A DNA stretch of 64,000 nt from Mesoterricola silvestris. Its GTDB lineage: Bacteria; Acidobacteriota; Holophagae; Holophagales; Holophagaceae. Shown one piece after another: positions 1 to 64,000 of the stretch; the first letter of the stretch is position 1; each line of letters begins with the position of its first letter. The DNA lies in the NCBI RefSeq assembly GCF_030295405.1, contig NZ_AP027080.1, positions 4,696,001 through 4,760,000 on the forward strand. The letters are read 5' to 3'. The notes under the pieces are model-generated. The model searched no databases. It worked only from the letters and a program-made list of their open reading frames with translations, and was not told the origin of the DNA. The translations under genes were made by a program, and so were the position numbers.

Positions 1-1219
1 CGTCGGAGTCCTTGAGGAAGGCCGCGGGGTTGAACCGCAGGGCCGCGCTGGGCACCCGCAGGACCTGCTCCCGCTCCTTGGTGACGATGGTGCAGTTGGC
101 GGTCATGCCGGGGAACAGGGCCAGGTCGCCGCGGTAGACGGGGCTGCCGGGCTGGATGTACCGCGCCGTGCTGGATTCCAGGTCGGCGGTCTGGGGCTTG
201 CCGGGGAGGACCGGCGTGCCGCCGGACCGTGCCTGACCGCTTTCCTGGCGCATCCCGCCGGGCCGTGCCGGGCCGCCTTCCTGGCGCATGCCGCCGGGGC
301 GGCCTTCACCGCCGTGCCAGCCGGCGGGTGATTGGGTGCCGTTGCGGGGACCCTGATGTCCACCAGGACGGTCGCCGCCCTCCCGCTTCATGCCCTCGGG
401 CGCCGCGCCGCGGGGTTCGTTGTTCACCTCCATGACCACCAGGTAGGTGACCACGTTCTGGTTCACCACGGGATTGAGCTGCACCTGGCTGACCACCCCC
501 CGGAACTGCTTCTCTGGGTAGCTGTCCACGGTGAAGAAGGCCCGCTGCCCCACCTGCACCTGGCCGATGTCGGCCTCGTCGATGGCGGCCTGGACCTTCA
601 TCTTGGCCAGGTCCTGGGCGATGGTGAACATGTTGGGGGTGCTGAAGCTGGCCGCCACGGTCTGGCCCACGTCCACCAGGCGGTTCACCACCACCCCGTC
701 CACGGGCGCCCGGAGGGTGCAGTAGTCCAGGTTGGTCTTGGCCCGGTCCACGCCGGCCTTGGCGGATTCCAGGTTGCCCTGGGCGGTCTTGAGGATCAGC
801 TCCTTGGCGTCCAGGTCGGAGTCGGAGAGGAGCTTCTGGGCATGGAGCTCCTTGTTGCGCTTGAAGTCGATCTGGGCGTTGAAGAGGGCGGCCTTGGCCC
901 GCTCCAGCGTGGCCCGGGCGTCCTGGATCTGGGTCAGCCACGGCGTCTCGTCGATCTTCCCGATGACCTGGCCCTTCTTCACGAGGCTGTTGAAGTCCGC
1001 GTAGATGCCCGTGACGACGCCCGAGACCTGGGTGCCCACGGGCACCTGGATGAGGGCGTTGAGGGTGCCGGTGGCGCTGATGCGGGCCGTGATGCTGCCC
1101 CGGTCCACCTTGGCCGTGCGCCACTTGATCTCCTCCTTGGGACCCCTGAGGAGGTAGGCGCCGCCCGCGCCCACCAGGACCACGGCCACCGCGCTGATGA
1201 TCCAGACTTTTCGACTCAT
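1..1219 (-). CDS. Efflux RND transporter periplasmic adaptor (MacA/HlyD type), C-terminus cut by window edge
   Basis: The adaptor would bridge an inner-membrane pump (MacB-type ABC or RND) to an outer-membrane channel. About 406 residues are present. They start with one N-terminal membrane anchor (WIISAVAVVLVGAGGAYLL), followed by a lipoyl/barrel-sandwich half (GTLNALIQVPVGTQVSG), a helical hairpin from about residue 90 to 150, the second lipoyl half (TLRAPVDGVVVNRLVDVGQ) and a beta-barrel. The ATG at 1219 is preceded by GAGGTAATC as ribosome-binding site. The pump partner should lie beyond the left edge. Odd: residues about 265-345 form a Gly/Arg/Pro-rich low-complexity insertion inside the barrel region, after which the family pattern resumes (PGMTANCTIVTKERE). 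MacA is the closest family I can name, but the exact subfamily is uncertain. Confidence 0.88.
   Translation of the reverse strand, partial: MSRKVWIISAVAVVLVGAGGAYLLRGPKEEIKWRTAKVDRGSITARISATGTLNALIQVPVGTQVSGVVTGIYADFNSLVKKGQVIGKIDETPWLTQIQDARATLERAKAALFNAQIDFKRNKELHAQKLLSDSDLDAKELILKTAQGNLESAKAGVDRAKTNLDYCTLRAPVDGVVVNRLVDVGQTVAASFSTPNMFTIAQDLAKMKVQAAIDEADIGQVQVGQRAFFTVDSYPEKQFRGVVSQVQLNPVVNQNVVTYLVVMEVNNEPRGAAPEGMKREGGDRPGGHQGPRNGTQSPAGWHGGEGRPGGMRQEGGPARPGGMRQESGQARSGGTPVLPGKPQTADLESSTARYIQPGSPVYRGDLALFPGMTANCTIVTKEREQVLRVPSAALRFNPAAFLKDSD
224..295 (-). repeat. In-frame tandem repeat inside the adaptor gene
   Basis: Two copies of a 36-bp unit encode GGMRQEGGPARP and GGMRQESGQARS, residues 309-332 of the adaptor. 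They sit inside a longer Gly/Arg/Pro/Gln-rich stretch (residues about 267-337). The unit length is a multiple of three, so the reading frame is kept; this looks like a protein-level linker expansion rather than an assembly error. Confidence 0.8.
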
Positions 1220-1316
1220 GATTACCTCGATGCCAAGGGTTCGGATACCTCTACATTGCCATGTGAGGCAGGGAAGGGCAAAAAGGTTGAGCCGCGGGGC
1301 CGGATTGTGCCGGAAA

Positions 1317-2804
1317 TCAGCGCAGGAAGGGGAAGGCGTCGGCCACGACCCGGGAGGCGATGGAGAGGTACAGGGTGCCGGGGAAGAGCCCGATCACCAC
1401 CACCAGGACGCCGCAGACCAGCAGGGCGGCCCCGGCCAGGGAGGCCCGGAAGGCGGGGCGCTCCGAGGCCTCCCGCTCGGCCTTGGCGGTGGGCTTTTCC
1501 AGGAACAGGGCCACGGGGAGGCGGAAGTAGTAGTACACGGAAACCAGGCTGGCCAGGATGCCGGTCACGGCCATGGAGACGTGGCCCTGGAGGATCAATT
1601 CCTTGAAGATCATGTACTTGCCATAGAATCCCGCCATGGGGGGGATCCCCGCCAGGCCGAAGAGGCACAGGGAGGCGGCGATGGCCAGGTCGGGCCGTTT
1701 CCAGCCCTGGCCCTTCACGTCGTCGAAGGTGGTCCTGTCGCCCACCAGGCCCAGGCAGGTGAGGATGCCGAAGGCGCCCATGTTCATCACGAGGTAGGAC
1801 AGCAGGTAGAAGATGACCCCCGCGTAGGCGGCGGGGGTGGCCGCCACCAGGCCCAGGAGGATGTACCCGGCGTGGCTGATGCTGGAATAGGCGAGCATCC
1901 GCTTGATGTTGTCCTGGGCCAGGGCGGCCAGGTTGCCCACCACGAGGGTGAGGACCGCCACCAGGGCCAGGGCGGCCTGGATGCGGGCGGATCCGGGGGC
2001 CGGCACGCCGGCGCCCAGCACCCGCAGGAGGGCCATGACCGCGGCGCCCTTGGTGGCCACGGACATGAAGCCCGAGATGGGATGGGGCGCGGCCTCGTAC
2101 ACGTCCGGGGTCCACTGGTGGAAGGGCACGGAGCTGATCTTGAACAGGAAGCCCATGAGCAGCAGCGCGGCGCCGGCCAGGGCGATGGGATCGGGGTTCC
2201 GGGCGGCCAGGGCCTGGCCCAGGGCGCCGATCTCCAGGGTGCCCGTGACGCCGTACAGGAGCACGGAGCCCATGAGGAAGCTGGAGGCGGCCACGGCCCC
2301 GGTGATGAAGTACTTCATGCCCCCTTCGAAGGCCTTGGCCCGGGTGCGCACCGTGGCGGTGAGGGCGTAGAGCGGCAGGGAGAGCAGCTCCAGGCCCAGG
2401 AACAGGAGGATGAGGTTGGAGGCCGCCACGAAGAGGATCATGCCCACCGCGGAAAAGAGGAGCAGGCTCAGGGTCTCGCCCTTCACCCAGCCCTCCTGGT
2501 GGAGGTGGTCCCACAGCTGCAGCACGGCCAGTCCCGCGGCCACCAGCACGAAGATGCCGGCGAACTGGGCCAGGCGGTCCATGCGGATGGCGCCGTAGGA
2601 GGGCTGCGCGCCCGTGGCCCACAGGCGGGTGATGTAGAAGAAGCCCCCCGCCAGGCAGAACAGCGCCATGAAGAACGTGGCCCCCCGCACCCACTTGACC
2701 GTGGCCTGGTCCTTGTCCAGGGCGGCCAGGGGCAGCAGGCAGGCCCCCAGGGCCGGAATGAGCAGCGGCAGGATGGCGGAGAGTTCTCCCGCGGTGATCG
2801 TCAT
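1317..2804 (-). CDS. nuoN: NADH-quinone oxidoreductase subunit N
   Basis: Antiporter-like membrane subunit of respiratory complex I, one of the three proton-pumping modules. It has 495 residues, the usual size, with about 14 predicted membrane helices and a typical proton-translocating core (FEGGMKYFITGAVAASSFLMG; VYEAAPHPISGFMSVATKGA; AYSSISHAGYILLG). The start ATG at 2804 lies in an ATGA overlap with the nuoM stop, so translation is probably coupled. It is the last gene of the nuoHIJKLMN run. No terminator is visible in the 97 bp before the adaptor gene, which is transcribed in the same direction. Confidence 0.96.
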   Translation of the reverse strand: MTITAGELSAILPLLIPALGACLLPLAALDKDQATVKWVRGATFFMALFCLAGGFFYITRLWATGAQPSYGAIRMDRLAQFAGIFVLVAAGLAVLQLWDHLHQEGWVKGETLSLLLFSAVGMILFVAASNLILLFLGLELLSLPLYALTATVRTRAKAFEGGMKYFITGAVAASSFLMGSVLLYGVTGTLEIGALGQALAARNPDPIALAGAALLLMGFLFKISSVPFHQWTPDVYEAAPHPISGFMSVATKGAAVMALLRVLGAGVPAPGSARIQAALALVAVLTLVVGNLAALAQDNIKRMLAYSSISHAGYILLGLVAATPAAYAGVIFYLLSYLVMNMGAFGILTCLGLVGDRTTFDDVKGQGWKRPDLAIAASLCLFGLAGIPPMAGFYGKYMIFKELILQGHVSMAVTGILASLVSVYYYFRLPVALFLEKPTAKAEREASERPAFRASLAGAALLVCGVLVVVIGLFPGTLYLSIASRVVADAFPFLR

Positions 2805-4330
2805 CGCTTCACCTCGCCCGCATGGGCCTGGAGGATGGCCCGGGACACCTGGCCTTCGGACTGGGTGAGGAAGGTCTGGGGATGGATCCCCATCCAGAAG
2901 ATCAGCACCACCAGGGGAAGCAGGACCGCGATCTCGCGCAGGTCCAGGTCCGCGTGCAGGTGGGCGGTGCCGCTTTCGGGATCGGGGTTGGCCGGGCCCC
3001 AGAAGACCCGCTTGACCATCCAGAGCATGTAGGCCGCGCTGAACAGGACGCCCAGGGTCGCGGCGCAGGCCGCCGCCTTGCCCCAGTGGAAGCCGGAGAG
3101 GTAGGTGCCGTTGAGGATCAGGAACTCGCCGGCGAAGCCGTTGGTGAGCGGCAGCCCGATGCTGCTGAGGGTCACGATCATGAAGAAGGCCGTGAAGACC
3201 GGCATCCTCAGGGCCACGCCGCCGAAGTCGGCGATGCGCCGGGTGTGGGCCCGGTCGTAGAGCATGCCCACCAGGATGAAGAGGGCCCCGGTGGAGATGC
3301 CGTGGTTGAGCATCTGGAGCATGGCCCCCTGGGTGCCGATGACGGTCATGGAGGCGATGCCCAGCATCACGAAGCCCATGTGGCTCACGGAGGAGTAGGC
3401 CACCAGCTTCTTGATGTCGGTCTGCATCATGGCCACCAGGGCGCCGTAGATGATGGCCGCCACGGACAGGACCGCCAGCAGCAGGGAGAAGTGGCGGGCC
3501 GCGTCCGGGAAGATGGGGATGGCGAACCGGAGGAAGCCGTAGGACCCCAGCTTCAGCAGCACGCCGGCCAGGATCACCGAGCCCGCCGTGGGCGCCTCGG
3601 TGTGGGCGTCGGGGAGCCAGGTGTGGAGGGGGAAAAGGGGGACCTTGATGGCGAAGGCCAGGGCGAAGGCGATGAAGAGCGTGCCCTGGACCTTCCCGGG
3701 CAGGGCCTGCACCGCCTGGGCCATGACGCCCGGGGCGAAGCTGCCGGCCTTGCCGGCGGTGTACAGCAGGGCCACGAGCCAGAGCAGGGAGCCCGAAAGG
3801 GTGAAGAGCAGGAACTTCGTGGCCGCGTAGCGCCGCTCCGCCCCGCCCCACACGCCGATGAGGAAGTACATGGGCAGCAGCATCGCCTCCCAGAAGAGGT
3901 AGAACAGCAGCAGGTCCTGGGCCACCAGGGCCCCCAGCATGCCGGATTCCAGCATGAGCAGGAGCGCGAAGGCGGTGCCGGGGCGGCTGGGGAGGCTGTT
4001 CCAGGTGCCCAGCATGGTCAGGGGGACCAGGAAGACCGTGAGGATCACCAGCCAGAGGTTGAGCCCGTCCGCGGCGAGGTGGTACTCCACGGGGATGCCC
4101 ACGGCAGAGAACCAGTGGAAGCGCTCCAGGACGATGGTGCCCAGGGCGTCGGGCTGGCCCCGCAGGAGCTGCGCGGCGCCCACGGCCAGGACGCCGGCGG
4201 CGCCCAGCACCGCCAGGAGCTTGACCAGGGGCGCCTGGCGCTCCGGGAAGAGCAGCAGGAGGGCCCCCCACAGGAAGGGGGCGAACACGAGGAAGGTCAA
4301 CAGGTGGGTATTCATCCAGGGCGTGATCAC
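2801..4330 (-). CDS. nuoM: NADH-quinone oxidoreductase subunit M
   Basis: Middle antiporter-like subunit of complex I; 509 residues with about 14 membrane helices. Family signatures are clear: EAMLLPMYFLIGVWG in the region of the conserved charged helix, FPLHTWLPDAHTEAPTAGSV, and DIKKLVAYSSVSHMGFV. The GTG at 4330 is chosen as start because GAGG lies about 10 nt upstream; the in-frame ATG at 4315 has no ribosome-binding site nearby. The GTG follows the nuoL stop by 7 nt, and the gene ends in an ATGA overlap with nuoN. Confidence 0.96.
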   Translation of the reverse strand: MITPWMNTHLLTFLVFAPFLWGALLLLFPERQAPLVKLLAVLGAAGVLAVGAAQLLRGQPDALGTIVLERFHWFSAVGIPVEYHLAADGLNLWLVILTVFLVPLTMLGTWNSLPSRPGTAFALLLMLESGMLGALVAQDLLLFYLFWEAMLLPMYFLIGVWGGAERRYAATKFLLFTLSGSLLWLVALLYTAGKAGSFAPGVMAQAVQALPGKVQGTLFIAFALAFAIKVPLFPLHTWLPDAHTEAPTAGSVILAGVLLKLGSYGFLRFAIPIFPDAARHFSLLLAVLSVAAIIYGALVAMMQTDIKKLVAYSSVSHMGFVMLGIASMTVIGTQGAMLQMLNHGISTGALFILVGMLYDRAHTRRIADFGGVALRMPVFTAFFMIVTLSSIGLPLTNGFAGEFLILNGTYLSGFHWGKAAACAATLGVLFSAAYMLWMVKRVFWGPANPDPESGTAHLHADLDLREIAVLLPLVVLIFWMGIHPQTFLTQSEGQVSRAILQAHAGEVKR

Positions 4331-4337
4331 GGGGCGG

Positions 4338-6254
4338 CTACCTCAAGAAGATCCAGAGCAGGAGCACGGTCCCGAAGGCCATGCCCAGCGCGTAGTTGCG
4401 CACCCGGCCCGTCTGGGTCCGAGCGGTGAAGTCGCCCGCGATGCGGGTCAGCGCCCCGGGCAGGTTCACCCCGATGCCGTCGATGAGGATGACGTCGAAG
4501 AACTTCCAGGCGAGGTTCCCGATCCAGCGCACGGGGGCCAGGAGGCCGGCCTCCACGCCCTCGTCCACGAAGTACTTGTTGGCGAGCACCCGGTACAGCC
4601 GGGGGTTGCGCCCGGCGAAGGCCTCCTCCCCCGCGGGGCCCTTGCGGTAGATGAGGAAGCCCGCGAGGCCGCCGGCCAGGGCCAGGGTGGTGCTCAGGGC
4701 CATGAGGCCCCAGGCCAGCGCGTGGCTGCCGTGCTCCGCGGCCTCGGGCGCCTCGGCCTTGCCGAAGGCCAGGGCGGGTTCCAGCCAGCCTTCGATGGCG
4801 AAGCTGCCGCCCCAGATGCGGGGAAGGCCCAGGAGGCCCGCCAGGAGCGCGCCCGCGGCCAGGAGCGCCAGGGGCAGGGTCATGGTCCAGGGGCTCTCGT
4901 GGGCGTGCTCGTAGGCGTGGGGGTCCCGGGGCTTGCCCCAGAAGGCCAGGCCCATGAGGCGCCACATGTAGAAGGCGGTGCACACCGCGCCCAGGAGGCC
5001 GATGACGTAGAGGGCGGGGCTCTTGAGGTAGGCCAGGTAGAGGATCTCGTCCTTGCTGAAGAAGCCCGAGGTGCCCGGGAAGCCCATGATGCACAGCGTG
5101 GCGATGAGCATGGTCCAGAAGGTGACGGGCATCTTCTCCTTGAGCCCGCCCATGCGGAACAGGTCCTGCTGGTGGTGCAGGCCGTGGATGACGCTGCCGG
5201 CCCCCAGGAAGAGGAGGGCCTTGAACCAGGCGTGGGTGAAGACGTGGAAGAACCCGGCCGCGAAGCCCGCGGCGCCCAGGCCCAGGAACATGTAGCCCAG
5301 CTGGCTCACCGTGGAGTAGGCCAGCACCTTCTTGATGTCGCGCTGGAAGAGGCCGATGGTGGCGGCGAAGAGGGCCGTGATCCCGCCCGTCCAGGCCACG
5401 ACGGTCAGGGTCGTGGGGGCCAGTTCGTAGAGGGGCGCCATGCGGCAGATGAGGTAGATGCCGGAGGTGACCATGGTGGCGGCGTGGATGAGGGCGCTGA
5501 CGGGGGTGGGGCCCGCCATGGCGTCCGGGAGCCACAGGTAGAGGGGGATCTGGGCGCTCTTGCCCGTGGCGCCCACGAACATCATCAGGGTGGCGAAGGT
5601 GAGGACGCCGAAGCCGGCCTCCGGGGCCAGGTGCCCGGCCTTGCCCAGGATCTCGCCCACGGTGAGGGTGCCGAAGCTGGCGAAGAGCGCCATCATGCCC
5701 ACGATCATGCCCAGGTCGCCCACGCGGTTGAACAGGAAGGCCTTTAGGCCCGCGGCCGGGGCGTAGTCCGTCTCGATGTAGTAGCCGATGAGCAGGTAGC
5801 TGCAGAGGCCCACCCCTTCCCAGCCCACGAACAGCAGCGGCAGGGAGGAGCCCAGCACCAGGGTGAGCATGAAGAAGACGAAGAGGTTCAGGTAGCAGAA
5901 GTACCGGGCGTAGCCCTCCTCCTCCCACATGTAGCCCACGGAGTAGAGGTGGATCAGCAGGCCGATGCCCGCCACCACCAGGGCCATGACCGAGCTGAGC
6001 GGGTCGAAGACCAGCCCGAAGGGGACCTTCAGGTCGCCCACGGCCATCCAGTCGAAGTAGGCCAGGTCCAGGCGGTGCCCGGGGGCGGCCTTGGCGGCGA
6101 AGAAGAGGGCCAGGGCCAGGACGAAGGAGGCGCCCACGGTGCCCAGGGCCACGGCGGTGACGGCGGCCTTGCCCGCCCTCTTCCCGAGGAGGCCGTGGAA
6201 GGCGGAGCCCAGGAGGGGCAGGACGGGGATGAGCCAGGCGATTCTCTGCATCAT
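4338..6254 (-). CDS. nuoL: NADH-quinone oxidoreductase subunit L
   Basis: Distal antiporter-like subunit of complex I; 638 residues, slightly longer than the E. coli protein. Conserved segments include LFVGWEGVGLCSYLLIGYY, WLPDAMAGPTPVSALIHAAT and RDIKKVLAYSTVSQLGYM. The C-terminal part, with the amphipathic lateral helix that runs along NuoM and NuoN, is complete (WKFFDVILIDGIGVNLPG near the end). The start is the first of two adjacent ATG codons at 6254, 4 nt after the nuoK stop. Confidence 0.96.
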   Translation of the reverse strand: MMQRIAWLIPVLPLLGSAFHGLLGKRAGKAAVTAVALGTVGASFVLALALFFAAKAAPGHRLDLAYFDWMAVGDLKVPFGLVFDPLSSVMALVVAGIGLLIHLYSVGYMWEEEGYARYFCYLNLFVFFMLTLVLGSSLPLLFVGWEGVGLCSYLLIGYYIETDYAPAAGLKAFLFNRVGDLGMIVGMMALFASFGTLTVGEILGKAGHLAPEAGFGVLTFATLMMFVGATGKSAQIPLYLWLPDAMAGPTPVSALIHAATMVTSGIYLICRMAPLYELAPTTLTVVAWTGGITALFAATIGLFQRDIKKVLAYSTVSQLGYMFLGLGAAGFAAGFFHVFTHAWFKALLFLGAGSVIHGLHHQQDLFRMGGLKEKMPVTFWTMLIATLCIMGFPGTSGFFSKDEILYLAYLKSPALYVIGLLGAVCTAFYMWRLMGLAFWGKPRDPHAYEHAHESPWTMTLPLALLAAGALLAGLLGLPRIWGGSFAIEGWLEPALAFGKAEAPEAAEHGSHALAWGLMALSTTLALAGGLAGFLIYRKGPAGEEAFAGRNPRLYRVLANKYFVDEGVEAGLLAPVRWIGNLAWKFFDVILIDGIGVNLPGALTRIAGDFTARTQTGRVRNYALGMAFGTVLLLWIFLR

Positions 6255-6258
6255 GCCC

Positions 6259-6579
6259 TCACAGCTTGAGCGCGTCGGCGCGGTCGGTGTCGGTGGTGGT
6301 GCGGTGGCGGAACAGGCCCACCACCAGCGCCAGGCCGACGGCGGCCTCGCACGCGGCCACCGCGATGATGAAGAGGTAGAACACCGTGCCCTGGACGTCG
6401 CCCCCCCGGGCCCGGGCGAAGGCCAGCAGGGCCACGTTGGCGGCATTGAGCATGAGCTCGACGCCCATGAACTGCACCAGCACGGAGCGCCGGCTCAGGA
6501 CGATGAAGAAGCCGATGGCGAAGAGCAGCAGCGCCACCAGGACGTAGCCCTGGAGGCTGCCTTGCAGGAGGTTGGACAT
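6259..6579 (-). CDS. nuoK: NADH-quinone oxidoreductase subunit K
   Basis: Small three-helix membrane subunit of complex I; 106 residues, the usual size. It carries the buried glutamates expected for proton transfer (MGVELMLNAANVALL and AACEAAVGLALVVGLFRHR). The start ATG at 6579 is preferred because GGAG lies 6 nt upstream. An in-frame ATG at 6591, in a TGATG overlap with the nuoJ stop, would add four residues and cannot be excluded. Confidence 0.95.
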   Translation of the reverse strand: MSNLLQGSLQGYVLVALLLFAIGFFIVLSRRSVLVQFMGVELMLNAANVALLAFARARGGDVQGTVFYLFIIAVAACEAAVGLALVVGLFRHRTTTDTDRADALKL

Positions 6580-6590
6580 GGTCGGCTCCA

Positions 6591-7079
6591 TCACAGGTCC
6601 CGCTTCACCAGGACCACGGCCCCGACCATGGTCGCCAGGAGCAGCAGGCCCACGATCTCGAAGGCGGCGAGGTGGTTCTTGAACAGGGCGTTGCCCAGGG
6701 CCCCCAGGTCCATGGGGGGCGGGATGCCCGGGGAGGGCGGCGTCCTCAGGAAGCTTGAGGACAGCACCACCTTCACGGCGCCCCCGGCCAGGGCCAGGGC
6801 GGCGGCGGCCGAACCCCACCGCTGGATGGCGTGGGCCTTCAGGGCCTCCTCCTCCTCGTGGGCGCTCAGCAGCATGATGACGAACAGCACCAGCACGACG
6901 ATGGCGCCGGAATAGACGATGACCTGCAGGGCCGCGGCCACGGGGTTGGCCAGCAGCAGGAAGAGCCCGGCCACCCCGAAGAAGGTGAGCACCATGCAGA
7001 GCCCGGCCACGACGAGGTTCTTCTGGAAGGCCAGGGAAAGCGCGCCGAGCAGGGTGATGAGGGCGAATGTCAGGAACAT
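6591..7079 (-). CDS. nuoJ: NADH-quinone oxidoreductase subunit J
   Basis: Membrane subunit of complex I beside NuoK and NuoH; 162 residues with about five membrane helices. The third helix has the expected pattern around a conserved tyrosine (ALQVIVYSGAIVVLVLFVIM), which in characterised complexes takes part in coupling quinone reduction to proton transfer. It starts 8 nt after the nuoI stop and sits in the normal order between nuoI and nuoK. Confidence 0.95.
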   Translation of the reverse strand: MFLTFALITLLGALSLAFQKNLVVAGLCMVLTFFGVAGLFLLLANPVAAALQVIVYSGAIVVLVLFVIMLLSAHEEEEALKAHAIQRWGSAAAALALAGGAVKVVLSSSFLRTPPSPGIPPPMDLGALGNALFKNHLAAFEIVGLLLLATMVGAVVLVKRDL

Positions 7080-7087
7080 GGCGGGTC

Positions 7088-7651
7088 CTACAGCGAGGTC
7101 GGGTTACGGGGGATGGAGGGCGTGGGATCCTGGGTGATCCGGGCCTTGCCGTCCTTGTCCGCATAGGTGTTCATGAGGTCCCACTTGCCGAACTGCATGG
7201 AGAGCCGGTCGTAGGAAGCCTGCTCGTAGTCGCCCCGCAGCCAGATGGCGTCCTTGGGGCAGGCCTCCTCGCACATGCCGCAGTAGATGCACCGGAGCAT
7301 GTCGATGCGGAAGACCGCCGGGCGCTTCTCCTCGAAGCCCTGGGTCTTGTTCAGGTCCCCGAAGGCGTCGGCCTCGATGGTGATGCACCTCGCCGGGCAG
7401 GCCTCGGCGCACATGAAGCAGGCCACGCACTTGATGGACCCGTCCTCGAAGCGCTTGAGCTCGTGGAGGCCCCGGTACCCGGGGGCCACCTCCCGCTTCC
7501 ATTCGGGGTACTGCACCGTGAACCGCTTGCGGCTCCGGGTGAGGATCTGCTTGAGGAAGTGCTTCATGGTGATGGCCATGCCCTGGAGCACGGGGATCAC
7601 GTAGGTGCGGTCCACCCACGTGAGTTCGACTTTCTTGACGACGACTGCCAT
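7088..7651 (-). CDS. nuoI: NADH-quinone oxidoreductase subunit I (2x[4Fe-4S])
   Basis: Iron-sulfur subunit linking the peripheral arm of complex I to the quinone site; 187 residues. Two complete ferredoxin motifs are present: C75/C78/C81 with C85-P, and C121/C124/C127 with C131-P, ligating clusters N6a and N6b. Before them lies an amphipathic segment (MAITMKHFLKQILTRS). The ATG at 7651 follows the nuoH stop by 3 nt. This is the only peripheral-arm subunit encoded here; its partners NuoB, C, D and E-G are not in the window. Confidence 0.96.
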   Translation of the reverse strand: MAVVVKKVELTWVDRTYVIPVLQGMAITMKHFLKQILTRSRKRFTVQYPEWKREVAPGYRGLHELKRFEDGSIKCVACFMCAEACPARCITIEADAFGDLNKTQGFEEKRPAVFRIDMLRCIYCGMCEEACPKDAIWLRGDYEQASYDRLSMQFGKWDLMNTYADKDGKARITQDPTPSIPRNPTSL

Positions 7652-7654
7652 TGG

Positions 7655-8707
7655 TCAACCCCGCCGGTACATGAGGAACGCCTGGACCATGAGGTTGCCC
7701 AGGCTCAAGGGGAGCATCACCTTCCAGCCCATGAACATCAGCTGGTCGAACCGGAAGCGGGGCACGGTCCACCGGATCCAGATGAAGACCCAGCAGAAGA
7801 ACACCAGCTTGAGGACGAAGGCGGCGATGGAGAGGGTGACGGAGGGCGCGGCCACGAAGGGCACCTGCCAGCCGCCGAAGTAGAGCGTCACGATGAGGGC
7901 GGCGGCCGTGACGATGTGCACGTACTCCGAAAGCTGGAGCAGCGCGAACTTCATGGAGCCGTACTCGGTGTGGAAGCCCGCCACGATCTCGCTTTCGCCC
8001 TCGGCGAAGTCGAAGGGGAGGCGGTTGGTCTCGGCGAACATGCACACGAAGAACACCAGGAAGCCGAAGAACTGGGGGATGACGTTCCAGAGCACGGCCT
8101 GGTGGGCGATGATCTCGTGGGGGTCATAGCCGCCCGTGCGCAGGAAGATGGCCACCACCGCCAGGCTCATGGCCAGCTCGTAGCTCACCATCTGGGCCGA
8201 GGCCCGCATGCCGCCCAGGATCGACCACTTGTTGTTGCTGCTCCAGGCGGCGGTGAGGATGCCGTACACAGCCACCGACCCGATGGCCAGGGGGTAGAGC
8301 ATGCCCATGCCGTTGCCGGGCTCCAGGAGGCTCATGTGGTAGGTCTGGCCGCCCTGCACCAGGGACCGGCCGAAGGGGATGACCGCGAAGCCCATCATGG
8401 CCGGCACGAAGGCCAGGAAGGGGGCCAGCCAGAACAGGGCCTTGTTGGCGTCGGCGGTGACCAGGTCCTCCTTCAGGAAGAACTTGATGCCGTCCGCGGC
8501 CAGCTGGGGCAGGCCCAGCAGGCGCCAGCGCCCGAAGAGCAGGGCCCGGTTGGGCCCGATGCGGTCCTGGATCATGGCGCTGCCCCGGCGCTCCACCCAG
8601 GTGAGGAGGGCGGCCAGGGTGAGGGGACCCGCGAAGACGATGATCACCTTGGCGATCATCCAGAAGGTCTGGGGCTGGAGGTGCAGGAGTCGGGCTAGGA
8701 ATTCCAT
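7655..8707 (-). CDS. nuoH: NADH-quinone oxidoreductase subunit H
   Basis: Membrane subunit that forms most of the quinone-binding chamber of complex I; 350 residues with about eight helices. Conserved loops are present: ERRGSAMIQDRIGPNR, QLAADGIKFFLKED, and the acidic quinone-loop region FAETNRLPFDFAEGESEIV. It is the first gene of the minus-strand run nuoHIJKLMN and stands divergent from the NO reductase gene, so a promoter is expected between 8708 and about 8890. Normally nuoG or nuoD would precede nuoH; here neither does. Confidence 0.96.
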   Translation of the reverse strand: MEFLARLLHLQPQTFWMIAKVIIVFAGPLTLAALLTWVERRGSAMIQDRIGPNRALLFGRWRLLGLPQLAADGIKFFLKEDLVTADANKALFWLAPFLAFVPAMMGFAVIPFGRSLVQGGQTYHMSLLEPGNGMGMLYPLAIGSVAVYGILTAAWSSNNKWSILGGMRASAQMVSYELAMSLAVVAIFLRTGGYDPHEIIAHQAVLWNVIPQFFGFLVFFVCMFAETNRLPFDFAEGESEIVAGFHTEYGSMKFALLQLSEYVHIVTAAALIVTLYFGGWQVPFVAAPSVTLSIAAFVLKLVFFCWVFIWIRWTVPRFRFDQLMFMGWKVMLPLSLGNLMVQAFLMYRRG

Positions 8708-8832
8708 CGGGCAGCTTTCCGGCAGGCTTCCACAGGGAAGCCCGGCTCATCCAAATTACCAGGGGGATCACATAAGAACAAACGGCGTGGCTGTTAGCAT
8801 ACCGGGATCCGGGCGGGGAAAAAGAGGGTCCC

Positions 8833-8846
8833 TTGACGGGGATCAA
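8833..8846 (+). promoter_or_regulatory. FNR/DNR-type operator upstream of the NO reductase gene
   Basis: TTGACGGGGATCAA matches the FNR/DNR family consensus TTGAT-N4-ATCAA at nine of the ten fixed positions. Its centre lies 52 bp before the norB start codon. If the regulator binds at -41.5 as a class II activator, transcription would begin around 8881, giving a leader of about 11 nt that still contains the GGAGG ribosome-binding site at 8882-8886. Activation at low oxygen or by nitric oxide is inferred. Confidence 0.6.
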
Positions 8847-8891
8847 GGCGGGGGCCCGCCGGGTCCTCCAGGCTGGTCCCTGGAGGTAGTC

Positions 8892-11054
8892 ATGAAACAG
8901 CGTTGGCTGATTCTTCTTCTGGTGCTCATCGCCAGCTTCGGGGTCCTGGGGATCGGGGGGCGGCAGATCGCCCTCAACGCCCCGCCCATCCCCGCCAGCG
9001 TGGTGGGCCCCGATGGGCGCGAACTGGTGGGCGCCGGGCAGATCCTGGACGGCCAGAAGAGCTACCTGGGCCACGGCGGCCAGCACATCGGATCCATATG
9101 GGGCCACGGGGCCTACCTGGCCCCGGACTGGACGGCCAAGGCCCTGCACCGCTGGGCCGAGTTGACCCTCGCCCAGGCCAAGGCCTCCGGCCTCTCCGAC
9201 GCCGAGGCCCGGGCCCGCACCCAGGCCGCCTTCCAGTCCAACAGCTTCCAGGACGGCACCCTGACCCTGGACGCCCCCCGGGCCGCGGCCTACGCCGCCA
9301 CCCGGGAGGAGCTGGCCCGCACCGTCTTCGGGGGCGACAGGGACGCCGCCATCCCCGCCCGCTGGATCCCCTCCATGGAGGAGGGCGAACGCGTGGCCGA
9401 TTTCTTCCTGTGGACCGCCTGGACCGCCGCGGCCCGCAGGCCCGGCGAGGACGTGAGCTACACCCAGAACTGGCCCCAGGAATCCCTGGTGGGCAACCAG
9501 ATCACCCCCATCAGCCACCTGTGGAGCATCCTCTCCATCGTCCTGCTGATCCTGGGCGTGGGCCTCATGGTGTGGTTCCAGGCCTCCCAGAAGGAGGAGG
9601 CCTTCCCGGCCCCCCAGCCCATGACCCCCGAGCCGGCCACCCCCAGCCAGCGCTGGTCCGCCATCTACTTCGCCGTGGCCATGGCCCTCTTCATGGTCCA
9701 GATCCTCATGGGCGTGTTCACCGCCCACTACGCCGTGGAATCCAATTCCCTCTACGGCATCGACCTCAGCCGCATCCTGCCCTACGCGGCCACCCGCACC
9801 TGGCACCTGCAGCTCGCCGTGTTCTGGATCGCCACCTGCTGGCTGGCCACGGGCCTCTACCTGGGCCCCAAGCTCGCCGGCCGTGAACCCAAGGGCCAGT
9901 ACCTGGGCGTCGCCGGCCTCCTGGTGGCCCTCGTGGTGGTGGTGGTGGGCGCCCTCACCGGCAGCCAGCAGGCCATCCTGGGCCGCCTCAGCGGCTCGTT
10001 CATGCTGGGCCACCAGGGCTACGAGTACGTGGAACTGGGCCGCCTCTGGCAGATCCTCCTCACCGTGGGCATGGTGGGCTGGCTCGTGCTGGTGGTGCGG
10101 GCCATCCGCCCCGCCCTGGCCGCCGAGAAGGGCTCCCTGGGCCTCCTGAAGCTCTTCCTCCTGGCCGCCGTGGCCATCCCGCTCTTCTACTCCGCGGGCT
10201 TCATGTACAACCGCGAGACGCACCTGGCCCTGGCCGAGTACTGGCGCTGGTGGGTGGTGCACCTCTGGGTGGAAGGCTTCTTCGAGGTGTTCGCCACCGT
10301 GGCCATCGCCCTGCTCTCCACCCGCCTCGGCCTCCTGCGGGAGAAGACCGCCCTGCGCAGCGTGAACCTCAGCATGATCCTCTTCCTGGGCTCGGGCATC
10401 ATCGGCACCTTCCACCACCTGTACTTCTCGGGCTCCCCGGCCTTCATCTCCGCCCTGGGCTCCATGTTCAGCGCCCTGGAGATCGTGCCCCTGACCATCG
10501 TGGGCTTCGAACTGGCCCAGAGCCTGCGCGCGGGCCGCGCCCTGGGCAGCGGCTACGAGTGGCCCTTCAAGTTCTTCGCCGCGGTGTGCTTCTGGAACCT
10601 CATCGGCGCGGGCGTATTCGGCATGCTCATCAACCCCCCGTCCATCCTCTACTACGGCCAGGGCCTCAACACCACGCCCATCCACAGCCACGCCGCCCTC
10701 TTCGGGGTCTACGGCTTCCTCGCCATCGCCCTGATGCTCTTCGCGCTGCGCGGCATGACCCCCGACCGCGCCTGGGACGGCAAGCTGCTGAAGACCGGCT
10801 TCTGGGGCCTCAACCTGGGCCTGGTGCTCATGCTCGTCCTGAGCCTGATCCCCAGCGGCCTGAACCAGATCGTCCAGAGCCTCCAGCACGGCACCTGGTT
10901 CGCCCGGAGCGCCGCGGTGGTGCAGAGCCCCTTCATGCGGACCCTCACCTGGATGCGCTTCCCCGGCGACGTCCTCTTCGGCGTCGGCGCCCTGGCGGTG
11001 ACCGCGTTCACGATCAAGGCCGTCATCGCCGCCTGGAAGTGGCGCAAGGCCTAG
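8892..11054 (+). CDS. norB: Quinol-dependent nitric oxide reductase (qNor)
   Basis: Reduces two NO to N2O in the cytoplasmic membrane with electrons from quinol. The 720 residues comprise one N-terminal helix, a periplasmic domain of about 200 residues shaped like NorC but without any CxxCH haem motif, and the twelve-helix NorB core. Metal-site motifs are visible: WHLQLAVFW, VVHLWVEGFFEVFA (histidine and the FeB glutamate), TFHHLYFSG, and TTPIHSHAALFGVYG. The fused form takes electrons from quinol and needs no separate NorC. GGAGG at 8882-8886 precedes the ATG. The gene stands alone, divergent from nuoH, with an FNR-like box upstream and a hairpin terminator downstream. It is also called norZ. 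Confidence 0.96.
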   Translation: MKQRWLILLLVLIASFGVLGIGGRQIALNAPPIPASVVGPDGRELVGAGQILDGQKSYLGHGGQHIGSIWGHGAYLAPDWTAKALHRWAELTLAQAKASGLSDAEARARTQAAFQSNSFQDGTLTLDAPRAAAYAATREELARTVFGGDRDAAIPARWIPSMEEGERVADFFLWTAWTAAARRPGEDVSYTQNWPQESLVGNQITPISHLWSILSIVLLILGVGLMVWFQASQKEEAFPAPQPMTPEPATPSQRWSAIYFAVAMALFMVQILMGVFTAHYAVESNSLYGIDLSRILPYAATRTWHLQLAVFWIATCWLATGLYLGPKLAGREPKGQYLGVAGLLVALVVVVVGALTGSQQAILGRLSGSFMLGHQGYEYVELGRLWQILLTVGMVGWLVLVVRAIRPALAAEKGSLGLLKLFLLAAVAIPLFYSAGFMYNRETHLALAEYWRWWVVHLWVEGFFEVFATVAIALLSTRLGLLREKTALRSVNLSMILFLGSGIIGTFHHLYFSGSPAFISALGSMFSALEIVPLTIVGFELAQSLRAGRALGSGYEWPFKFFAAVCFWNLIGAGVFGMLINPPSILYYGQGLNTTPIHSHAALFGVYGFLAIALMLFALRGMTPDRAWDGKLLKTGFWGLNLGLVLMLVLSLIPSGLNQIVQSLQHGTWFARSAAVVQSPFMRTLTWMRFPGDVLFGVGALAVTAFTIKAVIAAWKWRKA

Positions 11055-11075
11055 GCGGATCCCATCGATGGGAAA

Positions 11076-11103
11076 AAAAGGGGGGGCGCAGGCCCCCCCT
11101 TTT
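11076..11103. terminator. Bidirectional rho-independent terminator
   Basis: A stem of eight G:C pairs (GGGGGGGC/GCCCCCCC) with the 4-nt loop GCAG is extended by AAAA before and TTTT after. It therefore has the A-tract and T-tract needed in both directions. It lies between the converging norB (+) and lipoprotein (-) genes. Confidence 0.9.
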
Positions 11104-11135
11104 CCGTGCCGGACGGAAAGGCCCGGCCTTCCCCT

Positions 11136-12101
11136 TCATTCCCGGCTTCCGTAGTAGGTCCAGGACCACAGCCGGATCGAGGTGCCCTCCACCGGCCCCC
11201 GCTGGTAGAGCCGCACCCAGCCCGCGGGCTGGGGGCTCCACTTCACCATCAGGGCCTGGTTGTCGGCGCTCTCCCCCAGGCCGGAGGCGTCCACCAGGTA
11301 GGTGGGGTAGCCGGGCTCGGGGAAGGCCACCTGGATCCAGTCGCCGCGGCGCTCCAGGGGGGAGACCACCACGTCGCGCACCTTGCGGGGGGTGCGCTGG
11401 ACGTCCAGGTCCTCCTGGCTGTGGGGGGGCGCGTTGCGGCCGGGGGCGAATTCCCGGGGGGCGGAGGTGCGCCAGAGGGCTTCGCCCACCATGCGCCCGT
11501 CGGGAAAGCCCGTGGGGGCGTAGGGGGCGTCGTCCCGGGGCTCGGTGCGCACGGCCTGGAGGGCCAGGCTGAGCATGAGGCGGTTGTGCAGGGTCCAGCC
11601 TTCGCGGCTGGTGCGCTCCTTCACGGAAAGGCGCGAATCGGCCAGGATGGCCTCCAGGTGGCCCTCCAGGGTCGTCACCCGGGCGCGGCTGGCGGCGAGG
11701 TCCACCCAGCCCCACCCCAGGGGCCCGCCCCACACCAGGGCGCGGCCCTTGTCCAGGGCGTAGACCGCGGGGTGCTCGCTGGGCTCGCCCGTGACCAGGG
11801 GGCCCGAGAGGCTGAGGCATTCCACGGCCATGACCTTCTCGGCCTTGGGGCCCTTGAACCAGTCCAGGACCTCCAGCCCCGGCAGGGAGCTCCCCCCCTG
11901 GCGTGCCTTGACCCAGTACACGGTGAATTCCTGCTGCCCCGTGCCGGGCCCCTCCAGGACGCCCAGGGCGCCCTCCTCCGGGGGTTGCCGGTCCAGGTTC
12001 AGCCAGGCGGTGACGGGCGGGGCGGCCTTCTTCCGGCGGCACCCCGTGCCGACGCCCAGCGCCACGACCATCCCTAGCATCAGTGCGACCCTGAGTTTCA
12101 T
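11136..12101 (-). CDS. Putative lipoprotein of unknown function
   Basis: 321 residues. The N-terminus is a lipoprotein-like signal sequence (MKLRVALMLGMVVALGVGTGC) with the candidate lipidated Cys at residue 21; the lipobox GTGC is not ideal. A basic RRKK follows. No catalytic motif is recognisable. The C-terminal 90 residues (from about VRDVVVSPLERRGDWIQVAF) have a beta-rich, SH3-like look, which is only suggestive. GGGAG lies 7 nt before the ATG at 12101. The gene is 56 bp downstream of glnS in the same direction and may be read with it. Confidence 0.65.
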   Translation of the reverse strand: MKLRVALMLGMVVALGVGTGCRRKKAAPPVTAWLNLDRQPPEEGALGVLEGPGTGQQEFTVYWVKARQGGSSLPGLEVLDWFKGPKAEKVMAVECLSLSGPLVTGEPSEHPAVYALDKGRALVWGGPLGWGWVDLAASRARVTTLEGHLEAILADSRLSVKERTSREGWTLHNRLMLSLALQAVRTEPRDDAPYAPTGFPDGRMVGEALWRTSAPREFAPGRNAPPHSQEDLDVQRTPRKVRDVVVSPLERRGDWIQVAFPEPGYPTYLVDASGLGESADNQALMVKWSPQPAGWVRLYQRGPVEGTSIRLWSWTYYGSRE

Positions 12102-12157
12102 GATGCTGCTCCCGTTGTCCCGTTGGAACGTGGCACCAGGATAGCGGAAACGGGGGC

Positions 12158-13864
12158 CTACTTGGCCTCGGCCTTCGCCCAGGAATCCTTGAGGCTCACG
12201 GTGCGGTTGAAGACCGGGGTCCCCTTCCCGCCGTCCGGATCGGCCACGAAGTAGCCCAGGCGCTCGAACTGGAAGGCCTCCCCGGGCCGGGCGGCGGCGA
12301 GGGAGGGCTCCACCCGGGCCGCGGGCAGCACCTCCATGCTTTCGGGGTTGAGGAAGTGGCGCCAGTCCTCGCCCTCGGGCACGTCCATGGGGTCCTTGGC
12401 CGTGAAGAGCCGGTCGTAGAGGCGCACTTCGCAGGCCAGGGCGTGGGCGGCGGAAACCCAGTGGAGGGTCCCCTTGACCTTCCGGCCGTCGGGGGCGTCC
12501 CCGCCCAGGGAGGCGGGGTCCCAGGTGCAGCGGAGCTCCGTGACCTCGCCCGCGGCGTCCTGCACCACGCCGGTGCAGCGCAGGAGGCAGGCGTTCTTCA
12601 GGCGCACCTCGGCGCCCGGGGCCAGGCGGAACCACTTCTTCGGGGCCTCGATCTGGAAATCCTCCCGCTCCACGTAGACTTCCCGGGTGAAGGGCACCTT
12701 GCGCCGGCCCAGGGCCTCGTTCTCGGGGTGGTTCGGCACGTCCAGCCAGTGCACCTCGCCCTCGGCCATGTTCTCGATGACCACCTTCAGGGGGCGCAGC
12801 ACGGCCATGGCCCGGGGGGCGCTTCCGGCCAGGTCCTCGCGCACGCAGTGCTCCAGGAGGCCCACGTCGGCCACCATGTCCCGCTTGGCCACGCCCACCT
12901 TCTCGGCGAAGGCGCGCACGCTGGCGGCGGTGTAGCCCCGGCGGCGCAGGCCGCTGATGGTGGGCATGCGGGGGTCGTCCCAGCCCTTGACGATGCCCTC
13001 CTTGACCAGTTCCAGGAGGCGGCGCTTGCTCATGACGGTGTAGGTGAGGTTGAGCCGGGCGAACTCGATCTGCCGGGGATGGGGGCGGGAGAAGAACTTA
13101 CCGTCCACGTCCTGCTGCAGGAACCAGTCGTAGAGGGGCCGGTGGTCCTCGAATTCCAGGGTGCAGATGGAGTGGGTGATGCGCTCGATGGCGTCCGAGA
13201 CCCCGTGGGCGAAGTCGTACATGGGGTAGATGAGCCAGGCGTCGCCGGTGCGGTGGTGGTGGGCGCGCTTGATGCGGTACATGAGCGGGTCCCGCATGTT
13301 CATGTTGGGGCTCTGCATGTCGATCTTCGCCCGCAGGGTCCTGGCGCCGTCGGGGAACTCCCCGGCGCGCATGCGCCGGAAGAGGTCCAGGTTCTCCTCG
13401 GGGCTCCGGTCCCGGTACGGGCTGTTCCGCCCGGCCTTGAAGAAGTTGCCCCGGTATTCCTTGATCTCCTCCTCGTTCAGGTCGCACACGTAGGCCATGC
13501 CCCGGCCGATGAGGTACTCCGCGTAGTCGTAGAGGAACGGGAAGTAGTCCGAGGCGTAGTGCTCCCCGGCCCAGTCGAAGCCCAGCCAGCGCACGTCGTC
13601 CCGGATGGAGTCCACGTACTCGATGTCCTCCTTGACGGGGTTCGTGTCGTCGAAGCGCAGGTTCGTACGGCCTCCGTACTTGGCGGCGAGGCCGAAATTG
13701 ATGCAGATCGACTTGGCGTGGCCGATGTGGAGGTAGCCGTTGGGCTCGGGGGGAAAGCGCGTGCAGATGCGGCCCTGGTGCTTCCCGGAGGACCCGTCGG
13801 CCTCCATGATCTCCTCGATGAAGTTGAGGCTGCGGGGTTCGGGGGCGGGGGTCTCGTTGGTCAT
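12158..13864 (-). CDS. glnS: Glutamine--tRNA ligase
   Basis: Attaches glutamine to tRNA-Gln in the cytoplasm; a class I synthetase of 568 residues, close to the E. coli length of 554. The HIGH motif is at residues 46-49 (GYLHIGHAKS), and the KMSKS counterpart is VMSKRRL near residue 275. The C-terminal two-barrel anticodon-binding region is complete. The start ATG lies one base after the gltX stop, so the two synthetases are probably one transcript. A dedicated GlnRS means this organism need not rely only on the indirect Glu-tRNA-Gln amidation route. Confidence 0.97.
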   Translation of the reverse strand: MTNETPAPEPRSLNFIEEIMEADGSSGKHQGRICTRFPPEPNGYLHIGHAKSICINFGLAAKYGGRTNLRFDDTNPVKEDIEYVDSIRDDVRWLGFDWAGEHYASDYFPFLYDYAEYLIGRGMAYVCDLNEEEIKEYRGNFFKAGRNSPYRDRSPEENLDLFRRMRAGEFPDGARTLRAKIDMQSPNMNMRDPLMYRIKRAHHHRTGDAWLIYPMYDFAHGVSDAIERITHSICTLEFEDHRPLYDWFLQQDVDGKFFSRPHPRQIEFARLNLTYTVMSKRRLLELVKEGIVKGWDDPRMPTISGLRRRGYTAASVRAFAEKVGVAKRDMVADVGLLEHCVREDLAGSAPRAMAVLRPLKVVIENMAEGEVHWLDVPNHPENEALGRRKVPFTREVYVEREDFQIEAPKKWFRLAPGAEVRLKNACLLRCTGVVQDAAGEVTELRCTWDPASLGGDAPDGRKVKGTLHWVSAAHALACEVRLYDRLFTAKDPMDVPEGEDWRHFLNPESMEVLPAARVEPSLAAARPGEAFQFERLGYFVADPDGGKGTPVFNRTVSLKDSWAKAEAK

Positions 13865-13865
13865 G

Positions 13866-15317
13866 TCAGATCCATTTCTCCAGGCGGGCGCACACGTCCT
13901 CGCGGCCCAGGAGGGCCATGGTGTCGAAGATCGGGGGGCTCACGACCCCTCCCGTGAAGGCCACGCGGAGGGCCTGGGCCAGGTCCTTGAGCTTCAGGCC
14001 GTGGCGGGCCAGGATGGCGTCCACGCCGGCCTTGAGGGCGTCGTGGCCGTAGTCCTCCAGGGCGGTCACCTCCCGCAGCGCGGGCTTGACGGCATCCACG
14101 AGGTACTTGGCCACGGCCGCCTCGTCGAAGGAGGCGGGGGCCTTGAGGAGGAAGCGGGTGGTCTCGGCCATTTCCACGAGGGTGGCGCGGTTCTTGTTGC
14201 AGCCGATGGCCAGGGCCTTCCATTCGTCGGGCTTGGCGTCCCAGGCGGCCTCCAGTCCCAGCCTCGCCCACTGCCAGCGCAGGTGCGGGGCGATCTCCGT
14301 CCAGTCCAGGCGCTGGATGAACTTCTGGTTGATCCACTTGAGCTTGTCGATGTCGAAGACGGCGGCCGCCTTCTGGATCTCCCCCAGGTCGAAGTTCTCC
14401 ATGAGCTGCTGGTCCGTGAGCAGCTCCTCCTCGACGCTTTCCGCGGCCTTGCCGTCCACCTTGGGGGTCCACCCCAGCTTGGCCAGGCACAGGCGCACCG
14501 CCACCGGCAGGAAGCCGTCGTCCCGGAACTCGGTGATGCTGGCGGCCCCGTGGCGCTTGCTGAGCTTCTGCTTGTCCTTGCCCAGGATCATGGGCACGTG
14601 GGCGAAGGCCGGAAGCTCGTAGCCCAGGGCGCGGTACAGCGCGATCTGCTTGGGGGTGTTGGCCACGTGATCGTCGCCCCGCACCACGTGGGTGACGCCC
14701 ATGTCCACGTCATCCACCACCACGCAGAAATTGTAGGTGGGGGTGCCGTCCTGCCGGGCGATGATCCAGTCGTCCAGGCTCGAGGCGGGCACGGCGATGC
14801 GGCCCTTCACCAGGTCCTCCAGCACGATCTCCCCCGAATCCGGCATGCGCAGGCGGATGGCGCAGGGCACGGAGCCGTCCAGGTGCTTGTCCCGGCAGCG
14901 GCCGTCGTACATGAAGGGGCGCCCCTCCGCATCGGCCTGCTTGCGGCGGGCGTCCAGGTCCTCCCGGCTGCATTCGCAGCGGTAGGCCAGGCCCGCCTCC
15001 AGGAGCTGGGCGATCTTGGCGCGGTAGAGGTCCATGCGCAGCATCTGGCGGTAGGGCCCGTGGGGGCCCCGGTAGGCGTTGGGGTCCCCGGGGACGGGAC
15101 CCTCGTCCCAGTCCAGGCCCACCCAGTCCATGCCCTCCTCGATGATGCGGATATTGTCGTCGGTGCTCCGGGTGAGGTCGGTGTCCTCCACCCGAAGAAT
15201 GAAAGTTCCATGATGCCGGCGGGCATAGAGCCAGCAGAACAGGGCGGTGCGGACCCCCCCGATGTGGAGCATGCCGGTGGGGCTGGGAGCGAAACGGGTT
15301 ACGACGGGTTTTTGCAT
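13866..15317 (-). CDS. gltX: Glutamate--tRNA ligase
   Basis: Attaches glutamate to tRNA-Glu; class I synthetase of 483 residues. The HIGH-type motif is HIGG at residues 18-21, and the KMSKS counterpart is KLSKRHG near residue 250. The Zn-site region (YRCECSRED followed later by DGRCRDKH) is retained. The helical anticodon-binding domain occupies the last third. It is followed after one nucleotide by glnS. Upstream, 56 bp away, is the MglA-like GTPase gene in the same direction. Confidence 0.97.
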   Translation of the reverse strand: MQKPVVTRFAPSPTGMLHIGGVRTALFCWLYARRHHGTFILRVEDTDLTRSTDDNIRIIEEGMDWVGLDWDEGPVPGDPNAYRGPHGPYRQMLRMDLYRAKIAQLLEAGLAYRCECSREDLDARRKQADAEGRPFMYDGRCRDKHLDGSVPCAIRLRMPDSGEIVLEDLVKGRIAVPASSLDDWIIARQDGTPTYNFCVVVDDVDMGVTHVVRGDDHVANTPKQIALYRALGYELPAFAHVPMILGKDKQKLSKRHGAASITEFRDDGFLPVAVRLCLAKLGWTPKVDGKAAESVEEELLTDQQLMENFDLGEIQKAAAVFDIDKLKWINQKFIQRLDWTEIAPHLRWQWARLGLEAAWDAKPDEWKALAIGCNKNRATLVEMAETTRFLLKAPASFDEAAVAKYLVDAVKPALREVTALEDYGHDALKAGVDAILARHGLKLKDLAQALRVAFTGGVVSPPIFDTMALLGREDVCARLEKWI

Positions 15318-15373
15318 CTAGACCTCGGGCCTGAACCTTATAGTTTGCCCGATGCGGCCGGATCTCCCAAATC

Positions 15374-16246
15374 CTACTTGAGGTACAGCTTCAGGCGTAT
15401 CTCCACGGGGCCGGAGCTGCTGAAGAGGCTGCGGTCCAGGACCACGGGCACCTCCACGACGCTGGTGCTGGGGTGGGCCCCGGGTTCCCCGGTGGGCATC
15501 CCGCCCCCTTCGGTCACCGGCAGCTCCTCGATTTCCTCGAGCAGTTCTCCGGCTCCCAACTCTTCCACTTCCAAGGGCATACGCTCCTTGGCGGCCTCGG
15601 CGCGCGCGCTGGGGCGGGCGGGGAACATCTCGGGCTGGGCCTCGGCCGGGGCGCCCCCGCCGTACTTCTCCGTGAGGTGCTTGAGGACCAGCCTTGCGAC
15701 CCCGGACAGGGTTTCCCGGACCCCCTGGCCCCGGGTGGCGCAGGCCTCGAAGGTGGGCACCCCGAAGCGGTTGATCTCCCGGTTCAGCACCTCCGTGGGC
15801 AGGGCATTGGGGGTGTCCCGCTTATTGAACTGGATGACGTGCGGGAGCTTCTCCAGCTCGGAGCCCTGTTCGCGCAGGTTGTCGATGAGGTTCTGGAAGC
15901 TCTCCTTGTTCCCTTCCAGGGCCTGGGCCTGGGAATCGGCCACGAACACCACGGCGTCGGCCCCCCGCAGCACCAGCTTGCGGGTGGCGTCGTAGAAGAC
16001 CTGGCCCGGCACGGTGTAGAGCTGGATGCGGGTCTTCATGCCCCGGATCGTGCCCAGTTCGATGGGCAGGAAATCGAAGAAGAGGGTCCGGTCCGTCTGG
16101 GTGGCCAGGCTGAGCATCTTCCCCCGGCCGTCCTGGGGAAGGGAATCATACACATGCTGGAGGTTGGTGGTCTTGCCGCAGAGGCCGGGGCCATAGTAGA
16201 CGATCTTGGCGGTCAGCTCTTTGGTGGCTGCGTTGAAAAGGACCAT
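15374..16246 (-). CDS. MglA-like small GTPase with C-terminal extension
   Basis: Ras-like GTPase of the MglA family, which in Myxococcus and relatives sets cell polarity and directs type IV pili and gliding machinery. 290 residues: the P-loop GPGLCGKTT is at residues 19-27, the switch II variant TVPGQ is typical of MglA, and the guanine-specificity motif is NKRD. MglA proteins are usually about 195 residues; here an acidic, low-complexity tail of about 95 residues follows and ends in a short strand-like segment (SGPVEIRLKLYLK). No MglB/roadblock partner gene is adjacent. A role with the pili encoded around 39.5 kb is possible but inferred. Confidence 0.88.
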   Translation of the reverse strand: MVLFNAATKELTAKIVYYGPGLCGKTTNLQHVYDSLPQDGRGKMLSLATQTDRTLFFDFLPIELGTIRGMKTRIQLYTVPGQVFYDATRKLVLRGADAVVFVADSQAQALEGNKESFQNLIDNLREQGSELEKLPHVIQFNKRDTPNALPTEVLNREINRFGVPTFEACATRGQGVRETLSGVARLVLKHLTEKYGGGAPAEAQPEMFPARPSARAEAAKERMPLEVEELGAGELLEEIEELPVTEGGGMPTGEPGAHPSTSVVEVPVVLDRSLFSSSGPVEIRLKLYLK

Positions 16247-16415
16247 GCGGCCTCCACGGGGGAGAAGGGATGCCAGATTGGCTGAGTTAATGGGTCGAGG
16301 TCAAGGTTGAACCCCGGTTCGGGCAAATTACCTGGCTCCCGGGGGGTTGACTGTTTGCATAACCCATTGGACACCACTAGACTGCTCAAGAGATCCAGAA
16401 AATAAAGGGGAGACC

Positions 16416-17393
16416 ATGGCAAAACTGCTCGTTCAAGAGAGTAATGGAGCCCGCGAATTCGAACTGGTCGACAACGAGGTGAACATCGGCCGGGAACTGG
16501 ACAACACGCTCCGGCTGGCGGACCCCAGCATTTCCCGGCATCACGCGGTCCTGCGCCGGACCGCCACGGGCTACGAGGTCCAGGACCTGGGGAGCAGCAA
16601 TGGGGTCCTCATAAACGGGGTGAAGGTGGAAACCGGCGCCCTGAAGGACGGCGACCGCATCACCCTGGGCCAGATGCAGCTCACCTTCGTGGACCCCCAG
16701 CCCGCCGAGGCCATGAACCCCCTGGGCACCGTCCGCATGAGCCTGGATGAAATGGCCAAGATCCAGGGCGGCCCCCCGGAGCCCCCCCCCATCGCCCTGG
16801 CGGCTGCCGCTCCCATGCCGCCCCCGGCCCCCGTTCCGCCGGCCCCCGTTCCGCCGCCCCCCAGGCCCCAGGCCCCCCAGGCCGCCCCCGGCGACAACCC
16901 CGCTCCGGCCTTCCTGCAACCCTACCTGCCCGAAATCCCCGACGACGCCCAGCCCCTCATCGCCGGCGGAGCCATCGAGCGTGGCGACTTCGGCACCCGG
17001 TTCGTGGCCTGGCTCATCGACGGCTGCATCGGCGTCCTGGTCGCCATCCTCTTCATCGTCGCCGTGGCCGTGCTGGGGGCCGTGTCCCACGGCCTGGGCC
17101 TGGCCCTGGGCTGCCTCCTCTATCCGCTCGTCAGCCTGGGCTACCTCGTCTTCATGCTGTGGTGCATGGTCAAGTTCCGGGCCACCCTGGGCAAGAAGAT
17201 CATGAAGCTGCGGGTGGTCCCCGAAGCCAACCCCACCGGCAACATCGACTGGGGCCAGGCCATCCTGCGCCTCGTCGGCCACGTCGTGAGCAGCTTCCTC
17301 TTCTACCTCCCCTACCTCCTCATCCTCGGCGCCGACCGCAAAGGCTTCCAGGACATGTTCTCGGGTTCCATCGTAATCAAGGTCGACCGCTAG
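16416..17393 (+). CDS. FHA-domain/RDD-family membrane protein
   Basis: 325 residues in three parts. An N-terminal FHA domain (about 1-85; NIGRELDN and SISRHHAVL hold the phosphothreonine-binding Arg, Ser and His, and SSNGVLING is typical) is followed by a proline-rich linker of about 60 residues with PP-rich repeats and a C-terminal RDD domain (about 200-320; GTRFVAWLIDG start, three membrane helices). FHA domains bind phosphothreonine proteins, so this probably recruits a phosphorylated partner to the membrane. The ATG at 16416 follows AAAGGGGAG. No kinase gene is next to it. It is divergent from the MglA-like gene. Confidence 0.85.
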   Translation: MAKLLVQESNGAREFELVDNEVNIGRELDNTLRLADPSISRHHAVLRRTATGYEVQDLGSSNGVLINGVKVETGALKDGDRITLGQMQLTFVDPQPAEAMNPLGTVRMSLDEMAKIQGGPPEPPPIALAAAAPMPPPAPVPPAPVPPPPRPQAPQAAPGDNPAPAFLQPYLPEIPDDAQPLIAGGAIERGDFGTRFVAWLIDGCIGVLVAILFIVAVAVLGAVSHGLGLALGCLLYPLVSLGYLVFMLWCMVKFRATLGKKIMKLRVVPEANPTGNIDWGQAILRLVGHVVSSFLFYLPYLLILGADRKGFQDMFSGSIVIKVDR

Positions 17394-17404
17394 GGAACGT
17401 ACGG

Positions 17405-17508
17405 GTTCCAGACCTTCGTCAGGGATTCGCTGACGCAGGCAAGCTGCGTCAGCGAAAAGCTCGCGGCACGGGGTTGAGGAGGAGTGTTGCCACGCTCCGG
17501 CTTCGATG
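17405..17508 (+). repeat. Left arm of a long inverted-repeat element
   Basis: About 104 bp that match, as reverse complement, the segment 17767-17869 with only a handful of differences. It starts 12 bp after the FHA-RDD stop codon. Inside is a perfect hairpin at 17426-17456: 13-bp arms TTCGCTGACGCAG and CTGCGTCAGCGAA around the 5-nt loop GCAAG. Its first 35 bp recur in degenerate form at 27101-27136, so this belongs to a dispersed repeat family rather than being a local palindrome only. Confidence 0.85.
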
Positions 17509-17766
17509 AGCCTTGCGTCCATTCCGAAGCCAAGAGGCTCCCCATCCGGGCCTATGCCCCGTCGATCCGCTTCAAGTTTCCCCGCACGTAGCCCCTTTCG
17601 CGCCGACGTTGATCGCCTCAAGCGAAAGCCGCATCGACCCAGACCCCGTGCACGACGCCAACCGATCAGCGTCGGCGCCGACCCACCCCCCTCCCGCCCC
17701 ACTCGAAGCGCCCCGCCGACCCCCTAGGCCCCTCCGGAAAGCCCCCCCCACCCCACCCCCAACGCC
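17509..17766. other. Noncoding interior of the inverted-repeat element, with a G-quadruplex-prone run
   Basis: About 258 bp between the two arms. I see no gene: open frames here lack start context and family resemblance. The right part is very C-rich on the plus strand; on the minus strand positions 17760-17742 read GGGGGTGGGGTGGGGGGGG, which could fold into a G-quadruplex. No transposase, terminal target duplication or tRNA is visible. The 600-bp gap between the FHA-RDD gene and glgC is filled mostly by this element. Confidence 0.6.
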
Positions 17767-17869
17767 CATCGAAGCCGGAGCGTGCCAACACTCCCCTCAA
17801 CCCCGTGTCGCGAGCTTTTCGCTGACGCAGCTTGTCTGCGGCAGCGAATCCCTGACGAAGGTCCGGAAC
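17767..17869 (-). repeat. Right arm of the long inverted-repeat element
   Basis: Reverse complement of 17405-17508 with a few substitutions and one small length difference. The internal hairpin is kept at 17818-17848, with one mismatch (TTCGCTGACGCAG against CTGCGGCAGCGAA, loop CTTGT). After the arm, about 128 bp remain before glgC and presumably contain its promoter, though no convincing -35/-10 pair stands out. Confidence 0.85.
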
Positions 17870-17997
17870 ACATGCGCCCCCACTCCGACCAGGGATTTCA
17901 TCACAATTGTCCATTCCGGCCCCCAGGGGTGGGGTTTAGGCTTACTTTGGAATATTGAATCCGTTCGCGTTGCCTCCGGCCCCAGACAGGAGCATCC

Positions 17998-19254
17998 ATG
18001 CCCAAGCTGAACAATGTCCTCGCCGTGATTCTCGGAGGGGGCCGCGGCGCGCGGCTCTACCCGCTCACGAAGATGCGGTCCAAGCCCGCCGTGCCCATCG
18101 CCGGGAAGTACCGGCTCATCGATATCCCCTTGAGCAATTGCATCAACTCGGGCATCTTCCGCATGCACGTGCTCACCCAGTTCAATTCGGTCTCGCTGCA
18201 CCGGCACATTTCCGAGAGCTACAAGTTCGACGTGTTCCACACGGGGTGGGTGCAGGTGCTGGCGGCGGAGCAGACGCCCACCAGCGAAGGCTGGTACCAG
18301 GGCACGGCAGACGCCATCCGCAAGCAGCTGTTCCAGATCCAGGTGGTGGGCGCCGAGCACGTGCTCATCCTGGCCGGGGACCACCTCTACCGCATGGACT
18401 ACGCCCCCATGGTGGCCCACCACATCGCCAAGGGCGCGGACATCACCGTGGCGGTGCAGCCCGTGGCCAAGGACGAGGCGGACCGCTTCGGGCTCCTCAA
18501 GCGGACCCCCGACGGCCGGATCGTGAACTTCGTGGAGAAGCCCAAGACCCCCGAGGCCCAGGCGGAAATGGTCAGCCGGGAGGATCCGGAGCGGCCCTTC
18601 CTGGGCTCCATGGGCATCTACCTGTTCAGGACCGAGGTGCTGGTGGACCTTCTCACCAGCCACCCGGATTTCGACGATTTCGGCCACCACGTCATCCCCT
18701 TCGCCATCAGCCGCATGAACGTCTCCGGCTTCGACTTCGACGGCTACTGGCAGGACATCGGCACCATCCGCTCCTTCTACGACGTGAACCTGGAGCTGAC
18801 CCGCCCCAACCCCGCGTTCGACCTCTACGACGCCCACCGGCCCATCTACACCCACTCCCGGTTCCTGCCGGGCTCCATCTGCTCGGACACGCGGCTCAAG
18901 GACGTCCTCCTCTGCGAGGGCTGCGTCATCGAGGGGGGCGGGGAGATCACCCACTCCATCGTCGGCGTGCGCAGCCAGATCGGCCCCCGCACCCGCATCC
19001 TGGACAGCATCGTCATGGGCGCCGACTACTACGAGCGCACGAACTCGGGAAGCCCGCTGGGCCTCGGCCCCGACTGCCACATCGAGGGCGCCATCCTGGA
19101 CAAGAACGTGAGCCTGGGCGCGGGGGTGGTCATCAGGCCCTTCCCCCGGGGCACCGAACGGGACGCGGGCGACTACGTGGTGCAGGACGGCATCGTCGTC
19201 GTGCCCAAGAACACCGTCCTGGCCGCGGGCACCCACATCGGGCCGGAATCCTGA
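17998..19254 (+). CDS. glgC: Glucose-1-phosphate adenylyltransferase (ADP-glucose synthase)
   Basis: Makes ADP-glucose from glucose-1-phosphate and ATP, the committed step of bacterial glycogen synthesis. 418 residues: an N-terminal nucleotidyltransferase domain with GGGRGARLYPLT and the KPAVPIAGKYRLIDIPLSN block, the product-binding GTADAIRKQ loop, FVEKPKTPE, and a C-terminal left-handed beta-helix from about residue 290. The ATG at 17998 follows AGGAG. No other glycogen gene is adjacent, and a strong palindrome follows it. Confidence 0.96.
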   Translation: MPKLNNVLAVILGGGRGARLYPLTKMRSKPAVPIAGKYRLIDIPLSNCINSGIFRMHVLTQFNSVSLHRHISESYKFDVFHTGWVQVLAAEQTPTSEGWYQGTADAIRKQLFQIQVVGAEHVLILAGDHLYRMDYAPMVAHHIAKGADITVAVQPVAKDEADRFGLLKRTPDGRIVNFVEKPKTPEAQAEMVSREDPERPFLGSMGIYLFRTEVLVDLLTSHPDFDDFGHHVIPFAISRMNVSGFDFDGYWQDIGTIRSFYDVNLELTRPNPAFDLYDAHRPIYTHSRFLPGSICSDTRLKDVLLCEGCVIEGGGEITHSIVGVRSQIGPRTRILDSIVMGADYYERTNSGSPLGLGPDCHIEGAILDKNVSLGAGVVIRPFPRGTERDAGDYVVQDGIVVVPKNTVLAAGTHIGPES

Positions 19255-19405
19255 GCGGCGGAGCCCCCATGCCCTGTCCCTTCCGCGGGGGCGGCCGGGG
19301 TCTGCTGGCCTCCGGCTTTGGGCTTGCCCTGCCCCTGGGGAACACGATGCGGTTCTACCGCCGGAAGCAGGCGGGCTGAACCGGGGCTATAGGGTCGGGT
19401 ACGGC

Positions 19406-19439
19406 GAATGGCCGGAACCCCCAGGGGTTCCGGCCATTC
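19406..19439. terminator. Perfect 16-bp hairpin between glgC and ssb
   Basis: GAATGGCCGGAACCCC, a 2-nt spacer CA, then the exact reverse complement. It lies between converging glgC (+) and ssb (-). There is no good T-tract on either side, so it is either a terminator without a strong U-run or a protein-binding or RNA-stabilising structure; its convergent position favours termination. Confidence 0.65.
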
Positions 19440-19462
19440 CCGCGCCTATCCCTTCCCTTCGA

Positions 19463-19909
19463 TCAGAACGGGATGTCGTCGTCGTACACCTGCCCGCCCG
19501 CAGAGGCGGGAGCGGGGGCGCCGGTGGGCTCGTAGTCGTCCGCGCCGCCACCGGAAGGCCGGCCGCCGCCGTCCTCCATGCGGCCCAGCATCACGAAGTT
19601 GTCGCAGCGGATATCGCAGGCGGTCTTCTTGACGCCAGCCTGGTCGGTGTACTCCCGGTACTGGATGCGGCCCTCGATGAGGACCTGCTTGCCCTTGCGC
19701 AGGTACTTCTCGGCGATTTCCGCCTGCTTGCCCCACACGACGATATTGTGCCACTCGGTCTTGGTCTGCTTCTCGCCCTGGGGGTTCTTCCAGGTTTCCG
19801 TGGTGGCCACGGAGAAGCGCGCCAGGGCCTGGCCCGAAGGCGTCATCTTGAGCTCGGGATCCCGGCCCAGGTTGCCGATCAGCATGACCTTGTTCAACGA
19901 TCCGGACAT
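19463..19909 (-). CDS. ssb: Single-stranded DNA-binding protein
   Basis: Binds single-stranded DNA during replication, repair and recombination. 148 residues: an OB fold at residues 1-110 (VMLIGNLGRDPELK, FSVATTETWKN, TEWHNIVVWGK, LIEGRIQYREYTD), a Gly/Pro/Ala-rich flexible linker, and the conserved acidic tip DDDIPF through which SSB recruits partner proteins. The ATG at 19909 is preceded by GGAGGA with a 5-nt spacer. It is divergent from the amidotransferase gene and not next to rpsF or rpsR as in many bacteria. Confidence 0.97.
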   Translation of the reverse strand: MSGSLNKVMLIGNLGRDPELKMTPSGQALARFSVATTETWKNPQGEKQTKTEWHNIVVWGKQAEIAEKYLRKGKQVLIEGRIQYREYTDQAGVKKTACDIRCDNFVMLGRMEDGGGRPSGGGADDYEPTGAPAPASAGGQVYDDDIPF

Positions 19910-19990
19910 GATCTTCCTCCTTTGAAGTGGCGGAGCTCTCCGCCTCACCGATTGCCTCAGTCCGTCTGAGCTGGTGGTAGGGTGACAATC

Positions 19991-20737
19991 ATGATACCGG
20001 GAGTCGTCGTGTCAAGCCTTCTCATAACCTGCAGGAACAAGTCATCCGTAGGCCGCCATTACGTTCCGGCGGTGCGGGCGGGAGGCTGGGAAGGCGGGAT
20101 CCTCCTGGTGGCCCCGGGGGACCCGGTCCCCCCCCTGGAGGAGGTCCGGGGGGTGCTCCTCACGGGCGGGGACGACATCCACCCCTCCAACTGGGACCCG
20201 GCGGAACCGGTGCACCCCGAGGCCGGACCGGACCCGGACCGGGACGCCCTGGAGATCCCCCTGGCGCGCCGGGCCTGGGACCTGGGCCTGCCCATCCTGG
20301 GCATCTGCCGCGGGGAGCAGCTGCTCAACGTGGCCCTGGGGGGCAGCCTCGTGCAGGACATCCCCGACCACTACGGCTGCGAACCGGAACGGCACCAGGT
20401 GGGCTCCTCCAGCCTCCCGCCCCAGCTGGCCCACTGGGTGATCGTGGACCCCGGCTCCCGCCTGCGGACCCTGGTGGGGGCGGAGGCGGTGGAGGTGAAC
20501 AGCCGCCACCACCAGGCCGTGATGCGCCTGGCCCCGGGCCTGCGGGCCGTGGCCTGGCACGGCACGGCCCGGGAGGGCCGGCCCCTGGTGGAGGGGGTGG
20601 AGGCCGCGGACGCCTCCCGGTGGGTGGTGGCCGTGCAGTGGCACCCCGAGAACCTGGTGGCCATGGACCACGCCGCCGCCCGGAGCGCCCTGGGGATCTT
20701 CCGGGGCTTCGCCGCGGCGCTCCGGGAGCGGTCTTGA
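19991..20737 (+). CDS. Class I glutamine amidotransferase-like hydrolase (peptidase C26, PuuD-type)
   Basis: 248 residues, cytoplasmic. The class I GATase triad is complete: nucleophile Cys in GICRGEQ, and His and Glu in VQWHPE. The LTGGDDIHPSNW block near the N-terminus is typical of gamma-glutamyl-GABA hydrolases such as PuuD, but the substrate cannot be read from sequence. The start is ATG 19991, with AGGGTGA about 6 nt upstream; an in-frame GTG at 19982 would add three residues. The stop overlaps the TTG start of hrpB (TTGA), so the two are probably co-translated although functionally unrelated. Confidence 0.85.
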   Translation: MIPGVVVSSLLITCRNKSSVGRHYVPAVRAGGWEGGILLVAPGDPVPPLEEVRGVLLTGGDDIHPSNWDPAEPVHPEAGPDPDRDALEIPLARRAWDLGLPILGICRGEQLLNVALGGSLVQDIPDHYGCEPERHQVGSSSLPPQLAHWVIVDPGSRLRTLVGAEAVEVNSRHHQAVMRLAPGLRAVAWHGTAREGRPLVEGVEAADASRWVVAVQWHPENLVAMDHAAARSALGIFRGFAAALRERS

Positions 20738-23133
20738 CCCTCAGCCCCCTGCCCATCGATCCCTTCCTGCCGGCGATCCTCCGGGCGCTGGGGGAGCGGG
20801 GCTGCCTGGTGCTGGGCGCCGAGCCCGGGGCGGGCAAGACCACCCGCGTGCCCCGGGCCCTCCTGGATGCCGGGATGCTGGACGCGGGCGAGTGCTGGGT
20901 GCTGGAGCCCCGGCGCCTCGCGGCGCGGCTCGCCGCGGCGCGGGTGGCCGCGGAGCTGGGCGAACCCCTGGGCGGGGCCGTGGGCTACGCGGTGCGCTTC
21001 GAGCAGAAGGCCTCCCGCGCCACCCGGGTGCGCTTCGTCACCGAGGGCCTGCTGCTGCGCAGGCTCCAGGACGACCCCGCCCTGCGGGGCATCTCCACCG
21101 TGCTCCTGGACGAATTCCACGAGCGCCACCTCCAGACGGACCTGGCCATCACCCTCCTGCGCCGCCTGCGCGCGGGGGCGCGCCCCGATCTGCGCCTGGG
21201 CGTCATGAGCGCCACCCTGGACCCCGGCCCCATCGCGGCCTTCCTCGGCGCCCCCGCCCTGGCCTGTGCCGGCCGCCAGTGGCCCGTGGAGATCCGGCAC
21301 GCGCAGCGGCCCGATTCCGCCCCCCTGGAGGAGCAGGTGGCCTCCGCCGTGGACCGGCTCTACCGCGACGGGCTCAAGGGCCACACCCTGGTGTTCCTGC
21401 CCGGCGCCGCGGAGATCCGGCGCTGCCTGCGCAGTTGCGCCCGGGCCGCCCAGGCCCATGGCCTGCGGCTCCTGCCCCTGCACGGGAGCCTGTCCTTCGA
21501 GGCCCAGCAGGAGGCGGTGGCCCCCAGCGAAGCCTTCAAGGTCATCCTCAGCACCAATGTGGCCGAGAGTTCCGTGACCCTGGAGGGGGTGGCCGCCGTG
21601 GTGGACTCCGGCCTGGGGCGGGAGGCCTTCCATTCGCCCTGGTCGGGCCTGCCGGGCCTGCGCACCACGCGCATCAGCCAGGCCCGCTGCGCGCAGCGGT
21701 CGGGGCGGGCCGGGCGCACCGGGCCGGGGCTCTGCCTGCGGCTCTTCACCCTGGCCGAATTCAACGCGAGGCCCGCCTTCGACAGCCCCGAACTCCTGCG
21801 CACGGACCTGGCGGAACCCCTCCTGGCCCTGGCGGACCTGGGCATCGGCCCGGAACTGGAGTGGTTCGAAGCGCCCCCCGCCCCGGCCCTGGAGGCCGCC
21901 GGCAAGCTCCTGGGCGGCCTGGGGGCCCTGGAGGACGGACGCATCACGGCCCTGGGCCGGCGCATGGCCAAGCTGCCCCTGCACCCGCGCCTGGCCCGGC
22001 TCGTCATCGCCGGCGAGGACCTGGGCATCCCCCACCTCGCCCGGTTGGGGGCCACCCTCCTGGAAACCGGGGACCTGGGCGCCCGCCAGGACCTGGGCCC
22101 CCGGGGCGCCCCCCAGGGCCATGCCCTGGATTCCGACCTCCTGGCGCGCATCGACCAGTACCTGGAACCCGCGGGCGCCGACCCCGCGGCCCTGCGCCAG
22201 GCGCGCCTGGCCTTCAAGGCCCTGGGGGGCGGCGTCCCGGAGGAGGACGAGGAGGCCCTGCTCCGGGCCCTGGTGACGGCCTACCGCGACCGCATCGCCC
22301 GGGTGGGCGGGAACGGCACCTGCACCCTGGTGGGCGGGGGCGGGGCGCGCCTCGCCCCCCGGTGCCGGGTGCGCCGGGCGGAGTGGATCCTGGCCCTGGA
22401 GGCCGACGGCGTGGGCGGGCAGGTCCAGGTGCAGGCCGCCTCGCGCCTGGAGCCGGACTGGCTCCTGGACGCCTATCCGGATTCCATCCGCGACACCGAG
22501 GAACTGGCCTTCAACGAAGGCACGGGAAGGGTGGATCTCCATTCCCGGCTCTGGTTCGAGGACCTGCCGCTCATGGAGAGCCGCCGCCCCGCACCCCCGG
22601 GGCACCCCGGCGCGGCCCAGGTGCTGGCCCGGGCCGCCACGGGGGCCGCGGGCCTGGAAGGCCTCCTGCCCCGGGCGGCCTTCCTGGCCCGGCTGAGGCC
22701 CGACCTGGGCATCCCCGCCGAGGCCGAGCTGCGCGAGGCCCTTCTCACCGCCGCCTGCGAGGGCCTGGCCAGCCTGAAGGAACTGGAGGCCGCGGACTGG
22801 CCCGGGGCCGTGCGCCGCGCCCTGGGCGCCGAAACCGCCCGGCTGCTTGACGCCTGGGCCCCCGAATGGATCCAGATCCCCCGGCGGCGCCTGCGCGTGA
22901 ACTACGGGGAGGGCACCCCCTGGGTGGCCTCCCGGCTCCAGGATTTCGCGGGCCTCAAGAAGGGCCCCGCCATCGGCGGCGGGGAGGTGCCCCTGGTGCT
23001 CCACCTCCTGGCCCCCAACAACCGCGCCGTGCAGGTCACCACGGACCTGGCGGGGTTCTGGCAGCGGGTCTACCGGGAGCTGCGGCCGGGCCTGTCCCGG
23101 CGCTACCCGAAGCATCACTGGCCCGAGGTCTAG
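20734..23133 (+). CDS. hrpB: ATP-dependent helicase HrpB
   Basis: DEAH-family helicase of 799 residues. Walker A is AEPGAGKTT (Lys 35), motif II DEFHERH near residue 125, motif III SATLD, and motif VI QRSGRAGRTGPG. The HrpB-specific C-terminal domain is present to the end (RLRVNYGEGTPWVASRLQDF; PGLSRRYPKHHWPEV). The family acts on RNA or nucleic-acid structures; its physiological role is poorly defined outside a few bacteria. Start: TTG at 20734 with GGGAG 5 nt upstream, overlapping the previous stop. The 3' end overlaps the converging ABC transporter gene by 4 bp. Confidence 0.93.
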   Translation: MTLSPLPIDPFLPAILRALGERGCLVLGAEPGAGKTTRVPRALLDAGMLDAGECWVLEPRRLAARLAAARVAAELGEPLGGAVGYAVRFEQKASRATRVRFVTEGLLLRRLQDDPALRGISTVLLDEFHERHLQTDLAITLLRRLRAGARPDLRLGVMSATLDPGPIAAFLGAPALACAGRQWPVEIRHAQRPDSAPLEEQVASAVDRLYRDGLKGHTLVFLPGAAEIRRCLRSCARAAQAHGLRLLPLHGSLSFEAQQEAVAPSEAFKVILSTNVAESSVTLEGVAAVVDSGLGREAFHSPWSGLPGLRTTRISQARCAQRSGRAGRTGPGLCLRLFTLAEFNARPAFDSPELLRTDLAEPLLALADLGIGPELEWFEAPPAPALEAAGKLLGGLGALEDGRITALGRRMAKLPLHPRLARLVIAGEDLGIPHLARLGATLLETGDLGARQDLGPRGAPQGHALDSDLLARIDQYLEPAGADPAALRQARLAFKALGGGVPEEDEEALLRALVTAYRDRIARVGGNGTCTLVGGGGARLAPRCRVRRAEWILALEADGVGGQVQVQAASRLEPDWLLDAYPDSIRDTEELAFNEGTGRVDLHSRLWFEDLPLMESRRPAPPGHPGAAQVLARAATGAAGLEGLLPRAAFLARLRPDLGIPAEAELREALLTAACEGLASLKELEAADWPGAVRRALGAETARLLDAWAPEWIQIPRRRLRVNYGEGTPWVASRLQDFAGLKKGPAIGGGEVPLVLHLLAPNNRAVQVTTDLAGFWQRVYRELRPGLSRRYPKHHWPEV

Positions 23134-24902
23134 GAAACCGCCTCGCCCAGGATCTCCCGCTCCAGGCTCTGCAGGCGCTTGATGCGGCTGAAGTGGCCGG
23201 GCTCCTGGGCGAGTTCCTGGGCCGTGCCGCTCTGCACGGCGTTGCCGTCCTCCAGCACCAGCACCCGGTCGCACAGTTCGGCCACGAAGACCCGGTGGGT
23301 GGCCAGCACCAGGGTGGTGTCCACGAGGAAGGCGCGCAGGTTGTCCAGGATCCGGCTCTCGGTTTCGGAGTCCACGGCCGACAGGGCGTCGTCCAGGAGC
23401 AGCAGGCGCGGCTTGCGCAGCAGGGCGCGGGCCAGGGCCGTGCGCTGGCGCTCCCCGCCGGAGAGCACCACGCCCCGTTCGCCCACCACCGTGTCCAGCC
23501 CCATGGGCAGGCGCCGGATGAGATCGTCCAGGCACACCACCCGGGCCACCTCCCACAGCTCCTCCTCGGTGGCGCCGGGGCGGCCCAGGGCCAGGTTCTC
23601 CCGCAGGGAGAGGCTGAAGAGGAAGGCCTCCTGGGGCACCCAGCCGATGCCGGCCCAGTGCTCCCGCAGGAGGTCGGCCCCCATCGCCCGGCCATCCAGG
23701 GTCAGGGTGCCTTCCTGGATCTCCCGCAGCCCGGCCAGCACCTGCAGGAGGATGGTCTTGCCGGACCCGATGCCGCCCACCACCGCCAGGCGGGATCCGG
23801 GGGGCAGGGCCAGGTCGATGGGGCCGATGCCCCGGCCGGACTCGAAGCGGTGGGAGGCGGCCCGGAGCTCCATGGCCGCGGGGCCGGGCCGGAGCGCCAG
23901 GGGCGCGTGCCCGGGCAGGAAGGCCCCGGGATCGTTCAGGACCGCCTCGATGCGCTCCTGCCCCGCCCGGCCCCGCTGGAAGAGGTTGGCCGACCACCCC
24001 AGGCTCATGATGGGCCAGGCCAGGGTGGCCAGGTAGCCCGTGAAGGCCGTGAGGTCGCCCAGGGTCAGGGCGCCCCGGAGCACCAGGGTCCCGCCGTAGG
24101 CCACCAGCACCAGGGCGGCCAGGCCCGCGGTGAAGGCCGACAGGGGCATGTAGGCGCCGAAGAGGATGGTCTGCCGGATGCTCATGCGGGCCTGGGTGCG
24201 GCTCAATTCCTCGAATTCCGCCACCCGGAGGGCCTCCAGGCCGAAGGCCTGCACCACCTTCTCGCCCGAGATGGTCTCGTGGCTGAAGGTGTTCAGCTGG
24301 GACGTGACCACCTGGATCTTCTGCTGGATCCGGTGGCTCCACTTCCCGATGAGGTAGAAGCCCGCCGCCAGGAACGTGAAGGGCGTGATCACGGCCAGGG
24401 CCAGGCGGGGGCTGGCCTGGAGCATGAGGACGAGGGTCATGGGCAGGAGGCTGGCGGTCTGCAGGAGGCTCATGAGGCCGGGCCCCGTGGCCATGCGCAC
24501 GGTGTTCACGTCGTCGCCCATGCGGCTCATCAGGTCCCCGATGCGGCTCTGCTCATAGAAGGAGAAGGGGCGCGCCAGCAGGGAATCGTAGAGCTCCTCG
24601 CGCTGGCGCTTCTCCACCTCCCGGCTCAGGCCGATGAGGGTATTGCGCATGAGGTAGCGCCCGATGCCCGCGAAGAGGGTGAAGCCCAGCATCCAGAGGA
24701 GGTCCCGGCGGCTGGCGTGCCACTGGCGCAGTTCCAGGGCGTGCACGGCCCGGCCCGACCAGAAGGGCACCCAGGCCGCGGCCAGGCTGCACAGCACCGA
24801 GGCCGACAGGCCCAGGAAAAGGATCCGGCGGTGGGGGGCCACCAGCTTCCACCACCAGGGGGTCCAATATCGGGGGGATCGGTCCAAAGCGCCTCCAGAC
24901 AA
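23130..24902 (-). CDS. ABC transporter half-unit, MdlA-like, with degenerate catalytic site
   Basis: Exporter-type fusion of a six-helix membrane domain (about 1-320) and an ATPase domain; 590 residues. Walker A is GGIGSGKT, signature LSGGERQR, D-loop SAVD, H-loop THR. The residue after the Walker B Asp is Asp instead of the catalytic Glu (LLLLDDALSAVD). This substitution is known in one half of heterodimeric exporters such as MdlA/MdlB, LmrCD and TM287/288, so a catalytically complete partner is expected elsewhere; none is adjacent. The substrate is unknown (drug or lipid export is usual). ATG at 24902. Confidence 0.9.
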   Translation of the reverse strand: MSGGALDRSPRYWTPWWWKLVAPHRRILFLGLSASVLCSLAAAWVPFWSGRAVHALELRQWHASRRDLLWMLGFTLFAGIGRYLMRNTLIGLSREVEKRQREELYDSLLARPFSFYEQSRIGDLMSRMGDDVNTVRMATGPGLMSLLQTASLLPMTLVLMLQASPRLALAVITPFTFLAAGFYLIGKWSHRIQQKIQVVTSQLNTFSHETISGEKVVQAFGLEALRVAEFEELSRTQARMSIRQTILFGAYMPLSAFTAGLAALVLVAYGGTLVLRGALTLGDLTAFTGYLATLAWPIMSLGWSANLFQRGRAGQERIEAVLNDPGAFLPGHAPLALRPGPAAMELRAASHRFESGRGIGPIDLALPPGSRLAVVGGIGSGKTILLQVLAGLREIQEGTLTLDGRAMGADLLREHWAGIGWVPQEAFLFSLSLRENLALGRPGATEEELWEVARVVCLDDLIRRLPMGLDTVVGERGVVLSGGERQRTALARALLRKPRLLLLDDALSAVDSETESRILDNLRAFLVDTTLVLATHRVFVAELCDRVLVLEDGNAVQSGTAQELAQEPGHFSRIKRLQSLEREILGEAVS

Positions 24903-24947
24903 AATCCTACCAGGGTGCTAGCCTTTTCAGTCTGCGTGGAGGCATCC

Positions 24948-25415
24948 TTGAGTCCTGTCGGCAAACCCCTCCCCCCCTTCTCCCTGGAGGACCACCTGGG
25001 AAATACCGTCACGAACGCGACCCTCGCGGGGCACTGGACGGTCATCTATGCCTATCCGAAGGATTCCACACCGGGCTGCACCACCGAGGCCTGCGATTTC
25101 CGGGACAGCTGGACCCGCCTTCAGGCGGCGGGCGCCCTGGTGTATGGAATCTCCCGTGATTCCCTCGCCTCCCATGCGAAATTCGCCGGAAAATACGAGC
25201 TGCCCTTCCCCCTCCTCTCCGACCCGGAGAAGGCGCTCCTGGCCCCCATGGGCGCCTTCGGCAAGAAGGTGATGTACGGCAAGGAGATGGAAGGCATCAT
25301 CCGGTCCACTCTGCTTGTGGATCCCAAGGGCGTCGTGCGCAAGGCCTGGCCCAAGGTCAGCGTGAAGGGCCACGTTCAGGAGGTCCTGGCGGAACTGGAA
25401 GCCCAGGGATGCTAG
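24948..25415 (+). CDS. bcp: Thiol peroxidase, Bcp/PrxQ type peroxiredoxin
   Basis: Reduces hydrogen peroxide and organic peroxides with thioredoxin as donor. 155 residues with the PrxQ pattern: peroxidatic Cys 44 and resolving Cys 49 five residues apart (TPGCTTEACDFRD), the conserved YPKDSTPG lead-in, and FPLLSDPEK. The start is TTG at 24948, because GGAGG lies 5 nt upstream; an in-frame GTG at 24936 overlaps that ribosome-binding site and is less likely. The last 7 nt overlap the start of the next gene. Confidence 0.93.
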   Translation: MSPVGKPLPPFSLEDHLGNTVTNATLAGHWTVIYAYPKDSTPGCTTEACDFRDSWTRLQAAGALVYGISRDSLASHAKFAGKYELPFPLLSDPEKALLAPMGAFGKKVMYGKEMEGIIRSTLLVDPKGVVRKAWPKVSVKGHVQEVLAELEAQGC

Positions 25416-27091
25416 GGAGGCCCTCCCGGAAAGGCGCTCTTCGTTTCTGGGTGGCCGCGCTCTGCGGCCTCATGGCCCTGTCCTTTGCCCTGGCCATGAC
25501 CCGGGTCTACCAGGTCGACGAGGCCCAGACCGTGTACATGGCCACGGTGCTGGCCAAGGGATGGACGGGGTCCCTGTTCACCAGCGGCCAGCTCCATCTC
25601 TACCCCCTTTCCCTCCTGGCCCGCATCGGCTCCAGCTCCGCGACCACCTTCCTGGTGTTCCGGGCCTGTTTCTGGGCCCTGTTCTGGGTGAACGCGGCCT
25701 TGGCGGTCCGGGCCTCGGGCCTGCGGGTCCGCAGTTCCCAGGGCGTGAAGGGCCTCGTCCTCATGGGGACGCTGGCCCCCTGGTGGGGCTATGCCCTGGA
25801 GTGCCGCCACGACAACATCCTGATCACCGGCCTTCTGGTCCTGTGGATCCTCGCGCGGCGCACCCGCATGGATCGGGACCGGGTCTTCCTGGGCCTGGGG
25901 TTCGTTTCCCTGCTGCTCCATGCCTGCCTGTTTAAAGCCATCGCCCTGTGGGCGCCGCTGGCCGTCCTCTGGGTGTACCTGGAGCCGGGCGGTTGGGGGA
26001 CCCGGGCACGGCGGGCCGGCGCGTGGTTCCTGGGGGCAGCCGGAGGCTACCTGGCCTGCCAGGCTTTCAAGGCCTTGGTGGGCAACCCGTCCCTGGCCGG
26101 CAACGGGCAGGGAGCCCTGCAGGTGGCCGCGTCGGCGGAGCGGTTCGCGCCCTGGAACACCCTGAGGATGCTCCTGGGGACCTCGCCGCTCCTGGTGGCG
26201 GCCATGGGGGGGCTCCTGCTCCTGGGGGCCATGCAGCTTCGCCGCAGGGGGCTGCGGGGCGCCTGGGAGGCGGAGGCCGGCTTCCCGGAAATCCTGCTGT
26301 TTGTCGTCTGCGCCTTCGCCTTCTTCGTCAATCCCACGCCTTTTCCTTACAACCTCGCCGTCCTCACCACCGGTGCCATGGTCGCGCTCCTGGCGCTGGG
26401 GCGACCCTGGTTCGAACCCGGCGCATTCAATGCGGTCCGGGGGCTCCCCTTCCTTATCTCCTCAGGCCTCCTCCTGCACCTGACGCCCTGGACCCTACGG
26501 GTGGCCGAGCTGTTTTCCCTTACCAACGAACGGCAGGAGGAAATCATGGCCATGACCGAAGCTTTCACGGGCCCGGAGGACCCGGTGTTCGACGGCATCG
26601 GCATGGTCCCCACTCGCAGGGCCCCTACCTACGAATGGGTCATCAACTGGGCCAACCAGGGCCGGTTCCGGGAGCACCCCCTTTTCGCCGGCCTGGGCGA
26701 CCAGGTCCCCCCCGTGGTGCTGCCCAGCTACCGGCTAGGCTACCTCCCCCCCTCCGACCGCGCCTTCCTGTCCGCCAACTACCTCCTGCTGCACAAGGAC
26801 TTCTGGGTCCTCGGCGCTTCACCCAGGGCTAGCGCGGAGCCGGGAACCTGGACCTGCCTCCGGTCCGGCAGGTATGCCCTCATCCCCATCAGGCCCAACC
26901 CAGGGCCCGTCACCCTCGACGGAAAGCCTCTCCCCCGGGGCATCACCTGGATCGCGAAGGGGCCGCACCAGCTGGCCATGGACCCCGCCGCACCCAGCGC
27001 CCTGTCCTGGGTGGGACCCACCGCCCAGACCCCTCCCACCCCTGGCAACGACGGCGCCCCCTCCCTCTGCCCCGTGCCCGGAGGGTTCTAG
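25409..27091 (+). CDS. Polytopic membrane glycosyltransferase, GT-C (ArnT/GT39-like)
   Basis: 560 residues, roughly the first 360 forming about nine to eleven membrane helices and the rest mostly soluble. The first extracytoplasmic loop has VYQVDEAQ, with the acidic DE pair (residues 37-38) typical of GT-C enzymes that use polyprenyl-phosphate sugars. I cannot assign donor or acceptor. The ATG overlaps the bcp stop by 7 nt (ATGCTAG). It could serve surface glycan assembly with the genes from 29 kb onward, but a TPR gene and fabI lie between. Confidence 0.72.
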   Translation: MLGRPSRKGALRFWVAALCGLMALSFALAMTRVYQVDEAQTVYMATVLAKGWTGSLFTSGQLHLYPLSLLARIGSSSATTFLVFRACFWALFWVNAALAVRASGLRVRSSQGVKGLVLMGTLAPWWGYALECRHDNILITGLLVLWILARRTRMDRDRVFLGLGFVSLLLHACLFKAIALWAPLAVLWVYLEPGGWGTRARRAGAWFLGAAGGYLACQAFKALVGNPSLAGNGQGALQVAASAERFAPWNTLRMLLGTSPLLVAAMGGLLLLGAMQLRRRGLRGAWEAEAGFPEILLFVVCAFAFFVNPTPFPYNLAVLTTGAMVALLALGRPWFEPGAFNAVRGLPFLISSGLLLHLTPWTLRVAELFSLTNERQEEIMAMTEAFTGPEDPVFDGIGMVPTRRAPTYEWVINWANQGRFREHPLFAGLGDQVPPVVLPSYRLGYLPPSDRAFLSANYLLLHKDFWVLGASPRASAEPGTWTCLRSGRYALIPIRPNPGPVTLDGKPLPRGITWIAKGPHQLAMDPAAPSALSWVGPTAQTPPTPGNDGAPSLCPVPGGF

Positions 27092-27100
27092 GAAGGCACG

Positions 27101-27139
27101 TGTCCTGGACCTGCGCCGGGGATTCGCTGACGCAGGTCC
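27101..27139 (+). repeat. Fragment of the dispersed repeat, folding as a hairpin between converging genes
   Basis: Positions 27119-27136 (GGGATTCGCTGACGCAGG) are identical to 17422-17439, and the preceding 17 bp are similar. Here the changed bases give a different hairpin: GGACCTGCG (27107-27115) pairs with CGCAGGTCC (27131-27139) around a 15-nt loop. Located between the 3' ends of the GT-C gene (+) and fabI (-), it may help transcription termination. Confidence 0.65.
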
Positions 27140-27175
27140 GGGACCCGCACGCTGACCTCCCAAGTCGCCGGGTGC

Positions 27176-27940
27176 CTAGTCGCCCATGATGCTGAAGCCG
27201 CCGTCCACGTAGAGCACCTGGCCCGTGATGCCCCGGGCCATGTCGCTCAGCATGAAGAGCGTGGCGTCGCCCACCTCGGCGGCGTCCGTGTCCTTGCGCA
27301 GGGGGGCCCGGTTCCGGTGGTGGCGCTGCATGCCGCCGAAGCCGGAGATGCCCGAGGCCGCCAGGGTCTTGATGGGGCCGGCGGAGATGGCGTTCACCCG
27401 GACGCCCATGGGTCCCATGTCGGCCGCCAGGTAGCGCACGCTGGCCTCCAGGGAGGCCTTGGCCACACCCATGACATTGTAATTGGGCACCACCCGCGTG
27501 CCGCCCAAATAGGACATGGCCACGATCGCGCCCCCTTCGCCCATGATCGGCGCGGCGCTCTGGCACAGGGCCGCCAGCGAATAGGCGCTGATGTCGTGCG
27601 CGATGCGGAAGTCCTCCCGGCTCGTGGCCAGGAACTGGCCCTCCAGGGCCGCCCGGGGGGCGTACGCCACGGCGTGGACGATGAAGTCCAGGTGCCCCCA
27701 GACCCGCTTGAGCAGCTCGAAGGTCATGAGGATCTGCTTGTCCGAGGTGACGTCCATGGGGATGAGGATGGGATCCTTGAGGTCGGCCGTGAGCTCCCGG
27801 ACATTCTTGCCCAGCCGGTCGTTCTGGTAGGTGAAGGCCACCTCGGCCCCCTCCGCCAGTAGCCGCTGGGAAATGCCCCAGGCAATGGACCACTTGTTGG
27901 CCACCCCCACCACCAGTCCGCGTTTGCCCTTCATGAGCAT
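27176..27940 (-). CDS. fabI: Enoyl-[acyl-carrier-protein] reductase (NADH), FabI
   Basis: Last reductive step of each fatty-acid elongation cycle. 254 residues, SDR fold with the divergent FabI nucleotide motif (GVANKWSIAWGI) and catalytic Tyr-x6-Lys (YNVMGVAK); GQVLYVDGGFSIMG closes the protein. The start chosen is ATG 27940, 7 nt after AAGGGGG; a GTG at 27946 and an ATG at 27934 are in frame but badly spaced. It stands alone on the minus strand, divergent from the TPR gene at 28026. Confidence 0.96.
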   Translation of the reverse strand: MLMKGKRGLVVGVANKWSIAWGISQRLLAEGAEVAFTYQNDRLGKNVRELTADLKDPILIPMDVTSDKQILMTFELLKRVWGHLDFIVHAVAYAPRAALEGQFLATSREDFRIAHDISAYSLAALCQSAAPIMGEGGAIVAMSYLGGTRVVPNYNVMGVAKASLEASVRYLAADMGPMGVRVNAISAGPIKTLAASGISGFGGMQRHHRNRAPLRKDTDAAEVGDATLFMLSDMARGITGQVLYVDGGFSIMGD

Positions 27941-28013
27941 GGCCACCCCCTTTGTTGAGATCTGCGACGACCTCTCAAATTAGCCCAAACGGCCCGCGGC
28001 CGCCACCGTGTCC

Positions 28014-28019
28014 TATACT
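28014..28019 (+). promoter_or_regulatory. Possible -10 element for a leaderless TPR mRNA
   Basis: TATACT is a close match to the sigma-70 -10 consensus and ends 6 nt before the ATG at 28026, so transcription from it would start at or beside the start codon. No good -35 hexamer is seen 16-18 nt upstream and no ribosome-binding site precedes the ATG, which fits a leaderless transcript but does not prove it. Confidence 0.35.
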
Positions 28020-28025
28020 CTTGCC

Positions 28026-29105
28026 ATGTTTCTCCGCGCCGTGCCCTGTTTCACGCTTTCCATCGCCGTTGCGGCCTGGGGCTACTCCCCGCGCCCGGAT
28101 CTGGACGCGGGCCGCTATTTGCAGGCCCTGGCCGCCGCCGACGCCGAGCTGAGGGCCGACCCCGGCAACGCCCTGGCTCTGGCGGCCCGGTCCCAGGCCC
28201 TCACCGCCATGATGCGCCTGCCCGAGGCCCTGGCCGCGGGGCGCAGGGCCGCCGACCTCAACCCGCGCCTGGGAGAGGCCCTTCTGGCCCGGGCCCTGGC
28301 CAGGGCCGGAACGGCCATCCAGCAGAAGAACCTGGGCAGCCTTCGGGGCGTTTCGGCCGCCATGGATGACCTCCGCGGCGCGGTGAAGCTGGACCCTGGC
28401 CTGGTTGCGGCCTGGATGGCGCTGGGGCTGGGCTATGAACAGCTGCCGGGCATCCTGGGCGGCTCCACCCGCCGGGCCCTGGAGTGCGCGGAACTGGTCC
28501 GGAAACTGGACCCGGGCAAGGGCTCGGCCCTCAAGGGCACCATCCTTTCCATGGAAGGCGAGTGGACCCAGGCGGAGGCCACCTTCGGCACGGCCCTGGC
28601 CATTTCGCCCAAGGACCCGGAAGTGATCATGTCCTACCTGGATGCCCTGGGCAGCCGGGAGACCCGCAAGGGCCTCGGCGAGGAGGAACAGAAGCGGCGA
28701 CTGGCCCGGGAGGCCCGGCGGCTCCTGCCCGCCGCCCGGGGCAGTGCCCGGGCCCTGTGTTCGGTCTGCGACGCGCTCATCGACGCGGGCCTGGGCGAGG
28801 AGGCCTGGAACGCGGCCCTGGCCTCCCTGTCGTCCGTGGACGCGCCCAGCCTCATCCACCTGCAGCTCGGCAAGATCTCCGCCCGGACCGGCCTCCACGC
28901 CGATCAGGGATTGACCTTCCTGGACCAGGTCCTCAGGGAACCCCTGGAAGGCGGTTCCGGCGGCTACGGCACGGCCCACTGGCGCCGGGGGCAGATCCTC
29001 AAGAATGCCGGCCGCAAGGAGGAGGCCCGGGCCGCCGCCAGGGCCGCCCTGGCCTTCGACGCCAAGGACGCCAAGGCGTCCAGGCTCCTGGATGAGCTCC
29101 GCTAG
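28026..29105 (+). CDS. Exported TPR-repeat protein of unknown function
   Basis: 359 residues. A signal peptide (MFLRAVPCFTLSIAVAAWG) is followed by tetratricopeptide-like helical pairs through most of the length (for example ALAARSQALTAMMRLPEALAA; AAWMALGLGYEQLPGILGG). It contains IQQKNLG and LPGILGGSTRRAL, seen in TRAP-transporter T-component-like TPR proteins, but that link is weak. Presumably a periplasmic scaffold. It lies 34 bp upstream of the sugar aminotransferase gene in the same direction and may be the first gene of that operon. Confidence 0.75.
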   Translation: MFLRAVPCFTLSIAVAAWGYSPRPDLDAGRYLQALAAADAELRADPGNALALAARSQALTAMMRLPEALAAGRRAADLNPRLGEALLARALARAGTAIQQKNLGSLRGVSAAMDDLRGAVKLDPGLVAAWMALGLGYEQLPGILGGSTRRALECAELVRKLDPGKGSALKGTILSMEGEWTQAEATFGTALAISPKDPEVIMSYLDALGSRETRKGLGEEEQKRRLAREARRLLPAARGSARALCSVCDALIDAGLGEEAWNAALASLSSVDAPSLIHLQLGKISARTGLHADQGLTFLDQVLREPLEGGSGGYGTAHWRRGQILKNAGRKEEARAAARAALAFDAKDAKASRLLDELR

Positions 29106-29139
29106 GTCCGATGCCCGAAGCCAACCCCCAGGAGACGCG

Positions 29140-30267
29140 ATGATCCCTTTCAATCGGCCCCACTTCACGGGTAGGGAGCTGGAATTCATCCAGGAGGTGT
29201 TCGAGAGCGGAAGGACCGCCGGGAATTTCGCCTTCACCCGGCGGTGTCAGGCCTACTTCGAGCGGCGCTACGGCCTCGGGAAAGCGCTCCTGACCACGTC
29301 CTGCACGGATGCCCTGGAACTCGCCGCCCTGGCCTGCGGCATCGGACCGGGGGACGAGGTCATCCTCGCGTCCTACGGCTTCGTGTCCACCGCCAACGCC
29401 TTCGCCCTGAGAGGGGCCGGCCTGGTCTTCGCCGATTCCGGCCCGGACCACCCCAACATGGCCGTCGCCAGCATTGCCGACCGGGTGACGGAGGCCACCC
29501 GCGCCATCGTGGTGACCCACTATGCGGGCGTCGCGGTGGACATGGATCCCGTGCTCGCCCTGGCCGAGGCCCGGGGCATCCAGGTGATCGAGGACGCCGC
29601 CCAAGGTATCGAGGCCACGTACAAGGGAAGGCCGCTGGGCACCCTGGGGCACCTGGGCGCCCTCTCCTTCCATGAGACCAAGAACATCCAGTGCGGGGAG
29701 GGCGGCCTTCTGATGATCAACGACGGGGAACTGGCCGCCCGCGCGGAGATCATGTGGGAGAAGGGCACCAACCGGGCCGCGTTCTTCCGGGGCGAAGTGG
29801 ACAAGTACACCTGGGTCGACCTGGGGAGCAGCTTCTCCCCGCCCGAGATCACCGCCGCCGTGCTCTGGGCCCAACTGGTGGACCTGGAAGCCATCCAGCG
29901 GCGGAGGATGGCCGTGTGGAACCGCTACCACGCCGCGCTGGCCCCCCTGGAAGCGGCGGGCCATGCCTCGCTGCCCCACGTTCCCGCCCAGTGTGTCCAC
30001 AACGGGCACATCTACTACCTCGTCCTGGACAGCCTCGCGACCCGGACCCGGCTGACCGAGCACCTGAAGGCAAAAGGGGTCAATGCCGTGTTCCACTACC
30101 AGTCCCTCCACCGCAGCCCCTATTTTGCCCCCCGCCACCTCGGGGGGCCGCTCCCCAACTCCGACCGCTACAGCGACTGCCTTCTCCGCCTCCCCCTGTG
30201 GCCGGACCTCGGCCCCGCGGACCAGGATGCGATCATCGGGGCCGTCGCGGGGTTCTTCGGCGCATGA
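29140..30267 (+). CDS. dTDP-4-amino-4,6-dideoxyhexose transaminase (WecE/RffA-like)
   Basis: PLP enzyme of the DegT/DnrJ/EryC1 family; 375 residues. It resembles E. coli WecE along its length: MIPFN start, NFAFTRRCQ, GDEVILASYGFVSTANAF, VIEDAAQGIEATYKG, the PLP lysine K181 in SFHETKN, and KGTNRAAFFRGEVDKYTW. WecE makes dTDP-4-amino-4,6-dideoxy-D-galactose from dTDP-4-keto-6-deoxy-D-glucose. The product here is therefore probably a dTDP-4-amino sugar, with stereochemistry not certain. rmlA and rmlB for the precursor are not in the window. GGAG lies 5 nt before the ATG. It ends in an ATGA overlap with the methyltransferase. Confidence 0.92.
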   Translation: MIPFNRPHFTGRELEFIQEVFESGRTAGNFAFTRRCQAYFERRYGLGKALLTTSCTDALELAALACGIGPGDEVILASYGFVSTANAFALRGAGLVFADSGPDHPNMAVASIADRVTEATRAIVVTHYAGVAVDMDPVLALAEARGIQVIEDAAQGIEATYKGRPLGTLGHLGALSFHETKNIQCGEGGLLMINDGELAARAEIMWEKGTNRAAFFRGEVDKYTWVDLGSSFSPPEITAAVLWAQLVDLEAIQRRRMAVWNRYHAALAPLEAAGHASLPHVPAQCVHNGHIYYLVLDSLATRTRLTEHLKAKGVNAVFHYQSLHRSPYFAPRHLGGPLPNSDRYSDCLLRLPLWPDLGPADQDAIIGAVAGFFGA

Positions 30268-31130
30268 GGCGCTGCGTGAGCTGCGCCGCTCCCCTCGCCG
30301 ATCCGGTCTGGCGATGCGCCGCCTGTGGCTGGGCCGCGGAGGTGCGGGAGGGCATCCCCATGCTCCACGGGGATGTCCCCGATGGAGAGGGATTCTCCAA
30401 GGCTTCCTTCCAGGCCCTGGCCGGCCAGGAAGCCCGGCACTTCTGGTTCAGGAGCCGGAACCGCCTCATCGCCTGGGCCCTGGGCAAGCACCCCCCCCGC
30501 CCTGGGACCTTCCTGGAAGTCGGCTGCGGAACGGGGTTCGTGCTGCAGGGCCTCGCGACCCTGTTCCCTTCGACCCGCTTCACCGGGGCCGAGTACCACG
30601 TCGAGGGCCTCCCCTTCGCCGCCCAACGCCTGCCCGGGGCCGAATTCCTGCAACTCGACGCCCGGCGGCTGCCCTTCGAGGCGGAATTCGACGGGATTGG
30701 CCTCTTCGATGTGCTGGAGCACATCCCCGAGGACGACCAGGTCCTGGCGGCGATCGCCGCGGCCGTCAAGCCCGAAGGGACCGTCCTGGTCACGGTGCCC
30801 CAGCATCCCTGGCTGTGGAGCGTCGTGGACGAGAAGGCATCCCACGTCCGCCGGTATACCCGCGCCATGCTCCTGGACCGGCTGGCCGGAGCCGGACTCC
30901 GACCGGTCCTGGTCACCTCCTTCGTGTCCCTCCTCCTGCCCCTGCTGGTCCAGGTCCGCCGCCGCCGGGACAAGGAGGCGTTCGAACCCCTGGCCGAATT
31001 CGAAATCGCGCCCTGGAAGAACACCCTTCTCGCGCTCGTGATGGGTCTGGAACGTTTTCTCATTATGGCCGGCGTGCGCTGGCCCTGGGGCGCCTCCCTG
31101 CTCGTCGTGGCCCGGCGCCCCGGCCCATGA
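30264..31130 (+). CDS. Class I SAM-dependent methyltransferase with N-terminal zinc ribbon
   Basis: 288 residues. The first 25 hold a small Cys4 zinc ribbon (C4/C7 and C18/C21). A Rossmann methyltransferase domain follows (motif I EVGCGTGF; LFDVLEHIPEDD). A hydrophobic stretch near residues 215-225 and another near 255 suggest membrane contact. Such ribbons plus methyltransferase are common in polysaccharide loci; the acceptor could be a sugar hydroxyl or a lipid-linked intermediate. ATGA overlaps on both sides tie it to its neighbours. Confidence 0.83.
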   Translation: MRRCVSCAAPLADPVWRCAACGWAAEVREGIPMLHGDVPDGEGFSKASFQALAGQEARHFWFRSRNRLIAWALGKHPPRPGTFLEVGCGTGFVLQGLATLFPSTRFTGAEYHVEGLPFAAQRLPGAEFLQLDARRLPFEAEFDGIGLFDVLEHIPEDDQVLAAIAAAVKPEGTVLVTVPQHPWLWSVVDEKASHVRRYTRAMLLDRLAGAGLRPVLVTSFVSLLLPLLVQVRRRRDKEAFEPLAEFEIAPWKNTLLALVMGLERFLIMAGVRWPWGASLLVVARRPGP

Positions 31131-32035
31131 GGCGCCCCGGGTTCCTCGCCCTCCTCGGCTGGGCCCTGGCCGCGGGTTTCCTCGTCTGGGTCGGCCTGAC
31201 CTTCGAGTGGCGGAGCGCCTGGGGCATCCTCCGGGGCGCCCGGCTCCTGGTCTTCATCGGGGCCACGGCCGGCACCCTCCCGCTGTTCTTCCTCATGCGG
31301 ACCCTCAGGTGGCAGAGCCTCCTCCCCGACCAGGCCCGCTCCGGGTCGCCGCTGGACCGGTACCTCGCCATCGGGATCGCGGTGGGGCTCGGATCCGTCG
31401 TCCCGCTCCAGGGGGCGGAGATCCTGAAGGTCGAAGCCGGGCACAGCGGTTCCGGGCTTGGCCGCAAGCGCGGCTATTCGGCTCTCCTGCTGGAACGCTG
31501 CCTGGATTTGGCGTCCGTCCTGTTTCTCTTCGTGCTTTGCTACCCCCGGTACCTGCCGCCCCAGGGACGGACGCTCACCGCCACCCTGCTTTCCATGGCC
31601 CTGGCCGGACTCCTCCTCGCGCCATGGCTGGGCAGGATTCCGGGCACAGGCTGGTTCGAGGCGTGGGGCGCGGGCTTTCGCGACCTGGTGGCTTCCCCGG
31701 GCCGGCTCGCGGGGGCGCTGGCCTCCACCGCCGTGGCATGGCTGCTGGTCCTGGCCGGGTGGTACGGGGTTCTGGCCTCCCTGCAGATCCACCTGCGTCT
31801 CCCGGATCTGGCCGCGTTGATGTCCGGAATCGCCCTGCTGGGGATCTTCAGCCTGATTCCCGGCGGGATCGGAATCTGCGAGCTGGGCATCACCGGCATG
31901 CTCGGCCTGGCCGGGGTGGAGCCGGCACGGGCCCAGGGCGCCGCCCTCCTGCTTCGCGGCTATTCGTTGGCGTCGGCGGCCCTGGGGCTGGCCTTCCTCC
32001 TCTGGCAGCGGAAACGGCGCAGGAGGGGGGCCTGA
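31127..32035 (+). CDS. Lysylphosphatidylglycerol synthase-type membrane protein (UPF0104 flippase-like)
   Basis: 302 residues, about eight membrane helices, no soluble domain. The family pattern is visible: a long loop with RTLRWQSLLP, VGLGSVVPLQGAEILK, RCLDLASVLFLFVL, and the late SLIPGGIGICELGITGMLG motif. These proteins (the membrane half of MprF, AglD-associated proteins) are thought to move lipids or lipid-linked intermediates across the membrane. Here it could flip a polyprenyl-linked sugar made by the GT2 next door; this is inference. It starts in an ATGA overlap. Confidence 0.82.
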   Translation: MRRPGFLALLGWALAAGFLVWVGLTFEWRSAWGILRGARLLVFIGATAGTLPLFFLMRTLRWQSLLPDQARSGSPLDRYLAIGIAVGLGSVVPLQGAEILKVEAGHSGSGLGRKRGYSALLLERCLDLASVLFLFVLCYPRYLPPQGRTLTATLLSMALAGLLLAPWLGRIPGTGWFEAWGAGFRDLVASPGRLAGALASTAVAWLLVLAGWYGVLASLQIHLRLPDLAALMSGIALLGIFSLIPGGIGICELGITGMLGLAGVEPARAQGAALLLRGYSLASAALGLAFLLWQRKRRRRGA

Positions 32036-32082
32036 CGTCCAGCTACCAATCGGGGTATTCTCGGGACATCCCGGAGGCGAGG

Positions 32083-33024
32083 ATGGTGCACATTTCGGTC
32101 GTGACCCCGGTCTACAAGGCCGAACGGATCCTGCCCGAACTCCACCGGCGGCTCCGGCTCACCCTGGAAGCCATCACGCCGGATTTTGAGATCATCATGG
32201 TCAACGACCATAGCCCCGAGAACGATTGGGCGGTCATCCGCGACCTTGCCGCCGCCGACCCGCGGGTCAAGGGCCTCGATCTCTCCCGGAACTTCGGACA
32301 GCATTTCGCGATCACCGCCGGGCTCGATCACGCCCAAGGGGACTGGATCGTCGTCATGGATTGCGATCTCCAGGACCAGCCGGAGGAGATCGCCAAGCTC
32401 TACGCCAAGGCCCAGGAAGGCTATGATGCCGTCTTCGGCCGGCGCCACGATCGCAAGGACGCCTTCCTCAAGAAGGCCATGTCCACCGCCTATTACCGAA
32501 TCTACGGATATCTGATCGATGGATCCATCGATGGCCGCGTGGCCAACTTCAGCATCATCTCCCGGCAGGTCGCCCAGAGCATCGGCGAAATGCGGGAGCA
32601 CAACCGCTCCTACGGCCTGTTCGCGAATTGGGTCGGATTCCGGACCACCGCCATCGACATCGACCATGCGGCACGCTACGAGGGGCTCACGTCCTACACC
32701 TCCGGCCGCCTCATACGGCTCGCCATCGACAGCATCGTCTCCCAGTCCAACAAGCCGCTTCGGCTTTTCATCCGGCTTGGGTTTTTCATCTCCCTGGTTT
32801 CCTTCGCATTCATCGTATACATCCTCTACCGCCATTTCTTTGTCGGAATCCGGATCGAAGGCTGGGCGAGCGTGATGGTCTCCCTCTGGTTCATCAGCGG
32901 CCTGCTGTTCATGAACCTTGGAATTCTGGGACTCTACATCGGCAAGACCTTTGACGAGACCAAGCGCCGCCCCCTCTATGTCGTCCGGGACCGCATCGGC
33001 CTTTCGGACCACCCCAGGGATTAA
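32083..33024 (+). CDS. Family 2 glycosyltransferase, polyprenyl-phosphate sugar synthase type (ArnC/GtrB-like)
   Basis: 313 residues: a GT-A catalytic domain with VVTPVYKAE, VNDHSPEND and the metal-binding D93-x-D95/DLQDQ motif, then two C-terminal membrane helices (about 232-252 and 265-290). This layout is that of enzymes that move a sugar from a nucleotide donor to undecaprenyl phosphate. The donor may be the amino sugar produced by this operon. GGAGG lies 7 nt before the ATG at 32083. Codons are visibly more AT-rich than in neighbouring housekeeping genes. Confidence 0.88.
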   Translation: MVHISVVTPVYKAERILPELHRRLRLTLEAITPDFEIIMVNDHSPENDWAVIRDLAAADPRVKGLDLSRNFGQHFAITAGLDHAQGDWIVVMDCDLQDQPEEIAKLYAKAQEGYDAVFGRRHDRKDAFLKKAMSTAYYRIYGYLIDGSIDGRVANFSIISRQVAQSIGEMREHNRSYGLFANWVGFRTTAIDIDHAARYEGLTSYTSGRLIRLAIDSIVSQSNKPLRLFIRLGFFISLVSFAFIVYILYRHFFVGIRIEGWASVMVSLWFISGLLFMNLGILGLYIGKTFDETKRRPLYVVRDRIGLSDHPRD

Positions 33025-33045
33025 AGCGGAGGAGAGGCCGGAACC

Positions 33046-34572
33046 ATGCAGATCAACGTGCTGGACTATTTCTTGACCGGGGCCCTGCGGACCCACCCCA
33101 CCAAGGTGGCCATCGAGGACCACGGTACGGCCACCTCCTTCCAGGACCTCCGGGACCAGGCCTTGCGGTGCGCCGCCGCCATCCAGACCCGCACCAGGTC
33201 CCTCAACGAGGCCATCGCGGTCCTGCTGCCCCGGGGGACGGCGATGATCGCCGCCGATCTGGGCATCCTCTTCAGCGGGAACTGTTATACGAACCTCGAT
33301 GCCAAAACGCCTGCCCTGCGGCTCCGGAACGTGGTGGAAAATGTCCGGCCGGCCCTCCTGATCACGTCCCGGGACCAGGCGGAGGCCGCGGCCGGGCTCG
33401 GTGTGGCGCCGGAGCGGCTCCTGTTCGTCGAGGACTTCCCTGGCGCCGCGAACGACGCCGAGGCCATCCTTCGCCGCCTGGAGCGGGTGATCGACACGGA
33501 CCCCGCCTGCATCATCAACACCTCGGGCTCCACGGGAACCCCCAAGAGCGTCGTGCTCAACCACCGGAGCATCATCGATTTCATGGACTGGCTCTTCGGG
33601 AGGTTCGGGTTCGGGCCGGAGGAGCGCATCGGCAGCCTCTCTCCGTTCCATTTCGACATCTACACGCTGGAACTCTGGTACACCCTCGCCAAGGGCTGTA
33701 CCTTCGTCATCATCCCGGAGCAGCATGGCGGCTTCCCCACGAGACTCGTGGAGTTCCTCGCCTCGGAACGCATCTCCTTCCTCTTCTGGGTGCCGACGGT
33801 GATGGTCAACATCAGCAACCAGGACACCTTTGCCGCAATCAAGCCTCGGGCGCTGCGCAACGTGCTGTTCGCCGGGGAGGTGTTCCCCACCCGGCACTTC
33901 AACTACTGGCGCCGCCATTTCCCGGAGGCCCTGTTCGTCAACCTCTATGGCCCCATCGAAATCACGGTGGACTGCACCTACTACGCCGTGGACCGGGACT
34001 TCGCCGACGAGGAGCCGCTGCCCATCGGCTTCCCCTGCCGGAACACCGATATCCTGATCCTGGACGCGGACGGGCGCCAGGTCCCGCCCGGGGCCCAGGG
34101 CGAGCTCTGCGTCCGCGGCACGTCCCTGGCCATGGGCTACTGGAACGACCCCGAAAAGACCCGCGGCGCCTTCGTCCAGAACCCCCTCAACACCCGCTAC
34201 CCCGAGCTGATCTACCGCACCGGGGACCTCGTCCACGTCAACGACGCGGGCGAGATCCTTTTCGACGGGCGCAAGGATTTCCAGGTCAAGCACCTGGGCT
34301 ACCGCATCGAGCTTGGGGAGATCGAGCACGTCCTCGTCAATTCGGTGGAGGACATCGCCAACGCCTGCGTCCTGTACGACCGGGAACGGAAGGAGATCAT
34401 CCTCGTCTTCGAGAGCCAGCGGCAGGTGACGCCCGCGGAGATCCGGAAGAGGCTCCAGCAGGTCCTGCCCAAGTACATGCTGCCCACCGCGTTCCACCAG
34501 GTGGAGGCCATGGTGCGCAACCCAAATGGCAAGATCGACCGGAAGCGGCTCCAGGAGGAATTCCTCGGATGA
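33046..34572 (+). CDS. Stand-alone amino-acid adenylation enzyme (DltA/NRPS A-domain-like)
   Basis: 508 residues with the A-domain core motifs in order: A3 NTSGSTGTPKS near residue 158, A5 NLYGPIEITVDCT, A7 YRTGDL, A8 FDGRKDFQVKHLGYRIELGE, and A10 NPNGKIDRK with the catalytic Lys. D204, in SPFHFDIYT, sits where NRPS and DltA domains keep the Asp that binds the amino group, so an amino acid is a likelier substrate than a fatty acid. No carrier domain is fused; one of the two ACPs downstream probably receives the product. It ends in an ATGA overlap. Confidence 0.87.
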   Translation: MQINVLDYFLTGALRTHPTKVAIEDHGTATSFQDLRDQALRCAAAIQTRTRSLNEAIAVLLPRGTAMIAADLGILFSGNCYTNLDAKTPALRLRNVVENVRPALLITSRDQAEAAAGLGVAPERLLFVEDFPGAANDAEAILRRLERVIDTDPACIINTSGSTGTPKSVVLNHRSIIDFMDWLFGRFGFGPEERIGSLSPFHFDIYTLELWYTLAKGCTFVIIPEQHGGFPTRLVEFLASERISFLFWVPTVMVNISNQDTFAAIKPRALRNVLFAGEVFPTRHFNYWRRHFPEALFVNLYGPIEITVDCTYYAVDRDFADEEPLPIGFPCRNTDILILDADGRQVPPGAQGELCVRGTSLAMGYWNDPEKTRGAFVQNPLNTRYPELIYRTGDLVHVNDAGEILFDGRKDFQVKHLGYRIELGEIEHVLVNSVEDIANACVLYDRERKEIILVFESQRQVTPAEIRKRLQQVLPKYMLPTAFHQVEAMVRNPNGKIDRKRLQEEFLG

Positions 34573-35393
34573 GCGCCTTCGCCCCGGTCCCCAGCCTCGA
34601 AGCCCTCATGGCCGCGGTGGATTCGGTCAAGGCCGGGGCGGATGCCTATGTCACCAACCTCTTCCTGGACCCCGCGAAGGCCCGGGAATGGATCGCGCGC
34701 GGGGACCTCGCCTGCCTTGGGACCGGGGGCTGCGCCCTCTTCCTGCGCAAGGACCGGTGGTTCCGGCATCTCCATTTCTGCGCCGCGGACGAGGCGGCCC
34801 TGGCCGGCTCCCTTGGCCACCTCGAGGGGGAGGGGCTCCTCACTCTGGACCTCCTGGGCCGCGCGGACCGGGTGGAGGAGATGAGTCGCTGGTTCCAGGC
34901 CGCCGGTTTCAGGACCTATTCCCGCCTCACCCGGCTGGCCCGGATCCAGGCCAAGGGCGCGCCGCCCCCACCCGCGCCTCCCGCGGAAACAGAGCCGGCG
35001 GTGGCGGCGGATGTCGACGCCCTGCTCCGGAACCTGGAGGCTTCCTTCGATCCTCTCAAGGAGCACCTTCCCTCCCGCGAGGACCTGGACCTGGCGGTGG
35101 CCGCGGGCCGGGTCCGGGTGGTCCGCGGCGGGGCCGGCATCGCCGGGTTCCTTTACTCCGACACGCTCGGCGCCAGTTCCACCCTCCGCTATTGGCTGGT
35201 GGGCCCCGGCCACCGGGACCAGGGGATCGGCGCTAGACTGATCCGAGACTACTTCCACCGGAGCCCCGCCGTGACACGCTTCCTCCTGTGGGTGCTTGAT
35301 TCCAACGCAGACGCCATCGCCAAGTACGGCCACTACGGGTACGCTCCGGACGGCCTCGTGGACCGGGTGATGATCAGGGAGGTGCAGCCATGA
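34569..35393 (+). CDS. GNAT-family acyltransferase
   Basis: 274 residues. The C-terminal part has the acyl-CoA/ACP pyrophosphate-binding motif A (RDQGIGARLI) and a typical GNAT ending (NADAIAKYGHYGYAPDGL). The N-terminal half may be a second, degenerate GNAT-like lobe, separated by a Pro-rich linker (PPPPAPPAETEP) near residue 140. It lies between the adenylation enzyme and an ACP with ATGA overlaps at both ends, so it may transfer an aminoacyl or acyl group from ACP to a sugar amine; that is inferred. Confidence 0.78.
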   Translation: MSAFAPVPSLEALMAAVDSVKAGADAYVTNLFLDPAKAREWIARGDLACLGTGGCALFLRKDRWFRHLHFCAADEAALAGSLGHLEGEGLLTLDLLGRADRVEEMSRWFQAAGFRTYSRLTRLARIQAKGAPPPPAPPAETEPAVAADVDALLRNLEASFDPLKEHLPSREDLDLAVAAGRVRVVRGGAGIAGFLYSDTLGASSTLRYWLVGPGHRDQGIGARLIRDYFHRSPAVTRFLLWVLDSNADAIAKYGHYGYAPDGLVDRVMIREVQP

Positions 35394-35617
35394 AGCTTGT
35401 CCTGGACATCCTGAACGGGATCCGGCCCGAATTCGATTTTTCCACCAGCCAGTCGTTCATCACGGACGGGATGCTGGATTCCTTCGACCTGCTGTCCCTG
35501 GTCGGGGAGCTCGAGGAGTCCTTCGGCATCCGCATTGACGGCCAGGATATCGTGCCCGAGAATTTTGCCAATCTCGCCACCATCGGACACCTGATCGATA
35601 AGAGCCGAAGGAAATGA
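35390..35617 (+). CDS. Acyl carrier protein (first of two)
   Basis: 75 residues, the usual ACP size. Ser 31 in GMLDSFDLLSLV is the phosphopantetheine attachment site, followed by the acidic helix II (GELEESFGI). It differs clearly from the second ACP at 36699. The start ATG overlaps the GNAT stop (ATGA), and the stop overlaps the KAS III start. It is probably the carrier for the adenylation enzyme, the KAS III, or both. Confidence 0.9.
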   Translation: MKLVLDILNGIRPEFDFSTSQSFITDGMLDSFDLLSLVGELEESFGIRIDGQDIVPENFANLATIGHLIDKSRRK

Positions 35618-36678
35618 ACCTCACCTACGAAGGCAAGAAGATCTCGGGGATCCTCACGGTCCTGCCCGCCCGCGTCTCCCGGTTCGACGACGAGGCCGGC
35701 AACTACACGTTCCCCAGGGAAAAAACCCTGAGGCTCAAGCCGGTCATGGGGTTCGGCGAGCACCGGATCGTGGAGGACGGCGTCTGCGTATCGGACCTGT
35801 GCGTCTTCGGCCTCCGGGATCTGTTCGACCGTGGGCTGCTGCGGATGGAGGACATCGATGCCCTGGTGCTGGTGACCCAGTCGCCGGACCAGTTCATGCC
35901 CCCCACCAGCAACATCATCCAGGGCCAGCTGGGGCTGAAGCGCGACATGATCTGTCTGGACATCAACCAGGGCTGCGCCGGATTCGAGATCGGCCTGCTC
36001 CAGGCCTTCGCCCTCCTGGACCAGCCGGCGATCCGCAAGGTGGTGGTGCTCAACGCCGATGTGCTCAGCAGGAAGACCTCCCGGCAGGACCGGAACAGTT
36101 TCCCGCTCATCGGGGACGGCGCCTCCATCACCGTCGTGGAGAAGGATCCCGGGGGGCCCCGGATCCACGCCAATATCCAGATGGACGGCACCCGGAGGAA
36201 CGCCCTGGCCATTCCGGCCGGAGGCTTCCGGATGCCCTCCACCCCCGCAACGGCCGTCCCGGTGGATGACGGCACCGGCAACCTCCGGGCCCAGGATCAC
36301 CTGGTCATGAACGGCCAGGACGTGTTCACCTTCGTCATGACCGAAGTCCCCCCCATGATCCTCTCGCTCGCGACGGCCGCCGGTGTCGCGCTCGCGGACA
36401 TCGACTGGTTCCTCTTCCACCAGCCCAACAAGTTCATGATCCAGAAGCTCGCCGAGAAGCTGGAAATCCCGCCGGAGCGCATGCCCGGGAACGTGGTGGA
36501 GCGGTTCGGCAACGCCAGCGGCGTGACGATACCCACCAACGTATGCCTCAACCTGGGGCACAAGCTCAAGGACCAGCGTTTCACCGCCTGTTTCGCCGGG
36601 TTCGGGGTCGGATTGACGTGGAGTTCGATTCTCATGACCATTGGGAACATGGAATTCTGCGAAATTGTGGATTACTGA
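35614..36678 (+). CDS. 3-oxoacyl-ACP synthase III-like enzyme (KAS III)
   Basis: 354 residues, thiolase fold. The full Cys-His-Asn triad is present: C121 in NQGCAGFE, H269 in FHQPNKF, N300 in FGNASG, as in FabH. KAS III condenses an acyl-CoA starter with malonyl-ACP. Placed among ACPs, an adenylation enzyme and acyltransferases, it more likely builds a special short acyl chain than bulk fatty acids. It starts in an ATGA overlap and ends in a TGATG with the region before the second ACP. Confidence 0.9.
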   Translation: MNLTYEGKKISGILTVLPARVSRFDDEAGNYTFPREKTLRLKPVMGFGEHRIVEDGVCVSDLCVFGLRDLFDRGLLRMEDIDALVLVTQSPDQFMPPTSNIIQGQLGLKRDMICLDINQGCAGFEIGLLQAFALLDQPAIRKVVVLNADVLSRKTSRQDRNSFPLIGDGASITVVEKDPGGPRIHANIQMDGTRRNALAIPAGGFRMPSTPATAVPVDDGTGNLRAQDHLVMNGQDVFTFVMTEVPPMILSLATAAGVALADIDWFLFHQPNKFMIQKLAEKLEIPPERMPGNVVERFGNASGVTIPTNVCLNLGHKLKDQRFTACFAGFGVGLTWSSILMTIGNMEFCEIVDY

Positions 36679-36698
36679 TGGAACCGGGAGAAGTCACC

Positions 36699-36920
36699 AT
36701 GGACGTTTTCTACCAGAAGCTCCGAGAGATCCTGGAATGCGAGGACGTCCGCCGGGATTCCGATATCGGCGATTTCGAGAACTGGGATTCCCTGGGGGTC
36801 CTCACCATCCTGGCAATGATCGATTCCGAGTACAAGGTCGCCCTGTCCTCCGAGGAATTCCTCACGGTGCGCAGGGTCGGGGACCTCGAGGACCTGCTCC
36901 GGGCGAAGCTGGGCAGGTGA
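36699..36920 (+). CDS. Acyl carrier protein (second of two)
   Basis: 73 residues. Ser 31 in NWDSLGVLTI is the phosphopantetheine site. The ATG at 36699 is chosen because GGGAGAA lies 7 nt upstream; an in-frame ATG at 36678 (TGATG with the KAS III stop) would add seven residues. The WDSL signature resembles ACPs of glycan and secondary-metabolite loci more than FabC-type AcpP. It overlaps the SDR start (TGATG). Confidence 0.88.
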   Translation: MDVFYQKLREILECEDVRRDSDIGDFENWDSLGVLTILAMIDSEYKVALSSEEFLTVRRVGDLEDLLRAKLGR

Positions 36921-37660
36921 TGGACGCGCCGGCCTTCACCCTGGTCACGGGGGCGTCCTCGGGGATCGGAAGTGGGGTCGCGGTGGCGCTGGCCCCGGAA
37001 CGCAAACTGATCCTCCATGGGCGGGACCGGGAGCGGCTGGAGGGGGTGCGCGGAGCCTGCGCCGGCGGCGGCCACCTGGTGTGGACGGCCGACTTCGCCA
37101 GGGCTGACCTTCTGGCCGAAGAACTGAAGGCCTTCCTCCGGGCCTCCGGCGCCAGGGTCTCCGCCCTGGTCCACTGCGCGGGTACCGTCAGCGTGAGACC
37201 CACCCGGCTCGATGTCTACGGGGACAGCCTGCGGGCCATGAACGTGAATTTCTTTTCCGCCGCCGAGATCATCCAGGTCCTCCTCCAGGCCGCGCACAAC
37301 GGCAGGACCCTTCAGGACATCCTGCTGATCTCCAGCATCTACAGCCGCCTGGGCGCCAAGGGCCAGGGCATCTACTGCGCCACCAAGGGCGCCGCCGATG
37401 CCTACGTGAGGGCACTGGCCGCGGAGCTCTCGCCCCGGGTGCGGGTGAATTCCCTGCTGCCGGGGGCGGTCCTCACCCCCATGACGGAAGCCCTGCCCGA
37501 GGCCTACCTCGACCGCTGCAGGGACGCCCACCCCCTGGGCCTGGGGAGCGTGGCGGACGTGGCCAACTACGTCGAATTCCTCCTGTCGCCCAAGGCACGG
37601 TGGGTCACGGGACAGAACATCGTCGCCGACGGGGGGTTCAGCGCCTGCAAGGGGCTGTAG
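36920..37660 (+). CDS. Short-chain dehydrogenase/reductase, probable 3-oxoacyl-ACP reductase (FabG-like)
   Basis: 246 residues. Classical SDR: cofactor motif TGASSGIG at 10-17, catalytic Tyr 152 and Lys 156 (YCATK) with the Ser in LISSIYS, and the C-terminal TGQNIVADGGFSA signature of FabG-type enzymes. Next to KAS III and an ACP, the simplest role is reducing the 3-oxoacyl-ACP to 3-hydroxyacyl-ACP. A nucleotide-sugar dehydrogenase role is less likely given the DGG ending. Confidence 0.88.
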   Translation: MDAPAFTLVTGASSGIGSGVAVALAPERKLILHGRDRERLEGVRGACAGGGHLVWTADFARADLLAEELKAFLRASGARVSALVHCAGTVSVRPTRLDVYGDSLRAMNVNFFSAAEIIQVLLQAAHNGRTLQDILLISSIYSRLGAKGQGIYCATKGAADAYVRALAAELSPRVRVNSLLPGAVLTPMTEALPEAYLDRCRDAHPLGLGSVADVANYVEFLLSPKARWVTGQNIVADGGFSACKGL

Positions 37661-37669
37661 GAGATGGGA

Positions 37670-38518
37670 ATGGCCAAGGACTGCAGACTGTTTCGCGCCG
37701 CCTCGGGGGAGTGGGTCACCCGCGCCTCCTTGGCCGAAGGCCTGCGCCGGGCCGGCGCCGGCGGCCACGAGATCCTCTATGTGCACACGGACATCTCCTT
37801 CGGCCAGCCGAACCCGGATCTCGGCCGGGAAGGCCTCCTGGGCGCGCTCCTGGAGGTCCTCCTGGACCTGGGCGCAGGCACCCTGCTGTTTCCCACCTTC
37901 ACCTTCAGCTTCTGCAACGGCCAGGATTTCGACGTCCGCACCTCCCGCTCGCACATGGGTGCCCTGAACGAGTACGTGCGAAGGCGGCCCGGGGCGCGAC
38001 GCTCCCTGGACCCGCTCATGTCCACCGCGCTGCTGGGCGCCAGGCCCTACCTCGTCACCGATGTGGGCCGGAACTCCGTGGGGGAGGGCTGCACCTTCGA
38101 CCTGATGCTCCGGGAGCGCGACGCTCAGTTCCTCTTCCTCGGCGTGCGCCCGTCCAAATGCTTCACGTTCTCGCATTTCGTGGAGGAGCGGCTCCAGGTG
38201 CCCTACCGGTACCCGCGACCCTTCACCGGGCGCATCACGGATGCTTCGGGCCGGGCCTACGACGACACCTACACCCTGTACGTGCGCCACAAGGACGTCA
38301 TCCCCGCCTCCGACGGCGCCTTCGAGGCCGAGGCCGTGGCCGGGGGATTGATGCCGCAGGTGCCATGCGGGGACGGCTTCCTGTCCACCATAGGCGCGAG
38401 GGCCGCTTTCGACCTCTATGCCTCCCGGATCCGGGAGGACATCAACTACATGCTGGAACGCCCCTACCCCGAGCAGCTGGTGGAGGCGTTCCACGCGGAC
38501 CACATGACCGCGCTCTGA
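37670..38518 (+). CDS. AAC(3)-family N-acyltransferase, probably acting on an amino sugar
   Basis: 282 residues. Matches the aminoglycoside 3-N-acetyltransferase fold family: LYVHTDISFGQ, LLFPTFTFSFC, RRSLDPLMSTALLG, and FLGVRPSKCFTFSHFVEE. The family is also found in polysaccharide loci where it acylates sugars, and the context here favours that over antibiotic resistance. The ATG at 37670 has GGAG at a 6-nt spacing; an in-frame ATG at 37664 directly abuts the same GGAG. It follows the SDR by only a few bases. Confidence 0.8.
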   Translation: MAKDCRLFRAASGEWVTRASLAEGLRRAGAGGHEILYVHTDISFGQPNPDLGREGLLGALLEVLLDLGAGTLLFPTFTFSFCNGQDFDVRTSRSHMGALNEYVRRRPGARRSLDPLMSTALLGARPYLVTDVGRNSVGEGCTFDLMLRERDAQFLFLGVRPSKCFTFSHFVEERLQVPYRYPRPFTGRITDASGRAYDDTYTLYVRHKDVIPASDGAFEAEAVAGGLMPQVPCGDGFLSTIGARAAFDLYASRIREDINYMLERPYPEQLVEAFHADHMTAL

Positions 38519-38527
38519 GGGCCACCC

Positions 38528-39262
38528 ATGTTCGCCGAGAGGATCCCCATCGATTCGGAAGCCCTGGGGCGCACCGTGCTGGAGCTGCGGGAACCCTCCA
38601 TCCATGCGGATTTCGCCGCCCTGGAGGCCGCCTACCTGGCCCAGCACGCCCCCCGCTACTGCGTCTGCAAGCTGCCCATCGAGGACCTGGAAGGCATCCA
38701 CCACCTGGAGGACCAGGGCTTCCGGTTCCTGGAACTGCAGCTCAAGCTGGTGGGACGGCCCAGGACCCGCGATACGTCGGCCTTCCCCTACACGTTCTCC
38801 CCGGTGACCGGCGAGGCGGACCTTGCGGAGATCCTGGAAATCGCCCAGACCACCTTCGTCGCGGACAGGTTCTCGGTGGATCCCCTGCTCAGCGCCACCG
38901 ACCCCGGCGTCTCGGGGCGCCGGTACCGCCTTTACGTGGAGAAGTCCTACCGGGAACCGGACGAGCGGCTTTTCAAGCTGGTGAGCCGGGAGTCCGGACG
39001 GATCGTGGGGTTCAACACCCACAGGTACCTGGGTGCGGACGAAGTGCTCATGTTCGTGGGAGGCGTGCTGCCAAGCCTCAAGACCACGGGCCTGGGGGCG
39101 ATCATGGACTACTACCTGATCAACGATCTGAAGGAGCGGGGGGTCCGGAAATTCCACACCCATGTTTCGGCGAGGAACTACCCGGTCATGAACCTGGAAA
39201 TCGCCGGGCTTGGCTTCAAAGTCCTACAGAACTTTGCGATACTTAGGAAAATCTACCCCTGA
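38528..39262 (+). CDS. GNAT N-acetyltransferase, WecD/RffC-like
   Basis: 244 residues with two-lobed architecture like E. coli WecD, which acetylates dTDP-4-amino-4,6-dideoxy-galactose: an N-terminal lobe ending LEDQGFRFLELQLKL, then a GNAT domain with LKTTGLGAIMDYY (cofactor loop) and VSARNYPVMNLEIAGLGFKV. It is a plausible N-acyltransferase for the WecE-like product encoded at the start of this operon. It is the last gene of the packed run; 220 bp of noncoding sequence then lead to pilA. Confidence 0.82.
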   Translation: MFAERIPIDSEALGRTVLELREPSIHADFAALEAAYLAQHAPRYCVCKLPIEDLEGIHHLEDQGFRFLELQLKLVGRPRTRDTSAFPYTFSPVTGEADLAEILEIAQTTFVADRFSVDPLLSATDPGVSGRRYRLYVEKSYREPDERLFKLVSRESGRIVGFNTHRYLGADEVLMFVGGVLPSLKTTGLGAIMDYYLINDLKERGVRKFHTHVSARNYPVMNLEIAGLGFKVLQNFAILRKIYP

Positions 39263-39435
39263 TCCCCCTTGAAAGCCCCACCGGACCCACCCTGACGCCT
39301 AGCGGCATCCCGGGTGACGCAGGAGGGCACCCTAGCAGCCGATTCCCAACCGAAAGATTCCTTTTTCCCAACCTTCCCTCTTGGAACAACTGATATTATC
39401 CTAGAGGCCGCCTTACCCAACCAACCTTACCCCGA

Positions 39436-39451
39436 TGGCATTGGAATTGCT
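39436..39451 (+). promoter_or_regulatory. Sigma-54 promoter of the pilin gene
   Basis: TGGCATTGGAATTGCT fits the sigma-54 consensus TGGCAC-N5-TTGCW with one mismatch, with the invariant GG (-24) and GC (-12) at exact spacing. Transcription would start near 39462, leaving about a 22-nt leader with the GGAG ribosome-binding site at 39475-39478. Pilin genes in Pseudomonas, Myxococcus and Geobacter are RpoN-dependent through PilR, so this fits. No PilS/PilR genes are in the window. Confidence 0.8.
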
Positions 39452-39483
39452 TGCTTTGGGGTCCATCTCACGAAGGAGACCTT

Positions 39484-39978
39484 ATGAAGAGACAGTCCGG
39501 CTTCACCCTCATCGAACTGCTCCTGGTGCTGGCCATCATCGGCATCATCAGCGCGATCGCCATCCCCGCCCTGCTCAGCCAGCGCGCCCGCGCCCGCGAC
39601 AAGACGGCCATCTCCAACATGGAAGGCCGCGTGGGCGACCTGATCGGCCAGTACGACAAGTTCCGCGAAGCGGGCCTGAAGGCTACCTCCATCGTCACCA
39701 GCCTGTCGAACTACCTTGCCCAGACCGGCGGCAATGACAAGAACCCCTGGGATCCCGCGACTGGCGCTTTCAACACGGCTGTTGCCACGGCCAACCTGGG
39801 CAGCACCCAGTCCGCGGCCGTCACCGCCCTCAAGGGTGCGGCCGGAACGACGGGCCTGTGCGAATACCGCATGCAGTTCCCCACTTCCGCCGCCCCCGGT
39901 TGGCTCGGCGGCGCCGTCAAGATCAACGGCCTCGTTCAGGGCTCCTCCAAGGTCGCCAAGGTTTCGGCCATCGAGTAG
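39484..39978 (+). CDS. pilA: Type IV pilin (major pilin candidate)
   Basis: 164 residues. A very short leader (MKRQSG) is cut by prepilin peptidase before F1; the hydrophobic N-terminal helix FTLIELLLVLAIIGIISAIA has the essential Glu at +5. The globular domain of about 110 residues is Gly/Ala/Thr-rich with many Ser and Thr that could carry glycans. It is not one of the short Geobacter-type conductive pilins: there is no aromatic residue between F1 and Y51. GGAG lies 5 nt before the ATG. A sigma-54 promoter stands upstream and a terminator just downstream, so it is transcribed alone. Confidence 0.93.
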   Translation: MKRQSGFTLIELLLVLAIIGIISAIAIPALLSQRARARDKTAISNMEGRVGDLIGQYDKFREAGLKATSIVTSLSNYLAQTGGNDKNPWDPATGAFNTAVATANLGSTQSAAVTALKGAAGTTGLCEYRMQFPTSAAPGWLGGAVKINGLVQGSSKVAKVSAIE

Positions 39979-40000
39979 TCAGCCTTTCGTTACGCTGATG

Positions 40001-40029
40001 GGAGGGGGATTCGTCCCCCTCCTGTTTTG
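40001..40029 (+). terminator. Rho-independent terminator of pilA
   Basis: A 9-bp stem GGAGGGGGA/TCCCCCTCC with the stable TTCG tetraloop, followed by TGTTTTGT. It lies 22 bp after the pilA stop and just before the next gene. Confidence 0.88.
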
Positions 40030-40047
40030 TCCAGAGAGGGATGCGGA

Positions 40048-42042
40048 ATGCAGAAGATTGTTGGCCGCTGGGCGGCGCCTTTGGCAGGGGGCCTTCTTTT
40101 CGTAGTCGTCCTGTTCCTCCTGGTGGGCTACCGTTTGAAAACGGCGGAAGCGGGCATTCAGACCCTCATGTCCGCCGGCGTGATGGTGGCCCCGGTGAAG
40201 GCCTTCATCCTGCGCTTTTCCCTGACCCTGCTGATCCCCTTCTACGTGATTGCCGGCCTTGCCCTCTGGGGGGCCACCCTGGTGGCGGCCACCCTGGCCC
40301 GCAGGGGCTATTCCAGGCGCTGGACGCCCCTGGACGGGTTCCTGTTCACCCTCTCGGCCCTGCTGTGGACCCACCTCCTCCTGTGGTGGCAGGTGCCCAC
40401 CACCCTCTGGCTGATCCCAGGGCTCAAGTTCCTGCCCTTCTGGCTCATCTTTCCCCTTCTGGCGGTGCTGACCCTGGCCTTCCCGGTGCGGTGGATCCGG
40501 CGGGAGGGCCTCGGCCCGGTGAGAGGAACCCTGCTGGCGGCCGCGTGGCTCGGGCTCTGGTCCCTGGTCCCCCTGCTTCCGGAGCGGCTTCCGCGGTTGC
40601 TCACCCCGGCCAAGGGAGGCCAGGACCGAACCCAGGTGTTGATCATCGGGCTGGACGGCCTTCGGCAGGACGTGGGCGTTCCCGCCACCTCCGCCTGGAC
40701 GGGAACCACCTACCTCAACGCCTACACGGTCATTCCCGCCACCCGGCTCCTGTGGGCCATCCTGTGGGGCGGCGACCCGATGGTGTACACCATCGGCCAC
40801 GCCCCCCCCCTCAAGGAGGAGCTCCTGGGGCAATTCCCCCTGCCCCTCATCGACCGCGCCCAGGAAAAGGGGTGGAAGCCCAGGTTCTACATCGATGATG
40901 GTGGGACCATCGGTCTGGCGGGGCGCCCCTCCAATTTCGATGACGTGCTGATGCCGGCCCCGGGCTGGGAGAACTTCGTGAACTCCAATATGAGCGCGGG
41001 CTTCCCCCTCTTCGCCGCCTGGGAGAACTGGGGCCGGGCCTTCCCCACCACCAATCCCTGGGCCCCCCTGGATGCGGGGCTACGGGAGGCCCTTCGCCTG
41101 GGCGCGGGATCCAAGCTGGTGATGTTCCATTCCTGCCTGGCCCATGTGCCGATCTTCCTGAGACGGGAGGAACTGGCGGAAATCAAGTCCTGGTGGACGC
41201 TGAGGCCCGTCTCCCTGGAACCCTTCTATGCCCGGCAGCAGATCACCGCGGCCCGGGCCGCCCGGTACGATCAGCGGGGTGATCCGTTCACCTCCTATTC
41301 GCTCCGCATGCGCTCCATCCTCAAGGCCTGGGAACCCATATGGGCGGGCCTGGACCGGGACCCCCGGTTCGCCGGGGCCACCCGGGTCCTGTTCTCCGAC
41401 CACGGCGAACGCTTCTACCACGTCACGGACACCATCCGCCTCAGCGGCGTCCACGGCTACGACCTGGATCCCTGGGAGGCGCGCATCACCTTCAAGGTGG
41501 ACGGCCCCGGTTTCCAGGCGCCGCCCGGAGCGGCCCCGGTGGCCACCACCGTCAGCGTCCTTTCCCTGCGGGACGCCCTGGCCAAGGCCATAGACCGGAA
41601 CACCCCGCTGGACCGCCAGACCCTCGAGACGTCCCATCCGGTGGCCCCCCTGAGGTACCAGACTCTTTCCCTGGATCTGTTCTCGGAATCCGCCGTGGGC
41701 CTCTTCCGGGAAATGGACGTGGCCAAGCTGGCGCTTACGACCGGCATCGCCAAGAATGGCATCTGGTTCACGGACCAGGACCAGTCCGCAGAGGAGCGGG
41801 CTGAGCAGGTCACCCTGGCCTTCGGCAAGGGGGCGGATCTGGAGGTGGTCAAGCCGTTGAAGGCGGGAGGCGCCTACCGGTACCTCTACGAGGGGTACCT
41901 CCTCAAGTCGCACGAGGTGGTCTCCGAGGAGGCCTACAAGGCCGCCAAGGAACGGGCGAAGGCCCTGCTGACGGCCGCCTCGCCCCTTGTGCCGGATTCC
42001 CGGGGCCCGGCCTCAGTCGCCGCGTCCCGGGCGACGGAATAG
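40048..42042 (+). CDS. Membrane-bound alkaline phosphatase/sulfatase-superfamily enzyme (EptA/LtaS-like)
   Basis: 664 residues: four to five N-terminal membrane helices (to about residue 190), then a periplasmic sulfatase-fold domain. Metal-site motifs: IIGLDGLRQD, and LFSDHGERFYH with D451/H452; the expected nucleophile position is in VIPATRLLWA (Thr). This layout is that of phosphoethanolamine or phosphoglycerol transferases that decorate lipid A, glycans or pilins. The substrate is not determinable. AGAGAGGG lies 7 nt before the ATG. The 3' end overlaps the converging GT2 gene by 30 bp. Confidence 0.8.
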   Translation: MQKIVGRWAAPLAGGLLFVVVLFLLVGYRLKTAEAGIQTLMSAGVMVAPVKAFILRFSLTLLIPFYVIAGLALWGATLVAATLARRGYSRRWTPLDGFLFTLSALLWTHLLLWWQVPTTLWLIPGLKFLPFWLIFPLLAVLTLAFPVRWIRREGLGPVRGTLLAAAWLGLWSLVPLLPERLPRLLTPAKGGQDRTQVLIIGLDGLRQDVGVPATSAWTGTTYLNAYTVIPATRLLWAILWGGDPMVYTIGHAPPLKEELLGQFPLPLIDRAQEKGWKPRFYIDDGGTIGLAGRPSNFDDVLMPAPGWENFVNSNMSAGFPLFAAWENWGRAFPTTNPWAPLDAGLREALRLGAGSKLVMFHSCLAHVPIFLRREELAEIKSWWTLRPVSLEPFYARQQITAARAARYDQRGDPFTSYSLRMRSILKAWEPIWAGLDRDPRFAGATRVLFSDHGERFYHVTDTIRLSGVHGYDLDPWEARITFKVDGPGFQAPPGAAPVATTVSVLSLRDALAKAIDRNTPLDRQTLETSHPVAPLRYQTLSLDLFSESAVGLFREMDVAKLALTTGIAKNGIWFTDQDQSAEERAEQVTLAFGKGADLEVVKPLKAGGAYRYLYEGYLLKSHEVVSEEAYKAAKERAKALLTAASPLVPDSRGPASVAASRATE

Positions 42043-42774
42043 CGGGGACCCGCCCAGGCCCCACCGTGCAAGGCGGAACGCCAGGGCCGTGTGGAGGCAC
42101 CCGAAGCCATATTGGACGCTGCGGCGGAAATTGATGGAGGAGGCCTCGGCGAAGTACTTGGCGGGGCAGGTGACTTCCGCGATGGTGAATCCGTTCCAGA
42201 TGATCTGCGCAAGCATCTGGTTGTCGAAGACGAAATCGTCGCTGTTGGGTTCGAGGTCCAGGCGCTCCAGCACCTCCCGGGAAAACGCCCGGAATCCGGT
42301 GTGGTATTCCGAGAGCTTGGCCCCCAACATGACATTGCTGAAAAGGGTGAGGAAGCGGTTGGCCACGTACTTCCACCCCGGCATGCCCTGGGCCACGGCC
42401 CGGCCCCCGAGGATCCGGGAGCCCAGGACGCAGGGATAGAGACCATTGGCGATAACCGAAGCCATGGCGGGAATGAGCAGCGGGGTGTACTGATAGTCGG
42501 GGTGCAGCATCACCACTACGTCGGCCCCCTCTTCCAGCGCCAGCCGGTAGCAGGTCTTCTGGTTGCCCCCGTAGCCCTTGTTCCGGTCATGCACGTGGAC
42601 CTTGGTGTTGGGGAGGCTCCGCGCGATGGCCGCAGTTTCATCCTGGCTGCAGTCGTCCACCAGGATGACCAGGTCCACCAGCCCAAGGTCCATGACTTCC
42701 CCGTGGGTCTGCCGGAGGGTCCGGGCGGCGTTGTAGGCGGGCATGACCACCACGACCTTCTTGTTGTTCAGCAT
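42013..42774 (-). CDS. Family 2 glycosyltransferase (DPM1-like, soluble)
   Basis: 253 residues without membrane helices. GT-A motifs: VVMPAYNAARTL, ILVDDCSQDET, DRNKGYGGNQ, and LHPDYQY as the metal-binding site; FRAFSREVLE is typical of dolichol-phosphate-mannose-synthase-like enzymes. It probably makes a polyprenyl-phosphate sugar for the membrane enzymes nearby, such as the TMTC-like protein that precedes it by 72 bp on the same strand. Confidence 0.88.
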   Translation of the reverse strand: MLNNKKVVVVMPAYNAARTLRQTHGEVMDLGLVDLVILVDDCSQDETAAIARSLPNTKVHVHDRNKGYGGNQKTCYRLALEEGADVVVMLHPDYQYTPLLIPAMASVIANGLYPCVLGSRILGGRAVAQGMPGWKYVANRFLTLFSNVMLGAKLSEYHTGFRAFSREVLERLDLEPNSDDFVFDNQMLAQIIWNGFTIAEVTCPAKYFAEASSINFRRSVQYGFGCLHTALAFRLARWGLGGSPLFRRPGRGD

Positions 42775-42846
42775 CGCGCCTTCCTGTGTGGGGGCCCGGA
42801 CGTGCGTTCCGGATACCCTCAGAATAGCCTGTCCCCCGGCTCAACT

Positions 42847-44829
42847 TCAGGGCTTATGGAGCGTCCCCATGAGCCGCTGGGCTTCCCCATTGCCCGGTTG
42901 GATTTCCAGCACCTTCCGGCATTCCGCCCCGGCTTCTTCCAGGGCGCCTGCCTTTTTCAGGGACGCCGCGAGCTGCAGGCGCACCTGCACCTGCCGCGGC
43001 GCGAGGACCGCGCACCGCCTGAAGCAGGCAAGGGCCTCGGTGTCCCTGCCCACGGCCGACAGGGAGAGCCCGAGGTTGAAGAGGGGGGCGGGATCCGAGG
43101 GGTTGCTCTGGGTCGCGGCCAGGAAGCACGTGATCGCCTCCGCATGCTGTCCCAGGCGCCGGTAGAGGAAACCCAGGCGCAGGCGCGCATCCTGGTCGCG
43201 GTCCGCCTGGAAGTAGGGGTCCAGCTCCCCGTCCGTGCGGGGCCGTTCCTTGGAAAGATACTCCCGATAGCAGAAGGCGGCCTCCTGCAACCGACCCATA
43301 TCCAGGAAGAGAAGGGCGAGTTCCCGGAGGGCTTCGGAATCCCCGGGCGTGGATTCCAACAGGCCTTTCAGGCAGGCCGCCGCCTCCTCCCGCCGGCCGA
43401 GCTGGACGAGGGCCCTGGAGAGAAGGAACCGCGGAATCCGGGCCCGGGGAGCCATGGCGATGGAGGCACGGAATTCCGGAAGGGCTTCATCGAGCCGGCC
43501 GGCCACCAGCAGGGCCTGGCCCTGGTTGGTGCGAGCGACCGCATTGTCGACCGTGACCCTCCGCGCATGGGTGAACAGCGTAAGGCTGTCCCGCCAGAAG
43601 CCCACCTGGCCATGGGCCCGGCCCATGAGCATCACCGTGGCGCATCCTCCGGCCAGGGCCACGACCCAGGGACGGATCCTCCCCCGGGAGGCCGCGTCCC
43701 GCAGGCCCCAGACCACCATCACGAAGGGCCCCAGCAGCGGGATGTAGGTGTAGCGGTCCGCCATGCTCTGGGAACCCACCTGCACCAGTCCGATCACCGG
43801 GACCAGGGCCACCAGGTACCAGAGCCACCCCGCCAGCAGATAGGGCCTGCGCTCCCTCAGGCGGCAGGCGGCCACCGTGATCCCCACCAGCAGGGCCAGA
43901 GCCGCCAGGACCTTCCAGGGGGCGATGTCCACGGCCCTGAGGGGGTAGAAGGGCGCCAGGGAGACCGGCCAGACCATCTTCCCGAGATACTTGACATAGG
44001 CGATGAGGGCATTGCCTGCCCGAACCGGCAGGGGCACACTCTCCAGGGTGGCCACGGCCCCGCCGTACCGCTGGACCACGAAGGTCACCAGACTGGAGCC
44101 CGCGGCCAGCGCGAAGTAGGGAACCTTCTCCCGGAGCCGGGCGCGAAGGGACCCATTCCGGCCCAATGGCCAGCGGTCCAGGATCAACAGCAGGATGGGA
44201 AGGGTGACCAGCATGGGTTTGGCCATGAGGCCCAGGCCGTAGAGAATCACCGCGGCCCACCGCATCCTCCGGTTCTCCAGCCCCCGGACGTAGGCCCAGA
44301 TCGTGAGAAGCATGAACACCGTGCTCAGGACGTCCTTGCGCTCGGACACCCACGCCACGCTTTCCACATGGACGGGATGGACCGCGAAAAGGATCGCCAC
44401 GAACCAACTGGGCCAAGGGTCCCCCGTCATGGACCGCAGGCCGAGGAAGACGAGCATCGTGCCGGCCGTGTGGAAAACCACGCTGACCAGATGGTGCCAG
44501 CCCGGATCGGCGCCGAACATCGACACGTCCGCCAGGTGGGAAAGCCAGGTCACCGGGTGCCAATTGGCCGCGGCCCCGGTGCGGAAGGCCCAGGCCACGG
44601 TCTCCCAGGAGAGGCCCTTGAGTACCTGCGGGTTTCGCGTCACGTACACCAGGTCGTCGAAGTTTACGAACTGGAAGGTCCGCACCTGGAAGTACACGAT
44701 CCACACCGACGCGAGGAGGCCCGCGCACATCAGCGCGGTAAACCACCGGCGCCGGGCTGACGCGTCCGTGCCGATCACGGCTTCCCCGGGCGCCGGACGG
44801 GGCACCCCCTCAGGCGGTGGGCTGGCCAT
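42847..44829 (-). CDS. TMTC-like membrane protein with C-terminal TPR repeats
   Basis: About 660 residues: roughly ten membrane helices (to about residue 375) and four to six TPR units after that. The first lumenal loop has FVNFDDLVYVTRNP with the acidic pair used by GT-C enzymes, followed by NWHPVTWLSHLADVSMFG and HPVHVESVAWVSERKDVLS, hallmarks of the TMTC family, whose animal members are O-mannosyltransferases. It may transfer a sugar from a polyprenyl carrier to an exported protein. The start is uncertain: ATG 44829 overlaps the dCMP deaminase by 20 nt with no clear ribosome-binding site; GTG 44778 is an alternative. Confidence 0.82.
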   Translation of the reverse strand: MASPPPEGVPRPAPGEAVIGTDASARRRWFTALMCAGLLASVWIVYFQVRTFQFVNFDDLVYVTRNPQVLKGLSWETVAWAFRTGAAANWHPVTWLSHLADVSMFGADPGWHHLVSVVFHTAGTMLVFLGLRSMTGDPWPSWFVAILFAVHPVHVESVAWVSERKDVLSTVFMLLTIWAYVRGLENRRMRWAAVILYGLGLMAKPMLVTLPILLLILDRWPLGRNGSLRARLREKVPYFALAAGSSLVTFVVQRYGGAVATLESVPLPVRAGNALIAYVKYLGKMVWPVSLAPFYPLRAVDIAPWKVLAALALLVGITVAACRLRERRPYLLAGWLWYLVALVPVIGLVQVGSQSMADRYTYIPLLGPFVMVVWGLRDAASRGRIRPWVVALAGGCATVMLMGRAHGQVGFWRDSLTLFTHARRVTVDNAVARTNQGQALLVAGRLDEALPEFRASIAMAPRARIPRFLLSRALVQLGRREEAAACLKGLLESTPGDSEALRELALLFLDMGRLQEAAFCYREYLSKERPRTDGELDPYFQADRDQDARLRLGFLYRRLGQHAEAITCFLAATQSNPSDPAPLFNLGLSLSAVGRDTEALACFRRCAVLAPRQVQVRLQLAASLKKAGALEEAGAECRKVLEIQPGNGEAQRLMGTLHKP

Positions 44830-45256
44830 GGAGGTCCAGATGCTCCCAGGACACCCCGAAGTGCGCCAGGATGCCCTCCCGCTCCGCCCGCTCCTGCTCG
44901 GCGATGCTCGCATAGGGGCGCAGGAACACCACCCTGCGCACCCCGCGGCGCACCAGGGCGCGGGTGCAGGTCAGGCAGGGCTCGTCGGTGACGTACGCGG
45001 TGTGCACGGCCCCGTCGCAGAACCCCAGGGCGTTCTCCTCGGCGTGGCTGGTGTGCAGGCAGCGCATGCCCGGGCCGCAGGTCTCGGGGGTGCAGTGGGC
45101 CATGCCGGGCAGGGCCCCGTTGTAGCCCCCGGAGGCCAGGCCCCCGTCGGCCCTCAGGAGTACGCACCCCACCTTCAGCCGGCAGCAGGTGCCGAGGCGG
45201 CTCAGCTCCAGGGCCATCCGGAGGAAGACGTCGTCCTTCAGGGCGGATCGGCTCAT
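44810..45256 (-). CDS. Deoxycytidylate (dCMP) deaminase family protein
   Basis: 148 residues, cytidine-deaminase fold. Zinc site complete: H71-A-E73 and P93-C94-x-x-C97. The extra Cys/His-rich segment (HCTPETCGPGMRC) matches ComEB/dCMP deaminases. It converts dCMP to dUMP for thymidylate synthesis. It lies 10 bp after the rng stop and overlaps the TMTC-like gene, so these three minus-strand genes may be one transcript. Confidence 0.9.
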   Translation of the reverse strand: MSRSALKDDVFLRMALELSRLGTCCRLKVGCVLLRADGGLASGGYNGALPGMAHCTPETCGPGMRCLHTSHAEENALGFCDGAVHTAYVTDEPCLTCTRALVRRGVRRVVFLRPYASIAEQERAEREGILAHFGVSWEHLDLHGQPTA

Positions 45257-45266
45257 GGCGTGACTC

Positions 45267-46778
45267 CTAGCGGCCAGGGACCACTTCGATGTCGATTTGA
45301 TGCACGGGGCCGTCGCTCCGTTCCTGCCAGAGGATGTGGGCTCCCAGGGCCCGGGCCAGCTGGTTCACGCCCTCGCGGGTGTCGGGCTGCAGCGCGGTCT
45401 TCAGCTCGGAATGGAGGGTGAGGCGGAGCTGGGCCCCCCGCAGCCGTTCCCCCTGGCGCGCCATTTCGCGGTAGACGCCGAGCACGACGGTCTCGGCGCT
45501 GGGCCTGCGTCCGGAGCCCTCGCAGTGGGGGCAGGCGCTGGTGAGGAGCCGCTCCAGGCTGGGGCCGGTGCGCTTGCGGGTCATCTCCACCAGGCCGAAG
45601 TCGCTGATCTCCACGGCCCGGGCGTGATTCCGGTCCCGCTCCAGCTCCTCCTGCATGCGCTTCATGACGGCCTCCCGGTGGGCGGGGTCCATCATGTCGA
45701 TGAAGTCGATGACCACGATGCCGCCCAGGTTGCGCAGGCGCAGCTGGCGCACCACCTCGGGAATGGCCTCCATGTTCGTGAGGAAGACCGTCTCCTCCAG
45801 ATCCTTCTTCCCGACGAACTTGCCGGTGTTCACGTCGACGCTGACCAGGGCCTCGGTCTGGTTGATGACGATGCTGCCGCCGTGGCGCAGGAAGACCTTG
45901 GGCTGGCGCGCGGCGTCGATCTCCTTCTCGATGGCGAAGGCCTCGAAGATGGGCAGGTCCGAGGTGAAGTGCTTGATGCGGCCCACCCACTCCGGGTGCA
46001 GCCGGCTCACGAAATCCACCACCTCCCGGTAGGTGTCGTCCCGGTCCACCCAGAAGCTGGAGACCTCCTCCCGGAAGAGGTCCCGGAGCACCTTCTGGAG
46101 CAGCCGGAAATCCTTCCACACGAGGCTCGGGGCCTGGAGGTTCTGGCAGCTGGCCTGGAGATCGGCCCACAGCTCCCGCAGGTAGGCCACGTCGCTCACC
46201 AGGTCCTCGTCCTTCTCGCCGATGGCGGCGGTGCGCACGATGAAGCCCTCGCCGGGAAGGGCGTGGCCCTTGATGAGGTTCCTCAGGCGCTCCCGCTCCT
46301 GGGGGTTGGTGATCTTGCGGGAGATGCCCACGTGCTCGATTCCGGGCATGAGCACCAGGAACCGCCCCGGGAAGCTGATGTGGCGGGAGAGACGGGGTCC
46401 CTTGCTGCCGATGGGATCCTTCACCACCTGCACGAGGATCTCCTCCCCCTCCTTCACCGGCGGCAGGGTCACCGGCAGGGCGGGAAATTCCAGGGAGGAA
46501 TCGCCCCCCTCGTCCTCCTCGGAAACCTCCTCCGAGGGCAGGCGGTGGGTTTCGGGTTCGTCCAGGTACAGGAACCCGTCCTTGGCGCCTCCGATGGCCA
46601 CGAAGGCGCTCTGCATGCCCTGCAGGAGCTTGGCCACGCGGCCCTTGTACACGTCCCCCACCTGGCTGACCTGCGTCGTGCGTTCGATGAACAACTCGCA
46701 CAGCTGGCCATTTTCCAGGAGGGCTATTCGCATCTCCAGCGGGGTCGCATTGACCACGAGGGACCGTCGGACTTCCAT
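45267..46778 (-). CDS. rng: Ribonuclease E/G family endoribonuclease (RNase G-like)
   Basis: Cuts single-stranded RNA in rRNA maturation and mRNA decay. 503 residues, RNase G size, without the long scaffold tail of RNase E. S1 domain near residues 38-125 (GDVYKGRVAKLLQGMQSAFV), interrupted by an acidic insertion around residues 83-95; 5'-sensor region (LMPGIEHVGISRKI); catalytic Mg2+ aspartates in SVDVNTG and VIDFIDM; zinc-link CPHC. ATG at 46778. Confidence 0.94.
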   Translation of the reverse strand: MEVRRSLVVNATPLEMRIALLENGQLCELFIERTTQVSQVGDVYKGRVAKLLQGMQSAFVAIGGAKDGFLYLDEPETHRLPSEEVSEEDEGGDSSLEFPALPVTLPPVKEGEEILVQVVKDPIGSKGPRLSRHISFPGRFLVLMPGIEHVGISRKITNPQERERLRNLIKGHALPGEGFIVRTAAIGEKDEDLVSDVAYLRELWADLQASCQNLQAPSLVWKDFRLLQKVLRDLFREEVSSFWVDRDDTYREVVDFVSRLHPEWVGRIKHFTSDLPIFEAFAIEKEIDAARQPKVFLRHGGSIVINQTEALVSVDVNTGKFVGKKDLEETVFLTNMEAIPEVVRQLRLRNLGGIVVIDFIDMMDPAHREAVMKRMQEELERDRNHARAVEISDFGLVEMTRKRTGPSLERLLTSACPHCEGSGRRPSAETVVLGVYREMARQGERLRGAQLRLTLHSELKTALQPDTREGVNQLARALGAHILWQERSDGPVHQIDIEVVPGR

Positions 46779-46973
46779 GGCTGTTACCTCTCAAGAAGTC
46801 GGCGGAAGCGCGTCGGGCGATTCCCCAGGGGCTCCCGGTCCTGCCTGGCCGGGGGCTGACACACTTTTAGCAACTCTTAGGAATAATGGGAAGCCCGATT
46901 AGAAAAATACGGGGTCGCCCCCCCCGCAATAGATCCGCTCCCGGGGCGGGGATTCTTGGTAATGTCAGGGATC

Positions 46974-49127
46974 ATGACAGCCGGTGCCATTTCCTTCCTG
47001 GGGGCCTTCCTCCTCTTCTTCCTGCAACCTTTCATCGCGAAGGTCATCGCGCCCTGGTTCGGCGGCGGCAACCACGTCTGGTTGACCTGCATGCTCTTTT
47101 TCCAGGCGGTTCTCCTGGCGGGCTATGCCTATGCGCACCTCCTGCTGACCCGGGCCTCCCCCCGGGTCCAGGGCCACCTCCACCGCGTCGTCCTGGGGCT
47201 GGCCCTGGCGAGCCTGGCCTGGACCTTCCACGCCTCGGGACTCCCCCTGGTCCCGGCCTCCGGCTCCTCCGGGGCCGCCGGGGTCAATCCTCCCCTGGCG
47301 GTCCTGCGCGTCCTGGTGACGGGGGTGGGGCTTTGCGCCCTGCCTTTGGCCGCCAGCTCACCCCTGGCCCAGGCCTGGTTCCTCCGCACCGGAGGGGGGA
47401 ATCCGTTCCGCCTGTACGCGCTCTCCAATGCCGGTTCCCTGCTCGGTTTGCTCGCCTATCCCTTCCTGGTGGAACCCTTCCTGCCCTTGAAGACCCAGGC
47501 CTGGGCCGCCGCAACCCTGGTGGTCCTCTACGTGGCCTTGATGGCCCGCCTTTCGGCCAAGGCCATGGATTCGCCCGACCTGGGTCCTTCCCGGCCCGAG
47601 GATGGAGGGGAGGCCGGGGCCTCGCCCTGGGCCTGGGGATTCATCGCCCTGACGGGGACGGTCCTCCTGATGGCCGTGACCAACCTCCTGACGACCGAAC
47701 TTTCCGGCGTGCCCCTCCTCTGGGTCCTGCCCCTGGTGATCTACCTGCTGACCTTCATCCTGGCCTTCGACGGCAAGCTCGACCTGGAGGGGCCCTGGGC
47801 CCAGGGGCTGACCCTGGGGGTTTTCCTTCTGACGCTGCTCCTGATTCCAGCGGCCACCCGGTTACCCGGCCTGACGCTCCTCACCGCCCTGCTTCTCACG
47901 ACCCTGTTCACCGGCTGCCTGCTCTGCAACTGCCGGCTCCACGCCCTCCGCCCCCACCCGTCGCGGCTTTCGGCGTTCTACCTGACCCTGGCCCTCGGCG
48001 GGGTCCTGGGGGGAATCGCCGTGAGCGTCCTCGCCCCGCTGGTTTTCAACCGGATCCATGAATTCCCCTTGGCGGTGACCCTGGTGGGCCTGGTGGCCGT
48101 GCTGGGGGCGCGGCCTCCCCGGGCGCCGGGCTGGGTAGCGTTGGCGGGTTGCCTGGCTTTGACCCTCACGGGCCTCGTGCGGAACGCGCAGCTCCCCGAC
48201 CGGAGCTACCGGGATTTCTACGGCCAGATCAAGGTCGCCTCCTTCGGGGGCGGCGCCCTGAAGGTCATGTTCCACGGACGCACGGTCCATGGCCTGGAGC
48301 GCATGGACGCCCCCCTCCTGCCCGTGGCCTACTACCAGGACCATTCGGGCATCGCCCTGGCCCTGGCCCGGCTCCGCAGGGTGCGGCCCACCCTGCGCAT
48401 CGGCGTCGTCGGCCTGGGCGTGGGCAACGTCCTCGCCCATGCCGTGTCCGGCGATCAGGTGCGCATCTATGAGATCAGCCCCGAGGTCATTCGGCTGGCC
48501 GGCCACCACGGGCGGGAGTTCACCGTGGTGGATGCCTGCCCGGCCCGGTGCGAGATTCTCCCGGGCGACGGCCGCCACCGCCTGGGCCTGGAGCCGCCCC
48601 AGGGCTTCGACCTGCTGTTCCTGGACGCCTTCAGCGGCGGCAATGTGCCCGCGAGCCTCCTCACCCTGGAAGCCATGAAGGACTATGGCCGCCACCTTGC
48701 GCCGGGCGGCCTCCTCGTCCTGAACGTCACCAACCGGCTCCCCGTGGACCGCCTGGTGTTGGCCAATGCCAAGGCCCTGGGGTTGGGGGCCCTGGCCATC
48801 GTCTCCCCCGGAAGGGAGAACCCGGCTCCCCTGGGCCCGCTCCAGAAATGGAGCAGCTTCATCCTCCTGGGCAAGGACCCCGCCATGCTCCTGGACCCCG
48901 CCCTGGTGCAGCCCGCCCGGGCCATCATCCTCCCCCCCCTGCCCCCCGGGACCCTGGTCGACCCTTCGCCGGAGTTCCTCCGGCGGGTGGCGGCCGGGGA
49001 CACCCTGGCCGGCGGGGTCCGCCCCTGGACGGACGACTTCAACAGCCTCACCCTCCTCCTGATGGCGGGCAGCGCGAACCTGGAGGCTAGGCCACCGGCG
49101 TCCGCTCCTCGTGGGCGAGCTCGGTGA
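46974..49127 (+). CDS. Membrane-anchored spermidine-synthase-like protein
   Basis: About 717 residues. The first 400 form ten or more membrane helices (FLGAFLLFFLQPFIAKVIAPWFGG at the very start); the last 300 contain a spermidine-synthase/methyltransferase-type Rossmann domain (GVVGLGVGNVLAH, YEISPEVIRLA, ILPGDGRHRL, DLLFLDAFSGGNVP). Many such fused proteins are annotated as fused MFS/spermidine synthases; the true reaction is unknown. The start ATG 46974 fits the family, but ATG 46962 and TTG 46956 are in frame. It overlaps the 3' end of panD, transcribed towards it, by 41 bp. Confidence 0.82.
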   Translation: MTAGAISFLGAFLLFFLQPFIAKVIAPWFGGGNHVWLTCMLFFQAVLLAGYAYAHLLLTRASPRVQGHLHRVVLGLALASLAWTFHASGLPLVPASGSSGAAGVNPPLAVLRVLVTGVGLCALPLAASSPLAQAWFLRTGGGNPFRLYALSNAGSLLGLLAYPFLVEPFLPLKTQAWAAATLVVLYVALMARLSAKAMDSPDLGPSRPEDGGEAGASPWAWGFIALTGTVLLMAVTNLLTTELSGVPLLWVLPLVIYLLTFILAFDGKLDLEGPWAQGLTLGVFLLTLLLIPAATRLPGLTLLTALLLTTLFTGCLLCNCRLHALRPHPSRLSAFYLTLALGGVLGGIAVSVLAPLVFNRIHEFPLAVTLVGLVAVLGARPPRAPGWVALAGCLALTLTGLVRNAQLPDRSYRDFYGQIKVASFGGGALKVMFHGRTVHGLERMDAPLLPVAYYQDHSGIALALARLRRVRPTLRIGVVGLGVGNVLAHAVSGDQVRIYEISPEVIRLAGHHGREFTVVDACPARCEILPGDGRHRLGLEPPQGFDLLFLDAFSGGNVPASLLTLEAMKDYGRHLAPGGLLVLNVTNRLPVDRLVLANAKALGLGALAIVSPGRENPAPLGPLQKWSSFILLGKDPAMLLDPALVQPARAIILPPLPPGTLVDPSPEFLRRVAAGDTLAGGVRPWTDDFNSLTLLLMAGSANLEARPPASAPRGRAR

Positions 49128-49467
49128 TGCGGTTCCGGTCATCCACGAACACCACCTTGGGCCTGCGGGCGGCGGCCTCCTCCTCGGTCATCCAGCCGTA
49201 GGCGGCCAGGATCACCAGGTCCCCGGCCCGCACATGGTGGGCGGCCGCCCCGTTGATCCCCACCTCGCCGGACCCCTCCTGCCCGGGAATGACGTACGTG
49301 CTGATCCGGGCCCCGTTGGTGACGTCGTAGATATCGATCTTCTCGTTCTCCAGGAACCCCGCAGCCCGGATGAGGAGGGGATCGAGGGTGATGGACCCGA
49401 TGTAGTCCAGATCGGCCCGGGTGACGACGCAGCGGTGGACCTTCCCGAGCAGGAAATTTCTCAGCAT
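49087..49467 (-). CDS. panD: Aspartate 1-decarboxylase
   Basis: Makes beta-alanine from aspartate for pantothenate. 126 residues; the self-cleavage site Gly24-Ser25 (YIGSIT) that creates the pyruvoyl group is at the canonical position. TNGARISTY and NGAAAHHVRAGD are conserved. GGAGGAA lies just before the ATG at 49467. Last gene of the minus-strand pantothenate run. Confidence 0.96.
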   Translation of the reverse strand: MLRNFLLGKVHRCVVTRADLDYIGSITLDPLLIRAAGFLENEKIDIYDVTNGARISTYVIPGQEGSGEVGINGAAAHHVRAGDLVILAAYGWMTEEEAAARRPKVVFVDDRNRITELAHEERTPVA

Positions 49468-49559
49468 GGCTTCCTCCGGTCCAGGCCCCGGAAAGGGGGG
49501 TCCCGGCCAACTGAAGATTCTGCTCCCGATTGGGAGTTTCGTCCAGGACCACGCCCCCT

Positions 49560-50441
49560 TCAGGCTTCGAGGTGGCTTATGAACTGCATCGGCTCCCCCG
49601 AGGGGGTGAGGAGGACGTTGTCGATGAGTCGGGTGCCGCCCACGACCACCGCGGCGCACAGGGCCGCGGGCCGGTTGATGCCGCCCACGATGGGGTCGAG
49701 GCTGGAGGGGTCCACCACCTGGCAGTACTGCACCTCGCCCGCGGCCTCCATGCTCGCGCGGGCCAGGGCGGCCAGGGCCTCGGCGTCGCGCTCGCCCTTC
49801 TCGAAGGCGGCGGTGGCGGCGAAGAGGCCCCGGCTGATGCCCAGGGCCCGGGCGCGCTCGGCCTCGGTGAGGTAGGCGTTGCGGGAGCTGAGGGCGAGGC
49901 CGTCGCCTTCCCGCACCGTGGGGGCCACGAGGATGTCCACGGGCAGGTTCAGGTCCTTGACCACCCTGCGGATGATGGCGGTCTGCTGGAGATCCTTCTG
50001 GCCGAAGAAGGCCAGGTCGGGCTGCACCATGCTGAAGAGCTTGGCCACCACCGTGGCCACGCCCCGGAAATGCCCGGGGCGGAACGCGCCGCACAGGGCG
50101 TCGGCGATGGGCCCCACGGAAATGGAGGTGCAGAAGCCCGTGGGGTAGACCTCGGCGGCCTCGGGCATGAAGAGGATCGCCACGCCCAGGCGCAGGCAGA
50201 GGTTCTGGTCCCGTTCCAGGTCCCGGGGGTAGCGGGAGAGGTCCTCCCCGGGCCCGAACTGGGTGGGGTTGACGAAGACCGAGACCACCGTGGCGTCGCA
50301 GCGGGCCGTGCTCTGCTTGATGAGGGAGGCGTGCCCCTCGTGCAGGTAGCCCATGGTGGGGACGAAGCCGATGCTCTTGTGGCTTTCCCGGAGCGCCTTG
50401 AGGGCGACCTTCAATTCGGAGATGGTGCGGATGATGCGCAT
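49560..50441 (-). CDS. panC: Pantothenate synthetase (pantoate--beta-alanine ligase)
   Basis: Joins pantoate and beta-alanine with ATP. 293 residues, nucleotidyltransferase fold; HIGH-type motif with H34 and H37 (GYLHEGH), QKDLQQTAIIRR, and KMSKS-like ALSSRNAYL. It starts 9 bp after the panB stop. Together with panB and panD it gives the complete route from ketoisovalerate and aspartate, apart from the ketopantoate reductase step, which is not seen here. Confidence 0.97.
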   Translation of the reverse strand: MRIIRTISELKVALKALRESHKSIGFVPTMGYLHEGHASLIKQSTARCDATVVSVFVNPTQFGPGEDLSRYPRDLERDQNLCLRLGVAILFMPEAAEVYPTGFCTSISVGPIADALCGAFRPGHFRGVATVVAKLFSMVQPDLAFFGQKDLQQTAIIRRVVKDLNLPVDILVAPTVREGDGLALSSRNAYLTEAERARALGISRGLFAATAAFEKGERDAEALAALARASMEAAGEVQYCQVVDPSSLDPIVGGINRPAALCAAVVVGGTRLIDNVLLTPSGEPMQFISHLEA

Positions 50442-50450
50442 TGTATGAAC

Positions 50451-51317
50451 CTAGCGAGTGGGCTTCCAGGCCCTGACCTGATCCCGTGCGGGTTCTGGAA
50501 GCATATAGGACTCCTGGGGTCCTGGGAACCTCCCGGCGCGAACATCCTCGGCCCAATGGACCATGGATTCCGTCAATTGCTCGAAACCGTTCATGTAGGT
50601 CCTGACGAATTTCGCGGAAGGCCCGGGAAGGAGGCCGAGAATATCATGGAAGACGAGCACCTGGCCCGAGCACCCGGGACCGGCGCCGATGCCGATGGTT
50701 GGAATGGTCAATTCCTGGGTGATGCGCTCCGCCAGTTCGGCCGGTATCCCCTCCAGCACCACGGCGAAGCACCCGGCGTCCTGGATGCGCAGGGCGTCCT
50801 CCAGGAGTTCCACCGCCGCCCGGGCCTCCCGCCCCTGCACCTTGAAGCCCCCCATGGCGTTCAGGCTCTGGGGCGTGAGCCCCAGGTGGCCCATGACGGG
50901 GATCTCCGCCTCCACCAGGGCCCGGATGACCGGCACCCGCCGGGCCCCGCCCTCCAGCTTCACCCCCTGGGCCCCGCTGCGGATGAAGCCCCCGGCGTTG
51001 CGCAGGGTGTCCTCCACCCCCAGATGGAAGCTCAGGTACGGCATGTCCACCACCAGCAGGGCCCGGGGCCGGGTGCGGGCCACGGCCTCCAGGTGGTGGG
51101 CCATCATGGCCAGGGTGACCGGAAGGGTGTTCTCGAAGCCCAGGCAGACGTTGCCCACGCTGTCGCCCACCAGCACCACGTCCACGCCCGAGGCGTCGGC
51201 GATGCGCGCGGTGACGGCGTCGTAGGCGGTGGTCATGACGATCCGCTCGCGTCCGTCCCGCATGCGCTGCAGGTCGGGGACGGTCACGGATCGGGTGGGG
51301 ACGGGGGCATGGCTCAT
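50451..51317 (-). CDS. panB: 3-methyl-2-oxobutanoate hydroxymethyltransferase
   Basis: First committed step of pantothenate synthesis, adding a hydroxymethyl group from methylene-THF. 288 residues, TIM barrel: MTTAYDAVTARI, VLVGDSVGN (metal Asp), VVDMPYLSFH, GAQGVKLEGG, GHLGLTPQS, and IGIGAGPGCSGQVLV near the C-terminus. The ATG at 51317 overlaps the stop of the large TPR gene (ATGA), so translation is probably coupled to it. Confidence 0.97.
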   Translation of the reverse strand: MSHAPVPTRSVTVPDLQRMRDGRERIVMTTAYDAVTARIADASGVDVVLVGDSVGNVCLGFENTLPVTLAMMAHHLEAVARTRPRALLVVDMPYLSFHLGVEDTLRNAGGFIRSGAQGVKLEGGARRVPVIRALVEAEIPVMGHLGLTPQSLNAMGGFKVQGREARAAVELLEDALRIQDAGCFAVVLEGIPAELAERITQELTIPTIGIGAGPGCSGQVLVFHDILGLLPGPSAKFVRTYMNGFEQLTESMVHWAEDVRAGRFPGPQESYMLPEPARDQVRAWKPTR

Positions 51318-54300
51318 GGGTTCACCCTGGGGGACGGCACCGGAGGCAGGTTCGCCTGCGTGGGGCTCCAGTCTGCCAGAGGATCCGATTTGGCGGGCAG
51401 GACGAACCGGATGCCCGCGGCCTCCACGGCCCGGCGGAACCCGTGGATGTCGGGCCTGGCCAGGAAGCTCGCCTCGAAGTGGGACGGCAGGCGCGTCCAC
51501 AGTTCCTGGAGGGCGGGCAGGGCGTCCTGGATGCGGCTCCGGGCCCCCAGCTTCTCCCCCTGGGCCAGGAGGAGCTCCGAACTCCGCGTCTCGGCCTCCA
51601 GCACCTGGGCGGGGAATTTCAGCTCCCGGGCCAGGGCCACCACGTCGCCCCAGGCCAGGAGAGCCTCGGAGACCACGGCCTCGGAGGTCCCCGACCGGGA
51701 CAGGAGCAGGGCGTGGGCGCGGTGCCATTCCAGCTCCAGCCACCGCGAACCCGAGCCCTCCACCGGACCCTTGAGCCGCTCCAGGTGCACCCAGGCCGAT
51801 TCCGGGGCCCCCTGGCCCGCATCCAGGGTCTCGGCCTGGATGCAGCGCAGCCGCGCCAGGCCCTCCCGCCAGAGGAACCCCGCTTCGCCGAAGCGGTTGG
51901 CGGCCTCCAGGTACATGCGCCGCGCCTCCCGCCAGGATTCCTTGAACGCGGCGAGCTCGCCGCCCAGGAAGACCCCCTCGGCCACGTCCAGGGGCGTCGC
52001 CGCCAGCGAGGACCCCTCCGAGGCCTCCACCAGCAGGAATTCCGCCTGGACGAAATCCCCCATGGCCGCGAGGGTGCGGGCCTTCCAGGTGAGCGCCCGC
52101 GAGGCCATGGGGCGGTCGCCCATGGCCTGGTAGCGGCGCAGGGCGCTGTCCAGGTGGGCCTGGGCGGGCCCCAGCACCTGCTGGGCGCTGCGCAGCATGC
52201 CCAGGTCCAGGTGGCACTGAGCCTTGAGCCCCGCGTCGTCCAGGGCCCGGGCGAAGCCCAGCCCCTCCTCGAAGAACTGGCCCGCGGCCTCCAGCTGGCC
52301 CAGGCCCAGGTGCGCCTGGCCCAGGGCCTCGGCCACGCCCGCCAGGCGCCGGCGGTCCCCCTCGTGCTCCAGGAACCGCTTGGCGGCGCCCAGGGAGGCC
52401 AGGGCGCGCTGGAACTGGGCCCGGTGGCCCTGGACCCGCCCCTGCTCCAGGAGCAGGGCCACCTCGTCCCGGTGGCCGGCGCCGGCGCCCTTCTGGGCCA
52501 GGAGCGACAGGCCCTCTTCCAGGGCCCGCAGGGCCTTGGTGCCCGCGCCCTGGGCCATGTGGAGCCGGCCCAGGGCCAGGCGCAGCCGGGGCTGTTCGGC
52601 GTGGAAGGGATGGTCGGCCAGGCAGGCCGCGGCCATGCGGATGGACTGGTGCGCGTCCCGGAAGCGGCGCTGGCGGATCTCCAGGAAGGCCTTCTTGCGG
52701 TGCAGCCGCGCCACCTGCTCCTCCTCCTCGGCGCCGGGCCCCGGCTCCCCCAGGGCGCGGCTGGCCTGATCCAGGGCCTCCCAGGCCAGGTCGTAGGGCG
52801 AACGGTCGCCGGCCACCTCCCAGGCCACCCGGCCCCGGGACCACGCGTCCGCGAGGAACTCCCAAAGCCGGGCCCGCTGGCGCGGGTCCGGGCCCAGGTC
52901 CAGGGCCTCGGCCACCACCTCCTGGGCCTCCAGGGGCCCGGGCAGCTCCCTCTCCACGGCCGCCACCACCTGGGCCAGGGCCCGGTCGCGGCCCTGGGCG
53001 CAGGCCTGGAGGCGCACGGCGAAGGCGGGATTCCGGCCCTCCTCCTCCATCGCCTTCACCAGGGCCCCGGCCAGCGCCGGCAGCGCGTCCGGGGCGGTGC
53101 GGCCGAGGATCAGGTCCCGCACCTGGCCATCGGGAAGGCGATGGCGCCCCTCCGCCAGGAGCGCCAGCCTCGCGCCCACCAGGGACTGGAGGGGCGCCTC
53201 CGCGGCGTCCGCGTCCAGGCCCAGGGCCCGCACCAGGGTGGCGTGGGCCAGGGGCGCCCCGGCCAGGGCGAGGAGGCGCGCGGCCGCCAGGGCGGCGGGT
53301 TCCAGCCGGTCCAGGCGCCCCGCGAGGATGGCCTGCTTGCGGCTTTCCTGGGTGTCCAGGGCCGGGGCCTCCCCCCCGGGGCAGGTCCAGCGCCCGCCCT
53401 CCCAGACCAGGAGCCCCTCCAGGATGGCCATTTCCAGGATGCCCTGGAGCAGGCCGGGGTTGCCCAGGCTGGCCTGGCAGGCCTCGGCCTCGAAGGCCGG
53501 GGGCAGATCGCGGGGGCCCAGCAGGTCCCCCAGCACCTCCAGGAGCCGGGCGTCCTCCAGGCGGTCCAGCACGACGGTGGCCGCGGCCTCCTGGTTGCGC
53601 ATGGACTCCAGGTAGGACTTCAGCCCCTGGCAGGTGCCCATGCCCCGGAAGGAAAGGAGCCAGGGCACCCGGGTATGCCCCGCCAGGCTCCGCAGCAGAT
53701 CCAGGATCTCGGGCGTCACCCGCTCCAGGCCCCGCACCTGGACGAGCCGGGGATGGCGCGCGTGGGCGTAGTCCAGGGCGCCCACGGCGGCCTCCACCTC
53801 CTCCACGTCCAGCTTGCGGTCCGCGAAACCCGGCCTGCGGCCCCCGCGCAGGAAGGCGAAGGTGGCCATGCGGCGGGCCAGGGCCTTGGCCAGGGCGGGC
53901 TCGGCGGCGTAGAGGTCCGCCTCCAGCCCGGCGATGGCCTCCTGGAGCAGGCGCCCCAGGAACTCGCCGGCCTTCTCCCCCGGGAGCAGCTCGATGGAGA
54001 CCACCCACATCCCCTCGGACTCCGCGGCGGCGGCGGTCCAGTCGCAGAGACGATCGTGGCCCAGGCCGTCCTCGCCCAGGAGGAGCAGCACCCGCTCCAT
54101 GGGCACGCTGGACCCCAGGCCGAACATCAGCGACTTGGTGTAGGTCCGTTCCTGGGACCGGCCGCGCATGGGGCACCCCGGGGCCTCCATGAGCTCCGGG
54201 GCCTGCTCCCAGAGGCGGGCGTTCCCCCGGCCCTGGGGCGGTTCATCGGGAAGCGCGGCCAGGCCGTCGTGCCCCCAGGGCGCCGTGCCCAGCACCCGGG

Positions 54301-54730
54301 GCACCTGGATCCGCCCCGGCTTGACGCCGATGACCTCCGGGGAGAGCAGCCGCGGGAAGCGCGAGCGCCCCATGGCCTCCCGCACCGCGCACACGAGGCT
54401 CTCCCGGCCGGCCAGATCCTCGTCGCCCCAGAGCCGCAGGAAGGGGACCCCGTCCAGGCCCTGGAGGAACCAGGCGACCTTGTCGTCGAAGCCCAGGTGG
54501 CACACCGGCGGGTCCGCCGGCTCGCCCTGGCCGAACCGCTCCAGGAAGCCCGCCTTGATGGCGTCCAGCCCCTTGGGTCCGGGCAGGGGCTCCCACAGTT
54601 GGAGCAGGTTCCGGGGACCGTCCCCGTCCCGCCGCACGATCCACCACGTGCACCCCTGGCTCCCCTCCGGCACGGGCAGCTCCTGCACCGCCTGGTACCA
54701 GCGCCCGCCCAGCCTCCAGCCCCGGCTCAC
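51314..54730 (-). CDS. Large STAND-like TPR protein with degenerate nucleotide-binding loop
   Basis: 1138 residues from GTG 54730, which has AGG 5 nt upstream; in-frame ATGs at 54823 and 54862 would reach into a palindrome and the promoter region. The N-terminal 200 residues have no clear domain; weakly, they recall a decayed kinase fold. At residues about 210-225, LLLLGEDGLGHDRL sits where a P-loop would be but lacks the GK[ST] core. An ATPase-like helical region follows, then from about residue 640 a long array of TPR-like helix pairs. This resembles MalT/PknK-type signalling proteins with a dead ATPase. It overlaps panB by 4 nt and has no recognisable DNA-binding domain. Confidence 0.72.
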   Translation of the reverse strand: MSRGWRLGGRWYQAVQELPVPEGSQGCTWWIVRRDGDGPRNLLQLWEPLPGPKGLDAIKAGFLERFGQGEPADPPVCHLGFDDKVAWFLQGLDGVPFLRLWGDEDLAGRESLVCAVREAMGRSRFPRLLSPEVIGVKPGRIQVPRVLGTAPWGHDGLAALPDEPPQGRGNARLWEQAPELMEAPGCPMRGRSQERTYTKSLMFGLGSSVPMERVLLLLGEDGLGHDRLCDWTAAAAESEGMWVVSIELLPGEKAGEFLGRLLQEAIAGLEADLYAAEPALAKALARRMATFAFLRGGRRPGFADRKLDVEEVEAAVGALDYAHARHPRLVQVRGLERVTPEILDLLRSLAGHTRVPWLLSFRGMGTCQGLKSYLESMRNQEAAATVVLDRLEDARLLEVLGDLLGPRDLPPAFEAEACQASLGNPGLLQGILEMAILEGLLVWEGGRWTCPGGEAPALDTQESRKQAILAGRLDRLEPAALAAARLLALAGAPLAHATLVRALGLDADAAEAPLQSLVGARLALLAEGRHRLPDGQVRDLILGRTAPDALPALAGALVKAMEEEGRNPAFAVRLQACAQGRDRALAQVVAAVERELPGPLEAQEVVAEALDLGPDPRQRARLWEFLADAWSRGRVAWEVAGDRSPYDLAWEALDQASRALGEPGPGAEEEEQVARLHRKKAFLEIRQRRFRDAHQSIRMAAACLADHPFHAEQPRLRLALGRLHMAQGAGTKALRALEEGLSLLAQKGAGAGHRDEVALLLEQGRVQGHRAQFQRALASLGAAKRFLEHEGDRRRLAGVAEALGQAHLGLGQLEAAGQFFEEGLGFARALDDAGLKAQCHLDLGMLRSAQQVLGPAQAHLDSALRRYQAMGDRPMASRALTWKARTLAAMGDFVQAEFLLVEASEGSSLAATPLDVAEGVFLGGELAAFKESWREARRMYLEAANRFGEAGFLWREGLARLRCIQAETLDAGQGAPESAWVHLERLKGPVEGSGSRWLELEWHRAHALLLSRSGTSEAVVSEALLAWGDVVALARELKFPAQVLEAETRSSELLLAQGEKLGARSRIQDALPALQELWTRLPSHFEASFLARPDIHGFRRAVEAAGIRFVLPAKSDPLADWSPTQANLPPVPSPRVNP

Positions 54731-54806
54731 CGGTACCTGCCGCGGGGGGGGCGAATCGCATGGGTCATGGGCGGATTCTAGCAGTGCCCCGGCCCGGGCC
54801 CCCCAC

Positions 54807-54830
54807 AAACACGATGCCGCCATCGTGTTT
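54807..54830. promoter_or_regulatory. Perfect palindrome in the divergent intergenic region
   Basis: AAACACGATG-CCGC-CATCGTGTTT: two exact 10-bp arms around a 4-bp spacer. It lies between the large TPR gene (-) and ccoN (+), 77 bp before the chosen GTG of the former and 41 bp before the candidate -35 of the latter. A dimeric repressor operator is the most natural reading; a hairpin in RNA is the alternative. Confidence 0.55.
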
Positions 54831-54870
54831 AGAACCGCGCCAGCCGTAGCCTTGAGCGGCATTTTTTCCT

Positions 54871-54899
54871 TTGACGGATATGCGAGTGAAACGCAGAAT
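54871..54899 (+). promoter_or_regulatory. Candidate sigma-70 promoter for the ccoN operon
   Basis: TTGACG (54871-54876), a 17-nt spacer, then CAGAAT (54894-54899). The -35 is good and the -10 moderate. Transcription would start near 54906, leaving an 85-nt leader before ccoN. I found no FNR box here, unlike in front of norB. Confidence 0.4.
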
Positions 54900-54990
54900 C
54901 AAATTCATTGGATGTCACAAGAAGGGTTCCAACGTGGCACGAAGTTCCTATAGTTGTGGTACCAACCAAGGTCAATTCGGAGCGTGCTAG

Positions 54991-56436
54991 ATGGCACAAA
55001 GCGTTGAACTTACCAACCGATGGGATACCCGCCTCGCCGCGTGGGCGGACGAGGAGCACAGCGCCTCCAAGCGCTTCCTCATCAGCGCCGCCGTGTGGGC
55101 CCTGGTGGGAACCCTGTTCGGCTTGATCGCCGCCTCGGAATACTACTGGCCCGACCTGGTGCACAACCTCCCCCAGCTGCAGTTCGGGCGCCTGCGCCCC
55201 ACCCACGTGAACGTCGTGGCCTTCGGCTTCATCTCCATGGCCAACGTCGGCGCCATCTTCTACGTCATCCCCGAACTGTGCCGCACGCGCCTGTTCAGCG
55301 AGCGCTGGGGCAACGTGCTCATGGTGGCCTGGAACAGCGTCATCCTCCTGGGGATCCTCTGCCTCACCAACGGCATCACCGAGGGCCGGGAGTACGCCGA
55401 GCTGCCCTGGTTCCTGGACCTGGCCATGATGGCCGCCCTCATCCTCTACATCGTCCTGGTGTGGGGCACCGTCCTCAACCGCAAGGAGAAGCAGCTCTAC
55501 GTCTCCATCTGGTACATCGCCGGCACCACGCTGTGGTTCCCCGTGGTCTACCTCATCGGGAACCGCGTCTTCTTCGCCGTGCCCGGCATCGGCGACGCCA
55601 TCGCGAACTGGTTCTACGGCCACAACATCCTGGGCCTCTGGTTCACCACCAACGGCATCGGGCTGCTCTACTACTTCCTCCCCAAGATCACCCGGAACCC
55701 GCTCTACTCGCACCTCCTGTCCATCGTGGGCTTCAGCACCATCGCCATGTTCTACACCCCCACGGGCACCCACCACCTCCTGCAGAGCCCGGTGCCGGAA
55801 TGGCTCAAGGCCGTGGCCGTCATCTCCTCCGTGATGCTGCTGGTGCCGGTCATGAGCGTGCTGGTGAACTTCTTCCTGACCATGAAGGGCAAGTGGTCCA
55901 TGATGACCACCCACCTGCCCCTGCGGTTCTTCGTGACGGCCCTGGGCTTCTACTTCCTCACCTGCTTCACGGGCCCCTTCCAGGCCACCCGCTGGATCAA
56001 CTGGTACCTGCACTTCACCCACTGGGTGGTGGGCCACGCCCACTTCGCCCTGCTGGGCACCTTCGGGTTCGTGGGCTGGGGCGCCATCTACTACGTGGCG
56101 CCCCGGGTCTCGGGCCGGCAGTGGTACTCCCGCCGCCTGGCCAACGCGCACTACTGGCTCTCGCTCATCGGCACCGTCCTCATGATCGTGGCGCTGACCG
56201 TGGGCGGCCTCATCCAGGCCTCGGCCTGGGAGGAGGGGATCCCCGTCTACCGGGGCGTGATCATGGTGGCCCCCTTCATGCTGATGCGGGCCTTCTCCGG
56301 ACTGCTCATCGTGCTGGGCCAGGTGCTCTTCCTCTACAACGTGGTCAAGACTCTGGTGTTCGCGGAAGCGTCCCTGGAAGGGCCCCTGGAGGAACCCGCC
56401 GCCGTCCTTCCCCAGTCCGCCGCCGTGCGCAGCTAA
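54991..56436 (+). CDS. ccoN: cbb3-type cytochrome c oxidase subunit I
   Basis: Catalytic subunit of a high-affinity haem-copper oxidase; 481 residues, about 12 membrane helices. Ligand motifs: RPTHVNVVAFGF (low-spin haem His), WFYGHNILGLWFTTNGIG with the CuB histidine and a downstream Tyr-containing helix, TGTHHLLQSPVP (His pair), and HFTHWVVGHAHFALLG (haem b and b3 ligands). GGAG lies 8 nt before the ATG. First gene of a long operon that runs to ccoS. Confidence 0.95.
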   Translation: MAQSVELTNRWDTRLAAWADEEHSASKRFLISAAVWALVGTLFGLIAASEYYWPDLVHNLPQLQFGRLRPTHVNVVAFGFISMANVGAIFYVIPELCRTRLFSERWGNVLMVAWNSVILLGILCLTNGITEGREYAELPWFLDLAMMAALILYIVLVWGTVLNRKEKQLYVSIWYIAGTTLWFPVVYLIGNRVFFAVPGIGDAIANWFYGHNILGLWFTTNGIGLLYYFLPKITRNPLYSHLLSIVGFSTIAMFYTPTGTHHLLQSPVPEWLKAVAVISSVMLLVPVMSVLVNFFLTMKGKWSMMTTHLPLRFFVTALGFYFLTCFTGPFQATRWINWYLHFTHWVVGHAHFALLGTFGFVGWGAIYYVAPRVSGRQWYSRRLANAHYWLSLIGTVLMIVALTVGGLIQASAWEEGIPVYRGVIMVAPFMLMRAFSGLLIVLGQVLFLYNVVKTLVFAEASLEGPLEEPAAVLPQSAAVRS

Positions 56437-56446
56437 GAGGAGCTCC

Positions 56447-57658
56447 ATGACCACCCAGCGAGCCAACTACCTCTACCCCGCCCTCGGGCTCACCCTCATC
56501 ATGGCCTCCATCATCTTCGTGGTGGTCCTGGTGCCCCGGTGGACCTTCAAGCCCCCCGAACCCCGGGACCTGCGGGACTACACCACCCAGGAGCTGCGGG
56601 GCCGGGAGATCTACAAGCGCGAGGGCTGCTGGTACTGCCACTCCATGGTGAGCCGGCCCCAGGACTGGGACCACGGCCGCCGCTCCAAGTCCTCGGACTA
56701 CTTCTACGACGCCTACCACCTCCTGGGCTCCGAGCGCACCGGTCCGGACCTCGCCAACATCGGCGGCAAGTTCCCGGACCAGTACCACATGCTCCACCAC
56801 AAGAACCCGCGCTACGTGAAGCCCGGGTCCATCATGCCCCGGTACGACTACCTCACCGAGCAGGAGCTCACGGACCTCACCGCCTTCCTCCAGAGCCTCG
56901 GCCCCTACGGCACCCGCGCCCTGGACGTGAAGGACGGCAAGGCGAAGTACGCGGCCAACGGCGAGACGAAGTGGGCCAAGGTGCGCGACTACACCTGGGT
57001 GGGCGGCGAGCTCAACGGGCTCACCGAGAAGGTGGCCATGTGGAAGCTGGACGTGGCCCAGCAGCGGGCCCTCAACGAGGAGCTGTACGGCGAGCACCTG
57101 GAGGTGCCCTTCAAGTACACCGCGGAGATCGAGGAGCTGATGTACGGCTCCAGCCACGAGGCCGCCAACGCCAAGGGCGCCCTCCAGGGGCTGGCCACCC
57201 CGGCCTTCCCCAACAAGGAGGCCCTGGAGGAGGCCCGGAACGCGGATCCCGACGTGCGGGCCTGGAAGGAGAACAGCTTCAAGGAGGGCGAGATCACCGA
57301 CAAGAACCGCCTCCTGGCCAACTACGGCAAGGGCCTGTTCAACAACCAGTGCTCCCCCTGCCACGGCGTGGCCGGCAACGGCAAGGGCCAGGCCGCCTTC
57401 ACCATGACCAAGCGCCCCGCCAATTTCGACGAGGACAAGTTCGCCACCTACACCACCGACACCTGGTACTGGCGCATCAGCCGCGGCGTGCCCGGCACCC
57501 AGATGCCGCGGTGGGAGTACACCCTGGACGCGAACCAGCGGCTCACCCTCACCGCCTTCCTCAAGTACGTCGCCCAGAACAAGGGCCTGGGCAAGCTCCA
57601 GGGCGCGGAGAGCAACTACGAGAAGGCTCCCGTCCCCGCCGCCGCCCCGGCCAAGTGA
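56447..57658 (+). CDS. ccoO: cbb3 oxidase subunit II fused to an extra cytochrome c domain
   Basis: 403 residues, about twice the usual CcoO. One N-terminal membrane helix (about 10-30) is followed by the CcoO haem c domain with C61-W-Y-C-H65 and the axial Met in PGSIMPRYDYL. A linker of about 100 residues leads to a second cytochrome c domain with C302-S-P-C-H306 and Met in GTQMPRWEY. The second domain may replace one haem of the missing CcoP. It starts 10 bp after ccoN with GAGGAG as ribosome-binding site. Confidence 0.92.
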   Translation: MTTQRANYLYPALGLTLIMASIIFVVVLVPRWTFKPPEPRDLRDYTTQELRGREIYKREGCWYCHSMVSRPQDWDHGRRSKSSDYFYDAYHLLGSERTGPDLANIGGKFPDQYHMLHHKNPRYVKPGSIMPRYDYLTEQELTDLTAFLQSLGPYGTRALDVKDGKAKYAANGETKWAKVRDYTWVGGELNGLTEKVAMWKLDVAQQRALNEELYGEHLEVPFKYTAEIEELMYGSSHEAANAKGALQGLATPAFPNKEALEEARNADPDVRAWKENSFKEGEITDKNRLLANYGKGLFNNQCSPCHGVAGNGKGQAAFTMTKRPANFDEDKFATYTTDTWYWRISRGVPGTQMPRWEYTLDANQRLTLTAFLKYVAQNKGLGKLQGAESNYEKAPVPAAAPAK

Positions 57659-57665
57659 GGTGCCC

Positions 57666-57839
57666 ATGACCAACGATCCCACCAAGGACACCAAGGACAC
57701 CAAGGAAGACGAGGACCTCATGGAGGAGGTGTCCGGCACCAAGGTCGGCCACGGCAAGGCCCCCTTCGCCCTCGTGATCATGTACCTCATCATCCTGGTC
57801 TGGGCCGTGCTGGCCTGGATCCGGCCCAGCGGAACCTAG
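57666..57839 (+). CDS. Small single-helix membrane protein in the oxidase operon
   Basis: 57 residues. A charged N-terminus of about 28 residues with a repeated KDT motif is followed by one membrane helix (FALVIMYLIILVWAVLAWI). It starts 7 bp after ccoO. By position it could be a CcoQ-like subunit or a stand-alone equivalent of the CcoP N-terminal helix; there is no haem motif. Shortness and operon position are the only further evidence. Confidence 0.75.
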   Translation: MTNDPTKDTKDTKEDEDLMEEVSGTKVGHGKAPFALVIMYLIILVWAVLAWIRPSGT

Positions 57840-57848
57840 GAGCGGTTG

Positions 57849-58817
57849 ATGCGCAAATCCCTCCTCCTCCTGCCCCTGCTCCTCCTGGCCTGCGCCGACA
57901 AGGGCCTCTCCACCCGCCGCGGCGCGGGCGGGGAGGTGGTCCTGTCGGCCTCCGCGGCGCCCGCGGGCCTGGAGCCCGGGGCCGAGACCCCCTACCCCCT
58001 GGGCCTGCCCTCCGCCCTCAAGGGCCGGGCCACGTACACCGCCAACTGCGCCTCCTGCCACGGCACCCTCCTCACCGCCGCCGAGGCCGCCGAGATCAAG
58101 AAGCAGGCCGCCCTGCCCCCCACCCACGCCGACTACGGCGCCAAGGTGCGGGAACTGGCCGCCGAAGGGCGCTGGCCCGTGATGCCCCCCAAGGTCGGGC
58201 CCGACTTCACCAGCCGCGCCTGGCGCTTCCAGCGCACCCCCAGCCAGCTGTACCGCCTCATCGCCTTCGGCCGGGCCCCGAGGCTGGAAGGGGATCCCGC
58301 CAAGGGCTTCTACGCCCACCCCGGCCCCTCGGGAAAGCCGGGCGAAGGCTGGATGCACGCCATCAAGGACCTGCGCGGGGACCAGCTGGTGGCCACCGGG
58401 GATCCGGTGCCCGTGTGGAACGCCGTCTACTACGTGTGGAGCCGCGCCATCGCCGCGGCCAGCCCCACCCAGTTCAAGGACGTGTGGGACATGTACGGCC
58501 AGAACTGCTCGGTGTGCCATGGGGACACCGCCCAGGGCAACGGCCCCCTGGCCCGCACCCTGAACCCGCCCCCCTTCGATTTCTCCAACCGCAAGGCCCT
58601 GGCCCAGAGCACCGACGCCTTCCTCTTCTGGCGCATCTCGGAAGGCGGCCAGTTCAAGACCATCCCCCTCTCGGTGCGGGAGTCCATGACGCCCGAATCG
58701 CTCCAGCAGTTCGTCCACCAGTGGTCCGCCATGCCCAGCTGGCGGGGGGTCCTCACCGAGGACCAGCGCTGGATGCTGGTGGACGGCGTCCGCAGCCGCA
58801 CGTATGAGCACGAATAG
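57849..58817 (+). CDS. Dihaem c-type cytochrome lipoprotein
   Basis: 322 residues. Lipoprotein signal peptide with lipobox LLAC (Cys 15). Two haem sites: C67-A-S-C-H71 and C220-S-V-C-H224, each in its own cytochrome c domain. It is anchored to a membrane from the periplasmic side and could carry electrons from the Rieske/cytochrome b part to the oxidase, as cytochrome c1 or CcoP do elsewhere. GGAG lies 6 nt before the ATG at 57849. It sits between the oxidase genes and the Rieske gene. Confidence 0.9.
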   Translation: MRKSLLLLPLLLLACADKGLSTRRGAGGEVVLSASAAPAGLEPGAETPYPLGLPSALKGRATYTANCASCHGTLLTAAEAAEIKKQAALPPTHADYGAKVRELAAEGRWPVMPPKVGPDFTSRAWRFQRTPSQLYRLIAFGRAPRLEGDPAKGFYAHPGPSGKPGEGWMHAIKDLRGDQLVATGDPVPVWNAVYYVWSRAIAAASPTQFKDVWDMYGQNCSVCHGDTAQGNGPLARTLNPPPFDFSNRKALAQSTDAFLFWRISEGGQFKTIPLSVRESMTPESLQQFVHQWSAMPSWRGVLTEDQRWMLVDGVRSRTYEHE

Positions 58818-58826
58818 GAGAGTGTG

Positions 58827-59462
58827 ATGAAGGAGAACCAGCGCCGGCTCTTCCTGAAGGCCATCACGAGCATCCCCATCCTGGGGGGCGCCGTGCTGGC
58901 CGCCAGCGCCCTGATCCGGTACTTCAAGCCCACCACCGTCGGGGGCGTCAAGGGCCTCGTGGCCCCCCCCGACGAGGCCGGCAGCAGCATCCAGGTCGTG
59001 GCCGCCCTGAGCGAACTCACCCAGCCCTGGGACTTCAAGGAGTTCATCTACATCCGCAAATCCGTGGAGTATTCCAGCCGCAAGATCCAGGGCGCCAAGA
59101 TCCCCGGCTTCGTGGTGCGCATGCCGGACGAATTCACGGACCCCAAGGATCCCAAATCCAAGTTCGTGGTGGTCCAGCGCATCTGCCCCCACCTGGGCTG
59201 CACCTTCAATTTCGTGAAGAGCCCCGAGGAGCTGGCCGGCGGCTACAACTACAAGCCCCCCGCGCCCACCCACCCCTACTTCGCCTGTCCCTGCCACCTG
59301 TCGGTGTACGACCCCACCCGCAAGACCGACGTGGCCCTCCAGGGCCCCCTGCCCGGCAAGGTGGTGTCGGGCCCGGCCCCCCGTCCACCCCGCACCATGT
59401 CCTTCGACATCAAGGACGGACAGATCCTGATCACCGGCACGGAAGGAGGCGGCGTTGGTTAA
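58827..59462 (+). CDS. Rieske [2Fe-2S] protein with Tat-type signal anchor
   Basis: 211 residues. The N-terminus has QRRLFLKA, a twin-arginine motif, then a membrane helix, so it is exported folded and stays anchored. Cluster motifs: C120-P-H122-L-G-C125 and C154-P-C156-H157-L-S. The loop between the two motifs is about 28 residues long. It oxidises quinol at the Qo site of the next gene's product. AGGAG lies 6 nt before the ATG. The last 8 nt overlap the cytochrome b gene. Confidence 0.93.
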   Translation: MKENQRRLFLKAITSIPILGGAVLAASALIRYFKPTTVGGVKGLVAPPDEAGSSIQVVAALSELTQPWDFKEFIYIRKSVEYSSRKIQGAKIPGFVVRMPDEFTDPKDPKSKFVVVQRICPHLGCTFNFVKSPEELAGGYNYKPPAPTHPYFACPCHLSVYDPTRKTDVALQGPLPGKVVSGPAPRPPRTMSFDIKDGQILITGTEGGGVG

Positions 59463-61029
59463 GGCCATTCCCTATCTCATCCAGGGCCTCCTGCACGCGC
59501 CCGGCACCTTCCGGAAGTGGTTCCAGGAGCGGTGGGCCAAGATGCAGCTCTTCGACGAGGGCCGCACGGACCAGGCCCGGACCAACCCCTGGTACACCCT
59601 CGGCGGCATGTGGTACTGGGTCTGGATGCTGGTGATCTTCAGCGGCGTGGTGCTGATGATCTACTACGTGCCCGTCACGGACCAGGCCTACCACTCCATC
59701 GAGCGCATCCAGCACAACTGGCGCTGGGGCCCCGTGCCCATCGGCTCCCTGGTGCGCGGCCTCCACAAGTACGGGGCCGACGCCTTCATCATCCTGGCCA
59801 CCATGCGGGTCTACCGCATGTGGTTCACGGGCGAATACAAGCAGGGCAACGAGTTCACCTTCATCATCGCCCTGCTGCTGCTGATCATCGGCATGTATTC
59901 CGGCCTCACGGGCTACCTCCTCATCTGGAACCAGCGCGCCCTGTGGGCCACCAAGGTCATGGCCACCTTCCCCACCTACCTGGACCAGAACCCCAGCTGG
60001 CTCCCCGGCGGCAACCTCATCAACTGGACCAACCAGGGCAAGACCACCGCGCAGATCCTCCTGGGCGGCACCAGCATCGGGCCCGCCACGGTGACCCGGT
60101 TCTACGCCTTCCACTTCATGCTCAGCTTCATCCCCATGATCTTTTTCGAGCTGCGGGTGTACCGCCTGGGCTTCAAGCGCATGAACATCAGCAACTGGTC
60201 CAAGCTGGCGGTGTTCGCCATCATCCTGGCCATCGCCGTCATGATCCCCGCGGCCCAGGGCAGCCCGGCCAACCCCGAGGTGACCCCCAACCCCATCCTG
60301 TCGGACTGGTACTTCCTGGCCATGTATCACTTCCTGAAGCTCCAGGACCCCTACCTGGCCACAGTTCTCACCGTGGCCATCCCCTTCCTGGTGCTGACGT
60401 CCATGTTCCTGGACCGCCGGCCCGAGCGGGAATGGGGCAAGCGCCAGATCTTCAACTGGATCGGCATCGGCGGCCTCATCTACTTCGTGGTCTTCAGCTT
60501 CCTCATCCTCAACGGCATCGCCGACCTGCACCGGGACGCGCCGCTGTGGTACTTCTCCATGGGCGGCTTCCTCCTGGCGGGCTACATCCAGGACTGGGCC
60601 TACGTCATGCGGCGGGACCAGAAGCGGTGGTGGGAGACCTTCCACCTCTTCTTCGTGGCCTTCATCCTCGTGTGCATGTCCGCCAACACCCTCTACCACT
60701 ACTTCGGCGATATCCGGGAGTGGAACGTGCTGGGCCGGGCCCAGATGCCCGATGTCCTGGCCCGGCTCCAGAAGGCCAACCCCCTGGCCACCCCCGACAT
60801 GGCCTTCGAGTGGCTGGAGAAGAACCGGCCCGGCCTGAACCTCTGGCTCACCAGCCACAAGGGGCCCAACAAGCCCGCGGGCATGGAGCTCTGGCTGGTG
60901 CACGTGATCGCCTGGCTGGGCATCCTCGCCTCGGGCACCGTCATCGGCCTGGGCAGGTGGGGGCGCCGCAAGAAGGCCGAAGCGCTGGCGGCGCTGGCCA
61001 AGGCCAAGCCCCGGGCGGCGGGGGCCTGA
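59455..61029 (+). CDS. Cytochrome b of a Rieske/cytochrome b complex, lacking the haem bH histidines
   Basis: 524 residues; fused cytochrome b type with about eight or more membrane helices and a longer C-terminus. Helix B has His in GLHKYGAD, but the residue 14 positions later, normally His, is Arg (TMRVYR). Helix D has FHFML, and again position +14 is Arg (ELRVYR). The bL ligand pair is thus kept and the bH pair is lost. The Qo-site motif is SDWY in place of PEWY. The start is TTG 59455, with GGAGG 5 nt upstream, overlapping the Rieske stop. A normal Q cycle through haem bH seems impossible. Confidence 0.9.
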   Translation: MVKAIPYLIQGLLHAPGTFRKWFQERWAKMQLFDEGRTDQARTNPWYTLGGMWYWVWMLVIFSGVVLMIYYVPVTDQAYHSIERIQHNWRWGPVPIGSLVRGLHKYGADAFIILATMRVYRMWFTGEYKQGNEFTFIIALLLLIIGMYSGLTGYLLIWNQRALWATKVMATFPTYLDQNPSWLPGGNLINWTNQGKTTAQILLGGTSIGPATVTRFYAFHFMLSFIPMIFFELRVYRLGFKRMNISNWSKLAVFAIILAIAVMIPAAQGSPANPEVTPNPILSDWYFLAMYHFLKLQDPYLATVLTVAIPFLVLTSMFLDRRPEREWGKRQIFNWIGIGGLIYFVVFSFLILNGIADLHRDAPLWYFSMGGFLLAGYIQDWAYVMRRDQKRWWETFHLFFVAFILVCMSANTLYHYFGDIREWNVLGRAQMPDVLARLQKANPLATPDMAFEWLEKNRPGLNLWLTSHKGPNKPAGMELWLVHVIAWLGILASGTVIGLGRWGRRKKAEALAALAKAKPRAAGA

Positions 61030-61030
61030 C

Positions 61031-61321
61031 ATGTATTCCCTCCGGCAGATCCAGGCCTGCAAGTGGACCGGAGCGGTCCTGGCCGTGGGCGTGCTCAGCG
61101 CCACCTTCGGCCGCTGGAACGCCTTCAGGGCGGCCCCGGCCCCGGGCACCTATGCCGGCATCCTGGGGGCCCTCACGGGCTTCCTGCTCCTCATGACCTC
61201 CCTGGCCGTGGTGGTCTACGCGGAAGAGAAGGCCAAAGGGCGCATCACCCGCCCCCGGCCCCTCCTCGATCGCATCGCCGACCGCCTTTTCCTGAAACGC
61301 GACGAACATGACCAAGGTTGA
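61031..61321 (+). CDS. Small two-helix membrane protein of unknown function
   Basis: 96 residues with two hydrophobic helices (about 13-28 and 43-63) and a basic C-terminal tail (KAKGRITRPRPLLDRIADR). It starts 1 bp after the cytochrome b stop. No metal-binding motif. Probably an accessory subunit of the cytochrome b complex. Confidence 0.7.
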   Translation: MYSLRQIQACKWTGAVLAVGVLSATFGRWNAFRAAPAPGTYAGILGALTGFLLLMTSLAVVVYAEEKAKGRITRPRPLLDRIADRLFLKRDEHDQG

Positions 61322-61325
61322 GCCC

Positions 61326-61592
61326 ATGCGCAAGCGACCCATCTTCGGTGTGATCTTCCTGCTGACCGGCCTCGGCATCTTCGGCTACTTCATCCTGCAC
61401 AGCGTGCTCACGGAAGTGGGCCCGCCCCCCGGGGTGCCGGTGCCCGCGCCGCTGCGCATGGAGACCACCAACAAGGAACCCTTCCGCGAATTCGACGTGG
61501 TCAAGTGGCTGGGCTGGGCCTTCGTGGTGGCGGCCCTGGCCGAAGTGGGCGCCGCCTACCTGGCCAAGCAGCGCACCACCCTGGACCAGTAG
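61326..61592 (+). CDS. Small membrane protein of unknown function
   Basis: 88 residues with an N-terminal helix (FGVIFLLTGLGIFGYFIL), a Pro-rich periplasmic-looking loop (GPPPGVPVPAP) and a second helix (WLGWAFVVAALAEVGAAYLA). The ATG at 61326 has AAGG about 8 nt upstream; an in-frame ATG at 61308 overlaps the previous gene and has none. It lies 8 bp before the cytochrome b-ferredoxin gene and is probably an accessory subunit. Confidence 0.7.
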   Translation: MRKRPIFGVIFLLTGLGIFGYFILHSVLTEVGPPPGVPVPAPLRMETTNKEPFREFDVVKWLGWAFVVAALAEVGAAYLAKQRTTLDQ

Positions 61593-61600
61593 GGGACGAC

Positions 61601-62833
61601 ATGTACCGCAAATTCCTGCGCCTCACCAAGAGCCTCACCGTCAGCTTCGAGAAGCTGGTCAACTTCGTCACCACCCAGGAGCACAACCCCCTGTACTTCC
61701 ACGGGGCCCTCCCCCTCTACACGTTCTGGTTCCTCATCTTCTCGGGCATCCTGCTGTGGATGTACTACATCCCCACCCTGGACCGGGCCTGGTCCAGCGT
61801 GAACTACATCTCGGCCCTGCCCACCCCGGGCGACCCCATCAACCTGGCCGCGGGCATCCCCTACGGCGCCGTGGTGCGGGGCATCCACCGCTGGGGGGCG
61901 GCGGCCATGATGATCGTCACCCTGCTGCACATGTTCCGGGTCTACTTCACCGACCGCCACCGGGCCTGGCGCTGGCTGCCCTGGGTCACGGGGGTGGGCC
62001 TGCTGGTCTTCGTGCTCTTCGTGGGCCTCAGCGGCTACCTCCTGGTGTGGGACGCCCGGGCCTACTACATCGTGGTGGCCACCCAGCACCTCTTCGACGG
62101 CGTGCCCGTCATCGGCGCGGCCCTCTCCAGCTTCCTGGTGGGCGGCGAGGGCATCACGGACTACACCCTCACCCGCTTCCTCTTCTTCCACGTGGGCGGG
62201 GCCGTGGCGATCTTCTTCCTGGTGTGGATGCACTTCATCCGCCTCAAGGAGCCCGTGGTCACCCCCAGCCGGGCCACCAACTTCCTGCTGCTGGGCTTCA
62301 TCCTCCTGGCCGCGGGCACCCTGCCCGCCATCAACATCACCCACGAGCTCCTGGCCAAGTACGGCCACGACCCCCGCATCGCCGCCCAGGCCGCCTACAT
62401 CGCCAGCGACGCCCCGGCCCAGATCGGCACCCTGGTGGAGACCATCCGCTACGACGCCTGGTACATGTTCCCCTACTGGCTCATCCAGAACGTGGGCACC
62501 ACCTGGACCTGGCTGATCCTGGGCGGCTCCACGCTCCTGCTCTGCGTGGCGCCCTTCTATCCCAAGGACCGCCGGGCCAACATCGCCGAGGTCGTCGAAG
62601 CGAAATGCACGGGCTGCACCTTCTGCAGCCTGGATTGCCCCTTCGAGGCCATCACCATGGTGGACCGGGCCCCGGGCAGCAAGTTCAAGCAGATCGCCGT
62701 CGTGCAGGCGGCCCGGTGCAGCGAGTGCGGCATCTGCGTGGGGGCCTGCCCCTTCCAGGCCATCGAGCTGCCCGAACTGCACTCCAAGACCCTGGAGGCC
62801 GATCTCCTGGCCCTCGTGAAGAAGGGAGCCTGA
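61601..62833 (+). CDS. Cytochrome b fused to a 2x[4Fe-4S] ferredoxin domain
   Basis: 410 residues. The membrane part (to about 320) keeps all four haem histidines: IHRWGAAAMMIVTLLH in helix B and FHVGGAVAIFFLVWMH in helix D, each pair 14 apart. Two or three further helices follow. The C-terminal 80 residues form a bacterial ferredoxin domain with two full motifs, C-x2-C-x2-C-x3-CP twice (KCTGCTFCSLDCP; RCSECGICVGACP), on the cytoplasmic side by inference. It could move electrons between quinol or haem b and soluble low-potential carriers. AGGGGA precedes the ATG. It abuts the MvhD-like gene. Confidence 0.92.
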   Translation: MYRKFLRLTKSLTVSFEKLVNFVTTQEHNPLYFHGALPLYTFWFLIFSGILLWMYYIPTLDRAWSSVNYISALPTPGDPINLAAGIPYGAVVRGIHRWGAAAMMIVTLLHMFRVYFTDRHRAWRWLPWVTGVGLLVFVLFVGLSGYLLVWDARAYYIVVATQHLFDGVPVIGAALSSFLVGGEGITDYTLTRFLFFHVGGAVAIFFLVWMHFIRLKEPVVTPSRATNFLLLGFILLAAGTLPAINITHELLAKYGHDPRIAAQAAYIASDAPAQIGTLVETIRYDAWYMFPYWLIQNVGTTWTWLILGGSTLLLCVAPFYPKDRRANIAEVVEAKCTGCTFCSLDCPFEAITMVDRAPGSKFKQIAVVQAARCSECGICVGACPFQAIELPELHSKTLEADLLALVKKGA

Positions 62834-63238
62834 ATGTCCGACCCCAAACGCACCGTCATCGGTTTCGTCTGCGAGCGCAGCCTTCCGGTGGAACGCATGC
62901 TGGACGAGCACAAGACCCTCCTGGACGACCCGGACACCAAGTTCGTCGTGGTGCCCTGCTCCGGGATGGTCAAGCCCACCCTCCTGGAGGCGGCCCTGGC
63001 CAACGGCGCCGACGCCACCTTCGTGTGCGGCTGCGCCATCGGCGACTGCCACTACCGCACCGGCAACCTCATGATCCGCGAGCGCCTGGAAGGCAAGCGT
63101 AACCCCAAGCTCCGCAAGACCACCGACCGCCGCAAGGTGGGCATGTTCTTCGTGACCATGAAGGACCGGGTGGCCTTCCTGGAGGCCCTGGCCGCCTTCA
63201 AGGCCGGCCTGGACGCCCCACCCGCGCAGGAGGACTAG
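62834..63238 (+). CDS. MvhD-like iron-sulfur protein
   Basis: 134 residues, family of the delta subunit of F420-non-reducing hydrogenase (MvhD), a [2Fe-2S] electron-transfer protein that in methanogens links hydrogenase to heterodisulfide reductase. The hallmark VPCSGMVKP and FVCGCAIGDCHYRTGN cysteines are present. There is no hydrogenase or Hdr gene nearby; instead it starts directly after the cytochrome b-ferredoxin fusion, so it probably relays electrons for that protein. Soluble, cytoplasmic. Confidence 0.88.
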   Translation: MSDPKRTVIGFVCERSLPVERMLDEHKTLLDDPDTKFVVVPCSGMVKPTLLEAALANGADATFVCGCAIGDCHYRTGNLMIRERLEGKRNPKLRKTTDRRKVGMFFVTMKDRVAFLEALAAFKAGLDAPPAQED

Positions 63239-63239
63239 C

Positions 63240-63374
63240 ATGGCCACCCCCGCCAAGAAGGCCGAGAATCCGACCAAGGACTACGTCGTGATGCTCCGCT
63301 ACCTCCTCTTCTACCTGTTCTTTTTCGGATTGCTCTACCTCGTCGCCCTCTTCGGCGAAGTGGCCGAGAAGTGA
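63240..63374 (+). CDS. Tiny single-helix membrane protein
   Basis: 44 residues: a short basic/acidic N-terminus and one helix (LRYLLFYLFFFGLLYLVAL) rich in aromatic residues. It starts 1 bp after the MvhD-like gene. Unknown; perhaps a structural subunit like the small single-helix subunits of bc1, b6f and cbb3 complexes. Confidence 0.65.
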   Translation: MATPAKKAENPTKDYVVMLRYLLFYLFFFGLLYLVALFGEVAEK

Positions 63375-63384
63375 GGAGCCGCCC

Positions 63385-63558
63385 ATGACCGAACCCAACG
63401 AAGCTCCCCGCCCCGAAGGGGAGGAGCCCCCCGTCTCCCTCGTGAAGATCCTCCAGGAGAACCCCTTCCTGGTGAAGATGCTTGTCTTCTTCTTCCTCAT
63501 GCTCTTCGTGCCCCTGGTGCTGGCCTGGAAGTTCGACCTGTTCCTCGTGGCCAATTAG
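63385..63558 (+). CDS. Tiny single-helix membrane protein
   Basis: 57 residues: a Pro/Glu-rich N-terminus (EAPRPEGEEPP), then one long helix (VKMLVFFFLMLFVPLVLAW). GGAG lies 8 nt before the ATG. Adjacent to another tiny membrane protein on one side and ccoS on the other. Unknown function. Confidence 0.65.
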   Translation: MTEPNEAPRPEGEEPPVSLVKILQENPFLVKMLVFFFLMLFVPLVLAWKFDLFLVAN

Positions 63559-63567
63559 GCGGACCCC

Positions 63568-63753
63568 ATGGACCATCCCAACTGGACCCTCATCATCGTC
63601 TTCACCGCCGTGGGCCTCGCCTTCGCCGCGGGCTTCGTCCTCTTCGCCCTGTGGGCCATCCGCGACGGCCAGTTCAAGGACGTCGAAGGGGTGAAGTTCC
63701 GCATGCTCGAGGACTTCAATCCCAAGAAGGGCCGGCGGGAGGTCAAAGACTGA
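63568..63753 (+). CDS. ccoS: cbb3-type oxidase assembly protein CcoS
   Basis: 61 residues: one N-terminal helix, then the family motif FALWAIRDGQFKDVEG with the conserved WA..GQF..LE-like pattern and RMLED. CcoS helps insert haem or copper into the cbb3 oxidase. Its presence at the end of the operon supports an oxidase assembled from these genes. ccoG, ccoH and ccoI are not seen before the window ends. Confidence 0.85.
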   Translation: MDHPNWTLIIVFTAVGLAFAAGFVLFALWAIRDGQFKDVEGVKFRMLEDFNPKKGRREVKD

Positions 63754-63825
63754 TCCAGAAGGTGCCGGAGTTCCGGCTGGGAACGCGCTAGGATCAGTGG
63801 AGCCACCCACCCAGGAGGAACGCCC

Positions 63826-64000
63826 ATGCCATCGCAGGAGACCGGCCAGCAACCTGCGCGGCTCCTGGGGGTCGCTCCCATCATCTGGGCGCTGGTGGGC
63901 CTTTCCATTCTCCTGCTGCCCATGCTCATCGTCGCGACGGGCTACCTGCCACTGGACGATGCGCTCCGACACGCGGCCAAGGCCGTGGACGGCCGGCCAT
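63826..64000 (+). CDS. Start of a membrane protein, cut by the window edge
   Basis: 58 residues visible. AGGAGG lies 8 nt before the ATG. After a short polar N-terminus comes one helix (PIIWALVGLSILLLPMLIV) and the beginning of a soluble segment. Not recognised. The 72-bp gap before it suggests a separate transcription unit or a weak break in the oxidase operon. Confidence 0.6.
   Translation, partial: MPSQETGQQPARLLGVAPIIWALVGLSILLLPMLIVATGYLPLDDALRHAAKAVDGRP

Follow-up and report, generated by a model that had tools for sequence, protein, structure and literature searches.

Loss of both haem bH ligands from a cytochrome b of Mesoterricola silvestris, beside a complementary second cytochrome b, suggests a bipartite complex III with a new electron exit

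Rieske/cytochrome b complexes are homodimers of one cytochrome b, in which each subunit carries two b haems. The window analysed here, a stretch of 64,000 nucleotides of the M. silvestris genome (contig NZ_AP027080.1, positions 4,696,001 to 4,760,000), encodes a cytochrome b (designated A) whose sequence argues against two b haems in this particular member. An earlier note on this DNA had claimed that both histidine ligands of haem bH are replaced by arginine in A, while those of haem bL are present. The locus raises the question of whether one haem, and only that haem, has been lost, and, if so, by which route the electrons of haem bL leave the enzyme.

The ORF of A (524 aa) has a TTG start codon and overlaps the end of the Rieske gene, including its stop codon, by 8 nt. 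The predicted protein matches the Pfam families PF00033 (Cytochrome_B; E = 1.5e-20) and PF00032 (Cytochrom_B_C; E = 1.9e-07), and a profile search revealed its homology to cytochrome b6 of the solved structure 1VF5 (E = 1e-32). The ligand positions were assigned by a HMMER alignment with this b6, in which H104 of A pairs with H86, R118 with H100, H220 with H187, and R234 with H202. Based on this pairing, both bL ligands are retained and both bH ligands are replaced by Arg, as the earlier note had proposed. The CGG codons that it reported were also correct, but its coordinates were not: 59803-59805 is the ATG codon of Met117, 3 bases early, and 60163-60165 is the CGC codon of Arg237, 9 bases late (the true codons are included in Table 1). 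No other histidine takes over the bH ligand positions, there being none at +14/+15 in helix D and none near +14 in helix B. The whole protein was also scanned for alternative His ligands, and H104 and H220 proved to be its sole histidines that are invariant among 17 homologs.

The same note had described the Qo motif of A as altered to SDWY. This is the case, and the motif, which differs from the canonical PEWY by Asp in place of Glu and Ser in place of Pro, is invariant in all 17 homologs. Since the acidic residue is kept and the motif does not vary, SDWY reads, at the level of sequence, as a putative working variant of the Qo site.

The distribution of A was sampled, together with that of its partner B (see below), in two phyla. 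A protein search with A produced matches in Holophagaceae and in one genome of the Vampirovibrionales. Full-length A was found in 7 of 396 Acidobacteriota genomes, all of them from the family of the window itself. The phylum Cyanobacteriota (in GTDB terms), to which the Vampirovibrionales genome belongs, contributed 5 positive genomes out of 292; the weaker matches in both phylum samples are other cytochromes b. The set of 17 homologs used throughout this analysis is comprised of 12 Holophagaceae (Acidobacteriota) and 5 members of the phylum Cyanobacteriota, one of which is the representative of the Vampirovibrionales.

The bH histidines are absent from both positions in every one of these 17 proteins. 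Position 118 is occupied by R or K in all of them, and position 234 by R in the Holophagaceae and by Y in the five members from the phylum Cyanobacteriota. With respect to the conservation of the Arg pair, which the earlier note had proposed to check, it is the loss of the histidines that is conserved and not the arginine itself. The bH pair is kept by all of the approximately 40 cytochromes b (those with a readable helix D) taken from the same phyla for comparison, a contrast that lies beyond chance. Glu232, located two residues before the lost helix D ligand, is invariant in the A homologs, while its equivalent in 40 comparison cytochromes b is A, L, V, S, M, G or T, and never an acidic residue. 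Because the bH histidines are missing from all 17 homologs, Glu232 and SDWY are invariant, and the comparison sequences keep their bH ligands, we conclude from the alignments that the loss of haem bH is a fixed character of A. Judged by its ligands, it is a one-haem cytochrome b, which departs from the standard members of the bc1 and b6f complexes. Arg/Lys118 and Glu232, which may form a salt bridge, probably occupy the old bH cavity as a charge pair that is predicted to be buried. It had been argued previously that the loss of haem bH alone reflects selection and not decay. The conservation of this trait in two phyla, the invariant Glu232, and the intact bL side and Rieske partner all support that view.

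The gene of A is part of a cassette, whose gene order (ccoN-ccoO-cytochrome c-Rieske-A-B-FlpD) is identical in all complete loci of both phyla. The genes from that of the Rieske protein through that of FlpD overlap or almost abut. A summary of the predicted features of the cassette, including their position and the evidence used for their assignment, is presented in Table 1.

Table 1. Predicted genes of the A/B cassette and functional residues of proteins A and B (positions within the 64,000-nucleotide window)
Feature	Position	Strand	Evidence or conservation
CcoN-like haem-copper oxygen reductase subunit I, first cassette gene	54991..56436	+	Pfam COX1, E = 2e-87
CcoO-like fusion protein with an additional c-haem domain, two CxxCH	56447..57658	+	FixO, E = 1.5e-32; Cytochrom_C
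Di-haem cytochrome c, two CxxCH	57846..58817	+	Cytochrome_CBB3/Cytochrom_C
Rieske iron-sulphur protein, CPHLGC ... CPCHLS	58824..59462	+	Pfam Rieske, just above cut-off; TIGR01416, E = 7e-11
Cytochrome b (A), predicted bL-only, Qo motif SDWY	59455..61029	+	Pfam, alignment, homologs
His104 of A, helix B haem bL ligand	59764..59766	+	b6 H86; 17/17
Arg118 (CGG) of A, helix B bH ligand position	59806..59808	+	b6 H100; R/K in 17/17
His220 of A, helix D haem bL ligand	60112..60114	+	b6 H187; 17/17
Glu232 of A, acidic, two residues before lost bH ligand	60148..60150	+	17/17
Arg234 (CGG) of A, helix D bH ligand position	60154..60156	+	aligned to b6 H202
Qo motif SDWY of A	60301..60312	+	17/17 homologs
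Small membrane protein between A and B	61031..61321	+	conserved in Holophagaceae by position and sequence
Second small membrane protein between A and B	61308..61592	+	conserved in Holophagaceae
Cytochrome b (B), helices A-F and 2x[4Fe-4S] domain	61601..62833	+	Pfam Cytochrome_B, E = 9e-27; Fer4
His96 of B, bL ligand	61886..61888	+	invariant in 17
His110 of B, bH ligand	61928..61930	+	invariant in 17
His197 of B, bL ligand	62189..62191	+	invariant in 17
His211 of B, bH ligand	62231..62233	+	invariant in 17
Former Qo motif of B, DAWY, catalytic Glu gone	62453..62464	+	
First 4Fe-4S motif of B (C336, C339, C342, C346)	62606..62638	+	invariant in 17
Second 4Fe-4S motif of B (C373, C376, C379, C383)	62717..62749	+	invariant in 17
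FlpD/MvhD-family protein	62834..63238	+	Pfam FlpD (PF02662), E = 4e-18
Single-helix small membrane peptide	63240..63374	+	read from frames
CcoS-like small protein (oxidase assembly), cassette end	63568..63753	+	by resemblance only

The CcoN-like protein is a member of the COX1 family according to Pfam, despite its low score against the ccoN model TIGR00780 (E = 5e-91, 306 bits versus a curated cut-off of 583). Since this score lies far under the curated cbb3 cut-off, the linked oxygen reductase may itself be of an unusual type. The di-haem cytochrome c is a candidate acceptor of the Rieske protein. The ligand Cys and His residues of the latter are invariant in 14 homologs, and the protein, with both of its ligand boxes conserved, is encoded together with cytochrome b, as is typical of a Rieske/cytochrome b pair; a single Rieske gene serves both cytochromes b of the cassette. 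The two small membrane proteins (61031-61592) gave no Pfam match. A peptide similar to the single-helix one also follows flpD in distant loci, as judged by eye.

The cassette encodes no donor enzyme, no HdrA, and no FAD/NAD(P) oxidoreductase subunit, which distinguishes it from the NAD(P)-linked complexes of anammox bacteria; FlpD stands alone. The region 3′ of FlpD was also inspected for a soluble acceptor, and only small oxidase-type peptides are encoded there. A haem ci site was sought in both cytochromes b, and the Cys is lacking, as Thr48 of A and Phe33 of B align with Cys35 of b6.

Two further loci of the same genome contain related genes. One of them (L040, G000:C1:480000-495000, positions 5415-13547) is a second Rieske/cytochrome b cassette, encoding a Rieske protein, a four-His cytochrome b, a multihaem cytochrome c, COX1 and FixO. 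Behind these genes lies one for a GltD-like FAD/NAD(P) oxidoreductase that contains 4Fe-4S domains, and the layout resembles that of the anammox NAD(P)-linked complexes. The other (L105, G000:C1, approximately 4440 kb) carries a separate FlpD gene, located behind that of an HdrA-like protein and beside those of other 4Fe-4S proteins.

The partner gene B and the FlpD gene were absent from the account given in the earlier note, and the missing half of the function of A is probably encoded here, three genes downstream. Protein B is also a homolog of b6 (E = 2e-24) and possesses all four haem-ligating histidines, but it lacks the acidic residue of the PEWY motif. The place of this motif is occupied by DAWY or DVWY in the Holophagaceae and by unrelated residues in the other five genomes, and the Qo acid is missing from all 17 B homologs. 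All eight Cys residues of the two C-terminal 4Fe-4S motifs are invariant in the same 17 proteins. The FlpD gene begins on the base directly after B. Its product clearly belongs to the PF02662 family (65.9 bits versus a Pfam cut-off of 22.3), and C13, C42, C67 and C72 are invariant. As the two-haem rule fails in A, and the Qo acid is missing from B, we have filed this pair, on the basis of the residues concerned, not among the standard members of Rieske/cytochrome b complexes but as a variant of that complex.

A further invariant residue of B, His34 (61700-61702), is situated near the cytoplasmic end of helix A, adjoining the site at which b6 has its haem ci Cys. In models of the anammox complexes a His on each cytochrome b holds an extra haem at the homodimer interface. 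His34 recalls this interface His and, by analogy, would favour a B/B dimer.

With respect to the exit of electrons from haem bL of A, it had been proposed that they must follow another route, or that the enzyme performs a simpler, non-Q-cycle chemistry. The need for another route holds in outline. The simpler chemistry is not required, because B, with its four histidines and 4Fe-4S motifs, and FlpD would provide an obvious exit that is always encoded beside A.

The pairing of A and B is strict among the sampled genomes. Within the phylum Cyanobacteriota, B was detected at high identity in exactly the 5 of 292 genomes that carry A, and those Holophagaceae with one of the two proteins also carry the other. 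In the apparent exception, G015 (B alone), the contig stops where A would start. The two genes are still adjacent in two very small genomes of Holophagaceae, G012 and G020 (approximately 1.2 Mb, 96-97% complete), and the whole cassette is present in L006, on the same contig as in G012. Their maintenance in such small genomes points to an important role.

We also compared sequence identity across the two phyla by region, with the sides of the membrane assigned from the topology homologous to that of b6, and applied a permutation test. The Qo side of A is better conserved (65% identity) than its cytoplasmic side (42%; p = 0.0008), while the reverse is true of B (31% versus 43%; p = 0.05). The difference is greatest in the Qo-forming ef loop, with 63% identity in A versus 13% in B. 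These opposite patterns indicate that A is kept for quinol oxidation, and B for some role on the cytoplasmic side.

In both phylogenetic trees, whose root is arbitrary, A and B together are set apart from all other sampled cytochromes b (SH-aLRT 94 in a tree that included one mis-trimmed row; 97/89 in the other). They may be sister duplicates that originated by duplication within the cassette, but this relationship is not secure, as both lie on long branches, which may attract each other. AlphaFold2 models based on the 17-row alignments (mean pLDDT of 51 for A and 57 for B) were of insufficient quality to place haems or to search for similar folds.

The loss of haem bH from A beside a complementary B suggests a bipartite complex III with a new electron exit. 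In such an enzyme quinol would be oxidised at the Qo site of A, beside the Rieske protein and haem bL. One electron would pass from the Rieske protein to the di-haem cytochrome c and on to the cbb3-like oxidase. The other would reach bL of A, pass over to bL of B in the second half of the dimer, continue through bH of B to the 4Fe-4S clusters, which by homologous topology should lie on the cytoplasmic side facing FlpD, and be delivered by FlpD to a low-potential cytoplasmic acceptor. In sum, the enzyme would perform an electron bifurcation based on quinone and powered by the reduction of oxygen.

Several observations favour such a heterodimer: (i) the bH histidines are gone from all 17 A proteins, all 17 B proteins have four His, and the Qo acid is found only in A, (ii) A and B co-occur in synteny, show complementary conservation, and share one Rieske gene, and (iii) there are precedents for bL-to-bL transfer in bc1 mutants (PMC4330944) and for a cytoplasmic exit, proposed for the anammox complexes (PMC12954380). 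The natural acceptor of FlpD is not encoded in the operon, which counts against regarding the direction of flow as settled. We hold it to be evenly balanced whether A and B together form a single Rieske/cytochrome b complex from two dissimilar halves, i.e. a natural heterodimer with a cytoplasmic electron exit. The fuller model, an obligate A/B heterodimeric complex III in which each low-potential electron would pass from bL to bL and exit via the 4Fe-4S clusters and FlpD at the expense of oxygen, is proposed tentatively, as falling a little short of that balance.

Other interpretations must be weighed against this heterodimer. That A is a decaying gene or the product of a sequence error can practically be dismissed, given its presence at 17 loci in two phyla, with intact frames and a strongly conserved Qo side. 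It is also highly improbable that A retains haem bH through unusual ligands (Lys or Arg together with Arg or Tyr), resulting in two haems with shifted potentials. Although a single His-to-Lys change at bH still permits haem binding in the bc1 complex of R. capsulatus (PMC4807273), and Lys118 is present in some A homologs and Tyr234 in five, both histidines are gone in every member, and A of the window has Arg twice. Moreover, the residue types at these positions vary (R/K and R/Y), while the nearby Glu232 is invariant.

We find it rather doubtful that the operon specifies two complexes, in which A and the Rieske protein would constitute a non-bifurcating quinol:cytochrome c reductase, and B and FlpD an independent, quinone-linked cytoplasmic oxidoreductase. 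Haem bL would then shuttle electrons within or between A subunits, and both quinol electrons would finally reach the Rieske protein. This arrangement is consistent with the location of the small membrane protein genes between A and B, and with the invariant His34, which could serve a B/B dimer. Cytochromes b with iron-sulphur partners are also able to function alone, e.g. in the Hdr-type and Qmo-type enzymes. However, two separate complexes would reduce the strict co-occurrence of A and B, the complementary loss of the Qo acid and bH ligands, and the complementary conservation to mere coincidences, and a simple reductase has little reason to retain haem bL and a fully conserved Qo side. Finally, the heterodimer may be real but its cytoplasmic arm reversed or mixed, which we consider unlikely. 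FlpD and the 4Fe-4S clusters would feed electrons of a cytoplasmic donor into bH of B and, together with electrons from A, reduce quinone at a Qi-type site in B, amounting to a cyclic or ferredoxin:quinone pathway. Sequence does not reveal in which direction electrons flow, the other FlpD gene of this genome adjoins one for an HdrA-like protein, and such a scheme would retain the conventional Q-cycle output at bH of B. Against it stand the missing haem ci Cys of b6f (position 35) in both proteins and the lack of any donor enzyme in the cassette.

Whether bL-to-bL transfer occurs in complex III dimers of living cells is a matter of debate, and it has been studied with engineered heterodimers. 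If the proposed A/B heterodimer is correct, a natural complex that is able to work only via the bL-bL route would settle that cells can use this route and that selection favours it. Such a complex would further illustrate how, after duplication, one cytochrome b can come to serve for input and the other for output, and how a low-potential reductant could be generated from quinol oxidation plus oxygen. Some aerobic relatives of Cyanobacteria may have such a cassette as their "complex III"; genes of this type are annotated there as b6f and have been used in arguments on the origin of respiration.

A close precedent for A and B is provided by the cross-inactivated bc1 complexes of Rhodobacter (PMC4330944), fused heterodimers in which one cytochrome b carries the G158W change and its partner H212N. 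In these dimers of a Qo-knockout and a bH-knockout (H212N) half, electrons are transferred from bL to bL on a catalytically relevant timescale (PMC4330944). Judged by sequence, the distribution of functions is the same, with A corresponding to the half that has a Qo site and no bH, and B to that with bH and no Qo site, and in the mutants only the bL-bL bridge links the halves. Those enzymes are laboratory constructs, whereas the A/B split is natural, occurs in two phyla, and involves two diverged genes; in addition, the half that retains bH, B, is extended by a 2x[4Fe-4S] tail and accompanied by FlpD. We found no published natural cytochrome b lacking haem bH, nor any two-cytochrome-b complex, in a search that covered part of the published literature, including a limited share of that on Rieske/cytochrome b evolution.

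In comparison with the b6f and bc1 complexes, A shares the fold family, bL ligands, Qo loop and Rieske partner, and B the four haem ligands. They differ in that A has no bH, B has no Qo site and bears an FeS tail, the haem ci Cys is missing, and a di-haem cytochrome c replaces cytochrome f or c1.

Aerobic Melainabacteria have been described as possessing a "Complex III/IV combination", in which petB and petC, annotated as b6f subunits, adjoin a type C oxygen reductase (PMC6349859, in the portion of that account considered here). Like the A/B cassette, and in the same group of bacteria, it combines Rieske and b6-like genes with those of a cbb3-type oxidase, and, by its description in that portion, it is very likely the A/B cassette or a close relative. 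Neither the absence of bH ligands nor a second cytochrome b nor FlpD is mentioned in the same portion of the account (PMC6349859).

The FlpD of the cassette resembles the FlpD/MvhD proteins of HdrA-linked hydrogenases in its PF02662 domain and conserved Cys residues, and is distinguished from them by being encoded behind a membrane cytochrome b, without HdrA. A cytoplasmic module of a comparable kind is found in the anammox Rieske/cytochrome b complexes Kuste4569-4574 and Kustd1480-1485, whose FeS/NAD(P) subunit has been proposed to take up low-potential electrons (PMC12954380). These complexes contain one b6-like cytochrome b with both haems and haem cN, subunit IV, and a FAD/NAD(P) subunit (PMC12954380). 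The A/B cassette likewise pairs a Rieske protein and cytochrome b with a cytoplasmic iron-sulphur module, but it encodes two cytochromes b, one of them without bH, lacks the haem ci Cys, and has FlpD where those complexes have the NAD(P) subunit.
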